Positions 1 through 64,000 of a stretch of 64,000 nt of DNA are shown one piece after another. The notes under the pieces were generated by a model. It was not told where the DNA came from, searched no databases, and saw only the letters and a program-made list of their open reading frames with translations. The DNA is from Clostridia bacterium (lineage in GTDB: Bacteria > Bacillota > Clostridia > Oscillospirales > Butyricicoccaceae). Numbering within the stretch: position 1 is the stretch's first letter; the number at the start of each line of letters is the position of its first letter. Position numbers and translations under genes: made by a program. The stretch spans positions 1-64,000 of the forward strand of contig JAQXOO010000002.1 of the NCBI GenBank assembly GCA_029099685.1, given 5' to 3'.

Positions 1-23
1 TTCAATGTGCTGGAAAGCGCATA

Positions 24-139
24 GTAGGTGTTGATTACGGTGAGGGTCCACCCGTTCCCATTTCGAACACGGTAGTTAAGCTCACAGGTGCTGACAATAC
101 TTGGCTGGCGACGGCCCGGGAAGATAAGTTGACGCCTAC
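24..139 (+). rRNA. rrf: 5S ribosomal RNA
   Basis: 5S-like sequence GTAGGTG...CCCGTTCCCATTTCGAACACGG...GACGCCTAC with complementary 5'/3' ends; followed by a tRNA cluster. Confidence 0.93.
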
Positions 140-141
140 AC

Positions 142-217
142 TCCTCCTTAGCTCAGTCGGTAGAGCACGCGGCTGTTAACCGCGGTGTCGTAGGTTCGAG
201 TCCTACAGGGGGAGCCA
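142..217 (+). tRNA. tRNA-Asn(GTT)
   Basis: Cloverleaf: acceptor TCCTCCT/AGGGGGA, anticodon loop CTGTTAA, GGTTCGAGTCC T arm, encoded CCA. Confidence 0.95.
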
Positions 218-258
218 CTGAAGAAGCAAGTCGCAAGACTTGCTTCTTTTTCCCAGAT

Positions 259-334
259 GCACCTTTAGCTCAGTTGGTAGAGCACCTGACTCTTAATCAG
301 GGTGTCCAGGGTTCGAGTCCCTGAAGGTGTACCA
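259..334 (+). tRNA. tRNA-Lys(CTT)
   Basis: Acceptor GCACCTT/AAGGTGT, anticodon loop CTCTTAA, GGTTCGAGTCC T arm, encoded CCA. Confidence 0.95.
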
Positions 335-339
335 CATAT

Positions 340-415
340 TCCTCCTTAGCTCAGTCGGTAGAGCACGCGGCTGTTAACCGCGGTGTCGTAGGTTCGAGTC
401 CTACAGGGGGAGCCA
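340..415 (+). tRNA. tRNA-Asn(GTT), identical to the copy at 142-217
   Basis: Same cloverleaf and sequence as the first tRNA-Asn. Confidence 0.95.
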
Positions 416-416
416 T

Positions 417-447
417 CAAAGCACTTGCGAAAGCAAGTGCTTTTTTC
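417..447 (+). terminator. Rho-independent terminator after tRNA cluster
   Basis: AAAGCACTTGCGAAAGCAAGTGCTTTTTT hairpin plus T run. Confidence 0.85.
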
Positions 448-590
448 TATTTACTCCTTCATACAGTGGTCAACAATCAAATTCAGAATTCTTAATCTTT
501 GTTAATCTTGTAACATGGTGGAAGCTATGCTACAATATAAAAAAGCCAACGACGATAAGAGATTTGTTTTTGTGGGGAAGGGAGCGCTCT

Positions 591-893
591 ATGGATTGGA
601 CGTATGTAATCGGTCCTGCTATCGGAGCATTGATTGGCGGCATTTATGGCAGCATGATGGGTGGCGGCGCGTTCCATAGCGTGAGAGGAAGCGGTATTGG
701 CAGCAGAGTCGGAGGCAGTTCCGGATGGACTACTGGTTATATCGTGTTGGGAGCCTTGTGGGGTATATCCCTTGCGTTTGCGTATAGACAAATGCATAAA
801 AAAGGTGGGGACGAAAGAGGCGAGTTCCTCACAGAAACCAAGGCTTATAAAAAGAAGATGAAAAAACAGGATAAAACTGATCAGAAAGATTGA
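591..893 (+). CDS. hypothetical glycine-rich membrane protein
   Basis: ORF MDWTYVIGPAIGALIGGIYGSMMGGG... with hydrophobic/glycine-rich segments; AAGGGA upstream of ATG. Confidence 0.6.
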   Translation: MDWTYVIGPAIGALIGGIYGSMMGGGAFHSVRGSGIGSRVGGSSGWTTGYIVLGALWGISLAFAYRQMHKKGGDERGEFLTETKAYKKKMKKQDKTDQKD

Positions 894-996
894 TAGCAGT
901 ACATATATAGAAGCATTACAGCGGCAGGGTGCCCCTTCCGCTGCTCTTTTGCTCGACTTTTTGTGAGTTTGTGCTATAATAGAAAACGGAAATTGC

Positions 997-1911
997 ATGA
1001 GGAGAGCTGGTGATGTTGTGAAAAGGCTTGCACCCTTTTTGGTGATGCTGGCTGGATGTCTGTGGGCAACGTTGGGTCTGTTTGTGCGGCATTTCAATGA
1101 TGTGGGTCTGACCTCCATGGAGATCCTGGAGGCCCGAAACATCCTGTCGGCGGCGGCTCTGTTTTTGTTTTTGGGGCTGTTCCGCCGGGAGTTGTTGCGG
1201 GTCCGGGCAAAAGACCTGTGGTGTTTTGCAGGCGGCGGCATCGGCAGCGTCATTCTGTTTAACTATTGCTACTTTCAGACGATCCAGCGGTCATCTTTGT
1301 CGGTGGCAGCCATTTTGCTGTATACATCGCCTATTTTTGTGCTGCTGCTGTCTGTGCCCCTGTTCGGAGAAAAATTGACAAAGAAAAAAGTGTTTTGCCT
1401 CATTATGGCCTTTACGGGCTGCGCCCTGGCGGGCGGACTGGCCTCCGACGGGATGAACCTGTCCTGGGTCACGCTGCTGCTGGGACTGGGGTCGGGCTTC
1501 GGCTACGGCCTGTACAGCATTTTCTCCCGCTATGCCCTGCAGCGGGGCTATCATCCTATGACCATCACGGCTTATATTTTATTATTCGCGTCGGTGGGCG
1601 GCATCCCGTTGACGGACTTTTCCCAGCTGAGCGGCGCCGTCCAGAGGGACGGAGGCCTCCTGTGGTACCTGATGGTCTTTACGCTGGTGGCCACCATCCT
1701 GCCGAATGCCTTTTATATTACCGGTCTGCGGTATGTGGAAAACGGCGTGGCCGCCGTGCTGGCCTGCATCGAGCCAGCGATGGCCACGATTTTCGGAATT
1801 TTTGTGTTTTCGGAAATGCCTACGCCCGCCGGCTGGGCGGGGATCTTTCTGGTGCTGGCGGCGCTGGTCCTTTTGAATCTGCAGCCGAAAAAATCTGATG
1901 ACACGAAATAA
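997..1911 (+). CDS. EamA/DMT-superfamily transporter
   Basis: 304 aa, about 10 TM segments, EamA-like pattern in two halves. Confidence 0.85.
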   Translation: MRRAGDVVKRLAPFLVMLAGCLWATLGLFVRHFNDVGLTSMEILEARNILSAAALFLFLGLFRRELLRVRAKDLWCFAGGGIGSVILFNYCYFQTIQRSSLSVAAILLYTSPIFVLLLSVPLFGEKLTKKKVFCLIMAFTGCALAGGLASDGMNLSWVTLLLGLGSGFGYGLYSIFSRYALQRGYHPMTITAYILLFASVGGIPLTDFSQLSGAVQRDGGLLWYLMVFTLVATILPNAFYITGLRYVENGVAAVLACIEPAMATIFGIFVFSEMPTPAGWAGIFLVLAALVLLNLQPKKSDDTK

Positions 1912-1929
1912 ATCAAAGGAGTTTTTATA

Positions 1930-2412
1930 ATGGAGATCAGACACGCGACTGAAAAGGATCTGGAGGCCATCGCACAGGTGGAGGCCGAGTGCTTCCCTGC
2001 CGCCGAAGCGGCCACCCATGCGTCCATCCAGGCCCGTCTGGCGGCTTTTCCCGACCATTTCTGGCTGCTGGAGGACGGCGACACTCTGGTGGGCTTTGTC
2101 AACGGCATGGCCACCGATCTGCCCGATCTGTGCGACGAAATGTATGAGAACGCCGCCATGCACGACCCCAGGGGCGACTGGCAGATGATCTTTGGGGTGG
2201 ACACCATCCCCGCCTACCGCCGCCGGGGCTGCGCGGAGCGGCTGCTGAACCGGGTGATCGCAGATACCCGCGCCGCGGGCCGGAAGGGACTGGTGCTCAC
2301 CTGCAAGGACCGGCTGGTGCATTATTACGCCAAGTTCGGCTTTGTCAGCGAGGGCGTTTCCGGTTCCACCCACGGCGGCGTGGTGTGGTATCAGATGCGG
2401 CTGACGTTTTAA
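1930..2412 (+). CDS. GNAT-family N-acetyltransferase
   Basis: MEIRHATEKDLEAIAQVEAECFP... VDTIPAYRRRGCAERLLNRVI (acetyl-CoA binding motif). Confidence 0.85.
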   Translation: MEIRHATEKDLEAIAQVEAECFPAAEAATHASIQARLAAFPDHFWLLEDGDTLVGFVNGMATDLPDLCDEMYENAAMHDPRGDWQMIFGVDTIPAYRRRGCAERLLNRVIADTRAAGRKGLVLTCKDRLVHYYAKFGFVSEGVSGSTHGGVVWYQMRLTF

Positions 2413-2416
2413 GCCG

Positions 2417-2859
2417 GTGAAAGCCGCAGACAGCAGCGGCACTGTTTTGTTCGCCGAAAGGGATCAGGGCCGGCGGTATGTACTGGTGATGGAAAAGGCC
2501 GGACCGTGCGGCTTGCCGAAAGACCGCCTGGAGCCCGGGGAGAGCGAACATCAGGCGGCTTTGCGGGAGATGTGGGAGGAATGTGGCGTGGAAGCCGCAC
2601 TGCTGCCCGGCTTCCGCCGGGAGGTGTCCTATGCCGTGGGATGCGGTGAAGGGCGTCAGCTTCTTTCTGGGCAAGTGCGAAGCCCGGCGGCTCCGCAGCG
2701 CGGAGCGGTGGCGGAGAGCCTGCTGCTGGCTTATGCGCAGGCGCTGGAGCGCCTGACCCACGGGTCAGGAAACCGGTACTGCGGGCCGCGGAAGCCTATT
2801 TGACGCAAAAAACCGTGTTGACACTTGACAGCGGAGGGGAAGCCCGGCGAGGACGATGA
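2417..2859 (+). pseudogene. NUDIX hydrolase interrupted by apparent frameshifts
   Basis: Nudix box EPGESEHQAALREMWEECGV in frame 0; PWDAVKGVSFFLGKCEARRL in +1; VAESLLLAYAQALERLTHGSG in 0; PVLRAAEAYLTQKTVL in +2. Confidence 0.7.
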
Positions 2860-2932
2860 CGCAGCCGGCGTTCATTTTAGCCACTGGCAGGCATGCAGGC
2901 ACTTGGCTGCTTTAGGTATGTTTGTACGATAA

Positions 2933-2970
2933 AAAAATCCAAGGTGCTTTTCGGGCACCTTGGATTTTTA
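2933..2970. terminator. Bidirectional hairpin terminator
   Basis: AAAAATCCAAGGTGC TTTTCGG GCACCTTGGATTTTT. Confidence 0.85.
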
Positions 2971-3152
2971 CGTTATGAGGGGCACAGAACGGGAAAAAAG
3001 CACGGGCATTCCTTCCGGGCCGGGACCCGGGGCAGCGCGAAAAACAGAGGTCAGCGGATGCAGGCGAGTACAAATTTTAAGGGCACGTCCATACGCTGCG
3101 TAACCTGTTGAGGCGTCATGCCGCCGGCAAGAAAGCGCCTGCAGGGCTGTTT

Positions 3153-4349
3153 TTATGAATTCTCCTTCAGCCACTGGATGGCAACATGGGCAAAGGCGGC
3201 GGCGCTGGCAGGCAGCGCGTCCTCATGGAACCGCACCTTGGGGTGGTGCTGGGGATAGCAATAGCCCTCCTCGGGCTTTCCGGCCGCCACGCACAGGAAG
3301 ACGCTGGGCACCTCGTTGGTGACCCAGGCGAAATCCTCGGAGCCCAGGCCGCCGGAGGCAGGCATATCCAGCTCATCCGCGTCCAGTACGGTGACGCCCT
3401 CCAGGCCGGAACAGATCTCCTTGACCTGGGCGTACAGCTCCTTGTTCTGCTCCAGCACGGGGCAGCCGCTGCCGTATTCCACCCGGGCTTCAGCGCCGAA
3501 GGTGGCGGCGGTGGCGGCGGTGATGGCTTCGATCCGCTCCTTCACCTGCGCCCGCACCTCGTTGCTCAGGGTGCGGATGGTGCCGGACATCATGGCCTCC
3601 TGAGGGATGACATTGGAGGTGTTGCCGCCGTGCATCTGGCCGATGGTCAGCACCAGCGGCTGGGTGGGATCCACCTCACGGGCGCTGATGGTCTGGAGCG
3701 CCAGAAAGATGTGGGCCATGGCGTTGAGGGGGTCGATGCCGTTGTGGGGCTGGGCGCCGTGGCAGCCCTTTCCGGTGACATGGATGGTGAACCAGTCCAC
3801 GGCCGCGAACTTGGAGTGTACGCCGGTAAACAGAAGGGTGCCCACGGGCAGAGGGACGTTGGACATGACGTGCATACTCATGGCCGCGTCTACCTTGGGG
3901 TCTTCCAGCACACCGCCTTCGATCATCATTTTGCCGCCGTCCATGGTCTCTTCGGCGGGCTGGAACATCAGCTTGACCATGCCCTCCAGCTCAGACTCAT
4001 GGGCCTTCAGCAACTGGGCTGCCCCCAGCAGCGCGGCGGTGTGGCAGTCATGGCCGCAGGCGTGCATATTGCCGTTGGTGGACTTGAATTCCACGTCGGC
4101 CTGCTCCTGCACCGGCAGGGCGTCCATGTCACTGCGGAGGAGGAAGCATTTGCCGCAGGGCTTTCCAACCGTGGCCACAAGGCCGCATTCGCCGATGCGG
4201 CGGGGCGTATAGCCCATTTCCTTCAGCTTTTCTTCCACATAAGCCGCGGTTTTGGGCAGATGCAGCCCGGTTTCCGGGTTTTGATGCAGATGGTTTCGAT
4301 TGTTTACAAGGGTCTCCTGAATGTTCAGCGCTTCCTGATACAGGTTCAT
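3153..4349 (-). CDS. M20-family amidohydrolase (N-acyl amino acid / hippurate hydrolase-like)
   Basis: MNLYQEALNIQETLVNNRNHLHQNPETGLHLPKT..., MHACGHDCHTAALLGAA, HHPKVRFHEDALP. Confidence 0.9.
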   Translation of the reverse strand: MNLYQEALNIQETLVNNRNHLHQNPETGLHLPKTAAYVEEKLKEMGYTPRRIGECGLVATVGKPCGKCFLLRSDMDALPVQEQADVEFKSTNGNMHACGHDCHTAALLGAAQLLKAHESELEGMVKLMFQPAEETMDGGKMMIEGGVLEDPKVDAAMSMHVMSNVPLPVGTLLFTGVHSKFAAVDWFTIHVTGKGCHGAQPHNGIDPLNAMAHIFLALQTISAREVDPTQPLVLTIGQMHGGNTSNVIPQEAMMSGTIRTLSNEVRAQVKERIEAITAATAATFGAEARVEYGSGCPVLEQNKELYAQVKEICSGLEGVTVLDADELDMPASGGLGSEDFAWVTNEVPSVFLCVAAGKPEEGYCYPQHHPKVRFHEDALPASAAAFAHVAIQWLKENS

Positions 4350-4485
4350 GGCAATCCCGCCTTTCTGTAGAAAAAATGGAATAGATTTATTTTGAAAAAT
4401 CATAGCAGAAATATCCCCCTGTGACAAGAGATCATCTGTTAAACAAGTTGTGAAAGGGACGCGGGGGACTTCCCGCTGAAAAAAG

Positions 4486-4522
4486 CAAAGGACCGTTTCG
4501 CCCCGGCGAAACGGTCGGTTTT
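4486..4522 (-). terminator. Terminator after trmD
   Basis: GACCGTTTCGCC..GGCGAAACGGTC hairpin with flanking A/T runs. Confidence 0.75.
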
Positions 4523-5277
4523 TACAGGTTTTTTTGCAGCGACTCGTCCGCCAGGGCCTCGTCCAGCAGGGACAGCAGCTTCTTTTCCTTTTTGTCCAGC
4601 GTCAGATTTGCAAACAGGTCGGGGCGGCGCTCCCGGGTGAGGTACAGGGCCTGCAGCCGCCGCCATGTTCCGATGTTTTCGTGGTTTCCGGACAACAGCA
4701 CCTGGGGGACGGGACGGCCCCGCCAGACCTCGGGGCGGGTGTACTGGGGATATTCCAGCACGCCGCTCCAGTGGCTCTCATCCTCAAAGCTGGCCGTCTC
4801 CGCCAGCACACCGGGTACCATGCGGCACACGGCGTCGGTGACCACCATGGCGGCCAGCTCGCCGCCGGTGAGCACAAAATCACCGATGGACAGCTCCTCG
4901 TCTACACAGGCCTCCACAAACCGCTGGTCCACGCCCTCGTAGTGGCCGCACACCAGAATGATATGCTCCCTGGCCAGCAGCTCCCGGGCCTTGGCCTGGT
5001 CAAAGGGGGCGCCCGCCGGGCTCATGAGGACGGTGTGGACGGCTTGCCCCGCTTTCACATCCTCCAGACACCGGGCCAGCGGCTCGCACTGCATCACCAT
5101 GCCCTGTCCGCCGCCGTAAGGATAGTCGTCGGTGCGGCGGCGCTTGTCAGGGGAATAGTCCCGGATGTGGTGGCAGCGGATGTCCAGCAGTCCGGCCTCC
5201 CGGCCGCGGCCGATGATGCTTTCCCGCAGGGCGCTGTCCACCATCTCGGGGAACAGGGTGAGGATGTCAATTCTCAT
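4522..5277 (-). CDS. trmD: tRNA (guanine-N1)-methyltransferase
   Basis: MRIDILTLFPEMVDSALRESIIGRGREAGLL..., LVCGHYEGVDQRF, SIGDFVLTGGELAAMV. Confidence 0.97.
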   Translation of the reverse strand: MRIDILTLFPEMVDSALRESIIGRGREAGLLDIRCHHIRDYSPDKRRRTDDYPYGGGQGMVMQCEPLARCLEDVKAGQAVHTVLMSPAGAPFDQAKARELLAREHIILVCGHYEGVDQRFVEACVDEELSIGDFVLTGGELAAMVVTDAVCRMVPGVLAETASFEDESHWSGVLEYPQYTRPEVWRGRPVPQVLLSGNHENIGTWRRLQALYLTRERRPDLFANLTLDKKEKKLLSLLDEALADESLQKNL

Positions 5278-5764
5278 GGGGCAGCATCCCTTCTATGGTG
5301 CGGATGGTAAGCACGCGCCCCTCCAGGTCCACGCCCTGGTGGAAGGGCGGCACCGCGGGCACCAGGACCTCCGCGCCGCCGCAGTCGATGACATACACCA
5401 TGGAGGCGGGGCGCTCCAGCACCTCCCGCAGGGTGCCGATGGTCTGACCGGAGCGCTGGTCATAGACGGAAAAACCGTAAAGATCCCGGTACAGGTACTG
5501 GCCCTTTTCCAGCCGGACCTGCTCCCGGCGGACGGTGATCGGCTTGTTTTTCAGGGGCATGGCCTGCTCGATGGTCTCCACGCCTTCCAGCGTCAGCAGA
5601 ACAAAGGCGCCGTGGTCCCGGGCGGAGCGGATGGCGTATTCCGTGCCGCCGATGCACACGGTCCGGAGCTTTTTGAAAAAGCCAGGGTCGCAGTAATTGT
5701 CCACCTTGATCTCGCCGCGGATGCCGTGGGTGTTGAGCACCTTGCCGCATTCCAGAATGTCCAC
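5267..5764 (-). CDS. rimM: 16S rRNA processing protein RimM
   Basis: GKVLNTHGIRGEIKV... then trmD, canonical gene order. Confidence 0.93.
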   Translation of the reverse strand: MDILECGKVLNTHGIRGEIKVDNYCDPGFFKKLRTVCIGGTEYAIRSARDHGAFVLLTLEGVETIEQAMPLKNKPITVRREQVRLEKGQYLYRDLYGFSVYDQRSGQTIGTLREVLERPASMVYVIDCGGAEVLVPAVPPFHQGVDLEGRVLTIRTIEGMLPHEN

Positions 5765-5775
5765 AGAGTTCCCCC

Positions 5776-6990
5776 TTATCCCAGCAGCTTTTCCATCAGG
5801 TCGCAGGCGCGGGGGACGAACAGGCCGGTAGCCCGGGCCGCGTGCTCGTTATAGAGCACCTTGCCGCCGTCCATGGGGTGCCGGCTGGAATACAGGGCAA
5901 AGGGTACCGGGTCGCCCACGTGGGTCAGCAGGCACAGGGGCGTGGGATGGTCGGGCATCACCAGAACGGAATAGTCTTCGCCGCAGGTCTTCAGATAGTC
6001 CATCACCGGGCCGATGACCTTGCTGTCGATGTCCTCGATGCACCGGACCTTTTCATGGATCTGGCCGTGATGGCCGCACTCGTCGGGACCTTCCATGTGG
6101 ATATAGACGAACTGGCAGCCTTCCCGCAGGGCCTTGACGGCGGCCCGGGCCTTGGCATCGAAATCCGTCTCATAGGTGCCGGTGATCCTGCCGTCCACGG
6201 GCAGCACCTCCAGCCCCGCGCACAGGCCGATGCCGCGGATCAGGTCTACGGCGGAGATGACGCCGCCCCGTTCCACGCCGAACTTCTCCCGGAAGGGGGT
6301 CAGGGCGGGCTTGCGGCCCTCGCCCCAGAACCACAGGCAGTTGGCGGGATTTTTGCCCTGGGCCACGCGCTTCTGGTTGACGGGATGGTCCTTCAGCACG
6401 GAATAGGAATACCGCATCATATCCAGCAGCAGCGAACCGTTTTCGCCCTGGGGCAGGTGGCCCTTGACGGGCTTGTGGGAGATGTCATGGGGCGGAGTGC
6501 ACAGGGCGCCGGTATCGGCATCCCGCAGCACCAGGCAGTGCCGGTAGCTGACGCCGGGATACAGCTCCACCTTGTCGGTGCGGAACTGCTTGTCCATGGC
6601 CTCGATGAGCTGGCGGGATTCCTCGCTGGAGATCTCGCCGGCGCTGTAGTCGGCCATGACGCAGTCCTCCAGGTTGTCGGAGCCGCTGAGGGTGACGGTG
6701 TTGCAGCGGTAAGCCACGTCGCCGGCGCCCAGGGTGATGCCCATATTGACGGCCTCCAGCGGGGAGCGGCCGGTGTAATAGACCAGGGGATCATAGCCGA
6801 ACACGGACAGGTTGGCGTTGTCGCTGCCGGGCTTCATGCCCTGGGGCACGGTCTGGGCCAGACCGAACAGGCCATTCCGGGCCACCTCGTCCATATGGGG
6901 ATGGCGGGCCACATCCAGGGGTGTCTTGCCGCCCAGGGCCTCCACCGGATAATCGGCCATGCCGTCACACAAAAATACAACGGATTTCAT
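5776..6990 (-). CDS. Cofactor-independent phosphoglycerate mutase-like protein; putative alternative homoserine kinase
   Basis: CDGMADYPVEALGGKTPLDVARHPHMDEVARNG..., PDHPTPLCLLTHVGDPVPF; immediately downstream of thrC. Confidence 0.85.
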   Translation of the reverse strand: MKSVVFLCDGMADYPVEALGGKTPLDVARHPHMDEVARNGLFGLAQTVPQGMKPGSDNANLSVFGYDPLVYYTGRSPLEAVNMGITLGAGDVAYRCNTVTLSGSDNLEDCVMADYSAGEISSEESRQLIEAMDKQFRTDKVELYPGVSYRHCLVLRDADTGALCTPPHDISHKPVKGHLPQGENGSLLLDMMRYSYSVLKDHPVNQKRVAQGKNPANCLWFWGEGRKPALTPFREKFGVERGGVISAVDLIRGIGLCAGLEVLPVDGRITGTYETDFDAKARAAVKALREGCQFVYIHMEGPDECGHHGQIHEKVRCIEDIDSKVIGPVMDYLKTCGEDYSVLVMPDHPTPLCLLTHVGDPVPFALYSSRHPMDGGKVLYNEHAARATGLFVPRACDLMEKLLG

Positions 6991-7023
6991 AAGCTTCCTC
7001 CTTGTTCAAAACGGGGCCGGGGG

Positions 7024-8514
7024 TCATTCGGCCAGCCAGGCCAGGACCTCCCGCCGCATATCTTCCTTTTCAATGACGCGCTCAAAGCGGGGCTGCTTGT
7101 TTTTAAGCTCCTTCAGAGGCGCGGGTATGGGCATACCGCTGACGATCTCCATGGCCTCCAGCTTCTGGAAGTCATCGCCGGTGAAGTCCAGATCCATGGC
7201 GGGCAGGATGGCAGGCGCGAATTTGAAGGGCGAGGCGGTGGAAACCACCACACAGGGCGTTTTGTCGCCGGTGAGGGCCACATACTGCTGCAGGGCGTTG
7301 ACGGCCACGCCGGTGTGGGTGTCGCACAGGTAGCCCCGGCCGAACCAGGTGTCGTGGATCGTGGCGGCGGTGAGCTTGTCATCGCACCAGAAGCCCAAAA
7401 AGCCTTCGTCCCGCAGCTTTTTCAGAATATTGGGACCCACATCGTATTTGCCGTGCTTTTTCAGCTGCTCCATCCAGTTTTTCACCAGAATATCGTTGCC
7501 GTCGCACAGCATGAACAGCAGCCGCTCCAGGTTGGAGGAGATGAGGATGTCCATGCTGGGGGATGCGGTGAGATGGAAGGCCCGGTTTCTGTCATAGACG
7601 CCGGTGTTCAGGAACTGGGTGAGCACGTTGTTTTCATTGGAGGCGCAGATCAGCTTGTCCACGGGCAGGCCGCTCTTTTTGGCCAGATAGCCCGCCAGGA
7701 TGTCGCCGAAGTTGCCGGTGGGCACGGAGAAGTTCACCTTGTCGCCCATCCGGATGGCGCCCTGTTTGAGAAGCTGGGCATAAGCCCAGTAATAATAGGC
7801 GATCTGGGGCGCCAGACGGCCCCAGTTGATAGAGTTGGCAGAGGACAGCATCACGCCCTTCCGGTCCAGCTCCGCCGCCGCGGCAGCGTCGGTGAAGATG
7901 GCCTTTACGCCGTTCTGGGTATCGTCGAAGTTGCCCCGGACGGCAAAGACGTTGACGTTGCCGCCGCTTTGGGTCACCATCTGCAGCCGCTGCATTTCAG
8001 AGGTGCCGCCGTGGGGATAAAAGACGCAGATCCGGGTACCCTCCACATCTGCAAAGCCCTCCAGCGCCGCCTTGCCGGTATCGCCGGAGGTGGCCACCAG
8101 AATGGCTACGGTCTTGTCCGAGCCGCACTTTTTGGCGGCGGCGGGCAGCAGGCGGGGCAGCATCTGCAGGGCGAAGTCCTTAAAGGCGCAGGTGGGGCCG
8201 TGCCACAGTTCCAGGCTCCAGGCGCCGGGTCTGAACCTGCGCACCGGGGCGATGTCCGGGTGGTCAAACTGGCTGCCGTAGGCCTCCTGGACGAAGGTGT
8301 GCAGCTCCTCCTGGGTGTAATCGGGCAAAAACCGCGCCAGAACGGTCTCCGCTACCTGGCGGTAGTCCATCCGGGACATGGCCTCGATCTCTTCAGGCAA
8401 AAAGGCGGGCAGCTCTGCCGGCGTATACAGGCCTCCGTCTTCGGAAAGCCCCCGGAGGATGGCCTGAGCGGAAGTGACCCGCAGGTCACGGTTGCGCGTA
8501 CTGCAAAATTTCAT
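7024..8514 (-). CDS. thrC: threonine synthase
   Basis: MKFCSTRNRDLRVTSAQAILRGLSEDGGLYTP..., HGPTCAFKDFALQ PLP-lysine motif. Confidence 0.96.
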   Translation of the reverse strand: MKFCSTRNRDLRVTSAQAILRGLSEDGGLYTPAELPAFLPEEIEAMSRMDYRQVAETVLARFLPDYTQEELHTFVQEAYGSQFDHPDIAPVRRFRPGAWSLELWHGPTCAFKDFALQMLPRLLPAAAKKCGSDKTVAILVATSGDTGKAALEGFADVEGTRICVFYPHGGTSEMQRLQMVTQSGGNVNVFAVRGNFDDTQNGVKAIFTDAAAAAELDRKGVMLSSANSINWGRLAPQIAYYYWAYAQLLKQGAIRMGDKVNFSVPTGNFGDILAGYLAKKSGLPVDKLICASNENNVLTQFLNTGVYDRNRAFHLTASPSMDILISSNLERLLFMLCDGNDILVKNWMEQLKKHGKYDVGPNILKKLRDEGFLGFWCDDKLTAATIHDTWFGRGYLCDTHTGVAVNALQQYVALTGDKTPCVVVSTASPFKFAPAILPAMDLDFTGDDFQKLEAMEIVSGMPIPAPLKELKNKQPRFERVIEKEDMRREVLAWLAE

Positions 8515-8760
8515 GGGATATACCTCCTGAATCAAACGCCGGCAGGCAGTCAAAAAAGCGCTGACAGCGAAATCTGTATATACACTTTATCATAGCAAAG
8601 TTTTGAAGATTTGTCTATTCCCTAAAACCATGTTTTTTCGTTGCTTTTTGTTCTTTTCCTGCTATAATGATGGTTAGAGCGCCAAAAGCTCGAAAAAAAT
8701 GAAATGAACCTCTTAAATGAGGCAAAAGCCCGCAGTCTCAGCGGGCGGGAGGCAGGCAAA

Positions 8761-10200
8761 ATGGAAAAGAACCTGACGATGCTGACGGATTTCTATCAGC
8801 TCACTATGGCCAACGGTTACTTCAACAACGGCATGAAGGATACCATCGCGTATTTCGATATGTTTTTCCGGAAGGTACCCGACGACGGCGGCTACGCCAT
8901 CATGGCCGGCGTGGAACAGCTGGTGGAGTACCTGGAGGACCTGCGATTCACCGATGAGGACATCGCCTATCTGGAGGGGCGGGGATGCTTTTCCAAGGGC
9001 TTTTTGGACTATCTGAAAAACTTCCGCTTTGAATGCGATGTGTGGGCCATCCCCGAAGGGGAGATCATCTTCCCCGGCGAGCCCATCGTCACCGTGCGGG
9101 GCCCCATCATCCAGGCGCAGTTTATCGAGACCATGCTGCTGCTGACCATCAACCATCAGAGCCTCATCGCCACAAAGGCCAGCCGGATGGTCCGCGCCGC
9201 CGAGGGCCGCGCGGTGATGGAGTTTGGCTCCCGCCGCGCCCAGGGCGCCGACGGCGCTATTCTGGGCGCCCGTGCCGCCTATATCGCCGGGGCCGCGGGC
9301 ACTGCCTGCGTCATGTCCGACCGGGACTACCACGTGCCGGCCCTGGGCACCATGGCCCACAGCTGGGTCCAGTCTTTTGACAGCGAATACGAGTCCTTCA
9401 AGGCCTATGCCGAGACCTATCCCGACGCCTGCACTGTGCTGGTGGACACCTACAACGTGCTGAAATCCGGCGTGCCCAACGCCATCAGAGTGGCCAAGGA
9501 GGTGCTGGAGCCTGCCGGACACCGGCTGAAGGGCGTGCGCATCGATTCGGGAGACATCGCCTATCTGAGCCAGCAGACTCGCCGGATGCTGGACGAGGCC
9601 GGCCTGCAGGACTGCGGCATCGTGGTGTCCAATTCCCTGGATGAGTTTTTGGTGCTGGACCTGCTGCGCCAGGGCGCCTGCATCGACTCCTTCGGCATCG
9701 GCGAACGGCTCATCACCGCAAAGAGCGCCCCGGTGTTCGGCGGCGTTTACAAGCTGGTGGCTATTGACGACAAGCAGGGCGGCATCATCCCCAAGATCAA
9801 GATCTCTGAAAACGTGGACAAGATCACCAACCCCCACTTCAAGCAGGTGTGGCGGCTCACGGACCGGTCCGACGGAAAGTACCGCGCCGATGTGCTCACC
9901 CTGCGGGACGAGGTCATTGACGACACGCAGCCCTATCTGCTGTTTGACCCCACTCACACCTGGAAGCGCCGCACCATCACCGATTACGAGGCACGGCCCC
10001 TGCAGGTTCAGCTGTTTGACAAGGGCGTCTGCGTTCACAAGGCCCGGGACATCCAGGAGATCCGCGCCTTCTGCAAGGAGTGCCAGGGACGCATCTGGAA
10101 CGCCGTCAGCCGGTTTGAAAATCCCCATCCCTATTATGTGGACCTGTCCCAGAAGCTGTGGGACATCAAGCAGCGGCTGCTGATGGAAAACAGCCGGTAA
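8761..10200 (+). CDS. pncB: nicotinate phosphoribosyltransferase
   Basis: MEKNLTMLTDFYQLTMANGYF..., EFGSRRAQGADGAI, GVRIDSGDIAYLS. Confidence 0.96.
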   Translation: MEKNLTMLTDFYQLTMANGYFNNGMKDTIAYFDMFFRKVPDDGGYAIMAGVEQLVEYLEDLRFTDEDIAYLEGRGCFSKGFLDYLKNFRFECDVWAIPEGEIIFPGEPIVTVRGPIIQAQFIETMLLLTINHQSLIATKASRMVRAAEGRAVMEFGSRRAQGADGAILGARAAYIAGAAGTACVMSDRDYHVPALGTMAHSWVQSFDSEYESFKAYAETYPDACTVLVDTYNVLKSGVPNAIRVAKEVLEPAGHRLKGVRIDSGDIAYLSQQTRRMLDEAGLQDCGIVVSNSLDEFLVLDLLRQGACIDSFGIGERLITAKSAPVFGGVYKLVAIDDKQGGIIPKIKISENVDKITNPHFKQVWRLTDRSDGKYRADVLTLRDEVIDDTQPYLLFDPTHTWKRRTITDYEARPLQVQLFDKGVCVHKARDIQEIRAFCKECQGRIWNAVSRFENPHPYYVDLSQKLWDIKQRLLMENSR

Positions 10201-10213
10201 CGGGGGTGCTTTT

Positions 10214-10744
10214 ATGGAGTGGAAGGAATTGATGCAGATCCGGCAGTCCTGCCGGGCCTATACCGGCCGTCAGGTCACAGACGCCCAGCTGAAGGAGATC
10301 CTTCGGGCGGGCTGCGCCGCGCCTGCCGCCCGGGGAAACTATGAGCAGCTGCAGCTCACCGTGATCCAGGACAAGGCGCTGCTGGAGGCCATCGACGACG
10401 TGGCCCGGAAGGCCTACGGCGATGACAGCTTCAGCTGCACCCGGGGAGCGCCCACGGTCATTTTGGTTTCGGTGCAGGAGGAGCAGGGCCAGATCCCGCC
10501 CATGATGCTGGCCAGCGCCGCCTGCGTGGTGGAAAATATGCATCTGGCCGCTACCGGCCTGGGCTTGGGCAGCGTGTATCTGGGCAGTATCCAGGCGGTG
10601 AACAACAGCCTGGAGGTGCTGTACCGGCTCCGGCTGCGGGACGGCTTCTGGCCGGTGCTGGCCCTGGCCGTGGGCGAGGCCCGGGACCCTGCGGAAAAGC
10701 GGGCTGTGCCCATGACCCGGATCTTCACCAACATCATTGAGTAA
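10214..10744 (+). CDS. nitroreductase-family protein
   Basis: RQSCRAYTGRQVTDAQLKEILRAGCAAPAARGNYE..., LGLGSVYLGSI. Confidence 0.88.
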   Translation: MEWKELMQIRQSCRAYTGRQVTDAQLKEILRAGCAAPAARGNYEQLQLTVIQDKALLEAIDDVARKAYGDDSFSCTRGAPTVILVSVQEEQGQIPPMMLASAACVVENMHLAATGLGLGSVYLGSIQAVNNSLEVLYRLRLRDGFWPVLALAVGEARDPAEKRAVPMTRIFTNIIE

Positions 10745-10879
10745 GCGCAGCAAAGCCCCCGGCCATCCTGAGAGCTTTCTTTGTTGCCGTTTGACAACAT
10801 CATCCGTTTATCAAGCCCCACTCAGCCAGTTTCGATGCAGCCCTATATTTACAATATTTGGTCAAATTATTTGAATATA

Positions 10880-10908
10880 TTGACATAAAAGGAATTATTT
10901 AGTATTCT
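10880..10908 (+). promoter_or_regulatory. sigma-A-like promoter (TTGACA - 17 - TATTCT)
   Basis: TTGACA at 10880-10885, TATTCT at 10903-10908, 17-bp spacer. Confidence 0.6.
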
Positions 10909-10967
10909 TTCACTAAAGAAGGTACGAAACAGGTCTGGACTGGGCCTCAATAACCACATAAAACAGG

Positions 10968-11015
10968 ACGCGATAAGGCCCAAATAAACGGTTTGGGATT
11001 GTCGCGTCTTTTTGC
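10968..11015 (+). terminator. Strong stem-loop followed by TTTTT within the 5' leader of the AT-rich islet
   Basis: GACGCGATAAGGCCCAAATAAACGGTTTGGGATTGTCGCGTCTTTTT; outer 7 bp and inner 6 bp helices. Confidence 0.65.
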
Positions 11016-11079
11016 GTTCAGAGAAAGGATGATGGGTATGCGTCAGATCGTTCACGACTTCACGATCATCTGGAGGGCC

Positions 11080-11385
11080 ATGAAAACGGTGAGGTTATGT
11101 ACAAAAGTTATAGAGCTTACGCAAAACAGTTTTGCTGAGGTTTATAAATCAGTTGATACTTACGATGCAGTTGCGGACTATCAAAGATTTGCTACTGTAA
11201 ATGGAGGATCCCATCCATATAGTTACGCTAATAGATATACCACTCATAGAGCTGTTAATGAACGTAATAATGAGGTTCGTGCATATATCATTGACCTTGG
11301 ACGGACAACATACTCGCCGGACGCAAATTATTATGGCAATATTGACGCCATTGCCGATGATGCATATGAAGCTTTCCTGTATTAA
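11080..11385 (+). CDS. hypothetical protein (AT-rich islet)
   Basis: ORF with TGGAGGG upstream of ATG; no family recognised. Confidence 0.4.
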   Translation: MKTVRLCTKVIELTQNSFAEVYKSVDTYDAVADYQRFATVNGGSHPYSYANRYTTHRAVNERNNEVRAYIIDLGRTTYSPDANYYGNIDAIADDAYEAFLY

Positions 11386-11395
11386 AAGTAAGCGT

Positions 11396-11974
11396 ATGAA
11401 AGATTATAAAGAAAGATCATATGTCTTAGTATTTAATATCATGACATATGTTTCTTTTGTTTTGGTGTTATTTGGGTACCGATATGGGATCGATAATATG
11501 TACAAAGCGATACCAGGAATACGTGTGTTTCCCAGATACGTTTTGCTTTTTTTGCCTTTTGCATTCTTGCTCATGACTGCAATTATAAAAAAGAATGTTT
11601 CTCTATTGATTTACAAGCCGATCGCTATCGTCGGAATTATATGTATATTTGCTAATGGGTTTTCTGCCTGCTACGCATACAACGATGTGATAAAATATAT
11701 TAACCACGATTCACAATCGGTATTAAGTAACTTGGTGTGTAGAAGCATATTTAACCTTTTCGCTTGTGCGTGTTTCAACGAGGCGGCAGACAGTCTGTTT
11801 TGTTCTCCTCATAAAAATGAGATTTCAGTTCAATATCAAGGAATGGCTTTTTGCGTGTGTGGTGCGATCATCCTATTTGTAAGCTTAACCACTTTTGGAG
11901 GCAAATGGGGATGGGTCCTTTTTGCACAACTTGTGAGCACAGTGCTATATTGTTATAAAAAACGGACTTGTTAA
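11396..11974 (+). CDS. hypothetical multi-pass membrane protein (AT-rich islet)
   Basis: MKDYKERSYVLVFNIMTYVSFVLVLFGYRYG... several hydrophobic helices; low GC versus flanks. Confidence 0.65.
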   Translation: MKDYKERSYVLVFNIMTYVSFVLVLFGYRYGIDNMYKAIPGIRVFPRYVLLFLPFAFLLMTAIIKKNVSLLIYKPIAIVGIICIFANGFSACYAYNDVIKYINHDSQSVLSNLVCRSIFNLFACACFNEAADSLFCSPHKNEISVQYQGMAFCVCGAIILFVSLTTFGGKWGWVLFAQLVSTVLYCYKKRTC

Positions 11975-12033
11975 GCTATAACATCAAAAATCCAAGTGAA
12001 AGCCCCGCCTGCCGGGGCCGCCGATCAGGCGCA

Positions 12034-12076
12034 CCACAGAAAAAAGCTCCCGGGGACTGCGGTCCCCGGGGGCTTC
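12034..12076 (-). terminator. Terminator after deoD
   Basis: GCTCCCGGGGACTGCGGTCCCCGGGGGC hairpin with A-run on + (T-run on -). Confidence 0.75.
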
Positions 12077-12085
12077 CTGTCTTTG

Positions 12086-12799
12086 TTACGCGATATCCAC
12101 CGCCACGGACAGAGCCAGCTCCATCATCTGGGTGAAGGTGTTCTGCCGGGCTTCGGCGTCCAGCGCCTCGCCGGTGATGATGTGGTCGGAGATGGTGCAG
12201 ATGGCCAGCGCCCGCTTGCCCGCCTTGGCAGCGTTCATATACAGGCCGGCGGCCTCCATTTCCACTGCCAGAACGCCCATGTCCAGCCACCCCCGGTTGG
12301 GGTCGGGACGGGCATTGTAAAAGGCGTCGGAGGAAAGCAGGTTGCCCACCTGCATCCGCAGCCCCATCTCCCGGCCCCGGCACACGGCCCGCTCCAGCAG
12401 GTCATAACTGCAGATGGGGGCGAAGCTGCCGTCCAGGCAGAACTGGCTGGCGTAGTTGGAGTTGGTGCAGGCGCCCATGCCGATGACGATGTCCCGCAGC
12501 TTCAGGTTGGGGGACAGGCCGCCGGCGGAACCGATGCGGATGATGTTCTCCACATCATAGAAATGGAACAGCTCGTAGCTGTAGATGCCCATGGAGGGGA
12601 TGCCCATGCCGCTGGCCATCACGCTCACCGGAACGCCCTTGTAGGTGCCGGTATAGCCCTGGATGCCGCGGACGTTGTTTACCAGCACGGGGGCTTCCAG
12701 ATAGGTCTCGGCGATGAATTTGGCCCGCAGGGGATCGCCGGGCATGAGGACCGTTTTGGCAAAAGCGCCTTTTTCGGCGGAAATATGTGGGGTAGCCAT
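12086..12799 (-). CDS. deoD: purine-nucleoside phosphorylase, DeoD type
   Basis: MATPHISAEKGAFAKTVLMPGDPLRAKFIAETYLE..., GMGIPSMGIYSYELF. Confidence 0.96.
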   Translation of the reverse strand: MATPHISAEKGAFAKTVLMPGDPLRAKFIAETYLEAPVLVNNVRGIQGYTGTYKGVPVSVMASGMGIPSMGIYSYELFHFYDVENIIRIGSAGGLSPNLKLRDIVIGMGACTNSNYASQFCLDGSFAPICSYDLLERAVCRGREMGLRMQVGNLLSSDAFYNARPDPNRGWLDMGVLAVEMEAAGLYMNAAKAGKRALAICTISDHIITGEALDAEARQNTFTQMMELALSVAVDIA

Positions 12800-12820
12800 A
12801 GAAACAAACTCCTTTACTGT

Positions 12821-13399
12821 TTATTTGATGATCAGTTCCTCCAGAGGACGCTTGGGAACATAATGCACATCGTTTTCGTCCCGGTAATAGTTGTAGCTTT
12901 CGCCGGGCTTCAGCTCGGTGAGCACCACGGTCTCGTCGGGCTTGCCCAGGGCGATGATGAGCACCGGGCGGAAGCGCTCCTCCAGCTCCAGGGTCTCCCG
13001 CACCTTTTCCGGGTTGAAATTGCCGATCATGCAGCCGCCCAGGCCCATCTCGGTGGCCCGCAGCAGGATGGTCTGGGCACAGATGCCCACATCCTTCCAG
13101 AACCGGTCCACGCCAGGGCCGATGGTGCTGTCGTAGCACATGACGATGAAGCCGGTGGGGCAGTGGCCGGGATGGGGCAGGGTCATGTCCGGCAGGCCCC
13201 TGGCCCAGCCGGTGCAGGGCTGCAGGGCGTCGCAGCCCGCACGGGTGTGTACCAGAACATATTTGAAGGACTGATAGTTCTGGGAAAAGGGGGCATAGCG
13301 GGCGCAGTCCACCATGTCCAGCATCTGCTCCCGGGTGACAGGCACCGACCGGTCATAGCCCCGGTAGCTGCGGTTTTTTCTGAGAAGTTCTTTCAGCAT
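12821..13399 (-). CDS. nitroreductase-family protein
   Basis: MLKELLRKNRSYRGYDRSVPVTREQMLDMVDCARYAPFSQNYQ..., GLGGCMIGNF. Confidence 0.88.
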   Translation of the reverse strand: MLKELLRKNRSYRGYDRSVPVTREQMLDMVDCARYAPFSQNYQSFKYVLVHTRAGCDALQPCTGWARGLPDMTLPHPGHCPTGFIVMCYDSTIGPGVDRFWKDVGICAQTILLRATEMGLGGCMIGNFNPEKVRETLELEERFRPVLIIALGKPDETVVLTELKPGESYNYYRDENDVHYVPKRPLEELIIK

Positions 13400-13411
13400 G
13401 GATGTTCCTCC

Positions 13412-14083
13412 TTATTCATGGATCTGCCAGTCAATGGGCGTTTGTCCGCCGGCCTGCAAAAAGGCGTTTGCCTTTGAAAAATGCCTGCAGCCGAAAAAGC
13501 CGTTGTAGGCCGAAAGGGGACTGGGATGAGCCGCCGCCAGCACCAGGTGCTGCATCCCCCGGATCAGGGGCAGCTTCTGCTTGGCGTTACCGCCCCACAG
13601 CAGAAACACCAGGGGCTTTTCCCGGGCGTCCAGATGGCGGATGATGCTGTCGGTAAACAGCTCCCAGCCCCGGTTCCGGTGGGAGTTGGCCTGCCCGCCC
13701 CGGACGGTGAGCACCGTGTTGAGCAGCAGCACCCCCTGCTCCGCCCACTCCAGCAGACAGCCGTGGGAGGGGACGGCGCAGCCCAGGTCGGACTGCAGCT
13801 CCTTGTAGATGTTCTGCAGGGACGGGGGCGTTTTGACTCCCCGCTGCACCGAAAAGGCGTAGCCGTGGGCCTGCCCGGGACCGTGATAGGGGTCCTGGCC
13901 CAGCAGCAGCACCTTGACATCATCGTAGTCGGTGGTTTTCAGGGCGTTGAAAATATCCTCCATGGGCGGATACACCGGCCCCTGGGCGTATTCCTCCCGG
14001 AGGAACTGCCGCAGCTGCCGGTAGTTTTCACTTTCCAGGTCGTCCTTCAGAATGTCGTCCCAGCGGTTGCCGAAAAAAACCAT
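13412..14083 (-). CDS. ung: uracil-DNA glycosylase
   Basis: VLLLGQDPYHGPGQAHGYAFSV, LLNTVLTVRGGQANSH, AAHPSPLSA. Confidence 0.97.
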   Translation of the reverse strand: MVFFGNRWDDILKDDLESENYRQLRQFLREEYAQGPVYPPMEDIFNALKTTDYDDVKVLLLGQDPYHGPGQAHGYAFSVQRGVKTPPSLQNIYKELQSDLGCAVPSHGCLLEWAEQGVLLLNTVLTVRGGQANSHRNRGWELFTDSIIRHLDAREKPLVFLLWGGNAKQKLPLIRGMQHLVLAAAHPSPLSAYNGFFGCRHFSKANAFLQAGGQTPIDWQIHE

Positions 14084-14301
14084 GGGGCATCCTCCTTTGC
14101 AGCGGGATTTTTCTACAGTATATCACAGAAAACGACCCAGGAAAAGAGCTATTTGCACAAGCCCGGGCGGAGCGGCCGGACGGCGTACGCGAAAAATTCA
14201 CCATCTTTTTCCGAAACAGGCATGGAATTCTGGTCATAAATATGCTATACTATCAATACATTCAGGATATATGCGACTACACGAGTCAAGGAGGTACACA
14301 T

Positions 14302-14694
14302 ATGGCTTTTTTTGATAAAATCAGCGCGGCGGCCAAGTCCGCCAAGGAGTCTGCCAACACTGCGATCGAGATCGGTAAGCTCAACTTGAAGATCAAGAGT
14401 GAAAACGACAGTATCGAGCAGTTCAAGGGTCAGATCGGCGACCTGCTGTGGTCCCAGTACCTGGCCGGCACGGTGACCGATCCCCAGGTCCTGGCTTTGT
14501 GCGAAAGCATCGCCGCCGCCAACAGCAACATCGAGGCCCTGCAGCAGCAGGTGGAGGAACTGAAGGCCCCCGCCGGACCCGAAGAACCTGCCGGGGAAGA
14601 AGCTGCCCCGGTGCTGGAGCGTCATTGTCCCCAGTGCGGTGCGGTGGTCCCCGAGGAAGCCCGGTTCTGCAACAACTGCGGCGCCCAACTGTGA
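14302..14694 (+). CDS. zinc-ribbon domain protein
   Basis: MAFFDKISAAAKSAKESANTAIEIGKLNLKIKSE..., C-terminal CPQCGAVVPEEARFCNNCGAQL; AAGGAGGT RBS. Confidence 0.85.
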   Translation: MAFFDKISAAAKSAKESANTAIEIGKLNLKIKSENDSIEQFKGQIGDLLWSQYLAGTVTDPQVLALCESIAAANSNIEALQQQVEELKAPAGPEEPAGEEAAPVLERHCPQCGAVVPEEARFCNNCGAQL

Positions 14695-14762
14695 TCCCGT
14701 GATCAAATACCGCCGCAGGAGCCACGGCCCCTGCGGCATTTTTCCATAAGGAGCAGAGAGAT

Positions 14763-15947
14763 ATGGTTACATTCCTTTCACGCTGGCTGATCGCGGACCA
14801 CGACCAGACCCAGGACCCCGCCGTGCGGCGGAAATACGGCGTGCTGTGCGGCGCTGTGGGCATCGTTATCAACGTGCTGCTGTTTTTGGGCAAATTCTTT
14901 GCGGGAACCATCAGCGGCTCCATCGCCATCACGGCGGACGCCTTCAACAACCTGTCGGATGCGGGCTCCAGCCTGGTGACCATCCTGGGATTCAAGCTGG
15001 CCGGGCAGAAGCCGGACCCGGACCATCCCTTCGGCCACGGGCGCATGGAGTATTTGTCGGGCCTGGCGGTGGCCATGCTCATCCTGCTGATGGGCATTGA
15101 ACTGCTCAAAAGCTCTGTGGAAAAGATCCTCCATCCGGAGGCCATCGAATTCAGTTGGCTGTCCGTGGGCATCCTGCTGGCGGCCATCGCCTGCAAGCTG
15201 TATATGGCCAGCTACAACCGGTCCGTGGGCAAAAAGATCCAGTCCTCGGCCATGAAGGCCACGGCCACCGACAGTCTCAGCGACAGCCTGGCCACCACCG
15301 CTGTTCTGGCCGCCACCCTGATCGCCCATTTTTTCCATGTGAACATCGATGGCTGGGTGGGCCTGGCGGTGGCCTGCTTCATCCTGTACGCGGGCTATAA
15401 CGCTGCCAGGGACACAGTCAGCCCCCTGCTGGGGCAGGCACCCGATCCGGAGTTGGTGCGGAGCATCGAGCAGGCCGTGCTGGCCTTTGACCCCATTGTG
15501 TCCATTCACGACATGGTGGTGCACGACTACGGCCCGGGCCGGATGATGATCTCCCTCCACGCAGAGGTGCCCGCCGACGGCGACCTGGTGGAGCTGCATG
15601 ACACCATCGACCTGGCGGAACAGGCACTGAAAGAACAATTTCAGTGCGACGCGGTGATCCACATGGACCCCATCGTCACCAATGATGAAACCGTGCTGCA
15701 TATGCGGGCAAAAATGGCCCAGCTGGTGCAGATCATCGACCCCCGCATCACCATCCATGATTTCCGCATGGTCGCCGGACCCACCCACACCAACCTGATC
15801 TTTGACGCGGCCTGTCCCTTTGACTTACATATGACAGACGGCGAGGTCAAGCGCCAGATCGAGCAGACCGTGGATCTGCTGGACGGCAACTATATGGCAG
15901 TGGTCACCGTGGACCGGATCTACGCTTCGGGAAGAAAACAGGAATAA
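14763..15947 (+). CDS. cation diffusion facilitator family transporter
   Basis: KFFAGTISGSIAITADAFNNLSDAGSSLVTILGFKLAGQKPDPDHPFGHGRMEY. Confidence 0.95.
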   Translation: MVTFLSRWLIADHDQTQDPAVRRKYGVLCGAVGIVINVLLFLGKFFAGTISGSIAITADAFNNLSDAGSSLVTILGFKLAGQKPDPDHPFGHGRMEYLSGLAVAMLILLMGIELLKSSVEKILHPEAIEFSWLSVGILLAAIACKLYMASYNRSVGKKIQSSAMKATATDSLSDSLATTAVLAATLIAHFFHVNIDGWVGLAVACFILYAGYNAARDTVSPLLGQAPDPELVRSIEQAVLAFDPIVSIHDMVVHDYGPGRMMISLHAEVPADGDLVELHDTIDLAEQALKEQFQCDAVIHMDPIVTNDETVLHMRAKMAQLVQIIDPRITIHDFRMVAGPTHTNLIFDAACPFDLHMTDGEVKRQIEQTVDLLDGNYMAVVTVDRIYASGRKQE

Positions 15948-15967
15948 CGGCAGAGAGGAGACCGATT

Positions 15968-16867
15968 ATGGAACGGCAACTGGACATCATCGGCATCCAG
16001 ATGGATCTGGGCGCCTCCAAGCGCGGCGTGGCCATGGGGCCCATGGCCATCCGCTACGGCGGCCTGCTGGAGGGGCTGGAGAAGTTGGGTTATACCGTGT
16101 TCGACCGGGGAGATATCGTTCCCCTGCCCCAGGGCCAAAGCCTGCCCAACCTACGGTCCTATGAGCAGGTGGTGGATGTGGACCGGCGCCTGTACGGCCA
16201 GGTGAAGGAAAGCCTGGAACGGGGGCATTTTCCCGTGGTGCTGGGGGGCGACCACAGCATCGCCGCGGGCAGCATCGCCGCCGCGTCCAAGCATTATGAG
16301 GGCCGGGGCGGCATCGGCGTCATCTGGATCGACGCCCACGGCGACTGGAACGACCAGCACAGCACCCCCAGCGGAAATATGCACGGTATGCCCTTTTCCG
16401 CGGTCTGCGGCCATGGGCCGGACTGCATGGTGGACTTCGGCCAGGGGCCGGCTTTTGTGGACGTGCGGCACTGTGTCCAGATCGGCGGCCGGGACATCGA
16501 CGATGAGGAGCGGGTGCGCATGAAAAACGCCGGCGTCACGGTGTTCCCCATCAACGTCATTGACAAATACGGCATGGACGAGGTCATGCGCCGGGCCCTG
16601 GAGGTGGCGGGCGAGGGTACCGCAGGCATCCATCTGAGCTTTGATGTGGACGCCATCACACCGGAAGCGGCTCCCGGCACCGGCACGGTGGTCCACAGCG
16701 GCCTCACCGTGCGGGAGGCGTTTTTGGCGGTGGAGACCCTGGCCGAGAGCGGCAAGCTGGTCAGCCTGGACATGGTGGAGGTCAACCCCATTCTGGACGA
16801 GCGCAACAAGACCGGCATCCTGGCCTCGGAGCTGATCCAGTCGGCTCTGGGCAAAGTGGTATATTGA
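15968..16867 (+). CDS. rocF: arginase
   Basis: MERQLDIIGIQMDLGASKRGVAMGPMAIRY, GGDHSIAAGS, WIDAHGDWN, SFDVDAITPEAAPGTGT. Confidence 0.93.
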   Translation: MERQLDIIGIQMDLGASKRGVAMGPMAIRYGGLLEGLEKLGYTVFDRGDIVPLPQGQSLPNLRSYEQVVDVDRRLYGQVKESLERGHFPVVLGGDHSIAAGSIAAASKHYEGRGGIGVIWIDAHGDWNDQHSTPSGNMHGMPFSAVCGHGPDCMVDFGQGPAFVDVRHCVQIGGRDIDDEERVRMKNAGVTVFPINVIDKYGMDEVMRRALEVAGEGTAGIHLSFDVDAITPEAAPGTGTVVHSGLTVREAFLAVETLAESGKLVSLDMVEVNPILDERNKTGILASELIQSALGKVVY

Positions 16868-16882
16868 AAATGTGAAAAATGC

Positions 16883-16915
16883 GGGCGCGCTGCGGTACTG
16901 CGGTGCGCCTTTTTC
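16883..16915 (+). terminator. Terminator after arginase gene
   Basis: GGGCGCGC TGCGGTACTGCG GTGCGCC TTTTT. Confidence 0.65.
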
Positions 16916-16942
16916 CTGCGTTCCAAGTGCGGGTCGAGAAGT

Positions 16943-16956
16943 AAAGTAAATACTTT
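16943..16956. promoter_or_regulatory. Inverted-repeat operator candidate AAAGTA-AA-TACTTT (copy 1)
   Basis: Identical 15-mer TAAAGTAAATACTTT at 16942-16956 and 30331-30345. Confidence 0.6.
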
Positions 16957-17105
16957 CGTTTTGGGCGTGTTTTTCTCACAATACCACTAAAAATCCCGGG
17001 TATAATTTGATAGATCCTCCAAATTAATCCAAAAATGAAAACATCTGCTTTACCGTCTACACGGGACGTGGTATAATTAGGATAATCTTTCGAGGAGGGA
17101 TCATC

Positions 17106-20075
17106 ATGAAAAAGCGATACCTGGTTTTCCCCATGCTGTTGGCCATGCTGCTGCTGACAGCGTGTAACACATCGGCAGAAAAGAAAATGCTCTACGACGA
17201 GGCGCCTTCCCGCTACGAATACGGCGTATTCGTCAACATGGACCTCAACGCGGGCGATGCCCTCACGGATTATGAGGTGGCATTCAACAATTTTGCCGAC
17301 CGGACGGCCTATGTGTTCTACTCCGAAAAGGGCCAGACGCCGGTGACCGAGCAGATGGCCGGACTGACGGCGGAGGATCTGGCGGCCCTGGCAGCGGAAG
17401 GCAAGGCCCAGGAGATCCGCAGCAACAGCGGCTTCACCCCGCTGTCCAAGACGCTGAAAAGCCTGGAGGGCAGCGACTTCAAGGCTTCTGAAAAGGACCG
17501 ATTCTATTATATCTATGTGGCCTATGACGCGCCGGAGGGCGTGACCGTGGAAAAGGCCGCCCGCTTTTTGACGCCCGCCAAAGGCCCCGACGCGCTGAAA
17601 AAATACAGCGCCTCCTCTGTGGGCGCGATCGTTCCCGCAGGCGGCGCCACCTCCGTGTTTGAGGAGTCCTCCAGCTACTCCCCCGGCTATGTGGATGCCC
17701 TGAAGCAGGGCGCGCTGGAGGCCGGGGTGGAGACGCCCCGCATCGCCGTCATCGAGACCACCATGGGTGCGGAGCAGGCCATGTATGACGACTTCTTCTT
17801 CCCCGACGGCGATTACGCCTCCTTCGGCGACACCCTGCGGGCAAGAGGCATGGAGCCTGTCTATATCCCCCTGGCCATCGACAACTATCGGGAAGTGCAG
17901 AACACCCGGTATTTCGCCGACCTGATCCGCAGCTGCCACATTGTGTTCTTTACCGGCGGCGACCAGGCTTATTACGGACTGGCTCTGGCCAACGCCGACG
18001 GCACGCCGTCTCTGGTGGCTCAGGCCATCACGGATGTGCTGTCCAAAGGCGGCACCCTGGGCGGCAGCAGCGCCGGCGCGGCGGCCATGTCCGGAACGGT
18101 GCTGACCAACGGCGCCTCCGGCTCCTATCAGCCGTTCTACTGGAATGAGGCAGAGACGGTGGACATCACCATCTATGACGCCGAGACCGTGGCAGACAAC
18201 GACACGGTAAACGAGGGCAACAATATGCTCTATCAGAGCATCGGCTTTGTGGAGCCTGTTCTGGGAGAAGACGTTCTGCTGGACACCCATGTGGACGCCC
18301 GGGGCCGGGTGGGACGGCTGATCGCCGGCCTGCGGGATTCCAACCCCGCCGGACTGGGCATCGCTATGGATGAGACCTCCGGTATCCGCATCGACGGCCA
18401 GACCAAGACCGGCACGGTCTTCGGCACCAGCGGTGTCTATATCATTGACGGTGCCAACGCCATCTGGAGCCCGGCCGGCACCGTGGGCGAGTTCGGCGTG
18501 GAGGGCCTGACCATGCACTACCTCACCGCCGGCGACCGCTTTGACTTTGCCGCCAGAACGGTGCTGCCCGCAGAGGACAAGCAGCCTATCACCACCCCTT
18601 CCGGTGCGGTCCACGAGTCCACGGACATTTTCGGCACCGACGAGACCGGCACCACCGTGCTGTCTCTGGCCCACAGCGCCCAGCAGTCTGTGACGGCGGA
18701 GGTGGAAAATGTTTCCACGCCGCCCTTCCTCACCGGAAACAGCTTTACCGTCACCTTCACCAAAACGGCGGACACTGTCTGCTATACCAACGGAAAGCCG
18801 TTCCCCAACGAAAAATACTTTGCGGACTTCCTGCAGACGACCGTTTCCGGCCTGCAGGTGGATATCGCCAGCGGCCCCAGCAAGTTTGACCCCAACGCGG
18901 CCAGCGGCTTTGAGATCCTGTCCGCCGCCACGGAGGACAACGCCTATGCCGTGGGCATCACCTTCTCCGGCCCGCTGAGCGTGGGCTTCGAGGGCAACAA
19001 CAAGTATTTCCTGGACTGCGAGGAAGCGGAGAACATCCCCACCGACTACGTGGAGGTCTATGACGCCTCCGGCGCGGAAAAGCCCCAGGACCGCGTCTAT
19101 ACCTTCCGCATTATGGACGGCAACACCCTCCGCGTGGTGCTGGCGGAAGATGTCTGCTTTGCCGAGGGCGATACCCTGGTGGTCAAGACATCCATCACCA
19201 GTATGTACGGCGAGCAGCCCAGCACGGGCGCGGTGTTCCGCCTCACCGGCGGCCAGTGGGTGCTGGAGGGCGAAGCCGCGGCGCAGCCCTTTGTGGCGGC
19301 TTCCGCTGTTACCGAGGACAATGCATACGCTGTGGATGTGCTGTTCACCGGGCCCCTGAGCGTGGGCTATTCCGGCAGCAACGATTATTTCCTGGACTGC
19401 GGGCAGGCGGAGAACATCCCCACCGATTACGTAGAGGTGCATGACGCTTCCGGCGCGGTGAAAGCGCAGGACCGGACTTATACCTTCAAGATTTTGGACA
19501 AAAACACGCTGCGCATCGTGTTGGTGGATGACGTGTACTTCGCTGAAGGCGACGTGATCGTGCTCAAGACCTCCATCACCAGCGCGGACGGCGCCAACGC
19601 CGCGGAGGATGTGACCTTTACCCTCACCGACGGCCAGTGGGTCCGCAGCGGCGAGACTGTGGTGGAGCCCGCTCCCGAGACGCCTCAGGAGCCTGCCTTT
19701 ACCGGCGAATTCAAGGCGGTGTCCGCAGCCACCGAGGACAATGAGTACGCCGTGGATGTGCTGTTCACCGGTCCCCTGAGCGTGGGCTATTCCGGCAACA
19801 ACGATTATTTCCTGGACTGTGAGCAGGCGGAAAATATCCCCACCGATTACGTGGAGGTCTATGACGCCGCCGGGGCGGTCAAGGAGCAGGACCGGACCTA
19901 TACCTTCAAGATCCTGGACAAGAACACCCTGCGCATTGTGCTGGTGGATGACGTGTACTTCGCCGAGGGCGACAGTATCATTGTCAAGACCACTGTGACC
20001 TGCAGCAACGGTGATAAGGGGGCGGAAGAAGTCCGCTTCACCCTCACCGGCGGCCAGTGGGTCCCGGCCGACTGA
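17106..20075 (+). CDS. exported lipoprotein cyanophycinase-like (peptidase S51) with three C-terminal repeats
   Basis: Lipobox MKKRYLVFPMLLAMLLLTAC; S51 signatures FFTGGDQAYYGLAL and GGTLGGSSAGAAAMSG; C-terminal units AATEDN.YAV...GPLSVG..GNN.YFLDC..AENIPTDYVEV x3. Confidence 0.88.
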   Translation: MKKRYLVFPMLLAMLLLTACNTSAEKKMLYDEAPSRYEYGVFVNMDLNAGDALTDYEVAFNNFADRTAYVFYSEKGQTPVTEQMAGLTAEDLAALAAEGKAQEIRSNSGFTPLSKTLKSLEGSDFKASEKDRFYYIYVAYDAPEGVTVEKAARFLTPAKGPDALKKYSASSVGAIVPAGGATSVFEESSSYSPGYVDALKQGALEAGVETPRIAVIETTMGAEQAMYDDFFFPDGDYASFGDTLRARGMEPVYIPLAIDNYREVQNTRYFADLIRSCHIVFFTGGDQAYYGLALANADGTPSLVAQAITDVLSKGGTLGGSSAGAAAMSGTVLTNGASGSYQPFYWNEAETVDITIYDAETVADNDTVNEGNNMLYQSIGFVEPVLGEDVLLDTHVDARGRVGRLIAGLRDSNPAGLGIAMDETSGIRIDGQTKTGTVFGTSGVYIIDGANAIWSPAGTVGEFGVEGLTMHYLTAGDRFDFAARTVLPAEDKQPITTPSGAVHESTDIFGTDETGTTVLSLAHSAQQSVTAEVENVSTPPFLTGNSFTVTFTKTADTVCYTNGKPFPNEKYFADFLQTTVSGLQVDIASGPSKFDPNAASGFEILSAATEDNAYAVGITFSGPLSVGFEGNNKYFLDCEEAENIPTDYVEVYDASGAEKPQDRVYTFRIMDGNTLRVVLAEDVCFAEGDTLVVKTSITSMYGEQPSTGAVFRLTGGQWVLEGEAAAQPFVAASAVTEDNAYAVDVLFTGPLSVGYSGSNDYFLDCGQAENIPTDYVEVHDASGAVKAQDRTYTFKILDKNTLRIVLVDDVYFAEGDVIVLKTSITSADGANAAEDVTFTLTDGQWVRSGETVVEPAPETPQEPAFTGEFKAVSAATEDNEYAVDVLFTGPLSVGYSGNNDYFLDCEQAENIPTDYVEVYDAAGAVKEQDRTYTFKILDKNTLRIVLVDDVYFAEGDSIIVKTTVTCSNGDKGAEEVRFTLTGGQWVPAD
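18910..20072 (+). repeat. Three tandem ~120-aa repeat units in the cyanophycinase-like lipoprotein
   Basis: Units begin near 18910, 19290 and 19712; units 2 and 3 offset by 420 bp and near identical in sequence. Confidence 0.9.
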
Positions 20076-20083
20076 ACCCAAAG

Positions 20084-20120
20084 AAAAACCGCCGCCGGAT
20101 GAGCTCCGGCGGCGGTTTTT
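20084..20120. terminator. Bidirectional terminator between convergent genes
   Basis: AAAAACCGCCGCCGG ATGAGCT CCGGCGGCGGTTTTT. Confidence 0.9.
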
Positions 20121-20139
20121 GCAGCAAAGATGCGTTTTT

Positions 20140-21018
20140 TCAGGCTTCGGGCTGGATATAGAGCATGACCCAGAGGTCTCCGGGCATGAGATAGCTGCAG
20201 GGCAGCACGCTCATGGCCATGCCGTCTGCCGGGGCCAGGACGGGGGTGCCGTCCACCGTGCCTACCACCTGTCCGGCGGTGAGGGGATCGCCCTTTTTCA
20301 CCTGGGGCATCCACAGGCCGGCGCGGGGGGCGTCAATGTCCAGCAGCGGACCGTAAAAATCCGGAGCGGCACCCTCAACGGCGCCTTCCGCCACGCCTTC
20401 GCTGCGGAGCAGGTCCAGCAGCGCCTGGAAGCACTGGTTGCCCACCGGAAGATTGACGGCGCCGCCGCAGGTGCCGGAGGGCAGCTCGATGATGCAGGCG
20501 GCCTGGTCCCGCTTGCGGGTGGACTCGGTAAAGAGCTGGCCGGGGGTTCCTTCGGAACGGACGGCGATGGGCATGGTGATGCGCTGTACCAGCGTTCGGA
20601 CCTTTTCCGACTCGTTGTATACCGAGAGGATGTAGGGAAGTCCGTGCTGCCCGCAGCAGTGGAGGTCGATGAGGATGTCAGCGCCTTCGGTCTCCCGGTA
20701 CACCAGATCGGCCAGCCGCAGGGCAAAGCTGCCCTGGGGATCCCCGGGGAACACCCGGTTGAGGTCCAGCCCGTCAAAGGGATTGCGGCGCTGCATACAG
20801 CGCATGGCGGTGGTGTTCACTGTGGGAATGACGGAGACGGTGCCCTTCAGCGGGGGGTGGGCGGTGAAATAGTCAATGAGGCGGCGGGCCACATAAACGC
20901 CGGTGACCTCGTTGCCGTGGATGCCCGCCGTAAAGAAGACGTGGGGCGCGCCGCTGCCAAAGGTATGCAGTTCCAGCTGGGACAGCACACCCTGCTCCTG
21001 GATGGTAAGTGTTTTCAT
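20140..21018 (-). CDS. succinylglutamate desuccinylase/aspartoacylase (M14-like) family; candidate CphZ-type beta-Asp-Arg hydrolase
   Basis: FFTAGIHGNEVTGVYVARRL (HxxE zinc motif), DLNRVFPGD, ILIDLHCCG, PADGM swivel-like C-terminus. Confidence 0.85.
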   Translation of the reverse strand: MKTLTIQEQGVLSQLELHTFGSGAPHVFFTAGIHGNEVTGVYVARRLIDYFTAHPPLKGTVSVIPTVNTTAMRCMQRRNPFDGLDLNRVFPGDPQGSFALRLADLVYRETEGADILIDLHCCGQHGLPYILSVYNESEKVRTLVQRITMPIAVRSEGTPGQLFTESTRKRDQAACIIELPSGTCGGAVNLPVGNQCFQALLDLLRSEGVAEGAVEGAAPDFYGPLLDIDAPRAGLWMPQVKKGDPLTAGQVVGTVDGTPVLAPADGMAMSVLPCSYLMPGDLWVMLYIQPEA

Positions 21019-21078
21019 AAATTGACCTCCTTGTGGGGATATGGTATACTGAAAAAAACGATTGAAACGGTGAAAAAG

Positions 21079-21495
21079 ATGGCTGGATTTGTAATGAAAA
21101 AAGTGCTGTGGCACGGTGGCATCGGCCTGCTGATCTGGCTGGTGCTGGAACGGTTCTCTGTGCTGGGGCGCATCTATGCCGGTTGGTTTGCCGGGCTGAT
21201 GGGCGCCTGTTATCTGCTGGTGGCCTGGCTCAACTGGCTCAAGACCCGGGGCACGGACCTGGGCAGGCTGCTCCGCAGAAAGCGGCCGCCCCGGGTACCC
21301 TATTACCTGCGGGGCGCGGACAAGTTCGTCCGGCCCCGGCTGGGCATTGGGGGCAACCGCCACACCTTTGAGGATGATCTTCCCGAGGCGGCGGAACGAC
21401 CGGAGGACGGCCTGGACCGGCAGCAGACTCTTCGGGGCAGGGCCGCGGCTTTTGCCGTGGTGGGAGTGCTGCTGCTGATCCTTTCGGCGTTTTAA
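21079..21495 (+). CDS. hypothetical membrane protein
   Basis: MAGFVMKKVLWHGGIGLLIWLVLERF... N- and C-terminal TM helices. Confidence 0.65.
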   Translation: MAGFVMKKVLWHGGIGLLIWLVLERFSVLGRIYAGWFAGLMGACYLLVAWLNWLKTRGTDLGRLLRRKRPPRVPYYLRGADKFVRPRLGIGGNRHTFEDDLPEAAERPEDGLDRQQTLRGRAAAFAVVGVLLLILSAF

Positions 21496-21509
21496 AAAAC
21501 ATACAGCAG

Positions 21510-21537
21510 GAGCGGCAGAGCGTTGGCTCTGCCGCTC
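21510..21537. terminator. Hairpin between convergent genes
   Basis: GAGCGGCAGAGC GTTG GCTCTGCCGCTC. Confidence 0.7.
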
Positions 21538-21543
21538 GTTTGT

Positions 21544-22728
21544 TCAGATCGCCACTTCCACCGAGCGGATGCGGAGCCCGACGTTGGTAAAGGAGGTGTG
21601 GTCACGCCGGTACCCCGCGGTATCGGGGCGGCGGAGGTAATCCAGCTTCACCAGGAAGGTCCTGCCGTGGACGTCATAGGCCACCGCGCCGTGGATGCAG
21701 GGCAAGCCGCTTTCGGCGTCGGTCTCCAGAGAGGCATCTACGCCGCGCAGCAGCTTTTCCTCGATCATGCCGTCAAAAACAGGACTGTTGATGATGCCGT
21801 CGTTGATATAATCGGGATAAAAATCCTTGTCCTTTGCAGGAGTGGGCTGAGCCAGACACACCGCGCCGGAGGCGGTGTCATAGCTGTCGCCCTGATGCAG
21901 GGCATGGAGCACCACGCCCCGGTAGCAGCCGTTTCCAGTCTGTTCCGCCGCCCGGCAGTCCACCAGATAAACGCCCGCGCTGCCAAGGACCTGGATGCTG
22001 CCCTGGTGATAGACAAGAGCGGTATCCTCGGAGACGGCATAACCCATGCGGACGCCCTCCCGGTTGCTGAAGCAGGCCTGGATCAGGCGCATCAGGCGGG
22101 GACGCTTGTTGAAGTGCTGGTCCACGATGCCCTCGGTGAAGAAGCCCAGGCCCTGGCACAGCAGCAGGGGGTCACAGGGGTCGTCCTTTTCGCACTGCTC
22201 ATCATAATCTGCATAGCCATAAATCACCGGTCCCGCCAGAACGCCCCGGTTGTTGCCGCTTCCGATCATTACCCGGCTCATGATGGCTGCGCCCGCACTG
22301 GAGCCGCCGATGACGCCGCCGTTGGTGTAGATCTCCCGCAGACGGGTCAGCAGCGCGGTGTCGGAGCCGTCGGGACGGATCAGGCACTGATTGGTAAAAT
22401 ACTGGTCGCCGCCGGTGAACCACACGCCGGTGACGCCGTCCAGGCAGCTGCACAGGCCCTCTGCGTCGCCGGTCATGGCGTTATAGCCCCGCTCATCCCG
22501 GACGTGCTGGGCATAGATCGGCACCAGGATGCAGTTTTCCGCGGGCAGGCCCAGCCGGACCAGGTCCTCCCGGTAAGAGCGGAACAGCGCGTCCGGTCCT
22601 TCGCCGGAGGCTGTGACGATAAAGGCGATCTTGCTTCGGGGTCCGCCCGCCTTTTCGATCAGCGCGGAAAACACCTGGTCTGCGCTGGCGCGCAGGCCGC
22701 CGCCGACGATCAGTAACGTTCCTTTCAT
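21544..22728 (-). CDS. cphB: cyanophycinase (peptidase S51), no signal peptide
   Basis: MKGTLLIVGGGLRASADQVF..., VWFTGGDQYFTNQCL, GGVIGGSSAGAAIMSRVMI; 395 aa. Confidence 0.88.
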   Translation of the reverse strand: MKGTLLIVGGGLRASADQVFSALIEKAGGPRSKIAFIVTASGEGPDALFRSYREDLVRLGLPAENCILVPIYAQHVRDERGYNAMTGDAEGLCSCLDGVTGVWFTGGDQYFTNQCLIRPDGSDTALLTRLREIYTNGGVIGGSSAGAAIMSRVMIGSGNNRGVLAGPVIYGYADYDEQCEKDDPCDPLLLCQGLGFFTEGIVDQHFNKRPRLMRLIQACFSNREGVRMGYAVSEDTALVYHQGSIQVLGSAGVYLVDCRAAEQTGNGCYRGVVLHALHQGDSYDTASGAVCLAQPTPAKDKDFYPDYINDGIINSPVFDGMIEEKLLRGVDASLETDAESGLPCIHGAVAYDVHGRTFLVKLDYLRRPDTAGYRRDHTSFTNVGLRIRSVEVAI

Positions 22729-22751
22729 GATTGCACTACCTCTTCTTTCTA

Positions 22752-24128
22752 TCATTCTACCCGCCGGAAGGGAAGCCACATGGCCAGGTCAGAGGTCATG
22801 ACTTCCAGCCCGCCGGGCGCGGGTCTCAAACGCATCCAGTCCGGGATGGCGTCTTCCTCGCAGGCGAGGGCGGTGCCGTCGGGCTGAAGGGTCACAGCGG
22901 CGCGGAAATTGCCGTATTCCAGGGTGGCATTTCCCTGGCCGCAGGTGACTGTAAAATCATCATAGGCCGGATGGGAAAACCGGCCGCAAAACTGCGGGAT
23001 CTCCTTTTCGCCCAGCGGGGCGCCGGCGTGGGCGGCGGAAAGCACCTCGCTGCCGCCGGACATGGCCTGCCGCCATTCCTCGATCTGGGGAGCGATGTCC
23101 CGGGCAGGCGCGCCGCAAAGCTCGTCCAGAAGCACGTCCCGCAGGATGGCGGCGCCCCAGGTGGAACTGGTGTTCAGCAGAATGACAAAGCCGCTGTTCT
23201 CCTCCGGGAAAAAGGCCACATGGGAATTGAAGCCCTGAATGGAACCGCCGTGGGAGATCAGCCTGCGCCCGCGGTAGGCGCTGGTGCGCCAGCCAAGGGC
23301 ATAGCCGCAGGCCAGCTCCGCGCCGCCGCCGTCATCTGTGGGGATGTTTGCAGAGGTCAGCTGCCGGAACCTCTCCTCCGTGCACAGGGGCGCACCCTGC
23401 CGCAGCAGGCAGCGGAGCCAGGCCACCATGCCCTTCAGGTTGGTGCGGATGCCGCCGCAGGGCCCGGCCACATGGTTATCGGCGTAATTACAGCGGTAGC
23501 TGCCGCCCCGGCAGTCGGTGCGGTAGGGAAGGGCGCAGTCCAGCCCGGAAAAATCGCAGTCCCGGCCGCGGAAACGCATCTCCATGCCCAGCGGTCCGGC
23601 GATCTCGTCCAGAACAGCCTGCTTCCAGGGCTTTTGAAAGATCGCTTCCATCACGTGTCCCAGGACGATGAAGCCCTGGTTGTTGTAGCGGTAGCTTTCA
23701 CGAAAGCCCCGGTCCATTTCCATATAGCGGGTGCGCTGGGCCATGTCCCCGATGGAGGAATAGACCTTTGCCCGCATGAATTCGTGCCGGGCCAGACCGG
23801 TGCGGTGACAGCCGAAGTCCCGGCAGGTGACATGGGCGCCGGCATAGGGGTCGGTCATGGTGAAATCGGGCAGATAGGTCCGGACCGGCGCGTCCCAGTC
23901 CAAAAGGCCCCTGTCTGCCGCCACTGCCCCCAGCATGGCGGTAAAGGCCTTGCTGTTGGAGGCGATGTCAAAAAAAGAGCGCTCGGTGACGGGCCGTCCG
24001 GTCTCCCGGTCGGCCAGGCCGAAGCATTCGGTGCGAAGGACGCCCCGGCGGATGACGGCAAAGGCGCCGCCCACCAGTCCGGTGGCCGCCTGCAAAGCGC
24101 GCACGGCCTCGGTTTCCCATTGCGTCAC
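22752..24128 (-). CDS. serine hydrolase, class C beta-lactamase family
   Basis: FDIASNSKAFTAMLGA (SxxK), YRYNNQGFIVLG (YxN), LISHGGSIQGF (HxG). Confidence 0.92.
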   Translation of the reverse strand: MTQWETEAVRALQAATGLVGGAFAVIRRGVLRTECFGLADRETGRPVTERSFFDIASNSKAFTAMLGAVAADRGLLDWDAPVRTYLPDFTMTDPYAGAHVTCRDFGCHRTGLARHEFMRAKVYSSIGDMAQRTRYMEMDRGFRESYRYNNQGFIVLGHVMEAIFQKPWKQAVLDEIAGPLGMEMRFRGRDCDFSGLDCALPYRTDCRGGSYRCNYADNHVAGPCGGIRTNLKGMVAWLRCLLRQGAPLCTEERFRQLTSANIPTDDGGGAELACGYALGWRTSAYRGRRLISHGGSIQGFNSHVAFFPEENSGFVILLNTSSTWGAAILRDVLLDELCGAPARDIAPQIEEWRQAMSGGSEVLSAAHAGAPLGEKEIPQFCGRFSHPAYDDFTVTCGQGNATLEYGNFRAAVTLQPDGTALACEEDAIPDWMRLRPAPGGLEVMTSDLAMWLPFRRVE

Positions 24129-24195
24129 AGGCTCCCCTCCTTTCTAAAATGATGGGGAGCGGCCTGACGACACGCTCCCCGGGGAGAGAGGTTTT

Positions 24196-26175
24196 TTATT
24201 GGATCTGTTCCCGATAGCGCTCCAGCTCGGCGTTGTTCGCCCAGATGAAGTGGCCGGGCAGGACCTCGGCCCAGAAGGGCTGGTCCGTGGAATAATCATG
24301 GATAGAGGGGTCGTAGACCACCACCTGCTTGTCCCGCTCCACATCGGGGTCGGGCTGGGGGGCGGCCTGGAGCAGGGCGTTGGTGTAGGGGTGCAGCGGA
24401 TGGGCAAACAGCTCCTCCGACTCCGCCAGTTCCACCATCTGCCCCTTGTACATGACGGCGATGCGGTCGGAGATGAACCGGACCACGCTCAGGTCGTGGG
24501 CGATGAACAGATAGGTAAAGCCCTTTTCCCGCTTGAGTTGGTTCAGCAGGTTGATGACCTGGGCGCGGATGGACACATCCAGGGCGGAGATGGGCTCGTC
24601 GGCCACGATGAACTCCGGCTCCACCACAAGCGCCCGGGCGATGCCGATGCGCTGCCGCTGGCCGCCGGAAAACTCGTGGGGGAAGCGGGTGACATATTCC
24701 GGAAGCAGGCCGACGCTGCGCATGGCCTCGGCCACCTTGTTCTTCCGCTCGGAATCGTGCTTGAACAGATGGAAGTTGTAAAGACCTTCCGAAATGATGT
24801 ATTCCACCTTGGCGCGCTCGTTCAGCGAAGCCATGGGATCCTGGAAGATCATCTGGGCGCTTTTGCGGAAGGCCGTCATTTCATGATTGGACAGCTTGCC
24901 CGTGATGGGCTTGCCCTTATACAGGATCTCGCCGCCGCTGCTGTGGCAGATCTTCAGGATGGCCTTGCCGATGGTGGTCTTGCCCGAGCCGGACTCGCCC
25001 ACCAGGGACAGGGTCTCGCCCCGGTGAATATCGAAGGTGACATTTTTGACGGCCTTGAACTCACCGCGGCCCAGTTTGAACTTTACGGTCAGGTCCTTGA
25101 CCTGGACCAGCTTTTCCGCGTTGGAAAAGTCGATGGGCGGCGCGGGCTGCTCCTTGGAACGGACGGCGTTTTTCAGTTCCAGCTCACGGTTGTATTCCGC
25201 GGCCTTGTCACACAGCAGCCAGGTCTTTGCGTAGTGGGTGTCGGTGACCTTGAAGAAGGGCGGCTCATAGAGATAGTCGATCTTCATGGCGTCGGGGTTG
25301 CGGGGGGCGAAGGCGTCGCCCACGATCTCCTTGTACAGGTTGGGAGGAGAACCCTTGATGGACCGGAGGTCATGACCGCGAACACCCAGCTGGGGCAGAG
25401 ACTGCAGCAGCGCCTTGGTATAGGGATGGCGGGCGTCCTTAAAGATCTCGTTGGCCAGGCCGTGTTCCACGATCTGACCGGCGTACATGACGGCCACCCG
25501 GTCGGCCACATTGGCCACCACGCCCAGGTCGTGGGTGATGTAGATGACCGACATATCCAGTTCCTTCTGCAGGCGCTTGATGAGCGCCAGGATCTGGGCC
25601 TGCACCGTTACATCCAGGGCGGTGGTGGGCTCGTCGCAGATGAGGATCCTGGGCCGGCAGGCGATGGCGGTGGCGATGACCACCCGCTGCCGCATACCGC
25701 CGGAAAACTGGTGGGGATACTGCTTGTACCGCAGCTCGGGGTCGGGGATGCCCACCTGCCGCAGCAGTTCGATGGCCTCCTGCTTGGCCTTTTCCTTATC
25801 GGTGCCGAAATGCCAGGTGATGACCTCGCGGATCTGCTCGCCCACGGTTTTCACCGGGTTCAGAGAGGTCATGGGGTCCTGAAAGACCATAGCGATCTTT
25901 TTGCCGCGGACCTGCAGCCACTCTTTTTCGGTGGAATATTGGGAAAAATCCACCCCGTCCATCACCATGCTGCCGCTTTCCACCCAGCCGTTTTTGTCCA
26001 GCATACCGATGAAGGATTTGGTGAACACACTCTTGCCGGAGCCGGATTCCCCAACGATGGCCAGTGTCTCGCCCTGGTACAGGTCGATGGATGCCCCGCG
26101 GATGGCGGTGAGGGTCTTGCCGCGAAGATTGAACTTGATGACAACGTCTTTTGCTTCAAAAATCTTTTCTCTCAT
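24196..26175 (-). CDS. oligopeptide ABC transporter, fused double ATPase (OppD-OppF type)
   Basis: Two complete NBDs: [16 protein letters not shown] / [14 protein letters not shown] and [16 protein letters not shown] / [14 protein letters not shown]. Confidence 0.95.
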
Positions 26176-26190
26176 AGTCGACGCCTCACC

Positions 26191-27135
26191 TTACAGATGG
26201 TTTTTCGGGTCGGACGCGTCCGCGAACTTGTTGCCGATGATGTAGAAGGACACGGTGATAAAGCAGAGGATCAGCGTGGGGCAGATCATCTGGAAGGGGT
26301 ACACCAGGAAGGCGCTGCGCCCCTGGTTCACCAGGTTGCCCAGGGTGCAGATATCCGCCGGCAGGCCCACGCCGATATAGCTGAGGAACACCTCGGAGCC
26401 GATGGAGGAGGGGATGGTCAGCGCGGCATCCATAATGATCAGGCTCACCAGATGGGGGATGACGTTTTTGGTGATGATCCGCCGGGTGGGGGTCTTCAGA
26501 CAGATGGAGGCGATGTTGTAGTCCACCTCACGCAGGGCCAGGATGCGGCTGCGGAACCAGCGGGCCTCGCTGATCCAGCCGGTGGCCACCAGCGCGATGA
26601 TGATGGTGAAGATGCTGGGTTTCATGATGTAGGCGATCAGCACCAGGTAAATGGTACTGGGAACGTTGGTCAGGGTGTTGTAGATGGCGAACATCACGGT
26701 GTCCAGCTTTCTGTAAAAGCCCCACAAAGCGCCGATGATGACGCCCAGGCCCACCTGAAACACGGCTACGGCAATGCTCAGCAGCAGAGAGGTGCGGGTG
26801 CCGAACCAGACACGGGCCCAGATATCCCGGCCCACGCCGTCGGTGCCGAACAAATGCTCAGCGGAAGGGGGCTGGTTCCAGTCCCGGGCGGAAAGGGAAA
26901 CGGTGTAGGGATCCAGGTCGGTGACCATGGGATAGATGATGGTATAGGCGGCCATCAGCGCCACCAGGGCCACGATGATCTTGACGGTGTGGCTTTTGAA
27001 AAAGGTGCGGATGGTGCTGCGCCAGTAGGAGTAGTTGGAAAAGCCGGTGTCTTCCAGCTGTTCCTCGTGGAATTCCGCCTGGGTGAACAGGTCCTGAGGC
27101 AGCTGGTCCAGCTCCGGGGTCTTGTTTGTATCCAT
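26191..27135 (-). CDS. oligopeptide ABC transporter permease (OppC type)
   Basis: SAEHLFGTDGVGRDIWARVWFGTRTSLLLSIAV. Confidence 0.93.
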   Translation of the reverse strand: MDTNKTPELDQLPQDLFTQAEFHEEQLEDTGFSNYSYWRSTIRTFFKSHTVKIIVALVALMAAYTIIYPMVTDLDPYTVSLSARDWNQPPSAEHLFGTDGVGRDIWARVWFGTRTSLLLSIAVAVFQVGLGVIIGALWGFYRKLDTVMFAIYNTLTNVPSTIYLVLIAYIMKPSIFTIIIALVATGWISEARWFRSRILALREVDYNIASICLKTPTRRIITKNVIPHLVSLIIMDAALTIPSSIGSEVFLSYIGVGLPADICTLGNLVNQGRSAFLVYPFQMICPTLILCFITVSFYIIGNKFADASDPKNHL

Positions 27136-27147
27136 GGTGAAACCTCC

Positions 27148-28101
27148 TCAGTCGTTGCTGTCCACGAGCTTGATCCGGGGATCCACAAAGGAGACCAGGA
27201 TATCGCCCAGGAATACGCCGAAAACGGACAATGCGCCGTATACCAGCACCAGAACCTGCACCATGGGGTTGTCCATGGCTTTGATGGATTTAATGAGCAG
27301 GCCGCCGGTGCCGGGGATGGAGTACATACTTTCAATGACCAGTGAGCCGGACAGCATCATCAGAAAATCCGAAGGGATGTTGATGGCGATGGGAACGATG
27401 GCGTTGCGGAACACGTGCCGCCACATGATGTATTTCTGGGGAAGGCCCTTGACACGGGCGAACTTGATGTATTCCTTGTTTTCCTCATCCACGATGTACC
27501 GGCGCAGCCAGACGCCGTAGCCCGCGATGCTGCCGATGGACATGGAGATGGTGGGCAGGATCCAGGAGATGGGATCCTCCATATAGAACAGCATAGGCAG
27601 GCCGAACCATTTGGAAAAGAACACCTGGATAAAGAAGTGGATGATGATGGAAGGGACTGCCCGGATGATGACCACGTAGACCGTGCCCAGCTTGTCGGGC
27701 AGACCGCCCTTGCTGCGGGCCATGGCTACGCCCAGGGGCAGGCCGATGGCGGCGGAAATGAACCAGGATATTATGTTCAGCAGCAGGGAGTAGGGGATCT
27801 TTTCCGCCAGAATACCGTTGATGGGGGAGTTGGGGTAAAGGGTGATGCTCCGCCCCAGATCACCGTGGAACAGGTTGACCACGAAGTTCTTGAGCTGTAC
27901 CGGCATAGGCTCCAATACGCCCATGTTGCGGAGATAAGCGGTCTTTTCGGTATCCGTCATGTCTTTCCACTGCTCTTTGGTAAAATAGCCCGCCGTGGGC
28001 ATGAACCGGAGCAGCGTAAAGACCACCAGCATCACGAGAATGATGGTGACGATGGCCTGACCCAGCTTGGATAACAGATAGCGTCCCATTTGGTACCTCA
28101 T
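27148..28101 (-). CDS. oligopeptide ABC transporter permease (OppB type)
   Basis: MGRYLLSKLGQAIVTIILVMLVVFTLLRFMP..., FFIQVFFSKWFGLP. Confidence 0.93.
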   Translation of the reverse strand: MRYQMGRYLLSKLGQAIVTIILVMLVVFTLLRFMPTAGYFTKEQWKDMTDTEKTAYLRNMGVLEPMPVQLKNFVVNLFHGDLGRSITLYPNSPINGILAEKIPYSLLLNIISWFISAAIGLPLGVAMARSKGGLPDKLGTVYVVIIRAVPSIIIHFFIQVFFSKWFGLPMLFYMEDPISWILPTISMSIGSIAGYGVWLRRYIVDEENKEYIKFARVKGLPQKYIMWRHVFRNAIVPIAINIPSDFLMMLSGSLVIESMYSIPGTGGLLIKSIKAMDNPMVQVLVLVYGALSVFGVFLGDILVSFVDPRIKLVDSND

Positions 28102-28104
28102 TTC

Positions 28105-28132
28105 ACGAGAGGGGACGTTAAAAACGTCCCCT
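28105..28132 (-). terminator. Intercistronic hairpin between oppA-like and oppB-like genes
   Basis: AGAGGGGACGTT AAA AACGTCCCCTCT; no strong T run after it on the minus strand, so may act as attenuator/mRNA stabiliser. Confidence 0.55.
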
Positions 28133-28154
28133 CTATATGGCTTGTGTTGTCAGA

Positions 28155-30104
28155 TCAGTTGGCCAGAGCAGCCTTTTCGCTGTTGTAGGCCTGGGTCAGC
28201 GCGTCAAACTCAGCGGCGGTGATGGGTTCCTCACGGATGAGCGCGCCCTTCATCTTGTGGCGGCCCATGCCGAAATAACCGCCGGGCACGGTGTAGGGCA
28301 CGATGCGGGTCATGTTGTAGGAGCCGCCGCCGGTCATGTAGGGCTTCAGGTAAGCGTGCTCCAGCAGCCAGGCTTCCGCTTCGGAATAGGCCTCATAGCG
28401 GGCGTTGATGTCATACAGCGAGGAGGCCTTGGCGATCATGGCATCATACTCGGGGATGTCGTAGTAGCTGGTGGTGACGTCATAGTCGCTGACGCAGCGG
28501 TCCAGGTTGGCGGAGGGGTCCGCATAGCGGAAGCCATAGCTGTCATCCACCAGGTCCCAGTTGCCCAGGTCGTAGACATCAGCGCTGAAGCTGTTGGTGG
28601 AATAGCCCAGGATCACGTTGATATACTCGGTGCCCAGATAGGTCTCCAGCATCTGCTTCACCAGAGTGGCCTTCTTCATTTCGCTGTCAGAGGTGCCGGA
28701 GGAATAGACGATGTCGATGGGGAACTTGCCGTCCACGGTAAACTCCGTCACAGGCAGCATATCCACCGCGCCGGGGGTGACGCCCTTCAGGGTAACGCCG
28801 TCGGCTTCGCACAGCTCCTTGACAGCCTCGGCCATATAGCCCTTGGCGGTTTCCGCGTTGAAAGGATCCACGTTCTTGTAGGGGGCCAGGGCGGGGTAGT
28901 CGGTGTAGTCCTTGCCGTTTTCATCAAACATGCAGTTTTCGGGCAGCAGGGTGAAGCGGCAGAAGAACTCGGGATCGTTGGGCTCCCAGATGGCGGACAG
29001 GGTCACAGCGTCAATGGCGGTGAAGATGGCCTTGCGGAAGTTTTCGTTCTGCACGGCGGCTGCCATCTCGGGGTTCTTGGTGTCAAAGTTGAAGGAATAC
29101 CAATAGGTAGTGACGGTCTTTTCGGACAGGTACACGTACTGCTCCCATTCAGAGCCGCGGACGCTGGCCACTTCTTCAGAGGACAGGGAGGTGGAAGTGA
29201 TGTTGCCGCGCTCGAACATTTCCAGACGGGAGATACCGTCAGAGACGAACTCCCAGCTCAGGGTGTCGATGGTCAGGTTGTCATAATCCCAGTAATGGGA
29301 GTTCTTGGTCAGGACGACCTTCTTGTCCAGCTCCCAGTCGGAGATATAGTAGCCACCGTTGTAGAGCATCTTGTCCTTGGCGATGCCGAAGTCCTCGCCC
29401 ACGGTGTCCAGGAAGGCCTGCTTCACGGGGAGCAGCAGGTCCAGCTGCACATAGGACAGGAAATAGGGGAAGGAGCCGTCCAGGGTGTACTGCACGGTCA
29501 GCTCATCCAGAGCCTTGACGCCCACGGTCTCGTCGAAGGTGGCCTCGGCGGCTTCGCGGGTCATGCTGGTCTCGGTGCCGTCGTCGATGTCCACCAGCAG
29601 GTAATAGTAGTCATACAGGCCGGCGATGACGCTGCGGATGGTGCTGAAGCTGCTGGCGGAGTGGTTGGGCTCTGCCACATAGCGGAGGCCGCTGACAAAG
29701 TCATCTGCGGTGACCTTGTATTCGGTCTTGGCGCCGGTGTGGTCCACCCAGTACAGGTCGGGCTTCAGCTTAAAGGTCCAGACGCTGAAGTCATCGTTGT
29801 GCTCCCAGCTTTCAGCCAGGCAGGGGACCGCGCGGCCGTAGCGGTCGGTCTCCACCAGACCCTCCACCAGGTTGGAAATAAAAACATAGTCAGAAGTGCC
29901 CTTGGTGGTATAGGGGTTCATGGAGGTGATAGGGGAGGAGAAGGTGGATTTGTACTCTTTCAGGTAAGTTGCGTTGGGATCGGGCTGGCCCGTGGCCACG
30001 TCGCCGCCACTGGGGGCGGGTGATGCGGGGTCCTTCTGGCCGCAGCCGGCCAGAGCGCCCATCAGCATGAGAGCGGCCAACAGCAAGGCGATGGTTTTCT
30101 TCAT
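28155..30104 (-). CDS. peptide ABC transporter substrate-binding lipoprotein (SBP family 5)
   Basis: MKKTIALLLAALMLMGALAGCGQK lipobox; SITSMNPYTTKGTSDYVFISNLVEGLVETDRYGRAVPCLAESWE. Confidence 0.95.
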   Translation of the reverse strand: MKKTIALLLAALMLMGALAGCGQKDPASPAPSGGDVATGQPDPNATYLKEYKSTFSSPITSMNPYTTKGTSDYVFISNLVEGLVETDRYGRAVPCLAESWEHNDDFSVWTFKLKPDLYWVDHTGAKTEYKVTADDFVSGLRYVAEPNHSASSFSTIRSVIAGLYDYYYLLVDIDDGTETSMTREAAEATFDETVGVKALDELTVQYTLDGSFPYFLSYVQLDLLLPVKQAFLDTVGEDFGIAKDKMLYNGGYYISDWELDKKVVLTKNSHYWDYDNLTIDTLSWEFVSDGISRLEMFERGNITSTSLSSEEVASVRGSEWEQYVYLSEKTVTTYWYSFNFDTKNPEMAAAVQNENFRKAIFTAIDAVTLSAIWEPNDPEFFCRFTLLPENCMFDENGKDYTDYPALAPYKNVDPFNAETAKGYMAEAVKELCEADGVTLKGVTPGAVDMLPVTEFTVDGKFPIDIVYSSGTSDSEMKKATLVKQMLETYLGTEYINVILGYSTNSFSADVYDLGNWDLVDDSYGFRYADPSANLDRCVSDYDVTTSYYDIPEYDAMIAKASSLYDINARYEAYSEAEAWLLEHAYLKPYMTGGGSYNMTRIVPYTVPGGYFGMGRHKMKGALIREEPITAAEFDALTQAYNSEKAALAN

Positions 30105-30204
30105 ACAAAACACTCCTTTTTATTTGTGTCTTTTTCTGTTGGTTCTGTCAACTTGCCAAGCTTAAAAATGTTTACTATATGCTATCACAAACGCGTTTGA
30201 AAGT

Positions 30205-30223
30205 AAAGCAAAAACTTTGCTTT
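30205..30223. promoter_or_regulatory. Perfect inverted repeat AAAGCAAA-AAC-TTTGCTTT in the divergent oppA/rpiR intergenic region
   Basis: 8-bp perfect arms, 3-nt spacer; adjacent 12-bp palindrome CAAACGCGTTTG at 30188-30199. Confidence 0.5.
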
Positions 30224-30331
30224 TCACGCGTTTTGTGAAGAATAGTAAAACAAATGATTGAAAATTTGGCCATTTTCACAGATATTTTTTGAAGCCGGGG
30301 GCTTGATTTTGCGTTCATTGTTGGATAAAAT

Positions 30332-30345
30332 AAAGTAAATACTTT
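30332..30345. promoter_or_regulatory. Inverted-repeat operator candidate AAAGTA-AA-TACTTT (copy 2)
   Basis: Identical to copy upstream of the lipoprotein cyanophycinase. Confidence 0.6.
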
Positions 30346-30346
30346 A

Positions 30347-31270
30347 ATGATGGGTCCAATTCCGATCATGCGGAGGAGACTGACCGTGGGAGCCTTGGAA
30401 GAACTATTTGAAAACAGAGACAAACTGACCAACAAGCAATGCGCCATTGCTGATTATATTATGAGTGCGCCGGATGAAGTGGCCTACATGACCCTGCGGG
30501 AGCTGAGCCAGCGGGTGGGTGCTTCGGAGGTCTCCATTCTGCGAATGTGCCACGCCGTGGGGCTGGAAAGCTTTGTGGAGCTGAAAAAGGTGCTGCGCCA
30601 GCACAACAGCCAGCAGCTGCGCCGGGCCGCGCCGCCGGTCTTCCTCTCCCGGGAGGAGGACCGCAACCTGAATGACCGGGAGGTCATGCTGTCTGCCGTC
30701 TGTCAGGATGAACTGCACAACCTGCAGGAAATGATGAACGGACTGGACCATGAAAAGCTGTTCGCCTGCGCCCAGGGATTGCTGGAGGCGGATGAAGTGG
30801 CCGTCTTTGCCCATGATGCTTCTTTCCTGTTCGCGGAATATCTGGCCTACCGTCTGAATTTCCTGCGCATCAAGAGCCGCAGCTATAAAATCGGCGACAG
30901 CGATTCCGTCCAGACGGCGCTGGCCCGCTTGGGCAAGCGGGATTATGTGATCCTGCTGTCTTTCCCGCCCTATCACCAGCCCATCGTCAATCTGGTGAAC
31001 TTTTGCCGTTACCGCGGGGTGCGGATGATGACCATTACGGACAGCAATGAATCCCCCGCCGCGGTGGAGGACAGCAGCGTCTTCCTGTGCCGGACGTCGG
31101 CGCGCTATTATTACAATTCCCAGGCGGCCACCGCCAGCTTTATCAACATCCTTTCCTCCTGTATCGCCCACAGCCTGGGCGCCCGGTTCGATGAGATCCT
31201 CAGCCAGGAACGGGAGGTCGGCAGCTTTATCTTTACCGATACCAATGACGAGAAAAAAGGCTCTGTGTGA
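30347..31270 (+). CDS. MurR/RpiR-family transcriptional regulator (HTH + SIS domain)
   Basis: LTNKQCAIADYIMSAPDEVAYMTLRELSQRVGASEVSILRMCHAVGLESFVELKK; true start may be 30368 or later. Confidence 0.92.
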   Translation: MMGPIPIMRRRLTVGALEELFENRDKLTNKQCAIADYIMSAPDEVAYMTLRELSQRVGASEVSILRMCHAVGLESFVELKKVLRQHNSQQLRRAAPPVFLSREEDRNLNDREVMLSAVCQDELHNLQEMMNGLDHEKLFACAQGLLEADEVAVFAHDASFLFAEYLAYRLNFLRIKSRSYKIGDSDSVQTALARLGKRDYVILLSFPPYHQPIVNLVNFCRYRGVRMMTITDSNESPAAVEDSSVFLCRTSARYYYNSQAATASFINILSSCIAHSLGARFDEILSQEREVGSFIFTDTNDEKKGSV

Positions 31271-31310
31271 GTCTGAGCCAAAACAAAACCATCCTGGTTT
31301 AGGAGGTTCT

Positions 31311-32468
31311 ATGCTGAAACTTTGGAAAAATTGTAATGTTTACGCACCCGCGTACCTGGGCCTGCGGGATATCCTGATGGAAGGCGGGCGGATCGCCGCG
31401 GTGGGCGAAGACCTGAGCGACTGGGAACGCGCGCCTGAGATCGAGGTGCGGGACCTGGGCGGTGCCATCGTCTGCCCGGGACTGATCGACCTGCACGTCC
31501 ATGTCACCGGCGGAGGCGGAGAGCAGGGACCGGCCTCCCGCACGCCGGAACTGCAGCTCACCGATTTCACCCGGAACGGCGTTACGTCTGTTGTGGGCCT
31601 GCGGGGCACCGACGGTATCTCCCGCAGTCTGGAAAACCTGCTGGCAAAGTGCCGCGCCCTGGAGGAGGAGGGCATCTCCACCTGGATGCTCACCGGAAAC
31701 TACCGCTATCCCGTGGAGACCATCACCGGGGACGCGGCCCGGGACATGACCCTTATCGATAAGGTCATCGGTGTCAAGCTGGCGCTGGCGGACCACAGAA
31801 GTTCCGCGGTCACCGGCCAGGAGCTGGCTCGGCTCGGCTCTGAGGCCCGGGTGGGCGGTATGCTCGCGGGCAAGCCCGGCCTGGTGGTGATCCATATGGG
31901 CGGCTCCCCGCGGCGGATGGCGGACCTGTTCTGGGCGCTGGAGCACTCGGATGTGCCGCCCCGCAACTTCCTGCCCACCCACTGCTGCCGTTCACCGGAA
32001 CTGGTGGCCGACGCCGTGCGCTTTAACCGGATGGGCGGGACCATCGATTTTACCGCCGACCTGCCCGGAAACGAACCGGGAACGGCCGCGGTCCTGTGCG
32101 CGGCTCTGCGCCAGGGCGCCGATCCCGGCCGGATCACCATGAGCAGCGACGCTGGCGGCAGCCAGCCCATCTTTGACAGCACGGGCGAGTGCATCGGCCT
32201 GGGCACCACCACCAGCGCGACGCTGCTGCAGGAGCTGCGTCGGATGCTGTCCCGGGAGGGCCTGCCGCTGGAGACCGCTTTGCGCTTCTTCACGGAAAAT
32301 CCCGCGCGGGTGCTGGGACAGAGCCGCCGAAAGGGCGCCGTCGCCCCCGGCGCGGACGCGGATCTTCTGGTGCTGAGCGAAGATTACCAGGTGCGTCACG
32401 TGATGGCCAAGGGCCGGGAGGCCGTCTGGGACGGACAGGCCGTTCTGAAAGGTAAATTTGAAAGCTGA
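31311..32468 (+). CDS. iadA: beta-aspartyl (isoaspartyl) dipeptidase
   Basis: CPGLIDLHVHVTGGGGEQGPASRTPELQLTDFTRNGVTSVVGLRGTDGISRS..., HMGGSPRRM, MSSDAGGSQPIFD; AGGAGGTT RBS. Confidence 0.93.
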   Translation: MLKLWKNCNVYAPAYLGLRDILMEGGRIAAVGEDLSDWERAPEIEVRDLGGAIVCPGLIDLHVHVTGGGGEQGPASRTPELQLTDFTRNGVTSVVGLRGTDGISRSLENLLAKCRALEEEGISTWMLTGNYRYPVETITGDAARDMTLIDKVIGVKLALADHRSSAVTGQELARLGSEARVGGMLAGKPGLVVIHMGGSPRRMADLFWALEHSDVPPRNFLPTHCCRSPELVADAVRFNRMGGTIDFTADLPGNEPGTAAVLCAALRQGADPGRITMSSDAGGSQPIFDSTGECIGLGTTTSATLLQELRRMLSREGLPLETALRFFTENPARVLGQSRRKGAVAPGADADLLVLSEDYQVRHVMAKGREAVWDGQAVLKGKFES

Positions 32469-32497
32469 AGCCTTCCGCTCTCTCCGGATGTGCAGAT

Positions 32498-32543
32498 GAT
32501 AGAAAAACACGGGCTGCCCTTGGGGCAGCCCGTGTTTTCTATC
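32498..32543. terminator. Bidirectional terminator
   Basis: GATAGAAAA-ACACGGGCTGCCC TTG GGGCAGCCCGTGTTTTCTATC. Confidence 0.85.
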
Positions 32544-32594
32544 GCGGTGAAGAGCGCGCCTATAGGGTGGCTCTGGCGGCCCTTTCAGGGCCGG

Positions 32595-32786
32595 TCACAC
32601 TTCACTTTTGTCGGGAAAAACGATGGCGCAGACGATATAGGCGATCAGGGCGGCGCCCCAGGCGAAGCAGCCCACGCCCCAGATCACACGGACGATGGTG
32701 GGGTCGATGTCGAAATACTCGGCCACGCCGGCGCACACGCCGCACAGCATTTTCTTTTCCCGGTTTTTATAGATCCTCTTTTTCAT
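32595..32786 (-). CDS. PspC-domain protein
   Basis: MKKRIYKNREKKMLCGVCAGVAEYFDIDPTIVRVIWGV. Confidence 0.9.
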   Translation of the reverse strand: MKKRIYKNREKKMLCGVCAGVAEYFDIDPTIVRVIWGVGCFAWGAALIAYIVCAIVFPDKSEV

Positions 32787-32845
32787 AAAAAGCTCCCCCT
32801 TTTTTCAGAATACCTGTTTTCAGTATAGCAGGATCTTGCCGCCTG

Positions 32846-34117
32846 TCAACGGCGGTAGATGCGCAGGTCGCCGGAGACGGTCTGCATACTGTAGTGCCGG
32901 TCGGCGCCGGACAGGTAGACGGCGGTGCCGCTCTTGTCGCTGAGCGAGGTCTTCAGATTGAAGTCGGACCGCACCTCGCCGGAGATGCGCTGGTACCGCA
33001 GGACAAATCCGTCGTTGTCGGGCAGATACAGCTTGGTGTCGCCGGAGACGGTGCTGATGTCCAGAGCGCCGGGCACATTTTCCATCCGCAGCAGCTGGTC
33101 GCCGCTGGTGCACTTGGCGGACAGCTTGTCGGCCGCCCCCCGGAAGGCGCAGTCGCCGGAGACCGTCTGGATCCGCAGCTCGCAGCAGCAGCCGGACACC
33201 TCCACATCGCCGCTGACGGACTCGATTTCGGCCATGCCGCACTGGATCTCGGGACACTCAATGTCGCCGCTGGTGGTGTGCAGGCACAGGTTGGCGGCCT
33301 CCAGCCCCTTTTCCAGCTCCACGTCGCCGCTGCTGGTGTTCACCCGGATGGTGTTCCATGCCCGCTGGGGCAGGTAGATCTCAAAGTCAGAGGACAGCAT
33401 ACCGTAATTGAACAACAGGGATCCGGCGCTGTACTTCTGGCCCTGGGCGATGGACAGCACTCCGTCCTGGCTCTGGATGCGGGCCAGCTTATCCTCGGAA
33501 AGCTCGGTCTTGGACAGCTCCACGATGTAGATGTTGTCATCCTGAGACACGCCGAAGGTCACATCGCCGGAAGAGGTCTGGACCTCCACGCCGGTGAGAT
33601 CGGCGGCGGGCACGGTATAGTCATAGCGGTACTTGTTGTCATCCAGGCTGACGGAGATGTTTTTCAGCGTGGTCTTGAGGCCGGTTTTGACATTGTGGGC
33701 CATTTCCTTCAGCGGGTCCTTGGACTCACGGGCCAGGCCCTTGGCGGCGGTGGTGATGTGTCCGGCGGCGCTCTTCAGGTCGCTGGCCACCTCCCGCAGG
33801 TCGGGCTCCAGATTCTTCAGGTTGCGGCCCATCTGGCGCATCAGGTCGTCCAGACCGGCAAAGGGATTGTCAGAGGTTTTGCTGGCCTCCTCGGAGCGGC
33901 GGTTGGCCTCGTTGATAAAAGACACCACCTCACCCAGGTCGCCGATGCCCGCCTGCACCTGCTCAAAGGCGGCTTCGGACTCCAGGCCCTGGGCCAGCAG
34001 GTCGTTGTATTTCGCGGTCAGGTCCGCGGTGATCTCTTCGATAACGTCGTCCTTGGCGGGGCAGTTGACCGCGCCGCTGAGGCGTTCTTTTACCAGTTCA
34101 CGCAGTTGCTCGTTCAT
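32846..34117 (-). CDS. DUF4097-type beta-repeat protein with N-terminal HAAS/DUF1700-like region
   Basis: N-terminal VKERLSGAVNCPAKDDVIEEITADLTAKYNDLLAQGLESEAAFEQV; repeated SGD motifs (TSSGDVTFG, TSSGDVELE, TTSGDIECP, SVSGDVEVS...). Confidence 0.82.
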   Translation of the reverse strand: MNEQLRELVKERLSGAVNCPAKDDVIEEITADLTAKYNDLLAQGLESEAAFEQVQAGIGDLGEVVSFINEANRRSEEASKTSDNPFAGLDDLMRQMGRNLKNLEPDLREVASDLKSAAGHITTAAKGLARESKDPLKEMAHNVKTGLKTTLKNISVSLDDNKYRYDYTVPAADLTGVEVQTSSGDVTFGVSQDDNIYIVELSKTELSEDKLARIQSQDGVLSIAQGQKYSAGSLLFNYGMLSSDFEIYLPQRAWNTIRVNTSSGDVELEKGLEAANLCLHTTSGDIECPEIQCGMAEIESVSGDVEVSGCCCELRIQTVSGDCAFRGAADKLSAKCTSGDQLLRMENVPGALDISTVSGDTKLYLPDNDGFVLRYQRISGEVRSDFNLKTSLSDKSGTAVYLSGADRHYSMQTVSGDLRIYRR

Positions 34118-34120
34118 GTT

Positions 34121-34468
34121 TCAGTTGCCTCCTTCAGCAATGTCGTTGGCGATCAGGCAGTCGATGATGTGTTTGACCCGCTGCCATTCGGCCGTGTTTT
34201 CTTCATAAAAGGTACGCCCTTCCTCGGTGATGGCGTAATACCGGCGGCGTGCACCGCTGCTTTCATCGCCCCAGTAGGAGCGGATGTACCCGGCCTGCTC
34301 CAGACGCCGGAAGGCGGTGTAGAGGGTGCCTTCCTTGGCTTCATATTCGCCGCCGGTGCGGTCACGGATGGATTTGTTGATCTCATAGCCGTAGCTGTCG
34401 TGCTTCAGCAGCTGGGCCAGGATGATGGTCTCCGTATGACCGCGGATGATATCGGATGTCAGCGACAT
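34121..34468 (-). CDS. PadR-family transcriptional regulator
   Basis: MSLTSDIIRGHTETIILAQLLKHDSYGYEINKSIRDRTGGEYEAKEGTLYTAFRRLEQAGYI. Confidence 0.93.
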   Translation of the reverse strand: MSLTSDIIRGHTETIILAQLLKHDSYGYEINKSIRDRTGGEYEAKEGTLYTAFRRLEQAGYIRSYWGDESSGARRRYYAITEEGRTFYEENTAEWQRVKHIIDCLIANDIAEGGN

Positions 34469-34679
34469 TTGGGTTCCTCCATTCCTTGATGGTGTCTGTA
34501 TCATACATCAAATTACTTCGCCTGTCAAGGTATATTGCAATAAAAAGTATTAAGATTTTTTTATACCTCAAAATAAAAGTCCGGGCCTTTTCCGGGAAAG
34601 TTTTGCGCACTGTGGATTGTGCATCCGGGCAGGTTATGATACAATCATTTTACAAGTATACTTGCAGGGAGGCCTTTTT

Positions 34680-36200
34680 ATGTATCTGCCCCAGGAGCAC
34701 AAGATCTGGCTCGCCACCGGCGAGACCCCCATTTATCTGGAACCCGCCATGGCCAACCGCCACGGGCTCATCGCCGGCGCCACCGGCACCGGAAAGACGG
34801 TCACCCTGAAGGTGCTGGCCGAATCCTTCAGCGACATGGGCGTGCCGGTGTTTCTGGCCGACGTGAAGGGCGACCTCACCGGTATGTGCCGCCTCGGCAC
34901 AGAGACCAAGCACATCCGCCGCTCCATCGACAGCATGGGCCTGGGGGATTTCCCTTACCGGAGCTATCCCGTGCGCTTTTTTGATGTGTACGGAAAGCTG
35001 GGCCATCCCGTCCGCACCACCATCAGCCAGATGGGGCCGGAGCTGCTGGCCCGCCTGTTGGACCTCAACGACACCCAGAGCGGGGTGCTGCGGATCATCT
35101 TCCGCATTGCGGACGACAACGGCCTGCTGCTGCTGGACCTGAAGGACCTGCGGGCCATGACCCAGTATGTGGGCGACAACGCCAAGGAGTACAAGCTGAC
35201 CTACGGCAACATCTCGCATCAGACGGTGGGCGCCATCCAGCGGGCGCTGCTCAAGCTGGAGGACGAGGGCGGCGAGCTGTTTTTCGGAGAGCCGGACCTG
35301 GATCTTTCCGACTGGATAGACTGGGACGGGGACGGCCGGGGCGTCATGAACATTCTGGAGTGCCGGGAGCTGTTCCTCCACCCGCTGCTGTATGCCACTT
35401 TTATGCTGTGGATGCTCACCGAGCTGTATGAGCTGCTGCCCGAGGCGGGTGACCTGGACAAGCCCAAGCTGGCGTTCTTCTTTGATGAGGCGCACCTGCT
35501 GTTCAAGGATGCGCCCAAGGCCCTTCTGCAGCAGGTGGAGCAGGTGGTGCGGCTGATCCGCTCCAAAGGCGTGTCGGTGTGGTTCATCTCTCAGCAGCCC
35601 ACCGACTTGCCCGATGTGGTGCTCAGCCAGATCGGCAACCGGGTGCAGCACGGCCTGCGGGCCTATACGCCCAACGACCAAAAGAATCTCCGGGCCGCCG
35701 CCCGGTCCTTCCGGGCAAATCCCGCCTTTGACACCGAGGAGGCGCTGCAGGCCATCGGCACCGGTGAGGCGCTGGTGTCCGTGCTGGACGCCAAGGGCGT
35801 GCCCTCCATGGTGCAAAAGGCCGGTATTCTGCCGCCCCACAGCGCCATGGACATGACCGACCAGCAGACCTGCAGGCGGGTGATCCTGGAAAGCCCCCTG
35901 TACGGCAAGTATGAGCAGGAGGAGGACCGGAAGTCCGCCTTTGAGATGCTGGAGGAGCTGCGGGCCGACCAGCAGGCCCAGGCGGAGGCCGAGGCCCGGC
36001 GGCTTGCCTGGGAAAAGGAGCAGCAGCGCCGGGAGCAGGAATGGGAGCGCAAGCTGGCCCAGTCCCGCCGCCCCGCGCCCCGCAGGACCTCCAGCCGCCA
36101 GAGCCCGCTGGAAAAGACCATCAATTCGGCGGCCAATACTGTGGGCCGGGAGCTGGGCAAGCGCATCGCCCGGGGCCTGTTCGGCAACGCCAAGTGGTAA
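34680..36200 (+). CDS. DUF853/HerA-like NTPase
   Basis: [63 protein letters not shown]. Confidence 0.9.
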
Positions 36201-36563
36201 ACGCGCCGCAAAACCCCGCCCGGCGTGCCGGTGCTTCTGTGGCCGGAACCGGGCAAAAAGCGGTTAGGAGAGACAAATAGGACCTTTCTGGAAGCACAGC
36301 GATTGCCTCTTGCAAGGATATGGCATATGCCCCGTCCATGAAATCCCAGGTGTCTGGCAAGTGGACGGCTGCGGAAACCGGGGCGGAAATGGCGCAGGCC
36401 ATGAAGTGACAGGGGCGGATGCCATCCTCAAAAAAACTGTGTGCGGATCTGCCGCCCTGGCCAAAAGGCCGAAGCCCCCGGAAATCCAATATCAAAACGA
36501 AACAAGCCCCGGAGGACATGGTCACTCCGGGGCTTTGCATTGATAAGCTGGGAAAAGTGCCGG

Positions 36564-37409
36564 TCAGGGCTGCTTCTGGTGCGCCTTTGCCGCGGCCAGC
36601 ACGTTGCGCATCAGGATGGCGCGGGTCATAGGTCCGACGCCGCCGGGAACGGGGGTGATGTAAGAGGCTTTTTCACTGACGGTGGCATAATCCACGTCGC
36701 CGCACAGCTTGCCGTCGGCGTTCCGGTTCATGGCCACGTCCACAACCACCGCGCCCTCTTTCACCATATCGGCGGTGACCAGACCGGTCCGCCCGACGGC
36801 GGACACCAGGATGTCCGCCTGGAGGCACTGTTCCTTCAGGTCGGGGGTGCGGGAATGGCACACGGTCACCGTGCCGTTGTCCCGGAGCAGCAGCAGCGCC
36901 ATGGGCTTGCCCACGATGTTGGAGCGCCCCAGCACCACACAGTGCCTGCCCGCCGGGAAAATGCCGTATTCCCGCAGCAGCTCCATGACGCCGAAGGGGG
37001 TGCAGGGCCAGCAGACCGGGTCGCCCACCATCATTTCGCCCACATTCCGGGGATGGAAGCAATCCACGTCCTTGGATGGGTCAATGGCCCGGAGAACGGT
37101 CCCCTCGTCGATATGGCCGGGCAGGGGCAGCTGCACCAGAATGCCGTCCACGGCGGGGTCAGCGTTCAGCCGCTCGATGCGGGCCAGCAGCTCCTCCTGG
37201 GTGGTTTCGGCGGGCAGGCGGCATCCCAGGTTCAGGATGCCGCACTCGTCACAGTCCTTTTCCTTGCCACGGACATAGACCTGGGAGGCGGGGTTTTCCC
37301 CCACCAGGAGCACCGCCAAGCCGGGGCGGCGGGGCAGGGCGGCGGCCTGTGCCGCCACCTGGCCCTTGATCTTCTTGGCAAGCGCCTTGCCGTCTAAAAT
37401 GATCGCCAT
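36564..37409 (-). CDS. folD: methylenetetrahydrofolate dehydrogenase/cyclohydrolase
   Basis: GILVQLPLPGHIDE, VVLGRSNIVGKPMALLLL, PVPGGVGPMTRAIL. Confidence 0.97.
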   Translation of the reverse strand: MAIILDGKALAKKIKGQVAAQAAALPRRPGLAVLLVGENPASQVYVRGKEKDCDECGILNLGCRLPAETTQEELLARIERLNADPAVDGILVQLPLPGHIDEGTVLRAIDPSKDVDCFHPRNVGEMMVGDPVCWPCTPFGVMELLREYGIFPAGRHCVVLGRSNIVGKPMALLLLRDNGTVTVCHSRTPDLKEQCLQADILVSAVGRTGLVTADMVKEGAVVVDVAMNRNADGKLCGDVDYATVSEKASYITPVPGGVGPMTRAILMRNVLAAAKAHQKQP

Positions 37410-37421
37410 GTGTGCGCCCTC

Positions 37422-40400
37422 TTATTTGAAATATTTCGCGGCGGACCGGAACAGGCCCATGTCATAATCGCCGGGCACGTTGCGGTACAGGTCCTTGCCG
37501 ATGCGCTCGGCATGGCCCATCTTGCCCAGGACCCGCCCATCGGGAGAAGTGATGCCCTCGATGGCGCACACGGAGCCGTTGGGGTTGAACTCGGTCTCCA
37601 TGGTGACACGGCCCGCCAGGTCCACATACTGGGTGGCGATCTGGCCGTTTTCCGCCAGCTGCTTCACCAGGGCGTCAGAGCACAGGAAGCGTCCCTCGCC
37701 GTGGGAGATGGGCACGGTGTAGATGCTGCCGGGGCGGGTCTCCGCCAACCAGGGAGATTTGTTGGTGGCCACCCGGACGCGCACCATCTTGGACTGGTGG
37801 CGGCCGATGACGTTGTAGCTCAGGGTGGGGCAGGTGTCGTCGGTGTCGATGATCTTTCCGAAGGGCACCAGACCCAGCTTGATAAGGGCCTGGAAGCCGT
37901 TGCAGATGCCCAGCATCAGGCCGTCCCGCTGCTCCAGCAGAGCGGTGACCTGCTCCCGGATGGCAGGGTTGCGGAAGAAGGCGGTGATGAACTTGGCGGA
38001 GCCGTCAGGCTCGTCGCCGCCGGAAAAGCCGCCGGGGATGAAGATGATCTGGCTTTCGCCGATCTTTTTGGCTACCAGCTCCACGCTGCGGGCCACATCG
38101 TCGGCGGTGAGGTTGCGGATGACGGCGATGTCGGCCTCCAGCCCGGCGGCCATGACGGCACGGGCGGAGTCGTATTCGCAGTTGGTGCCGGGGAACACCG
38201 GGATGAGCACTTTGGGCTTTGCCGCCTTGACGGCAGGGGCCGCGGTGCAGCCCTTGTCATAGGTAAACACCGGGGTGTCGCCCAGGGCGGGCGCGTCGGT
38301 GGGATAAACGCCGGACAGCGTTCCCTCGTTGAGGGCCAGCAGCTCGGCGATGGAGGCGGAATCGCTGCCCAGGTCGATCACCGGCTCGGCGGTGGTGCGG
38401 CCCAGCAGCATGGAGCCGGGAACGCAGGTCTCCTCCGTCAGTTCGGCCACGATAAAGCCGTACAGGCCGGCGTCGTGCCACTGGTCGAAGTCCACCTCGG
38501 CCTCGAAGCCGATGCTGTTGCCGAAGGACATCTTCATAACCGCTTCGCCGATGCCGTTTTCCACGGCCCAGGCGGCCCGGACCTTGCCCTCCAGGCACAG
38601 CCCGTGGAAGGCCTCCCAGGTCTTTTTCAGGCTTTCGGCGCTTTCATCCGCGGCGCCGAAGACGTAGACCGGATGTCCGGCCTCCTTGAACTCGGGAGAC
38701 AGAACCTCTCCGGCCTTGATGGGGGCGATGGCAAAGGAGATCAGCGTGGGGGGAACGTCCCTGTCCAGGAAGGTGCCGGACATGGAGTCTTTACCGCCGA
38801 TGGCGGCGGCGCCCAGCTCCATCTGGGCGTCCATGGCGCCCAGCAGGGCGGCAAAGGGCTTGCCCCAGCGGGCGGGCTCGTTTTTCAGCTTTTCAAAGAA
38901 CTCCTGCAGGGTCAGATAAGCCAGCCGGTAATCGGCGCCGGCGGCCACCAGCTTGGCCATGGAGGTGTAAACGGCGGCATAAGCGCCGGTATAGGGGTCG
39001 ATCATCATGTGATCGGGGTCCAGACCCCAGGCCATCACGCTGGCCTGATCGGTCTCCTGTCCGGGCAGCATGGGCAGCTTGGCGGCCATGGCCTGGGCGG
39101 GGGTCTTCTGGGTCCGGCCGCCGAAAGGCATCAGCACGCTGCCCACGCCGATGGAGCCGTCAAAGCGCTCCACCAGGCCCCGGCGGCTGGCGGTCTTGAG
39201 AGCGCCGGCCATTTCCCGGAGAGAGCCGTACAGAGGCTTGGCCAGGGGGGCCAGGTCTTTTTCGGTCACTTCCACGCAGGTGTGCTTGACAGCGCCGTTG
39301 GTGTCCAGGAAGGCGCGGCTCAGGTCGGCGATGGTGTTGCCCTTCCAGCGGATGACCATGCGCTCCTGCTCCGTGACCACTGCCACCCGGTAGGCCTCCA
39401 GGTTTTCCGCCTGGGCCGCGGCGATGAACCGGTCGGCATCCTCGGCGGCCACCACAACGGCCATGCGCTCCTGAGATTCGGAGATGGCCAGTTCGGTGCC
39501 GTCCAGACCGTCGTATTTCTTGCGGACGGCGTCCAGGTCGATCTGCAGGCCGGCGGCCAGCTCGCCGATGGCCACGGATACGCCGCCGGCGCCGAAGTCG
39601 TTGCAGCGCTTGATGAGGCGGGTGACCTCGCCGTTGCGGAACAGCCGCTGGATCTTGCGCTCCTCGGGGGCGTTGCCCTTCTGCACCTCAGAGGCCATGG
39701 TGGTCAGGGACTTGGCGTTGTGGCTCTTGGAGGAGCCGGTGGCGCCGCCGATGCCGTCCCGGCCGGTGCGGCCGCCCAGCAAAATGACCACATCACCCGG
39801 CGCGGGGCGCTCCCGGCGGACATTGTAAGCGGGGGCGGCAGCCACCACGGCGCCGCACTCCAGACGCTTGGCGATATAGCCCTCGTGGTAGACCTCGGCC
39901 ACGTGGCCGGTGGCCAGGCCGATTTGGTTGCCGTAGGAGGAATAGCCGGCCGCGGCGGTGGTGGCCAGCTTGCGCTGGGGCAGCTTGCCGGGCAGCGTGT
40001 CGGCCAGGGACTTTCTGGGGTCGCCGCCGCCGGTGACCCGCATGGCCTGGTGGACATAGGCCCGGCCGGACAGGGGATCGCGGATGCAGCCGCCGATGCA
40101 GGTGGCCGCGCCGCCGAAGGGCTCGATCTCGGTGGGATGGTTGTGGGTCTCGTTCTTGAACATCAGCAGCCAGTCCTGGGCCTCGCCGTTGACATCGGCG
40201 GTCACATGGATGGAGCAGGCGTTGATCTCCTCGCTCTCGTCCAGCTCAGGCAGCAGGCCGCGCTTTTTCAGGGTCTTGGCGCCGATGGTGGCGATGTCCA
40301 TAAGGGTCTGAGGACGCTTGGCGGCCTTTTCTTCGCCATAGACCTCCACACGGGCGGCCAGATAGCGGTCATAGGCCTTCTGGACGGCGGGATCGTCGAT

Positions 40401-41111
40401 CTTCACGTTGTCAATGTGGGTGGAGAAGGTGGTGTGACGGCAGTGGTCAGACCAATAGGTGTCCACGATGCGGATCTCGGTGATGGTGGGGTCCCGCTTT
40501 TCCTCGTCCCGGAAGTAATTCTGCAAAAACTGCAGGTCGTAGACGTCCATGGCCAGGCCCAGCTGCTCCAGCAGCGCCCGCAGGCCGGCCTCGTCCAGGG
40601 CGGTGAAGCCCGCCACCGTTTCCACGGTCTCGGGCCGGGCATATTCCACGGCCAGGGTCTCGGGTTTGTCCAGAGACGCCTCCCGGGACTCCACGGCGTT
40701 GATGACATACTTCTTGACGGCGGCGATGTCCTCCGCGGTCAGGTCGCCGTACAGGGCATAGACCTTGGCGGAGCGGACAACAGGGCGCTCGCCCTGGCTC
40801 TGGAGCTGGATGCACTGGGCGGCGGAGTCGGCCCGCTGGTCAAACTGGCCGGGCAGGGGTTCCACGGCAAAGACCGCCCGGGCGCCGGACAGGTCGGGCC
40901 GGTCGCAGATGTCGTCCAGCTGGGGCTCGGAAAACACAGTGGTCCTGGAAGCGTTGAACAGGGCTTCCTCGATGCCCTCTACATCATAGCGGTTCAGGAT
41001 GCGCACCTGTTCCAGGGCGGTCAGGCCCAAAAAGGTGCGGCAGTCCGCCAGCAGGCCGGCGGCTTCGGGGGCCAGGCCGGGCTTTTTCTCGACAAAAATA
41101 CGGTAAACCAT
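37422..41111 (-). CDS. purL: phosphoribosylformylglycinamidine synthase, single-chain with glutaminase domain
   Basis: 1229 aa; VDTYWSDHCRHTTF, C-terminal VFPGTNCEYDSARA...GICNGFQALIKLGLVPFG. Confidence 0.96.
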   Translation of the reverse strand: MVYRIFVEKKPGLAPEAAGLLADCRTFLGLTALEQVRILNRYDVEGIEEALFNASRTTVFSEPQLDDICDRPDLSGARAVFAVEPLPGQFDQRADSAAQCIQLQSQGERPVVRSAKVYALYGDLTAEDIAAVKKYVINAVESREASLDKPETLAVEYARPETVETVAGFTALDEAGLRALLEQLGLAMDVYDLQFLQNYFRDEEKRDPTITEIRIVDTYWSDHCRHTTFSTHIDNVKIDDPAVQKAYDRYLAARVEVYGEEKAAKRPQTLMDIATIGAKTLKKRGLLPELDESEEINACSIHVTADVNGEAQDWLLMFKNETHNHPTEIEPFGGAATCIGGCIRDPLSGRAYVHQAMRVTGGGDPRKSLADTLPGKLPQRKLATTAAAGYSSYGNQIGLATGHVAEVYHEGYIAKRLECGAVVAAAPAYNVRRERPAPGDVVILLGGRTGRDGIGGATGSSKSHNAKSLTTMASEVQKGNAPEERKIQRLFRNGEVTRLIKRCNDFGAGGVSVAIGELAAGLQIDLDAVRKKYDGLDGTELAISESQERMAVVVAAEDADRFIAAAQAENLEAYRVAVVTEQERMVIRWKGNTIADLSRAFLDTNGAVKHTCVEVTEKDLAPLAKPLYGSLREMAGALKTASRRGLVERFDGSIGVGSVLMPFGGRTQKTPAQAMAAKLPMLPGQETDQASVMAWGLDPDHMMIDPYTGAYAAVYTSMAKLVAAGADYRLAYLTLQEFFEKLKNEPARWGKPFAALLGAMDAQMELGAAAIGGKDSMSGTFLDRDVPPTLISFAIAPIKAGEVLSPEFKEAGHPVYVFGAADESAESLKKTWEAFHGLCLEGKVRAAWAVENGIGEAVMKMSFGNSIGFEAEVDFDQWHDAGLYGFIVAELTEETCVPGSMLLGRTTAEPVIDLGSDSASIAELLALNEGTLSGVYPTDAPALGDTPVFTYDKGCTAAPAVKAAKPKVLIPVFPGTNCEYDSARAVMAAGLEADIAVIRNLTADDVARSVELVAKKIGESQIIFIPGGFSGGDEPDGSAKFITAFFRNPAIREQVTALLEQRDGLMLGICNGFQALIKLGLVPFGKIIDTDDTCPTLSYNVIGRHQSKMVRVRVATNKSPWLAETRPGSIYTVPISHGEGRFLCSDALVKQLAENGQIATQYVDLAGRVTMETEFNPNGSVCAIEGITSPDGRVLGKMGHAERIGKDLYRNVPGDYDMGLFRSAAKYFK

Positions 41112-41113
41112 GC

Positions 41114-42388
41114 TTATTGTTCCTCCTTGGCGGCCAGCGCCCGCTGGCCAATGTCACGGCGGTAATATGCGTTGCCGAACCGGATGCGCTCTGCCAGGGC
41201 GTAAGCGCCGTCCACGGCTTCCTTCAGAGAGGATTTTACAGAAACGGCGCCCAGCACCCGTCCGCCGGAGGTCACCAGCGTGCCCTCCTGCAGCTTCGCG
41301 CCGGCGATGAAGATGTGTTCATCGGCGCCCAGCTCCGGCAGTGTGATGGGGAAGCCTTTTTCATAATGGGTGGGGTAGCCGTCGGAGGCCATTACCACGC
41401 AGGCGGCGCTGGCGTCCTTCCACTTCACGTCCACCTGAGACAGCTTTCCGGCGGCCACCGCCTGCATGATGGTCAGCAGGTCGGTCTCCAGCAGGGGCAG
41501 CACCACCTGGGTCTCCGGATCGCCGAAGCGGCAGTTGTACTCAATGACCTTGGGGCCGTCGGGGGTGAGCATCAGACCGAAGTACAGGCAGCCCCGGAAG
41601 GGGCGGCCTTCGGCCTTCATGGCGCGGATGGTGGGCAGGAAGATGGTTTCCATGCATTCCCGGGCCACCTCCGCGGTGTAATAGGGGTTGGGAGCGATGG
41701 TGCCCATGCCGCCGGTGTTCAGGCCCTGGTCGCCGTCCTTTGCCCGCTTGTGGTCCATGGAAGAGATCATGGGCACCACGGTCTCGCCGTCGGTAAAGGA
41801 CAGGACGGACACCTCGGGGCCGGTGAGAAACTCCTCGATGATGACCCGGCTGCCGCTTTCACCGAAAATTTTGTCCTCCAGCATGGAGCGCAGGGCATTT
41901 TTGGCCTCCTGGCGGGTCTGGGCGATGATGACGCCCTTGCCCAGGGCCAGGCCGTCGGCCTTGATGACCGTGGGAATGGGCGCGTCCTCGATGTACGACA
42001 GCGCCTCTTTCAGGTCGGTGAACACCGCGTAGGCGGCGGTGGGGATGCTGTATTTCTGCATCAGCCGCTTGGAAAACACCTTGCTGCCCTCGATGATGGC
42101 GGCGTTTTTCCGGGGGCCGAACACGGGGATGCCCAGCTGTTCCAGCTCATCGGCACAGCCCAGCACCAGGGGGTCGTCGGGAGCCACCACGGCAAAGCCG
42201 ATGTCATGGGTTTTGGCGAAGTTCACGATGCCGCCGATGTCCGTGGCGGCGATGCCGGCGCACTCGGCGTCGGCGGCGATGCCGCCGTTGCCGGGCAGGG
42301 CGTATATTTTGGTGACGGAGGGATTCTTTTTCAGGCTCTGGATGATGGCGTGCTCACGGCCGCCGCCGCCCACAACGAGCAAATTCAT
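41114..42388 (-). CDS. purD: phosphoribosylamine-glycine ligase
   Basis: MNLLVVGGGGREHAIIQSLKKNPSVTKIYALPGNGG, MEDKIFGESGSRVIIEEFLTGPEVS. Confidence 0.97.
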   Translation of the reverse strand: MNLLVVGGGGREHAIIQSLKKNPSVTKIYALPGNGGIAADAECAGIAATDIGGIVNFAKTHDIGFAVVAPDDPLVLGCADELEQLGIPVFGPRKNAAIIEGSKVFSKRLMQKYSIPTAAYAVFTDLKEALSYIEDAPIPTVIKADGLALGKGVIIAQTRQEAKNALRSMLEDKIFGESGSRVIIEEFLTGPEVSVLSFTDGETVVPMISSMDHKRAKDGDQGLNTGGMGTIAPNPYYTAEVARECMETIFLPTIRAMKAEGRPFRGCLYFGLMLTPDGPKVIEYNCRFGDPETQVVLPLLETDLLTIMQAVAAGKLSQVDVKWKDASAACVVMASDGYPTHYEKGFPITLPELGADEHIFIAGAKLQEGTLVTSGGRVLGAVSVKSSLKEAVDGAYALAERIRFGNAYYRRDIGQRALAAKEEQ

Positions 42389-42459
42389 GAAAATTCCTTC
42401 TTTCCTTTGAGTGGTATAGAAAGGGGAAGAGGGCCGATGATGCATCGGCCCTTTTGGGA

Positions 42460-43638
42460 TCAATGATGGAACAGCCGCGCGCCGGTGAAGCACATGGCGA
42501 TGTTGTATTTGTCGGCGGTCTCGATGACATTGTCATCCCGCACGCTGCCGCCGGGCTGGGCGATGTAGCACACGCCGGACTTCCGGGCGCGCTCCACGTT
42601 GTCGCCGAAGGGGAAGAAGGCGTCGGAGCCCAGGGATACGCCGGTCTGGGTGGCCAGCCAGGCTTTCTTTTCCTCCCGGGTCAGCGGCTCGGGCTTGACG
42701 GCGAAGTACTGCTGCCAGGTGCCCTCCGCCAGGATGTCCTCATACTCGTCGGAGATGTAGATGTCGATGGCGTTGTCCCGGTCGGGGCGCTTGATGCCCT
42801 TTACAAACTGCAGGCCCAGCACCTTGGGGCACTGGCGCAGATACCAGGTGTCAGCCTTGCTGCCCGCCAGGCGGGTGCAGTGGATGCGGCTCTGCTGGCC
42901 GGCGCCCACGCCGATGGCCTGGCCGTCCTTGACATAGCAGACCGAGTTGGACTGGGTGTATTTCAGGGTGATGAGGGCCACCATCAGGTCGATCTTGGCA
43001 CTTTCGGGCAGCTCCTTGTTTTTGGTCACCAGGTTGGTGAGCATATCCCGGTCGATCTTCAGCTCGTTGCGGCCCTGCTCAAAGGTGATGCCGTACACAT
43101 CCTTGCGCTCCACCGGATCGGGACGGTAGCCGGGGTCGATGCTGACCACGTTGTACTTGCCGCCTTTTTTGGCGGACAGGATCTCCAGCGCCTCGGGGGT
43201 GTAGCCGGGGGCGATGACGCCGTCGGAGACCTCGTTTTTCAGATAGGCGGCGGTGGCGGCATCACAGGTGTCGCTCAGGGCGGCCCAGTCGCCGAAGGAG
43301 CACAGGCGGTCGGCGCCCCGGGCGCGGATATAGGCGCAGGCGATGGGGGACAGCTCCGCGTCGGGCTTGACGAAGTAGATCTTCCGGTCGGTGTCGCTCA
43401 GGGGCAGGCCCACGGCGGCGCCGGCGGGGGAAACGTGCTTGAAGGAGGCGGCGGCGGGCAGGCCGGTGGCCTCCTTCAGCTCCTTTACCAGCTGCCAGGC
43501 GTTGAAGGCGTCCAGAAAATTGATGTAGCCTGGCTTGCCGGACAGCACGGTGATGGGCAGGTCGCTGCCGTCCTTCATGAAGATGCGGGAGGGCTTCTGG
43601 TTGGGGTTGCAGCCGTATTTCAGTTCCAGTTCGTTCAT
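42460..43638 (-). CDS. stand-alone AICAR transformylase (PurH C-terminal domain type)
   Basis: MNELELKYGCNPNQKPSRIF..., FKHVSPAGAAVG, YTQSNSVCYVKDGQAIGVGAGQQSR, SDAFFPFGDNVE. Confidence 0.92.
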   Translation of the reverse strand: MNELELKYGCNPNQKPSRIFMKDGSDLPITVLSGKPGYINFLDAFNAWQLVKELKEATGLPAAASFKHVSPAGAAVGLPLSDTDRKIYFVKPDAELSPIACAYIRARGADRLCSFGDWAALSDTCDAATAAYLKNEVSDGVIAPGYTPEALEILSAKKGGKYNVVSIDPGYRPDPVERKDVYGITFEQGRNELKIDRDMLTNLVTKNKELPESAKIDLMVALITLKYTQSNSVCYVKDGQAIGVGAGQQSRIHCTRLAGSKADTWYLRQCPKVLGLQFVKGIKRPDRDNAIDIYISDEYEDILAEGTWQQYFAVKPEPLTREEKKAWLATQTGVSLGSDAFFPFGDNVERARKSGVCYIAQPGGSVRDDNVIETADKYNIAMCFTGARLFHH

Positions 43639-43644
43639 GATCGT

Positions 43645-44328
43645 TCAGGCCTCCTGGTGTTTGTTGATGATGACGGTCTCGTCCCCCAGCTTCACATAGA
43701 GGGAGACCTTGTTGTCGGCATTGAGGGCGGCCCAGAGGCTGTCCGCGTATTCCCGGGCGGTCAGGCCGGGAAGGGACACCTCCACCGGCTCGCCGTGGAA
43801 GGAGGGCAGGGGAGAACCGAAGCCCTCGTAGGTGCTGATGAACCGGCCCACGCCGTTTTTGGGGGCGTATTCAAAGAAATTGCGGGTGCAGGCGCTGCCC
43901 TCGGGGTCGGCACTCTTCAGGATGGAAAGCTGGTAACCGCCGCAGGGATAGACCACGCCGGATACCCGGGGGGTCCAGTTGGGACCGTCCGGCTCAAATT
44001 CCCGGGTGCGCAGAGCGGCTTCAGCGGTCTTGCCGGCCTCCAAAAAGTCCCGGACGGTGTCGGTCTGGTCGCCGTTGGTGACCACCAGTTTATCGCCCAC
44101 CCGGCGGACAGGATGATAAATGATGAGAGAGGGGTCCACCATTTTGCTCTCATCAAAGGCTTTGGTGCGGATGCCGTCCCCGGTCTGTTCAAAGACGCGG
44201 TTGCGGCTGTTTTCGCTGCGGCCCATGATGAAATAGGCGCACAAAGCCCGGCCGTCGGGCAGGTTCCCCAGCAGGATGCCCCGGCCGGGATAGGGCCGCT
44301 CCCGCAGATAAGCAAACAGGTCAGTCAT
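43645..44328 (-). CDS. IMP cyclohydrolase, PurO-like
   Basis: RPYPGRGILLGNLPDGRALCAYFIMGRSENSRNRVF; placed directly after the stand-alone AICARFT gene. Confidence 0.85.
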   Translation of the reverse strand: MTDLFAYLRERPYPGRGILLGNLPDGRALCAYFIMGRSENSRNRVFEQTGDGIRTKAFDESKMVDPSLIIYHPVRRVGDKLVVTNGDQTDTVRDFLEAGKTAEAALRTREFEPDGPNWTPRVSGVVYPCGGYQLSILKSADPEGSACTRNFFEYAPKNGVGRFISTYEGFGSPLPSFHGEPVEVSLPGLTAREYADSLWAALNADNKVSLYVKLGDETVIINKHQEA

Positions 44329-44944
44329 GTGTTTTCTCCTCCAACAGTTGATGTGCCACCAGCTCTGTGGCCCGGGGCAAAAGCTTCCATTCGGCCTGCT
44401 CCATGACCCGCTTCTGCAGGGTCTCGGCGGTGTCGCCGGGCAGGATGTCCACCGCCTTCTGCAGCAGGATCCTGCCGCCGTCGGGGATCTCATTCACCAG
44501 GTGCACGGTGGCGCCGGTGACCTTCACGCCGTAGGCCAGGGCGGCCTCGTGGACCTTCAGCCCGTAATAGCCCTTGCCGCAGAAGGACGGGATCAGGGAG
44601 GGGTGGACGTTGATGATGCGGTTTTCATATTTCCGGATAAAACCGGCGCTGAGGATGGACAAAAAGCCCGCCAGCACCACCAGGTCGATGCGGTGCCGCT
44701 CCAGCACGGCCAGCAGCGCCTGCTCAAAGCCCTCCTGGGTGCCGCCGCTGGCCTTCCGTGTGACGGTCTCAGCGGGGATGCCCGCCCGGGCGGCCCGTTC
44801 CAGGGCGTAAACGCCGCTTTTGTTGGACACCACCAGCGCGATCTCTCCGCTGGTGATGACGCCGGCGGCCTGGGCGTCGATGAGGGCCTGGAGATTGGTG
44901 CCGCCGCCGGACACCAGCACCGCGATGCGGATCTTGTCAGACAT
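44321..44944 (-). CDS. purN: phosphoribosylglycinamide formyltransferase
   Basis: MSDKIRIAVLVSGGGTNLQALIDA, GFLSILSAGFIRKYENRIINVHPSLIPSFCG. Confidence 0.97.
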   Translation of the reverse strand: MSDKIRIAVLVSGGGTNLQALIDAQAAGVITSGEIALVVSNKSGVYALERAARAGIPAETVTRKASGGTQEGFEQALLAVLERHRIDLVVLAGFLSILSAGFIRKYENRIINVHPSLIPSFCGKGYYGLKVHEAALAYGVKVTGATVHLVNEIPDGGRILLQKAVDILPGDTAETLQKRVMEQAEWKLLPRATELVAHQLLEEKTHD

Positions 44945-45554
44945 GGGGCGCCTCCTTCTTTTTTCCAAGGTTGTCCAGCAGGGGAAACAGCATTCCGCCC
45001 AGGGCGTTGCCCACGATGACCACACAGATGTACCGGAAGGCCCGGAAGGACACCATGCCGGAGGCGCCGAAATAGAACATATTGGCGATGGAATGCTCAA
45101 AGCCGCTGAGAATGAACACCGGCACGCAGAACAGAATGCCGGCGATGGTGTTTTTTTCCTTGTAGATGCTCACCGCCAGGTACATCAGCGCGCCGCACAG
45201 GACGGAGCGCACCGCGGTGCCCAGCAGGGTCTGCTCCAGCTTGGCGGTGCAGATGGCCAGGGCCGCCTGCCCCAGATGGGGCATGGCTGCGTGGATGAGC
45301 AGCCCGAGGCCGCAGGTGGCCGCGGCGTTGCCCAGCAGGCCCAGCAGCAGGACGCTCCAGGCGTTCCGGCTGTGGTCGTTCACCAGATAGCCCACCTTGC
45401 CGGTGAACAGGGAATAGCCTTTGAAGCAGATGGACAGCAGCGCCACGGAAAACAGCGCCGCGCCCACATATTTGCTGTCGCAGGCCAGATACACGCAGCC
45501 GCCGATGGCGATGAGCACGCCCGCGGCCACGCCGTCGATGAACCGCCGGATCAC
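44937..45554 (-). CDS. formate/nitrite transporter family protein
   Basis: FIDGVAAGVLIAIGGCVYLACD..., FILSGFEHSIANMFYF (FNT signature). Confidence 0.9.
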   Translation of the reverse strand: MIRRFIDGVAAGVLIAIGGCVYLACDSKYVGAALFSVALLSICFKGYSLFTGKVGYLVNDHSRNAWSVLLLGLLGNAAATCGLGLLIHAAMPHLGQAALAICTAKLEQTLLGTAVRSVLCGALMYLAVSIYKEKNTIAGILFCVPVFILSGFEHSIANMFYFGASGMVSFRAFRYICVVIVGNALGGMLFPLLDNLGKKKEAPHV

Positions 45555-46588
45555 AGCAGTTCGATCTTTTCGCCGCCGGCCACGATCTCGCCGATGACGT
45601 AGGCGTCCTCGCCCTGTTCCTTCAGAACGGCCAGGGCCTTTTCGGCCTGGGCGGCGGGGACCACCAGGCTCATGCCCACGCCCATGTTGAAGGTGTTGTA
45701 CATATCCCGCTCAGGGATGCCGCCGGTCTCCTGCAGCAGCTTGAAGATGGGCAGCACCCGGACGTCGCTCTTGCGGATGCGGGCGCACAGGCCGTCGGGA
45801 ATGGAGCGGGGGATGTTTTCATAGAAGCCGCCGCCGGTGATGTGGGACACACCCCGGACCTCCACCTGCTCCATCAGCGCCAGAACCTGCTTCACATAGA
45901 TGCGGGTGGGGGTCAGCAGGGCCTCGCCCAGGGTCTTGCCCAGCTCGGGCACATAGCGGTGCAGGTCGGCCTTTTCCACGTCAAAGACCTTGCGCACCAG
46001 GGAGAAGCCGTTGGAATGGACGCCGGTGGAGGGCAGGGCGATGACAATGTCGCCCACCTGCATGGTCTTGTTGTCCAGCACCTTGGGCTTGTCCACAATG
46101 CCCACGGCGAAGCCCGCCAGGTCATAGTCGTCGGCGGCCATGGTGCCGGGGTGCTCGGCGGTCTCGCCGCCGATGAGGGCGCAGCCCGCCTGGACGCAGC
46201 CCTCGGCCACGCCGGAGACCAGGGTGGCCACTTTTTCGGGGATATTTTTGCCGATGGCGATGTAATCCAGGAAAAACAGGGGCTTTGCGCCGCAGCAGAT
46301 GATGTCGTTGACGCACATGGCCACACAGTCGATGCCCACGGTGTCGTGCTTGTCCAGCAGCTGGGCGATGCGCTGCTTGGTGCCCACGCCGTCCGTGCCG
46401 GAAACCAGCACCGGCTCGGTCATGCCGGAAAGGTCGGGGGCGAACAGGCCGCCGAAGCCGCCCACATCAGAGCAGACGCCGGGGGTCATGGTGCGGGCCA
46501 CAAAGGGCTTCATCAGCTGGACGCCCTTGTAGCCGGCGGTGATGTCTACGCCGGCGCTGGCGTAGCTTTCGGACTTGGACAGACTCAT
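45551..46588 (-). CDS. purM: phosphoribosylformylglycinamidine cyclo-ligase
   Basis: SYASAGVDITAGYKGVQLMKPFVARTMTPGVCSDVGGFGGLF..., HITGGGFYENIPR. Confidence 0.97.
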   Translation of the reverse strand: MSLSKSESYASAGVDITAGYKGVQLMKPFVARTMTPGVCSDVGGFGGLFAPDLSGMTEPVLVSGTDGVGTKQRIAQLLDKHDTVGIDCVAMCVNDIICCGAKPLFFLDYIAIGKNIPEKVATLVSGVAEGCVQAGCALIGGETAEHPGTMAADDYDLAGFAVGIVDKPKVLDNKTMQVGDIVIALPSTGVHSNGFSLVRKVFDVEKADLHRYVPELGKTLGEALLTPTRIYVKQVLALMEQVEVRGVSHITGGGFYENIPRSIPDGLCARIRKSDVRVLPIFKLLQETGGIPERDMYNTFNMGVGMSLVVPAAQAEKALAVLKEQGEDAYVIGEIVAGGEKIELL

Positions 46589-46664
46589 AGTCGGATCCTC
46601 CATTTTAATTTTCTTTAATCAGGCTTGCAGGTGGGTGCGCAGGCGGAAACGGCGCCGGCCGGAC

Positions 46665-48089
<1,425 letters not shown>

Positions 48090-48103
48090 AGATGCTCCCT
48101 TCC

Positions 48104-48814
48104 TTATTCGCCCAGGATGCGGCGCATCATTTCCTGATAAGCGTCCTCCACATTGCCCAGGTCACGGCGGAAGCGGTCCTTGTCCAGCTTTTCGTGGGTG
48201 GTGCTGTCCCAGAAACGGCAGGTGTCGGGAGAGATTTCGTCCGCCAGGACGATGGTGCCGTCGGACAGGCGGCCGAACTCCATCTTGAAGTCCACCAGGT
48301 CCACGTTGTGCGCCTTCATAAAGGCCTTCAGGAAATCATTCACCGCAAAGGACAGCTCCTTGATGCGGTCGATCTCTGCCTGGGTGGCCAGACCCAGGGC
48401 CAGGGCGTGATAGCTGTTCAGCAGGGGGTCGCCCAGCTCGTCGTTTTTATAGGAGAACTCAATGGTGGGGCTGGAAAAGACGATGCCCTCCTCCACACCG
48501 TAGCGTTTGGCAAAGGAGCCGGCGGAGATGTTGCGGATGATGACCTCCAGGGGGACGATCTGCACCTTTTTCACCACGGTCTCCCGGTCGTTGAGTTCCT
48601 CTACAAAATGGGTGGGGATGCCGGCCTCCTCCAGCTGCTTCATCAGGAAGTTGGTCATCCGGTTGTTGATGGCGCCCTTGCCAACGATGGTACCCTTTTT
48701 CAGGCCGTTGAAGGCGGTGGCGTCATCCTTATAAGAGACGATGTAGCGCTCGGGGTCCTCGGTGGCATAGACCTTTTTGGCCTTGCCTTCATAAAGCTGT
48801 TCTTTCTTTTCCAT
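48104..48814 (-). CDS. purC: SAICAR synthetase
   Basis: [43 protein letters not shown]. Confidence 0.97.
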
Positions 48815-48815
48815 G

Positions 48816-49325
48816 TTATCTGCTGCCTCCTACAGTGCTGTACTGTTTTGAGATTTTTTGATCTTTTTCCAGGACTTTTCTGCCGGCTTCCGCCCGGTAT
48901 GCCTCCAGCTTTTCCGCCAGGGCGGGGTCCTCCACCGCCAGGATCTGAACGGAAAGCAAGGCGGCATTGACCGCACCGTCGATGGCTACCGTGGCCACGG
49001 GCATTCCGGAGGGCATCTGTACGGTAGACAGGAGGGCGTCAATGCCGTCCAACGTACTGGATTTGACAGGGATCCCGATGACGGGAAGGGTGGTGCCGGC
49101 GGCCATGGCGCCGGCCAAGTGGGCTGCCTTGCCCGCGGCGGCGATGATGGCGCCGAAGCCGTTTTCCCGGGCGGAGCGGGCGAAGGCGGCGGCTTCCGCG
49201 GGGGTGCGGTGGGCTGAAAGCACCCGGACCTCGCAGGGAACGCCGAACTGGTCCAGAGTGCGGATAGCGCCCTCCAGAACGGGAAGATCGCTGTCGCTGC
49301 CCATGATGATGGCGATTTTTTTCAT
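48816..49325 (-). CDS. purE: 5-(carboxyamino)imidazole ribonucleotide mutase
   Basis: [51 protein letters not shown] upstream. Confidence 0.97.
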
Positions 49326-49362
49326 GCTGGCCTCCTGTTTATGATGGTGTAGGGTCGGAAAC

Positions 49363-49405
49363 AAAAAAGGACAGTCCTATCCCTTGGCTCAAGAACAGGA
49401 CTGCC
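49363..49405 (-). terminator. Riboswitch expression-platform terminator upstream of purE
   Basis: On minus: GGCAGTCCT...AGGACTGTCCTTTTTT; its 5' arm overlaps the 3' end of the aptamer (CTGGGCAGTCCTG). Confidence 0.75.
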
Positions 49406-49475
49406 CAGACGGTCGGCAATGGTGCGGTGTCACTCCTGTTCCCTTGTGGTGCTCCACAATTTCCGTCAGTTGCAG
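49401..49475 (-). ncRNA. ZTP (pfl) riboswitch aptamer
   Basis: On minus: CAACTGACGGAA-ATTGTGG-AGCA-CCACAA-GGGAACAGGAGTGACACCGCACCATT-GCCGACCGTCTGGGCA, matching the conserved ACUGACGGAA ... GCCGACCGUCUGGGC ZTP/pfl core. Confidence 0.88.
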
Positions 49476-49501
49476 AAGTGAATGAAATGATTGTCAAGTA
49501 A

Positions 49502-49530
49502 AATATATCATGTGTTTCGATAAAAAACAA
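49502..49530 (-). promoter_or_regulatory. Putative promoter of the purine operon
   Basis: On minus: TTGTTT - 17 nt - TATATT, just upstream of the aptamer. Confidence 0.5.
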
Positions 49531-49810
49531 GATACCATGTTCCACAAAACCAAGGGGACAAAGGCGCGAAAAAGGATGATTTTTTTGCCAAAACGCACAG
49601 GAGGCCGGAGACCGCTCCGAAAAAGATTCCGAAAACGGAAAAAACAGCTGTTGACAAAATGTTTTCAGTTTCGTTGTTTTTCGTTCACCAATGGGGCGGC
49701 GGAATGCGCTATGATAAAACCGCGAAAGAAACAAGCGGATGTTCTTTTCGTAAAGCTGTCCGCCGGGTACCAACGGCGGGCGGCGATCCTTTCTCCCCTC
49801 ATTTTTCCGC

Positions 49811-49840
49811 AAAAGCCCGGCAGCTTGCTGCCGGGCTTTT
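49811..49840. terminator. Bidirectional terminator 3' of the pucR-type gene
   Basis: AAAAGCCCGGCAGC TTGCTGCCGGGCTTTT. Confidence 0.85.
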
Positions 49841-49860
49841 GTGTTGCCGCAAAAAGACCG

Positions 49861-51018
49861 TCACGGTTCCAGTTCTCCGGCAAGCTGCTCCAGCTGGACG
49901 CAGAGGAAGGCCTGCTGGTCAAACTCCGGCGGGTCGTCCCACAGCCTGCGCACCGTTTTCACCCGGTAGCGGACGGTGTTGGGATGCTGGTACAGCGCCC
50001 GGGCGGTCTCGTTCACATCTCCGCCGCACCGGACGAAGGCGGTCAGGGTGTCCAGCAGGGCGGTGCCGTGCTCTTGGTCATAGGCCCGCACTTCCGCCAG
50101 CTGGCGGCGGCACTCCTCCCGGCAGCCGGGGGCGTCCAGCAGGGGCAGGAGGTACCGGTACAGGCCAAGCTGGCCGTAGTCCACCCAATCCCGCTGCCAC
50201 AGGCGGCACATCCGGTTGGCCTGCAGGGCCTGGCTGACGCAGGCGTCCAGCTGCCGGCGGGTGGCCACCGTGCGGCTGAAGCCCACCCGGCAGGCCTCCG
50301 GGGGCAGGCGGAGGGCCTCCAGCTTGCTCAGCAGCAGGGCGCGGCAGCGCCCCTCGTCCAGGGGCTGAGGGGTGGTGAGCAGCAGAAGTGCGCCGCCCCG
50401 GTAGATGAACATGGCGTAGTGAAAGCCGCTCTCATCCATGGGGACCCAGCGGGTGGTCTGCCGGGTGGGCAGCGGCGCCCGCCCCGCCTTGTCCCGGAAG
50501 GTGGCGAAGGCCGCCGCGCACCAGGGCAGCATCCGGTCGTCCAGCCTGTGGGAAAGGGCGCTGACCTGGCTTTCCGTAAGAGGCTCCCGCAGCAGGTGCC
50601 CCAGCAGCTCCGCCTGGGCGGCCTGGCGGTCCTTTTCCTTCATCAGCTCGTTGACCGCGATGATGATGTCCTCCATATAGGTGGAGTGAAAGGTGAACAC
50701 CGGCACGCCGGCGGCGTCCGCCAGCTGCTGCAGCTTGTCGGGGATGGTGAAGTAGTACACCGTTTTGATGGCAAAGCCCGAGATGCCCTTGTTGACCAGC
50801 GCCCGAAAGGCCTCCAGGATCAGCGACTCGTCGTTTTTGGCGAAATACAGGGAGGACAGAATGAAATCTCCCGGGCGGAAGGCGGAATAGTCCCGGGCGT
50901 CGGTCTCGTAGTCCAGCATGGTCACATTGGTGACCTCGTTTGTAAGGCCGCGCTCGCCGGCCTGCAGCTGAAACTCGTGAAAGGGCTCCAGCTGGAGCAC
51001 CTCGTATACCTGGGTCAT
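49861..51018 (-). CDS. PucR-family transcriptional regulator
   Basis: MTQVYEVLQLEPFHEFQLQAGERGLTNEVTNVTMLDYETDARDYSAFRPGDFILSSLYFA (PucR N-domain); C-terminal GGDVNETARALYQHPNTVRYRVKTVRRL (HTH_30). Confidence 0.92.
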   Translation of the reverse strand: MTQVYEVLQLEPFHEFQLQAGERGLTNEVTNVTMLDYETDARDYSAFRPGDFILSSLYFAKNDESLILEAFRALVNKGISGFAIKTVYYFTIPDKLQQLADAAGVPVFTFHSTYMEDIIIAVNELMKEKDRQAAQAELLGHLLREPLTESQVSALSHRLDDRMLPWCAAAFATFRDKAGRAPLPTRQTTRWVPMDESGFHYAMFIYRGGALLLLTTPQPLDEGRCRALLLSKLEALRLPPEACRVGFSRTVATRRQLDACVSQALQANRMCRLWQRDWVDYGQLGLYRYLLPLLDAPGCREECRRQLAEVRAYDQEHGTALLDTLTAFVRCGGDVNETARALYQHPNTVRYRVKTVRRLWDDPPEFDQQAFLCVQLEQLAGELEP

Positions 51019-51088
51019 GGGGAGAGCCTCCTTGCAGCATTCGCTTTTTTTCATCATACCACAGGCGCGGGCCTGTGACAACAATTCC

Positions 51089-51105
51089 TTTGTAAAAATT
51101 ACAAA
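51089..51105. promoter_or_regulatory. Inverted repeat TTTGTAA-AAA-TTACAAA (operator candidate 1)
   Basis: Perfect 7-3-7 inverted repeat in the pucR/ord intergenic region. Confidence 0.55.
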
Positions 51106-51117
51106 ATGACGAAATAT

Positions 51118-51136
51118 TTTTGTAATTCTCACAAAA
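51118..51136. promoter_or_regulatory. Imperfect inverted repeat TTTTGTAA-TTC-TCACAAAA (operator candidate 2)
   Basis: Same motif as 51089-51105 with one mismatch, 30 bp centre-to-centre. Confidence 0.5.
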
Positions 51137-51230
51137 AAGGACCGTTGCGCAGGGTTTTCCGGATGTGGTATCATGATTACAAAGAGCCGTTCGTGTTTAT
51201 TTTATTATGTATAAGGAGGACTGTTTTCTT

Positions 51231-52301
51231 ATGGAAAATGTAAAAGTCATCATCTGGGGCCTGGGCGCCATGGGCGGCGGCATCGCCGATATGCTGCTGA
51301 AGAAAAAGGGCGTTGACATCGTGGGCGTTGCCGGCCGCGGCGCCAAGATCGGCAAGAGCATGTTCGATTACATCAAGACCCCCCGGGGCGACCGTCCCGA
51401 TGTGCTGATCTCCAAGCCCGAGGACATCATCAAGCCCGGCGCAGCCGATATCGTCATGCTGTGCACCGACTCCTTTACCAAGGACGCCTTCCCCCGGATG
51501 AAGTTCATCCTGGAGCAGGGCATCAACTGCATCACCTCTGCCGAGGAGATGGCCTATCCCAAGGCACAGAACCCCGAGCTGGCCGAGGAGCTGGACAAGA
51601 TCGCCAAGGCCAACGGCGTCTCCATCCTGGGCACCGGCATCAATCCCGGCCTGATCATGGACCTGCTGGTGCTGATCTGGACCGGCTGCATGGAGGATGT
51701 GGAGCACATCGTTTCCCGCCGCGTCAACAGCCTGTCTCCCTTCGGCCCCGCCGTTATGTCTGAGCAGGGCATCGGCATCACCAAGGAGGAGTTCTACCTC
51801 CGCAAGGAAGGCAAGGGCTCCGGCCACCTGTCCGGCCACGTGGGCTTTGCCGAGAGCGTGGGCATGATCGCCGACGGCATCGGCTGGGATGTGGCCAAGT
51901 TCACCCAGGATATGGAGCCCATCGTCACCGATGTGGACCGCAAGAGCCCCTACGGCTTTGCCGCCGCGGGCAACGTGGCCGGCGTGGCCATGAAGGCCTG
52001 GGGCTATGACAAGGACGGCCAGTGCATCATCGAGATGGACCATCCCCAGCAGATCGAGCCCGAGCAGGTGGGCGTCAAGACCGGCGACTATGTCATCGTC
52101 AAGGGCACGCCCAATGTGAACATGGTCAACTCTCCGGAGATCGACGGCGGCATCGGCACCATCGCCATGTGCGCCAACATGATCCCCCAGGTCATCAACG
52201 CCAACCCCGGCCTGCACACCATGCTGACCCTGCCCGTGCCCCGCGCCATTATGGGCGATATGCGTGACCGCATCGACCCTGAAAAGAAAATCGTAAAGTA
52301 A
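51231..52301 (+). CDS. ord: 2,4-diaminopentanoate dehydrogenase
   Basis: MENVKVIIWGLGAMGGGIADMLLKKKGVDIVGVAGRGAKIGKSMFDYI...; position at head of ort/ora operon; AAGGAGG RBS. Confidence 0.92.
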   Translation: MENVKVIIWGLGAMGGGIADMLLKKKGVDIVGVAGRGAKIGKSMFDYIKTPRGDRPDVLISKPEDIIKPGAADIVMLCTDSFTKDAFPRMKFILEQGINCITSAEEMAYPKAQNPELAEELDKIAKANGVSILGTGINPGLIMDLLVLIWTGCMEDVEHIVSRRVNSLSPFGPAVMSEQGIGITKEEFYLRKEGKGSGHLSGHVGFAESVGMIADGIGWDVAKFTQDMEPIVTDVDRKSPYGFAAAGNVAGVAMKAWGYDKDGQCIIEMDHPQQIEPEQVGVKTGDYVIVKGTPNVNMVNSPEIDGGIGTIAMCANMIPQVINANPGLHTMLTLPVPRAIMGDMRDRIDPEKKIVK

Positions 52302-52391
52302 GAAAAACCGGCATGGGGGGCGAACGATGTTTGCCCCCCATCGTGCAGGCCGGCGGAAGACCCTTCCGCCTAAAATGCAAGTCAGAAAGGA

Positions 52392-52706
52392 ATGAGTTCT
52401 TTGGCTAAGAAAAATGATTATGTCCGCATCCACCGCGCCATCCTGGCGGCGGAGGAGCGCACCGGCAAGCTGCCGGAGGATACCAAGAGCGTCCCCCTGG
52501 AAATGTGGGTCAAGGGCTGGCTGCAGGATGACAGCGCGGACCTGGGCGACACCGTCACCGTCAAAACGGTGGTGGGCCGCCTGGAGACCGGCGTGCTGAT
52601 GGAGGAAAACCCCTGCTACGCCCTGAACTACGGCGAGTATGTGCCCGAGATCCTGGAGATCGACCGGCAGCTGAGAAGCGTTTTGTTTGAGGGGGAGGAA
52701 GCATGA
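52392..52706 (+). CDS. ortA: 2-amino-4-oxopentanoate thiolase subunit OrtA
   Basis: KKNDYVRIHRAILAAEERTGKLPEDTKSVPLEMWVKGWLQDD..., between ord and ortB. Confidence 0.9.
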   Translation: MSSLAKKNDYVRIHRAILAAEERTGKLPEDTKSVPLEMWVKGWLQDDSADLGDTVTVKTVVGRLETGVLMEENPCYALNYGEYVPEILEIDRQLRSVLFEGEEA

Positions 52707-54109
52707 GCATGGACAGAAGCTACAACGCCGTCACCGGACGGAAGAGCCAGATCATCCGCGACGCCATCGGCGTGGATTACAGCAAATATGAAAAAGAGGG
52801 CATCGCCTTTGACTACGAGGCGATGATGAACGACACCGGCTACACCCTGGAGGACCATATCCGCATCCAGCGGGAGTACAACGTGGGCAACACCCCGGTT
52901 TTTGAACTGCACAACCTCACCGCCCTGGCCAGAAAGTGCGCCAAACCCGGCAAGGGCGCCCGCATCTTTGTCAAGGACGAGGCATCCAACCCCGCCGGCT
53001 CCTTCAAGGAGCGCCGCGCCGCCGCCTCTGTGTACCACGCCAAAAAGATGGGCTACAAGGGCGTTGTCGCCGCCACCTCCGGCAACTACGGCGCCGCCGT
53101 GGCCTCTCAGGCCGCCATGCAGGGGCTGAAGTGCATCATCGTCCAGGAGTGCTACGACTCCAAGGGCATGGGCCAGCCCGAGATCGTGGAAAAGGCCCGC
53201 AAGTGCGAGGCCCTGGGCGCGGAAGTGCTGCAGCTGACCGTGGGTCCCGAGCTGTTTTATGAGACCCTGCTGATGCTGGAGGATACCGGCTACTTCAACG
53301 CCTCCCTGTACTCCGCCTTCGGCGTCTCCGGCGTGGAGACTCTGGGCTGGGAGCTGGGACACCAGTTCCTGGAGCGCTACGGCAGGCATCCCGACGTGGT
53401 GGTCTGCGCCAACGCCGGCGGCGGCAACCTCACCGGCACCGCCCGCGGCCTGAAAAAGGCCGGCTGCCCCGCCCAGGTGGTGGCCGCTTCCGTGGATCTG
53501 ACCGGCCTGTCCATGGCCTCTGACCAGCAGTTCAACCGCAAGTCCTTTACCACCGCCCACACCGGCTTCGGCGTGCCTTATGCCACCGATCCCGACCACA
53601 GCGACGTGCCCCGCTCCGCCGCCCGCCCCCTGCGCTACATGGACCGCTATGTCACCGTCCGCCAGGGCGAGGTGTTCTACATCACCGAGGCCCTGGCCAC
53701 GCTGGAGGGCATGGAAAAAGGCCCCGCCGGCAACACCAGCCTGGCCGCTGCCTTTGCTCTGGCTCAGGAGCTGGACCAGGACCAGATCATCGTGGCCCAG
53801 GAGACCGAGTACACCGGCGCCGGCAAGCACATCCAGCCCCAGCTGGCCTTTGCCCGCAAAAACGGCATTGAGCTGAAATTCGGCGATCCCGCCCAGGAGA
53901 TCCCCGGCCAGAACATCATCTTCCCCGAAAAGCCTTCTCTGATCAAGGCGCGGGATATGGATCTGGACCGCCTGCGCCGCTCCCTCATCAAGCATCAGGT
54001 CAAAAACTGCACCGCCCCCCTCACCGATGGGGAAGTGGCCTATCTGATGGAGGAGACCCGCGGCAGCGAGGCCTTTGTCCGCAAGACACTGGAGGAGCTG
54101 GGTCTCTGA
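52703..54109 (+). CDS. ortB: 2-amino-4-oxopentanoate thiolase subunit OrtB (PLP-dependent)
   Basis: FVKDEASNPAGSFKERRAAASVYHAKKMGYKGVVAATSGNYGAAVASQAA fold-type II PLP motif; operon context. Confidence 0.92.
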   Translation: MSMDRSYNAVTGRKSQIIRDAIGVDYSKYEKEGIAFDYEAMMNDTGYTLEDHIRIQREYNVGNTPVFELHNLTALARKCAKPGKGARIFVKDEASNPAGSFKERRAAASVYHAKKMGYKGVVAATSGNYGAAVASQAAMQGLKCIIVQECYDSKGMGQPEIVEKARKCEALGAEVLQLTVGPELFYETLLMLEDTGYFNASLYSAFGVSGVETLGWELGHQFLERYGRHPDVVVCANAGGGNLTGTARGLKKAGCPAQVVAASVDLTGLSMASDQQFNRKSFTTAHTGFGVPYATDPDHSDVPRSAARPLRYMDRYVTVRQGEVFYITEALATLEGMEKGPAGNTSLAAAFALAQELDQDQIIVAQETEYTGAGKHIQPQLAFARKNGIELKFGDPAQEIPGQNIIFPEKPSLIKARDMDLDRLRRSLIKHQVKNCTAPLTDGEVAYLMEETRGSEAFVRKTLEELGL

Positions 54110-54152
54110 GCGCCCGGTTTTCGGGGACGATTCTTTAAAAAGAGGTTGAAGT

Positions 54153-54518
54153 ATGAAGAGACAAGATGATTTCGAAAGCCGCCGCGCCCATCTGAAGGGC
54201 ATGAGCGACGAGGAATTGAAGGCCTATTTCTGGAAGCTGGCCCAGCAGGTGGTGGACCCCCTGCTGGAGCTGGGCTATAAAAACACCAGCCCCGCCATCG
54301 AGCGGTCCGTGCTGCTGCGCATGGGCTTTTCCTCTCTGGAGGCCAAGCCCATGGTGGAGCAGGCCATCGCCCACAATCTGATCTCCCACGGCGTGGGCAA
54401 TGTGGTCTACCGCCTGCACAAGTCCACCGGGATGTCCATCCGTGACGCCGGTACGGCCCTGGCCCGGGGCGAGCTGTGGGACCAGGCCGAAAAGCTGTTT
54501 GAAGGAGGGGCCGAATAA
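54153..54518 (+). CDS. oraS: D-ornithine 4,5-aminomutase subunit S
   Basis: MKRQDDFESRRAHLKGMSDEELKAYFWKLAQQVVDPLLELGYKNTSPAIERSVLLRMGFSSLEA. Confidence 0.93.
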   Translation: MKRQDDFESRRAHLKGMSDEELKAYFWKLAQQVVDPLLELGYKNTSPAIERSVLLRMGFSSLEAKPMVEQAIAHNLISHGVGNVVYRLHKSTGMSIRDAGTALARGELWDQAEKLFEGGAE

Positions 54519-56764
54519 TGTCTGACTACAAGCTGCAGAAGAACGAGCGCATCGACGTGGAGGAGGTCCTGAAGGACCTGGAGCATTACCGTCCCCGCCG
54601 CCGGGGCTGGGTTTGGCGTACGCCCGCCAGCCAGGAGCACCTGAAGGAGGGGCCCTTCCAGTACCGGGACATTTCCGAGCCCATGGCCGGCGACAGCGTC
54701 GGTCTGATGACCGCCCACTATTTTGACAACATCGATCCCCAGCCCATGCCCACCATCACCACGGAGATCGCCTCCGGCCGGTTTGAGGACGACATCCGCC
54801 GTATGCGTATGGCCGCCCATCACGGCGCCGACCACATCATGGTCATCCGCACCGCCGGCCAGTCCCACTTCGACGGTCTGATCGAGGGCACGCCCCAGGG
54901 CATGGGCGGCGTTCCCATCACCCGCAAGCAGGTCCGCGCCCAGCGCAAGGCTCTGGACATGATCGAGGATGAGGTGGGCCGCCCCATCAACTACCACTCT
55001 TATGTCTCCGGCGTGGCCGGGCCTGACGTGGCCGTCATGTTCGCCGAGGAAGGCGTCAACGGCTGCCACCAGGACCCCCAGTACAACGTCATCTACCGCA
55101 ACATCAACATGATCCGCTCCTTTGTGGACGCCTGCGAGTCCAAAAAGATCATCGCCTGGTCCGGCATGGCCCAGATCGACGGCGCCCACAACGCCAACGC
55201 CACCGCACGGGAGGCCTGGAAGGTCATGCCCGAGCTGATGGTGCAGCACGCCATCAACGCCGCCTTTTCCGCCGGCGTGGGCATCGACAAAAAGCTGATC
55301 TGCCTGTCCACCGTGCCCCCCACGGCAACGCCCGCGCCCTGCGTCTATATGGACCTGCCCTATGCGGTGGCGCTCCGCGACCTGTTCTCTGAGTACCGGA
55401 TGCGCGCCCAGATGAACACCAAGTATGTGGAAAGCTCCACCCGGGACGCCACGGTGACCCACGTGCTGAATATGCTGATCTCCAAGCTGACCTCCGCGGA
55501 CATCCAGTCCACCATCACCCCCGACGAGGGCCGGAATGTGCCCTGGCACATCTACAACATTGAGGCCTGCGACACCGCCAAGCAGACGCTGCTGGGCATG
55601 GACGGCCTGATGGACATGGTGGAGCTGAAGGACGCAGGCCCCCTGCGGGAGACCGCCCGGGAGCTGAAGGAACGGGCCGTGCTGTTCTTCGAGGAGATCC
55701 TGGCCGTGGGCGGCTACTTCAACGCCGTGGAGCAGGGCTTCTTCGTGGACTCCGGCCTCTATCCCGAGCGCAACGGCGACGGCATCTTCCGCGAGATCCA
55801 GGGCGGCGTGGGCGCCGGTACCGTCTTTGAGCGCGCAGCGGACTATATGGCCCCCGTCACCGCCCATTACGGCTACAACAACGTGGCCCAGTACGATGAG
55901 AGCGCCGTGGGCGATCCTTCCAAACTCATCGGCGGCTGCACCTTCGAGGATCCCGATAAGATCGTTTACATCGACGAGCTGGATGAGGAAGACAACGTCA
56001 ACGTCCGCATGGCCGAAACCGCCAAGTACCGGGGCAAAAACTGCAAGACCCTCAAGCCTGAGATGGAGTGGCAGGCAGACGGCATCGTCATGGTCAACCT
56101 GTTCTTCCCCACGTCCCGCCGCATCGCGGAGGCCGCCGCCATCGAGACGGGCCGCCGCATGGGCCTGAAGGAAGTGGAGGTCATCAGCCGCGAGATCATG
56201 CAGGAGGCCGAGGGCACCCGCGTGGAGATCAAGGGCCGGGTGGACTTCGATCTGGATATGGATACGCTGGTCATTCCCGAGGAGCCCCATGTGCTGTCTG
56301 ACGCGGAGATCCGCGCCGACATCGAGCGCAAGCCCATGACCGTGGTCTGCGGCACCGTGGGCAACGACGAGCATTCCGTGGGCCTGCGGGAGATCATCGA
56401 TATCAAGCACGGCGGCATTGAAAAATACGGCATCAAGGTCCATTATCTGGGCACCTCCGTCCCGGTGGAAAAGCTGGTGAACGCCGCCATCGAGCTGGAC
56501 GCCGACGCCATCCTGGCTTCCACCATCATCAGCCATGATGACATCCATTACAAGAATATCGCCAACATCGACCGGCTGGCCCGGGAGATGGGCGTCCGCG
56601 ACCGCCTGATGTTCCTGGTGGGCGGCACCCAGATCACCCCGGAGATCGCCGTCCAGATGGGCGCTGACGCCGGCTTCGGCCGCGGCACCAAGGGCATCCA
56701 CGACGCCACCTTCCTGGTGGAGCGCCGCCGTGAGCTGGAAGCCGCCGGCAAGTGGCCCCGCTGA
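54518..56764 (+). CDS. oraE: D-ornithine 4,5-aminomutase subunit E (B12- and PLP-dependent)
   Basis: MSDYKLQKNERIDVEEVLKDLEHYRPRRRGWVWR..., C-terminal B12-binding-type region VVCGTVGNDEHSVGLREIIDIKHGGIEKYGIKVHYLGTSVP. Confidence 0.95.
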   Translation: MSDYKLQKNERIDVEEVLKDLEHYRPRRRGWVWRTPASQEHLKEGPFQYRDISEPMAGDSVGLMTAHYFDNIDPQPMPTITTEIASGRFEDDIRRMRMAAHHGADHIMVIRTAGQSHFDGLIEGTPQGMGGVPITRKQVRAQRKALDMIEDEVGRPINYHSYVSGVAGPDVAVMFAEEGVNGCHQDPQYNVIYRNINMIRSFVDACESKKIIAWSGMAQIDGAHNANATAREAWKVMPELMVQHAINAAFSAGVGIDKKLICLSTVPPTATPAPCVYMDLPYAVALRDLFSEYRMRAQMNTKYVESSTRDATVTHVLNMLISKLTSADIQSTITPDEGRNVPWHIYNIEACDTAKQTLLGMDGLMDMVELKDAGPLRETARELKERAVLFFEEILAVGGYFNAVEQGFFVDSGLYPERNGDGIFREIQGGVGAGTVFERAADYMAPVTAHYGYNNVAQYDESAVGDPSKLIGGCTFEDPDKIVYIDELDEEDNVNVRMAETAKYRGKNCKTLKPEMEWQADGIVMVNLFFPTSRRIAEAAAIETGRRMGLKEVEVISREIMQEAEGTRVEIKGRVDFDLDMDTLVIPEEPHVLSDAEIRADIERKPMTVVCGTVGNDEHSVGLREIIDIKHGGIEKYGIKVHYLGTSVPVEKLVNAAIELDADAILASTIISHDDIHYKNIANIDRLAREMGVRDRLMFLVGGTQITPEIAVQMGADAGFGRGTKGIHDATFLVERRRELEAAGKWPR

Positions 56765-56782
56765 ACAACAAAGGAGAACCCC

Positions 56783-58147
56783 ATGAAAGTTGACGTTTTG
56801 GTGGCGGAGATCGGCTCCACCACCACAGTCGTGAACGCTTTCCACCGGCTGGGTGAAGCCCAGCCGGTGTTCCTGGGTCAGGGCCAGGCGCCCACCTCGG
56901 TGCTGCAGGGCGACGTCTGTGTGGGCCTGCAGGGCGCCATGGACGACCTGTGCCGCCGCCAGGGCTGGCCGGACCTGCAGTATGATGCCATGCTGGCAAC
57001 CTCCAGCGCGGCAGGCGGCCTGCGGATGACTGTCCACGGCCTGGTCTATGATATGACCGTCCGGGCCGCACGGGAAGCGGCGCTGGGCGCGGGCGCCAAC
57101 CTGCACCTGGTCACCGCCGGCATCATGCAGGAGGAGGACCTGGAGGACCTGCGGGACATCAACCCCAACCTGATCCTCATCGCGGGCGGCACCGACTACG
57201 GTGAGCGCAAGACTGCCCTGGAAAACGCCCGGCTTATCCGGGAGTTGGGGCTGAACGTGCCGGTCATTTATGCCGGAAACGTGCAGAACCAGGCCCGGGT
57301 GCAGCGGATCTTTGCCGATGCCCCCGCCGAATGCTACGTGGTGGAAAATGTCTATCCCCGGCTGGACGAGCTGAACATCGAGCCGGCCCGAAAGGTCATC
57401 CATCAGGTGTTTGAAAAGCACATCATCCACGCCCCCGGCATGGAGCGGGTCCGCACCATGGTCACCGGTTCCATCATCCCCACCCCCGGCGCCGTCATGG
57501 AGTGCGCCAAGCTGCTCTATGAGCTGGTAGGCGACCTGGTGGTGCTGGATGTGGGCGGTGCCACCACAGACGTACACTCCGTCACCGAGGGCAGCGAGGA
57601 GATCGCCTCCATCCAGCTCTCGCCCGAGCCCATGGCCAAGCGCACTGTGGAGGGAGACCTGGGCGTGTTCGTCAATGCCCGCAGCATGGCCAAACAGATC
57701 GGTATGCACAACCTGGAAAAGGAGATCGGCCGGGACCCCGCGCCCATCTTTGCGCATTACAAGGCCATTCCCGACACTCCGGGGCAGTTTCTGCTCACCG
57801 AGACCCTTGCCTGGCACGCGGCCTCTGACGCTCTGGAGCGGCACTGCGGCCGGTTCCGGTACACCTACGGCTCCAACGGCCGCCAGACCTTTGCCGAGGG
57901 CAAGGACCTGACCAATGTAAAATATCTGGTGGCCACCGGCGGCGCTTTGACCCGCCTGCCGGGGCGAAAAGCCATCATGGAGCGGCTGTGTCACCTCAAC
58001 GACGGCGGGAAGCTGCTGTTCCCCAAGGCGCAGAACCTCCGCCTGCTGGAGGACAGGCAGTATTACATGGCGTCCCTGGGCGTGCTGTCCCGGTACCACC
58101 GGGAGGCTGCCGTGGCGCTGCTGAAGCAGGATATGGAGGTAGAATAA
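56783..58147 (+). CDS. MutL/GlmL-type reactivating factor for the aminomutase
   Basis: MKVDVLVAEIGSTTTVVNAF..., VVLDVGGATTDVHSVTEGSEE (ASKHA ATPase), VATGGALTRLPG. Confidence 0.9.
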   Translation: MKVDVLVAEIGSTTTVVNAFHRLGEAQPVFLGQGQAPTSVLQGDVCVGLQGAMDDLCRRQGWPDLQYDAMLATSSAAGGLRMTVHGLVYDMTVRAAREAALGAGANLHLVTAGIMQEEDLEDLRDINPNLILIAGGTDYGERKTALENARLIRELGLNVPVIYAGNVQNQARVQRIFADAPAECYVVENVYPRLDELNIEPARKVIHQVFEKHIIHAPGMERVRTMVTGSIIPTPGAVMECAKLLYELVGDLVVLDVGGATTDVHSVTEGSEEIASIQLSPEPMAKRTVEGDLGVFVNARSMAKQIGMHNLEKEIGRDPAPIFAHYKAIPDTPGQFLLTETLAWHAASDALERHCGRFRYTYGSNGRQTFAEGKDLTNVKYLVATGGALTRLPGRKAIMERLCHLNDGGKLLFPKAQNLRLLEDRQYYMASLGVLSRYHREAAVALLKQDMEVE

Positions 58148-59209
58148 ATGTTCCCCAGACTGGTCATTGACCTTGAAAAGCTGCGGCACAACGGCCAAAT
58201 GCTCTGCCAAATGGCTGCCGCAGACGGCCTGGACAGCCTGGCCTTCGTCACCAAAGTCTTCTGCGCCATGCCCCCGATGGTGGCGGCGCTGGAGGAGTTG
58301 CCCAACCCCTATCTGGCGGATTCCCGCATTGAAAATCTGGCAAACTATCCTGCTACGGGCAAGCAGAAGATCCTTCTGCGGCTGCCCATGCCCTCTCAGG
58401 CGGAGCAGGTGGCCGCCCACGCGGATATCAGCTTCTGTTCTGAGCCGGCGGCGCTGTCCGCCCTGGACCGGGCGGCGGGGGATCTGGGCAGGCGGCACAA
58501 GGTGGTGCTCATGGTGGACATGGGCGACCTGCGGGAGGGCGTGTTCTTCCGGGACCGGGCGGACCTGCTGGCGCTGGCCCGTCAGGTGGAAGATGCGGCC
58601 AATCTGGAGCTTTACGGCATGGCCTTCAATGTCACCTGCTACGGCTCGGTGATCCCCACCCAGCAGACGCTGGATGATTTCCGGGCGCTGGTCAGGCTGG
58701 TGGAAGAGGATGTGGGCCGCAGGCTGCCCTTTGTGTCCTGCGGCAACTCCAGCTCTCTGTACATGCTGAAGCAGGCGGATTTTTCCGGCTTCAACAACCT
58801 GCGGCTGGGCGAAAGCCTGCTTCTGGGCCGGGAGACCGCCTATGGGGCCGACCTGCCCGGCCTGTATCAGGATGTGGTCATCCTGGAGGCTGAGGTGGTG
58901 GAAAGCAAGGTCAAGCCCTCCTATCCCATTGGCAAGATCGGCGTCAATGCCTTCGGCCAGACGGTGGAGTACACCGACAAAGGCGACCGGCTCCGCGCCA
59001 TCGCCGCTGTGGGTCAGCAGGACATCGACTGCGGCGGCCTGACCCCGCTGACCCCCGGCATGGAGGTCTTTGGCGCCTCCTCCGACCATCTGCTGTTGGA
59101 CGTCACCGGCTGCCCCGTGCAGGTGGGGGACATCATCCGCTTCAAGGTGGATTATTCGGCCGCTCTCCGGGCCTTCACCAGTCCCTACGTGGAAAAAATC
59201 TGCGAATAA
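58148..59209 (+). CDS. orr: ornithine racemase (alanine racemase N-domain family)
   Basis: MFPRLVIDLEKLRHNGQMLCQMAAADGLDSLAFVTKVFCAMP (PLP-lysine); last gene of ord-ort-ora operon. Confidence 0.9.
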   Translation: MFPRLVIDLEKLRHNGQMLCQMAAADGLDSLAFVTKVFCAMPPMVAALEELPNPYLADSRIENLANYPATGKQKILLRLPMPSQAEQVAAHADISFCSEPAALSALDRAAGDLGRRHKVVLMVDMGDLREGVFFRDRADLLALARQVEDAANLELYGMAFNVTCYGSVIPTQQTLDDFRALVRLVEEDVGRRLPFVSCGNSSSLYMLKQADFSGFNNLRLGESLLLGRETAYGADLPGLYQDVVILEAEVVESKVKPSYPIGKIGVNAFGQTVEYTDKGDRLRAIAAVGQQDIDCGGLTPLTPGMEVFGASSDHLLLDVTGCPVQVGDIIRFKVDYSAALRAFTSPYVEKICE

Positions 59210-59214
59210 AAAAT

Positions 59215-59240
59215 ACGCCCTCCGAGGAGGGCGGTTTTGT
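59215..59240 (+). terminator. Terminator of the ornithine operon
   Basis: CGCCCTCC GAGGAGGGCG GTTTTGT. Confidence 0.75.
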
Positions 59241-59244
59241 TATG
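59226..59244. repeat. 19-bp direct repeat (left copy) flanking an AT-rich islet
   Basis: GGAGGGCGGTTTTGTTATG, identical to 60048-60066. Confidence 0.85.
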
Positions 59245-59400
59245 CGCGGAGGACAGCGGTGGATGTAAATTTTCAAACCATTAACAATTATGTACTATTC
59301 AACGAATTGGGAAAATGGTAAAATAAAAGCGTATCATCCTTCTGTTTTGTTGTACAGTTTGACTATGAGGCCTATAAGAAAATGAAAAGGCCGCGCTAAT

Positions 59401-59853
59401 ATGAAAAAAGGATTATCCGTTATGCTTGCTGTCTGTCTGTGTTTTGCGTGCTTACTTGTAGCATCACCTGCAGCATATGCGCAAGATGCAAGAGCTATGC
59501 CGGTTCCGTTTACATTTACGGATAGAGTTGTGTTAAGGCCGAATTTGTAGGATTCGTTCCCTCTTGGAACTGCAGAATTTGATGTTACGATTACGGGTCT
59601 ATACGATGCACAGGGTGACCATGTGTATTCCATCCAATCTGCGACCTGCGTTTACCGTGGCGGTATAAATTGCACTGAGCATGATATGGAGGTCAGTACA
59701 TGGACTACATCAACGGATCGAGGTTATGTGTTCTGGGAGTTGGTGGGTACGCTTACCTTCTCGTGGACGAGCCCTGTGACAGGTGTGCAATATGAAAGTG
59801 TCTTTTATCATGGTCCAGACCAAAGTTTTAGAGCGTATGATTATATGGAGTGA
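59401..59853 (+). pseudogene. secreted protein gene interrupted by an in-frame TAG
   Basis: MKKGLSVMLAVCLCFACLLVASPAAYAQDA...VVLRPNL*DSFPLGTAEFDVTITGLYDAQGDHVYSIQSATCVYRGG...YDYME; TAG at 59548-59550, frame open on both sides. Confidence 0.7.
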
Positions 59854-59999
59854 TGAAAATGAACAGTTTGGCTGGCGTTGTCATTAGCTTTTGGTTTGCA
59901 CTAATAGTCGTTCTTGAGATTGGCATGTTGATAGCGGTGATTGTTTGTGGCGTGATGATTGCAAAGAAGTTGCTGAAAAATGATCATCGCACAAAATAA
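59853..59999 (+). CDS. small (48 aa) single-TM hypothetical protein
   Basis: MKMNSLAGVVISFWFALIVVLEIGMLIAVIVCGVMIAKKLLKNDHRTK; ATG overlaps the stop codon of the preceding ORF (TGATG). Confidence 0.55.
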   Translation: MKMNSLAGVVISFWFALIVVLEIGMLIAVIVCGVMIAKKLLKNDHRTK

Positions 60000-60033
60000 G
60001 ATTCTAGTGCTGTGATGTATTTTGGAAGAAAAA

Positions 60034-60062
60034 GAACCGCCCTCCTCGGAGGGCGGTTTTGT
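60034..60062 (+). terminator. Second terminator, near-copy of the ornithine operon terminator
   Basis: AACCGCCCTCC TC GGAGGGCGGTTTTGT. Confidence 0.8.
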
Positions 60063-60066
60063 TATG
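60048..60066. repeat. 19-bp direct repeat (right copy)
   Basis: GGAGGGCGGTTTTGTTATG, identical to 59226-59244. Confidence 0.85.
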
Positions 60067-60109
60067 TGTTTTTACAGTCCCAACGCGGCGGCTCTTCGGC
60101 CGGAGATGC

Positions 60110-60141
60110 GCGCACATACAGGGTTTGCCCTGTATGTGCGC
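60110..60141. terminator. 14-bp perfect hairpin 3' of the SLH gene
   Basis: GCGCACATACAGGG TTTG CCCTGTATGTGCGC; lacks a strong T run. Confidence 0.55.
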
Positions 60142-60171
60142 CTTTGCCATCAGGGGATCTTTTGTGCCTTC

Positions 60172-63100
60172 TTATTCGTCGCCCAGACAGCGATACAGGA
60201 AGGTCACGATCTGCGCGCGGGTGCAGTCGTTGGCAGGAGAGAACGTGTTGGCAGTCGTACCGCCGGTGATGCCGTTCTCAGCGGCCCACAGGACTGCGCC
60301 TGTGTAGTAAGCGTCAGCCGCCACGTCGGTGAAGGGATTCACGCTGTCGGAGGCGGGAGACTTCTGGCTGCGCCACAAGAAGGTGACGATCTGAGCCCGG
60401 GTGCAGGTGGCATTGGGGCTGAACGCAGTGTCGCTGGTGCCCTTGGTGATGCCGTTCTCCATGGCCCACAGGACCGCGTCGTGGTAGTAGCTGCCCTCGG
60501 CCACGTCGGTGAAGGGCATCGCGTGGCTCTGCGGAGCGGGGCATCCGGCGGCGCGCCACAGGAAGGTGACGGCCTGGGCGCGGGTGCAGGTGGCATTGGG
60601 AGAGAAGGTGGTGGCGGAAGTGCCGGCGGTGATACCCTGCGCAACAGCCCAGTTCACCGCCTCCTCATAGTAGCTGCCTTTCGGCACATCGGTGAAAGGC
60701 GACTCTGCTGCCTCCTGCCAACCGGCATATACGGTTGTGTTGCCGGTGAGCTTCACTTTTGTGATCTTTTCTGTCAAAGCATTGTCTGCATACCAGCCGG
60801 TAAAGATGTACCCGCTGCGTGTGGGCGTGTAAGCGGTGAGGTCAACGGTAGTGCCGGAGCTCTTTCTCAGTGCCGTAATCTCGCTGCCGCCGTTGGTCTC
60901 AAAATGCAGCGTGTAATAGTCAGCACCGGAGTATTCCGGGTACAAATAGATCGTGTAAGTGCGGGTAGTCACACCGTCTGCCGCTGTGATGGTCACAGTG
61001 ACTGTCCGCGTGAAGTAACCACCAGAAATCGAGGCCATGCCGTTTCCGGCCGTTTTGCCGTTGACGGTGACGGTGGCGCTGGGGCTTTCGGTCAGCACGG
61101 TCAGCAGATAGCTGCCGTTTTCCACATCGAACAGCTCTGCCACGCCGTCCTGGTCAAAGCTGTCCAGCGTCAGGGGTAGGCCGTCGATGGTCATAGCGGT
61201 GACGTTGGCGTTGGCGTTGGCATCGGAGGTGTTGGCCGCCGGTTCGCCGTAGCGCAGGACCACGCGGGAACCGCTCTGGGAGAAGGCGACGGGGATGGTG
61301 CGGATCTCCTCGCACGCAAGCGATACAATGCCGATGCTCTGGGTCTCCAGCAGCCGGCCGCTGTTGTCCAGCAGAGCGGCCAGCAGATAGCCGTCGCTGC
61401 CGCTGGGCTGGAGCGTATGGCTGCGGAGCTGGACATTGGCGGTGGAAGTGCCATTGGCGTTGGTCAGTTCCACCGACGTGGTCACGCTGGCGTTGCCGCT
61501 GCGCGCCAGCAGGCTGTGGAAGGTGATGCTCTTCTGGTTGTTCTGGGTGTCGGCCTCGGGCATTTCCACCCAGGTGCCGTCCCGCAGCTGCCGCTCCACG
61601 CGGGCCTTGACGAACAGGGTCACGCCGGAGTCGGGGATCTCGGCCAGACCAGCGTCCTCCATATAGGAGGCGATGTCAAAGTCAAGCTCCTTTGCAAAGC
61701 CGGCGCTGTCGATCCTGCTCAGGTCATCCGAGCCGCTGATCGTGATCTCATAGCCCGTATCCTCCCTGCCGTCCTCGAAATACTTGCCGTTGATGCGGGT
61801 GGAGCAGCTGGGGTCGGTGTACACACCCAGCACCACCTGGCGGCGGGACTTGTTCAGCGCGGCGGCGGACTGGTTATACAGGGTGGCCAGGAAGGTGCGG
61901 TGGCCGTCCTGCTCGCCGGTCACGGTCAGGGTGGAGATGCCCACATCGGGGTAATCCAGATAGACGGTGCCGGTGGCTGTTTTTGTTTTGTTGTCGCTAA
62001 ATGTGGCGGTGACGGTGTAGGCCAGATCATCGATGGTGCTACCGGTTTTGACCACCACGGAGAGGGTCTTGCTCCGGCCGGGCAGCAGGCTCAGGTTGTT
62101 GAAGGTCTGGGTCTCATCGCCCAGAGTCACTCTGATGCTGTCGATGGCGTGGATGCCCTGGTTGGCCACGGTGAAGTTCACCGGGACATAGCTGTTGGTG
62201 GCCAGCGTGGTATAGTCCACCGTGGTGGAGACGACTTCCACAGCGTCGGTATAGGTCTCAGAGGCGCTGAGGAGGTTCACAGTCTCCTTGGGGACCTTGG
62301 CTGTGAAGGTCTTCTCCACGCCATCGATGGTGTAGGTGTACTCGACCTCCTCATAGGTGCTCGGATTCTTCTCGTCCACCGTAAGGTAGGTGCTGGCCTG
62401 GAGCACCGCCCGGACATCGGTGCCCCTCTCGGTATAGGCATCGATGGAATTCAGGTAGGTGCTGTCGGGCAGGGCGGCCACCTCCACGGCGGCGGAAGCG
62501 CCGTAGCTGGGTTCCTCCGCACTGCCGAAGTTGCTGAACTTGATGGCACGGATCACGTCGTTGTCCGCGCCGCCGGTATTGGCATCGTTCCACAGCAGGG
62601 ACAGCTCATCCAGGCTGTCCGCGCCCTTGACAAAGGTAAACTTGCCGTTGAAGGACTCGGTGGAGACCATGTCGCTGAGGGAGGCGGGCAGGTCGTTGTG
62701 GGGTGCGCCGTTTGTGTCGATGGTCAGCAGGCCGATATCGCCCTGGTCATCCGGCTCCCGATACCAGCCCAGCACGAAGCGGTCGCCGGCGGTGGTGAGA
62801 TGGGGATCGGCATCGGTATAGTTGTTGGTGGTGACCCGGACGGTCTTGACGGCATCCTCTGCATTGCCGGAATCGGTGTTCACCAGGGCGTAATAGATCT
62901 CGGTGTCTGCCGCCTTGTCATCGGTATCCTCCACCGTGTAGGCGACGAGGGCGGTGCCATCGATCATCTCGATGGACATACTGCTGACGCTGCCGGAGCT
63001 GCCGTTGTAGAGCGTGTAGGTTTCCTCGCTCCAGCTGTCGTTTTCGTAGATCTTGAACAGGATGCGGTTTTCGGTGTAGGTCAGCAGACTGTCGCCCTGC

Positions 63101-64000
63101 TGCACCGAGCGCCAGGCCGCCACGGCCTTGGAGCCGTCGGCGCTGATGGCGATAATGGGGGTGAGCTCCTGAGTGGCGTTTTGGGTCAGGCGGGTGGTGG
63201 CCCACTTCTCGGCCTCGCCGTCCCAGATGGAGGCCACTACCTCCAGACCGCGGGTGAGAGCAAGCTGCTCTTCCTGGGTGACGGTGGCGCCGGGGCTGAG
63301 ATCCAGGTGGGCGCTCTGCCGCAGCCAGATGGCGGCGGCGTGATATTGATCGCCGTCAAAGTCCAGGTTGCTGTCGCCGTAGCCGTCAAAGCCGGTGGGG
63401 CTGTCGATGGCGGTGCCGTCGGGGAAGCAGTCGCCTTCCGCCCGGGAATAGCGCACCTCCACATCCTCCACGTTCGTGCTGTCTGCGTCGGAAAGGTAAA
63501 CGAGGATGCTGCCGTCATCCGAGATCATGGGCATGGAGAAGGGGTAGGAGTTGGTCTGAACCAGGTCGAGTTTGTTCGGATTGTCCAGACTCATGAGGGA
63601 AATTCCGCTGTCCCCGCCCAGCCAGATGCGGTCGCCCTCTTCGAGGTACTCACGGCTCTGTACCCGGACTTCGCCGCCGCTGGTGGCAACGACTACCTGA
63701 CGGTCCAGAGACTGGGCGCTGTAGGAGCTGATCTGGGTGTTTTTTCCGTCGATCCAGCCGGTTTTGTAGCCGCTTTGGTTCGCGGCCCAGGACTCGGTGA
63801 TCTCGTTATAATCCTCATCTTTGGGCAGCTTCCATTGCTTGCCCACGGTGATGGATACGAGGTCGAATTTCAGCACCATGGAGCTGACGCCAACCTTCTC
63901 CCGCAGGCCGATCTTGCCGTCCAGCTGGATGAAATCGCCCTTGCTGCTGCCCTCTTCATCCCCCCGGCTCAGAATAAGGCTTTCGGTGTTCAGCTCCACG
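60172..64000 (-). CDS. large surface protein with CARDB-like and Listeria-Bacteroides (InlB-B) repeat and three C-terminal SLH domains (N-terminus beyond window)
   Basis: FTDVPKGSYYEEAVNWAVAQGITAGTSATTFSPNATCTRAQAVTFLWRA x3; YTLHFETNGGSEITALRKSSGTTVDLTAYTPTRSGYIFTGWYAD. Confidence 0.92.
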   Translation of the reverse strand, partial: VELNTESLILSRGDEEGSSKGDFIQLDGKIGLREKVGVSSMVLKFDLVSITVGKQWKLPKDEDYNEITESWAANQSGYKTGWIDGKNTQISSYSAQSLDRQVVVATSGGEVRVQSREYLEEGDRIWLGGDSGISLMSLDNPNKLDLVQTNSYPFSMPMISDDGSILVYLSDADSTNVEDVEVRYSRAEGDCFPDGTAIDSPTGFDGYGDSNLDFDGDQYHAAAIWLRQSAHLDLSPGATVTQEEQLALTRGLEVVASIWDGEAEKWATTRLTQNATQELTPIIAISADGSKAVAAWRSVQQGDSLLTYTENRILFKIYENDSWSEETYTLYNGSSGSVSSMSIEMIDGTALVAYTVEDTDDKAADTEIYYALVNTDSGNAEDAVKTVRVTTNNYTDADPHLTTAGDRFVLGWYREPDDQGDIGLLTIDTNGAPHNDLPASLSDMVSTESFNGKFTFVKGADSLDELSLLWNDANTGGADNDVIRAIKFSNFGSAEEPSYGASAAVEVAALPDSTYLNSIDAYTERGTDVRAVLQASTYLTVDEKNPSTYEEVEYTYTIDGVEKTFTAKVPKETVNLLSASETYTDAVEVVSTTVDYTTLATNSYVPVNFTVANQGIHAIDSIRVTLGDETQTFNNLSLLPGRSKTLSVVVKTGSTIDDLAYTVTATFSDNKTKTATGTVYLDYPDVGISTLTVTGEQDGHRTFLATLYNQSAAALNKSRRQVVLGVYTDPSCSTRINGKYFEDGREDTGYEITISGSDDLSRIDSAGFAKELDFDIASYMEDAGLAEIPDSGVTLFVKARVERQLRDGTWVEMPEADTQNNQKSITFHSLLARSGNASVTTSVELTNANGTSTANVQLRSHTLQPSGSDGYLLAALLDNSGRLLETQSIGIVSLACEEIRTIPVAFSQSGSRVVLRYGEPAANTSDANANANVTAMTIDGLPLTLDSFDQDGVAELFDVENGSYLLTVLTESPSATVTVNGKTAGNGMASISGGYFTRTVTVTITAADGVTTRTYTIYLYPEYSGADYYTLHFETNGGSEITALRKSSGTTVDLTAYTPTRSGYIFTGWYADNALTEKITKVKLTGNTTVYAGWQEAAESPFTDVPKGSYYEEAVNWAVAQGITAGTSATTFSPNATCTRAQAVTFLWRAAGCPAPQSHAMPFTDVAEGSYYHDAVLWAMENGITKGTSDTAFSPNATCTRAQIVTFLWRSQKSPASDSVNPFTDVAADAYYTGAVLWAAENGITGGTTANTFSPANDCTRAQIVTFLYRCLGDE

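Follow-up and report, generated by a model that had tools for sequence, protein, structure and literature searches.

A predicted membrane-anchored cyanophycinase with C-terminal repeats in a probable cyanophycin-scavenging island of a Clostridia bacterium

Cyanophycin is a nitrogen-storage polymer made by microbes, built on a poly-Asp backbone whose side chains each bear an Arg. Intracellular cyanophycinases of the CphB type (3en0, 7uqv) have the S51 fold, a catalytic triad and a substrate pocket, and they carry neither export signal nor repeats; the extracellular CphE enzymes of Pseudomonas anguilliseptica BI and P. alcaligenes DIP1 (CphEal) are exported S51 proteins with a Ser-His-Glu triad and the same pocket, in which Thr stands in place of CphB Gln173. 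CphEal, the extracellular enzyme that has been studied, is a secreted protein of ~45 kDa encoded by 1260 bp, and combines the Gln-to-Thr exchange with conservation of the other pocket residues (PMC3235067). For the subsequent hydrolysis of the dipeptides, a 2023 paper (PMC10206079) reports that M14/AspA-family enzymes, among them the cyanophycin dipeptide hydrolase CphZ, fill the isoaspartyl dipeptidase role in Proteobacteria, that few IadA or IaaA proteins occur among cphA1-bearing Firmicutes, and that the isoaspartyl dipeptidases of Firmicutes and Bacteroidota have yet to be discovered. The same paper describes clusters of cyanophycinase and isoaspartyl dipeptidase genes in genomes that lack cphA1, and cites cyanophycin-degrading bacteria known from digestive tracts.

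The locus described here lies in a 64,000-nucleotide stretch of DNA, analysed as a whole and referred to below as the window (Table 1). Like the clusters of cphA1-less genomes (PMC10206079), it places cyanophycinase and iadA genes together in a genome without cphA; unlike them, it adds an Opp importer, an RpiR regulator, a second cyanophycinase and an M14 enzyme, and its host is an uncultured, anaerobic Firmicute. We consider it likely that the locus is an island sufficient in itself for scavenging cyanophycin, with a membrane-anchored extracellular cyanophycinase acting first.

Table 1. Features of the predicted cyanophycin island, in window coordinates
Feature	Position	Strand	Basis
Probable cyanophycin-scavenging island, ~15.7 kb, between arginase and DUF4097 gene	16868..32597	.	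Collinearity with G003, G005
Palindrome AAAGTA-AA-TACTTT, candidate RpiR operator, upstream of secreted cyanophycinase	16943..16956	+	Window motif scan
Sigma-70-like promoter TTTACC-17 bp-TATAAT	17049..17077	+	Read in sequence; consensus match only
CphE-type secreted lipoprotein cyanophycinase	17106..20075	+	ORF, TIGR02069, PDB match, residue alignments
Predicted signal peptide, lipobox LTAC, Cys20	17106..17165	+	Sequence; Cys kept in G007 and G076
S51 domain	17616..18590	+	Alignments against residues listed in PMC3235067
Probable Ig-like repeat 1 (residues 604-720)	18915..19265	+	
Probable Ig-like repeat 2 (residues 731-847)	19296..19646	+	
Probable Ig-like repeat 3 (residues 871-987)	19716..20066	+	
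M14/AstE-AspA-type metallopeptidase, candidate beta-Asp-Arg hydrolase	20140..21018	-	PF24827 83 bits
Second, cytosolic cyanophycinase	21544..22728	-	TIGR02069 140.5 bits (cut-off 126.6); residues conserved
Serine hydrolase with class C beta-lactamase fold (optional)	22752..24128	-	PF00144 170.6 bits
OppDF fused ATPases	24196..26175	-	
OppC and OppB permeases	26191..28101	-	
OppA peptide-binding lipoprotein	28155..30104	-	PF00496 150 bits
Operator-like element related to the palindrome, OppA side of divergent region	30200..30218	+	
Palindrome, second copy, immediately 5' of rpiR	30332..30345	+	Conserved in G076
RpiR-family regulator (HTH_6 and SIS)	30347..31270	+	
IadA isoaspartyl dipeptidase	31311..32468	+	TIGR01975 420.9 bits (cut-off 331.25)
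Likely terminator at island end: GC-rich hairpin between A/T runs	32504..32538	.	Read in sequence

The gene for the secreted enzyme has an ATG start and an intact frame encoding 989 aa, whose N-terminus, MKKRYLVFPMLLAMLLLTAC, reads by eye as a signal peptide with lipobox LTAC and Cys20; these predicted elements constitute the export signal expected of the extracellular CphE type. An N-terminal region of ~145 aa (about residues 25-165) precedes the S51 domain (approximately residues 171-495), and a connecting region of ~108 aa (residues 496-603) leads to three C-terminal repeats of 117 aa each. This architecture agrees with an earlier note, made from the sequence alone, which had described a lipoprotein of ~990 aa with an S51 domain and three C-terminal repeats; it differs from that of CphEal in the lipid anchor, the additional N-terminal and connecting regions, and the three probably Ig-like repeats. 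The idea that the N-terminal region and residues 496-603 are themselves degenerate repeats was rejected, as comparison of both regions with the repeats by hhalign gave no detectable relatedness. A 1099-aa ORF on the opposite strand of the gene was judged to be a shadow frame arising from the GC-rich coding sequence, and a full-length AlphaFold model of the protein, built from three sequences, was uninformative (pLDDT 43).

Catalytic residues were located by aligning the protein to cyanophycinases of solved structure and to the CphB proteins of two genomes of the same family (G081 and G082), whose genes neighbour cphA. The closest PDB chain to the secreted protein is the cyanophycinase 7uqv (E=1.8e-14), and its score against the cyanophycinase model TIGR02069 is 76.2 bits, under the equivalog cut-off of 126.6, for which reason we file it as a CphE-type relative and not as a TIGR02069 equivalog. 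The triad is formed by Ser322, His395 and Glu423, in GxSxG, DxH and E contexts, and the pocket by Gln287, Asp393, Thr394, Arg399, Arg401 and Arg404, where Gln287, Asp393, Arg399, Arg401 and Arg404 correspond to CphB Gln101, Asp172, Arg178, Arg180 and Arg183. Triad and pocket residues are conserved in both S51 proteins of the island, with one difference: the residue preceding the catalytic His is Thr394 in the secreted enzyme, invariant in all three orthologues, and not the Gln of CphB (Gln173), which the cytosolic paralogue retains. As judged from the alignment, Thr394 is the most specific evidence for an enzyme of the extracellular CphE type. The proposal in the earlier note that this is an exported cyanophycinase is well supported by the lipobox, the full triad and pocket, the CphE-type Thr, and the clustering of the gene with IadA, an importer and a second cyanophycinase.

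These residues also bear on the identity of the substrate. The target of both S51 enzymes and the importer could instead be a different polymer of isoaspartyl or aspartyl peptides, or isoaspartyl peptides derived from damaged protein, as would fit the promiscuity of IadA-type enzymes (PMC10206079), the score of the secreted protein under the TIGR02069 cut-off, and the existence in three genomes (G083, G084 and G077) of an island core without the secreted enzyme. We regard this as improbable, given that the full cyanophycinase pocket (Gln, Asp and three Arg) is present in both proteins, that the cytosolic one scores above the equivalog threshold, and that the exported one has the CphE-type Thr.

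The M14, cytosolic cyanophycinase, serine hydrolase and Opp genes lie on the opposite strand, convergent with the gene for the secreted enzyme, and are followed by the divergent RpiR and IadA genes. The M14 product exceeds the 25-bit threshold for PF24827, which places it in the M14/AstE-AspA group, and relatives at the corresponding place in other genomes are 49-72% identical. It resembles CphZ in belonging to the same broad AstE/AspA family and in clustering with cyanophycinases, but in the PDB it matches other members of that family best (3cdx); the gene is a candidate for the isoaspartyl dipeptidase role. The serine hydrolase, possibly an extra peptidase or esterase, is present in G007 (L004) and missing at the corresponding place in G076 (L026), and is therefore an optional member of the island. 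The cytosolic cyanophycinase has a C-terminal extension of ~100 aa, found also in G007, G076, G083, G084 and G077 and absent from the CphB of G081 and G082. A second IadA is encoded elsewhere in the genome (G000 contig C11:19071-20195, 374.5 bits) and shares 43% identity with the IadA of the island.

No cyanophycin synthetase (cphA) is detectable in the genome, which is 96% complete and whose best TIGR02068 score is 134 bits against a cut-off of 850; searches of G007 and G076 for cphA, and of this genome for IaaA, likewise found none. That the genes turn over the bacterium's own cyanophycin store is for this reason hardly credible, the more so as one of the enzymes is exported and an importer lies within the island, even though a storage organism would also need IadA and a cytosolic cyanophycinase, and a cphA-cphB-iadA arrangement does exist elsewhere in the family (G081). 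The simplest interpretation is that the bacterium feeds on cyanophycin produced by other organisms. Within the family cphA is found only in G081 and G082, where it lies beside cphB, the G082 copy being cut by a contig end; in these members of a sister genus (L031:3420-7968 and L030, respectively) it forms an ordinary cphA-cphB storage cluster, with iadA in addition in G081.

The genomes of two relatives, G003 (a close one) and G005, are collinear with the window on either side of the island (FolD 86-87% identical). The G003 match ends at window position 16865, directly after the arginase gene, and restarts at 32678, with ~2.5 kb of other sequence between, while the G005 match ends at 15928, after the CDF gene, and restarts at 32598. 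By this collinearity up to its edges, the island is a discrete unit of ~15.7 kb and the arginase an ordinary neighbour. Arginase (15968-16867) had been considered as a pathway member and was rejected, since G003 has the same gene at that position but lacks the island. A search of the borders for direct repeats found no long ones, the sole find being an 11-bp inverted match.

Full-length orthologues of the secreted enzyme are present in 2 of the 86 other family genomes: G007, on a contig of the MAG RUG14283 (Ruminococcaceae), with four repeats, and G076, with three. The gene set of the island recurs in both, but there the secreted cyanophycinase comes last, after the M14 gene, in an orientation that differs from that of the window; the G007 contig starts within OppB, and the G007 IadA is on a separate contig. 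The secreted enzymes of G007 and G076 are 80% identical, and either is 70-71% identical to that of the window. G007 belongs to the window's genus and G076 to another, and this closer mutual similarity, despite the shared genus, suggests lateral transfer of the island. G083 and G084 (L027, L028) encode Opp, cytosolic S51, M14, RpiR and IadA proteins, and a short contig of G077 (L029) the S51 and M14 proteins and the end of an Opp gene, in each case without the secreted enzyme. The occurrence of this importer/S51/M14 core by itself means that the core may serve another or a pre-digested substrate; the hosts may live on dipeptides that others release.

The proposed regulation rests on a palindrome, AAAGTA-AA-TACTTT, which occurs at exactly two sites in the 64 kb, even with one mismatch allowed, against 0.02 expected. 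One site precedes the gene for the secreted cyanophycinase by 150 bp, the other stands directly before the RpiR gene, and the palindrome is kept in the corresponding region of G076. Sharing it ties the secreted enzyme to the island regulator, although the gene orientation is not that of G007 and G076, and the RpiR protein would be expected to bind it.

In the pathway that we infer from these features, with its substrate, transport and regulation and above all its role for the repeats, the surface S51 domain would cut insoluble cyanophycin into beta-Asp-Arg dipeptides outside the cell, while the repeats would most probably extend away from the cell and keep the polymer, or some other surface, close to the enzyme. 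OppA with OppBCDF would take up dipeptides and short oligomers, the cytosolic cyanophycinase would trim the latter after import, and beta-Asp-Arg would then be cleaved to Asp and Arg by IadA, perhaps together with the M14 enzyme. Control of both transcription units would fall to the RpiR protein, acting through the common palindrome. If this is true, cyanophycin is a nutrient passed between anaerobes, and within one family some genomes carry cphA and others the consumer island. Since one compact locus holds the pair of cyanophycinases, IadA, the M14 candidate, the importer and the regulator, both the pathway and the idea of polymer binding are testable with few purified proteins.

The three repeats align without gaps. 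Repeats 1 and 2 are 66% identical in protein sequence, 1 and 3 are 66% and 2 and 3 are 80%, with corresponding DNA identities over the whole units of 70%, 72% and 82%; the description of units 2 and 3 as "almost identical" in the earlier note was therefore overstated. As direct DNA repeats of 300 nt, two copies match the reference copy at 73% and 84% identity, far above chance. The earlier note did not recognise the family, and sequence searches matched it to none: Pfam searches with every member of the repeat alignment gave no relevant family, Ig-like families included, even at E<=10, and the repeats matched no PDB chain by sequence (best E=1.4). The suggestion that the repeat be sought outside S51 proteins was followed by running repeat profiles against 391 genomes from the class and 399 from the phylum, which returned no convincing relative outside the secreted-cyanophycinase gene. 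Matches in G596, G707, G787 and G1080 were short, with borderline E-values, and were rejected, the inspected frames (the L046 frame left out) being unlike the repeat; the sole exception among the frames inspected for weak matches, in L041, is a short generic match. The viral contigs searched held no relative of the repeats, and the plasmids searched showed S51-domain similarity to annotated cyanophycinases only. Among the 87 family genomes searched the repeats are present in three, always within the secreted cyanophycinase.

A structural model of a single repeat, built from ten sequences, is of moderate confidence (pLDDT 71.9, pTM 0.66). Because its structural neighbours in Foldseek are mostly Ig-like beta-sandwiches, albeit none better than E=0.0025, we call the repeats Ig-like, and they probably adopt such a fold. 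AlphaFold and Foldseek, proposed in the earlier note as a check on the repeat, have in this way indicated a likely fold through generic neighbours, none below 0.001, and an Ig-like fold by itself predicts no ligand. Like bacterial Ig-like domains, such as the Bap C region (7dm0), the repeats are arranged in tandem and surface-exposed, and the model suggests a beta-sandwich for them as well, but they differ in having no relevant Pfam or PDB sequence match and in a long conserved loop, YFLDC...NxPTxY. This loop lies in columns 22-60 of the alignment (SVGYxGxNxYFLDCxxAxNxPTxYVEVxDAxG onward), a stretch that makes up one third of the length and accounts for 24 of the 52 invariant positions: 24/39 columns are invariant there against 28/78 in the rest (p=0.011, a generous value, as the region was picked after viewing the alignment).

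The suggestion of the earlier note that these unrecognised repeats may bind polymer granules or the cell surface is thus supported by half, as regards the lack of a matching sequence family. Because the repeat model looks like a generic Ig-like beta-sandwich, polymer binding is a matter of inference, though a plausible one, and we put forward tentatively that the repeats bind the cyanophycin substrate. With the lipid anchor at the N-terminus and the repeats at the C-terminus, the latter cannot act as a stalk that raises the enzyme off the membrane, and on this argument from topology they more likely contact the substrate or another surface; their distal placement and the highly conserved loop favour a binding role, and neither proves it. 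The acidity of the repeats was rejected as evidence for binding of an Arg-rich polymer because OppA, a lipoprotein encoded in the island as well, has much the same acidity. It is quite conceivable, and about as probable as substrate binding, that the enzyme is as described above and that the repeats are a passive Ig-like tail (a spacer, a stability module or a means of cell-wall association) without affinity for cyanophycin: Ig-like folds are common generic extracellular modules, the Foldseek neighbours are of that generic kind, the number of repeats varies from three to four, and their charge matches that of the other secreted protein of the locus. Such a tail sits less easily with repeats that lie distal to the lipid anchor and could give the enzyme no stalk, with the excess of invariant columns around the loop, even for a region chosen post hoc, and with a family seen, in the searched genomes, solely in this enzyme. 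The fuller proposal, in which the repeats found a new family of modules for binding cyanophycin and the island is a dedicated cyanophycin-utilisation locus of anaerobic Firmicutes, with a second beta-Asp-Arg hydrolase, of M14 type, such as is reported to be still undiscovered in that phylum, is doubtful as a whole; if true, the repeats would be for cyanophycin what carbohydrate-binding modules are for polysaccharides.

The repeat units look homogenised within one gene, where they number three to four (L026:13199-14332 in G076, L004:9432-10937 in G007). In G076, nucleotides 79-195 of the repeats share 92-97% DNA identity when unit 1 is compared with unit 2 and ~97% when unit 2 is compared with unit 3, and the last 78 nt are 49-59% identical between units, the pattern expected of concerted evolution by gene conversion. 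In every repeat pair tested dN is lower than dS, with ratios from ~0.07 to 0.74.
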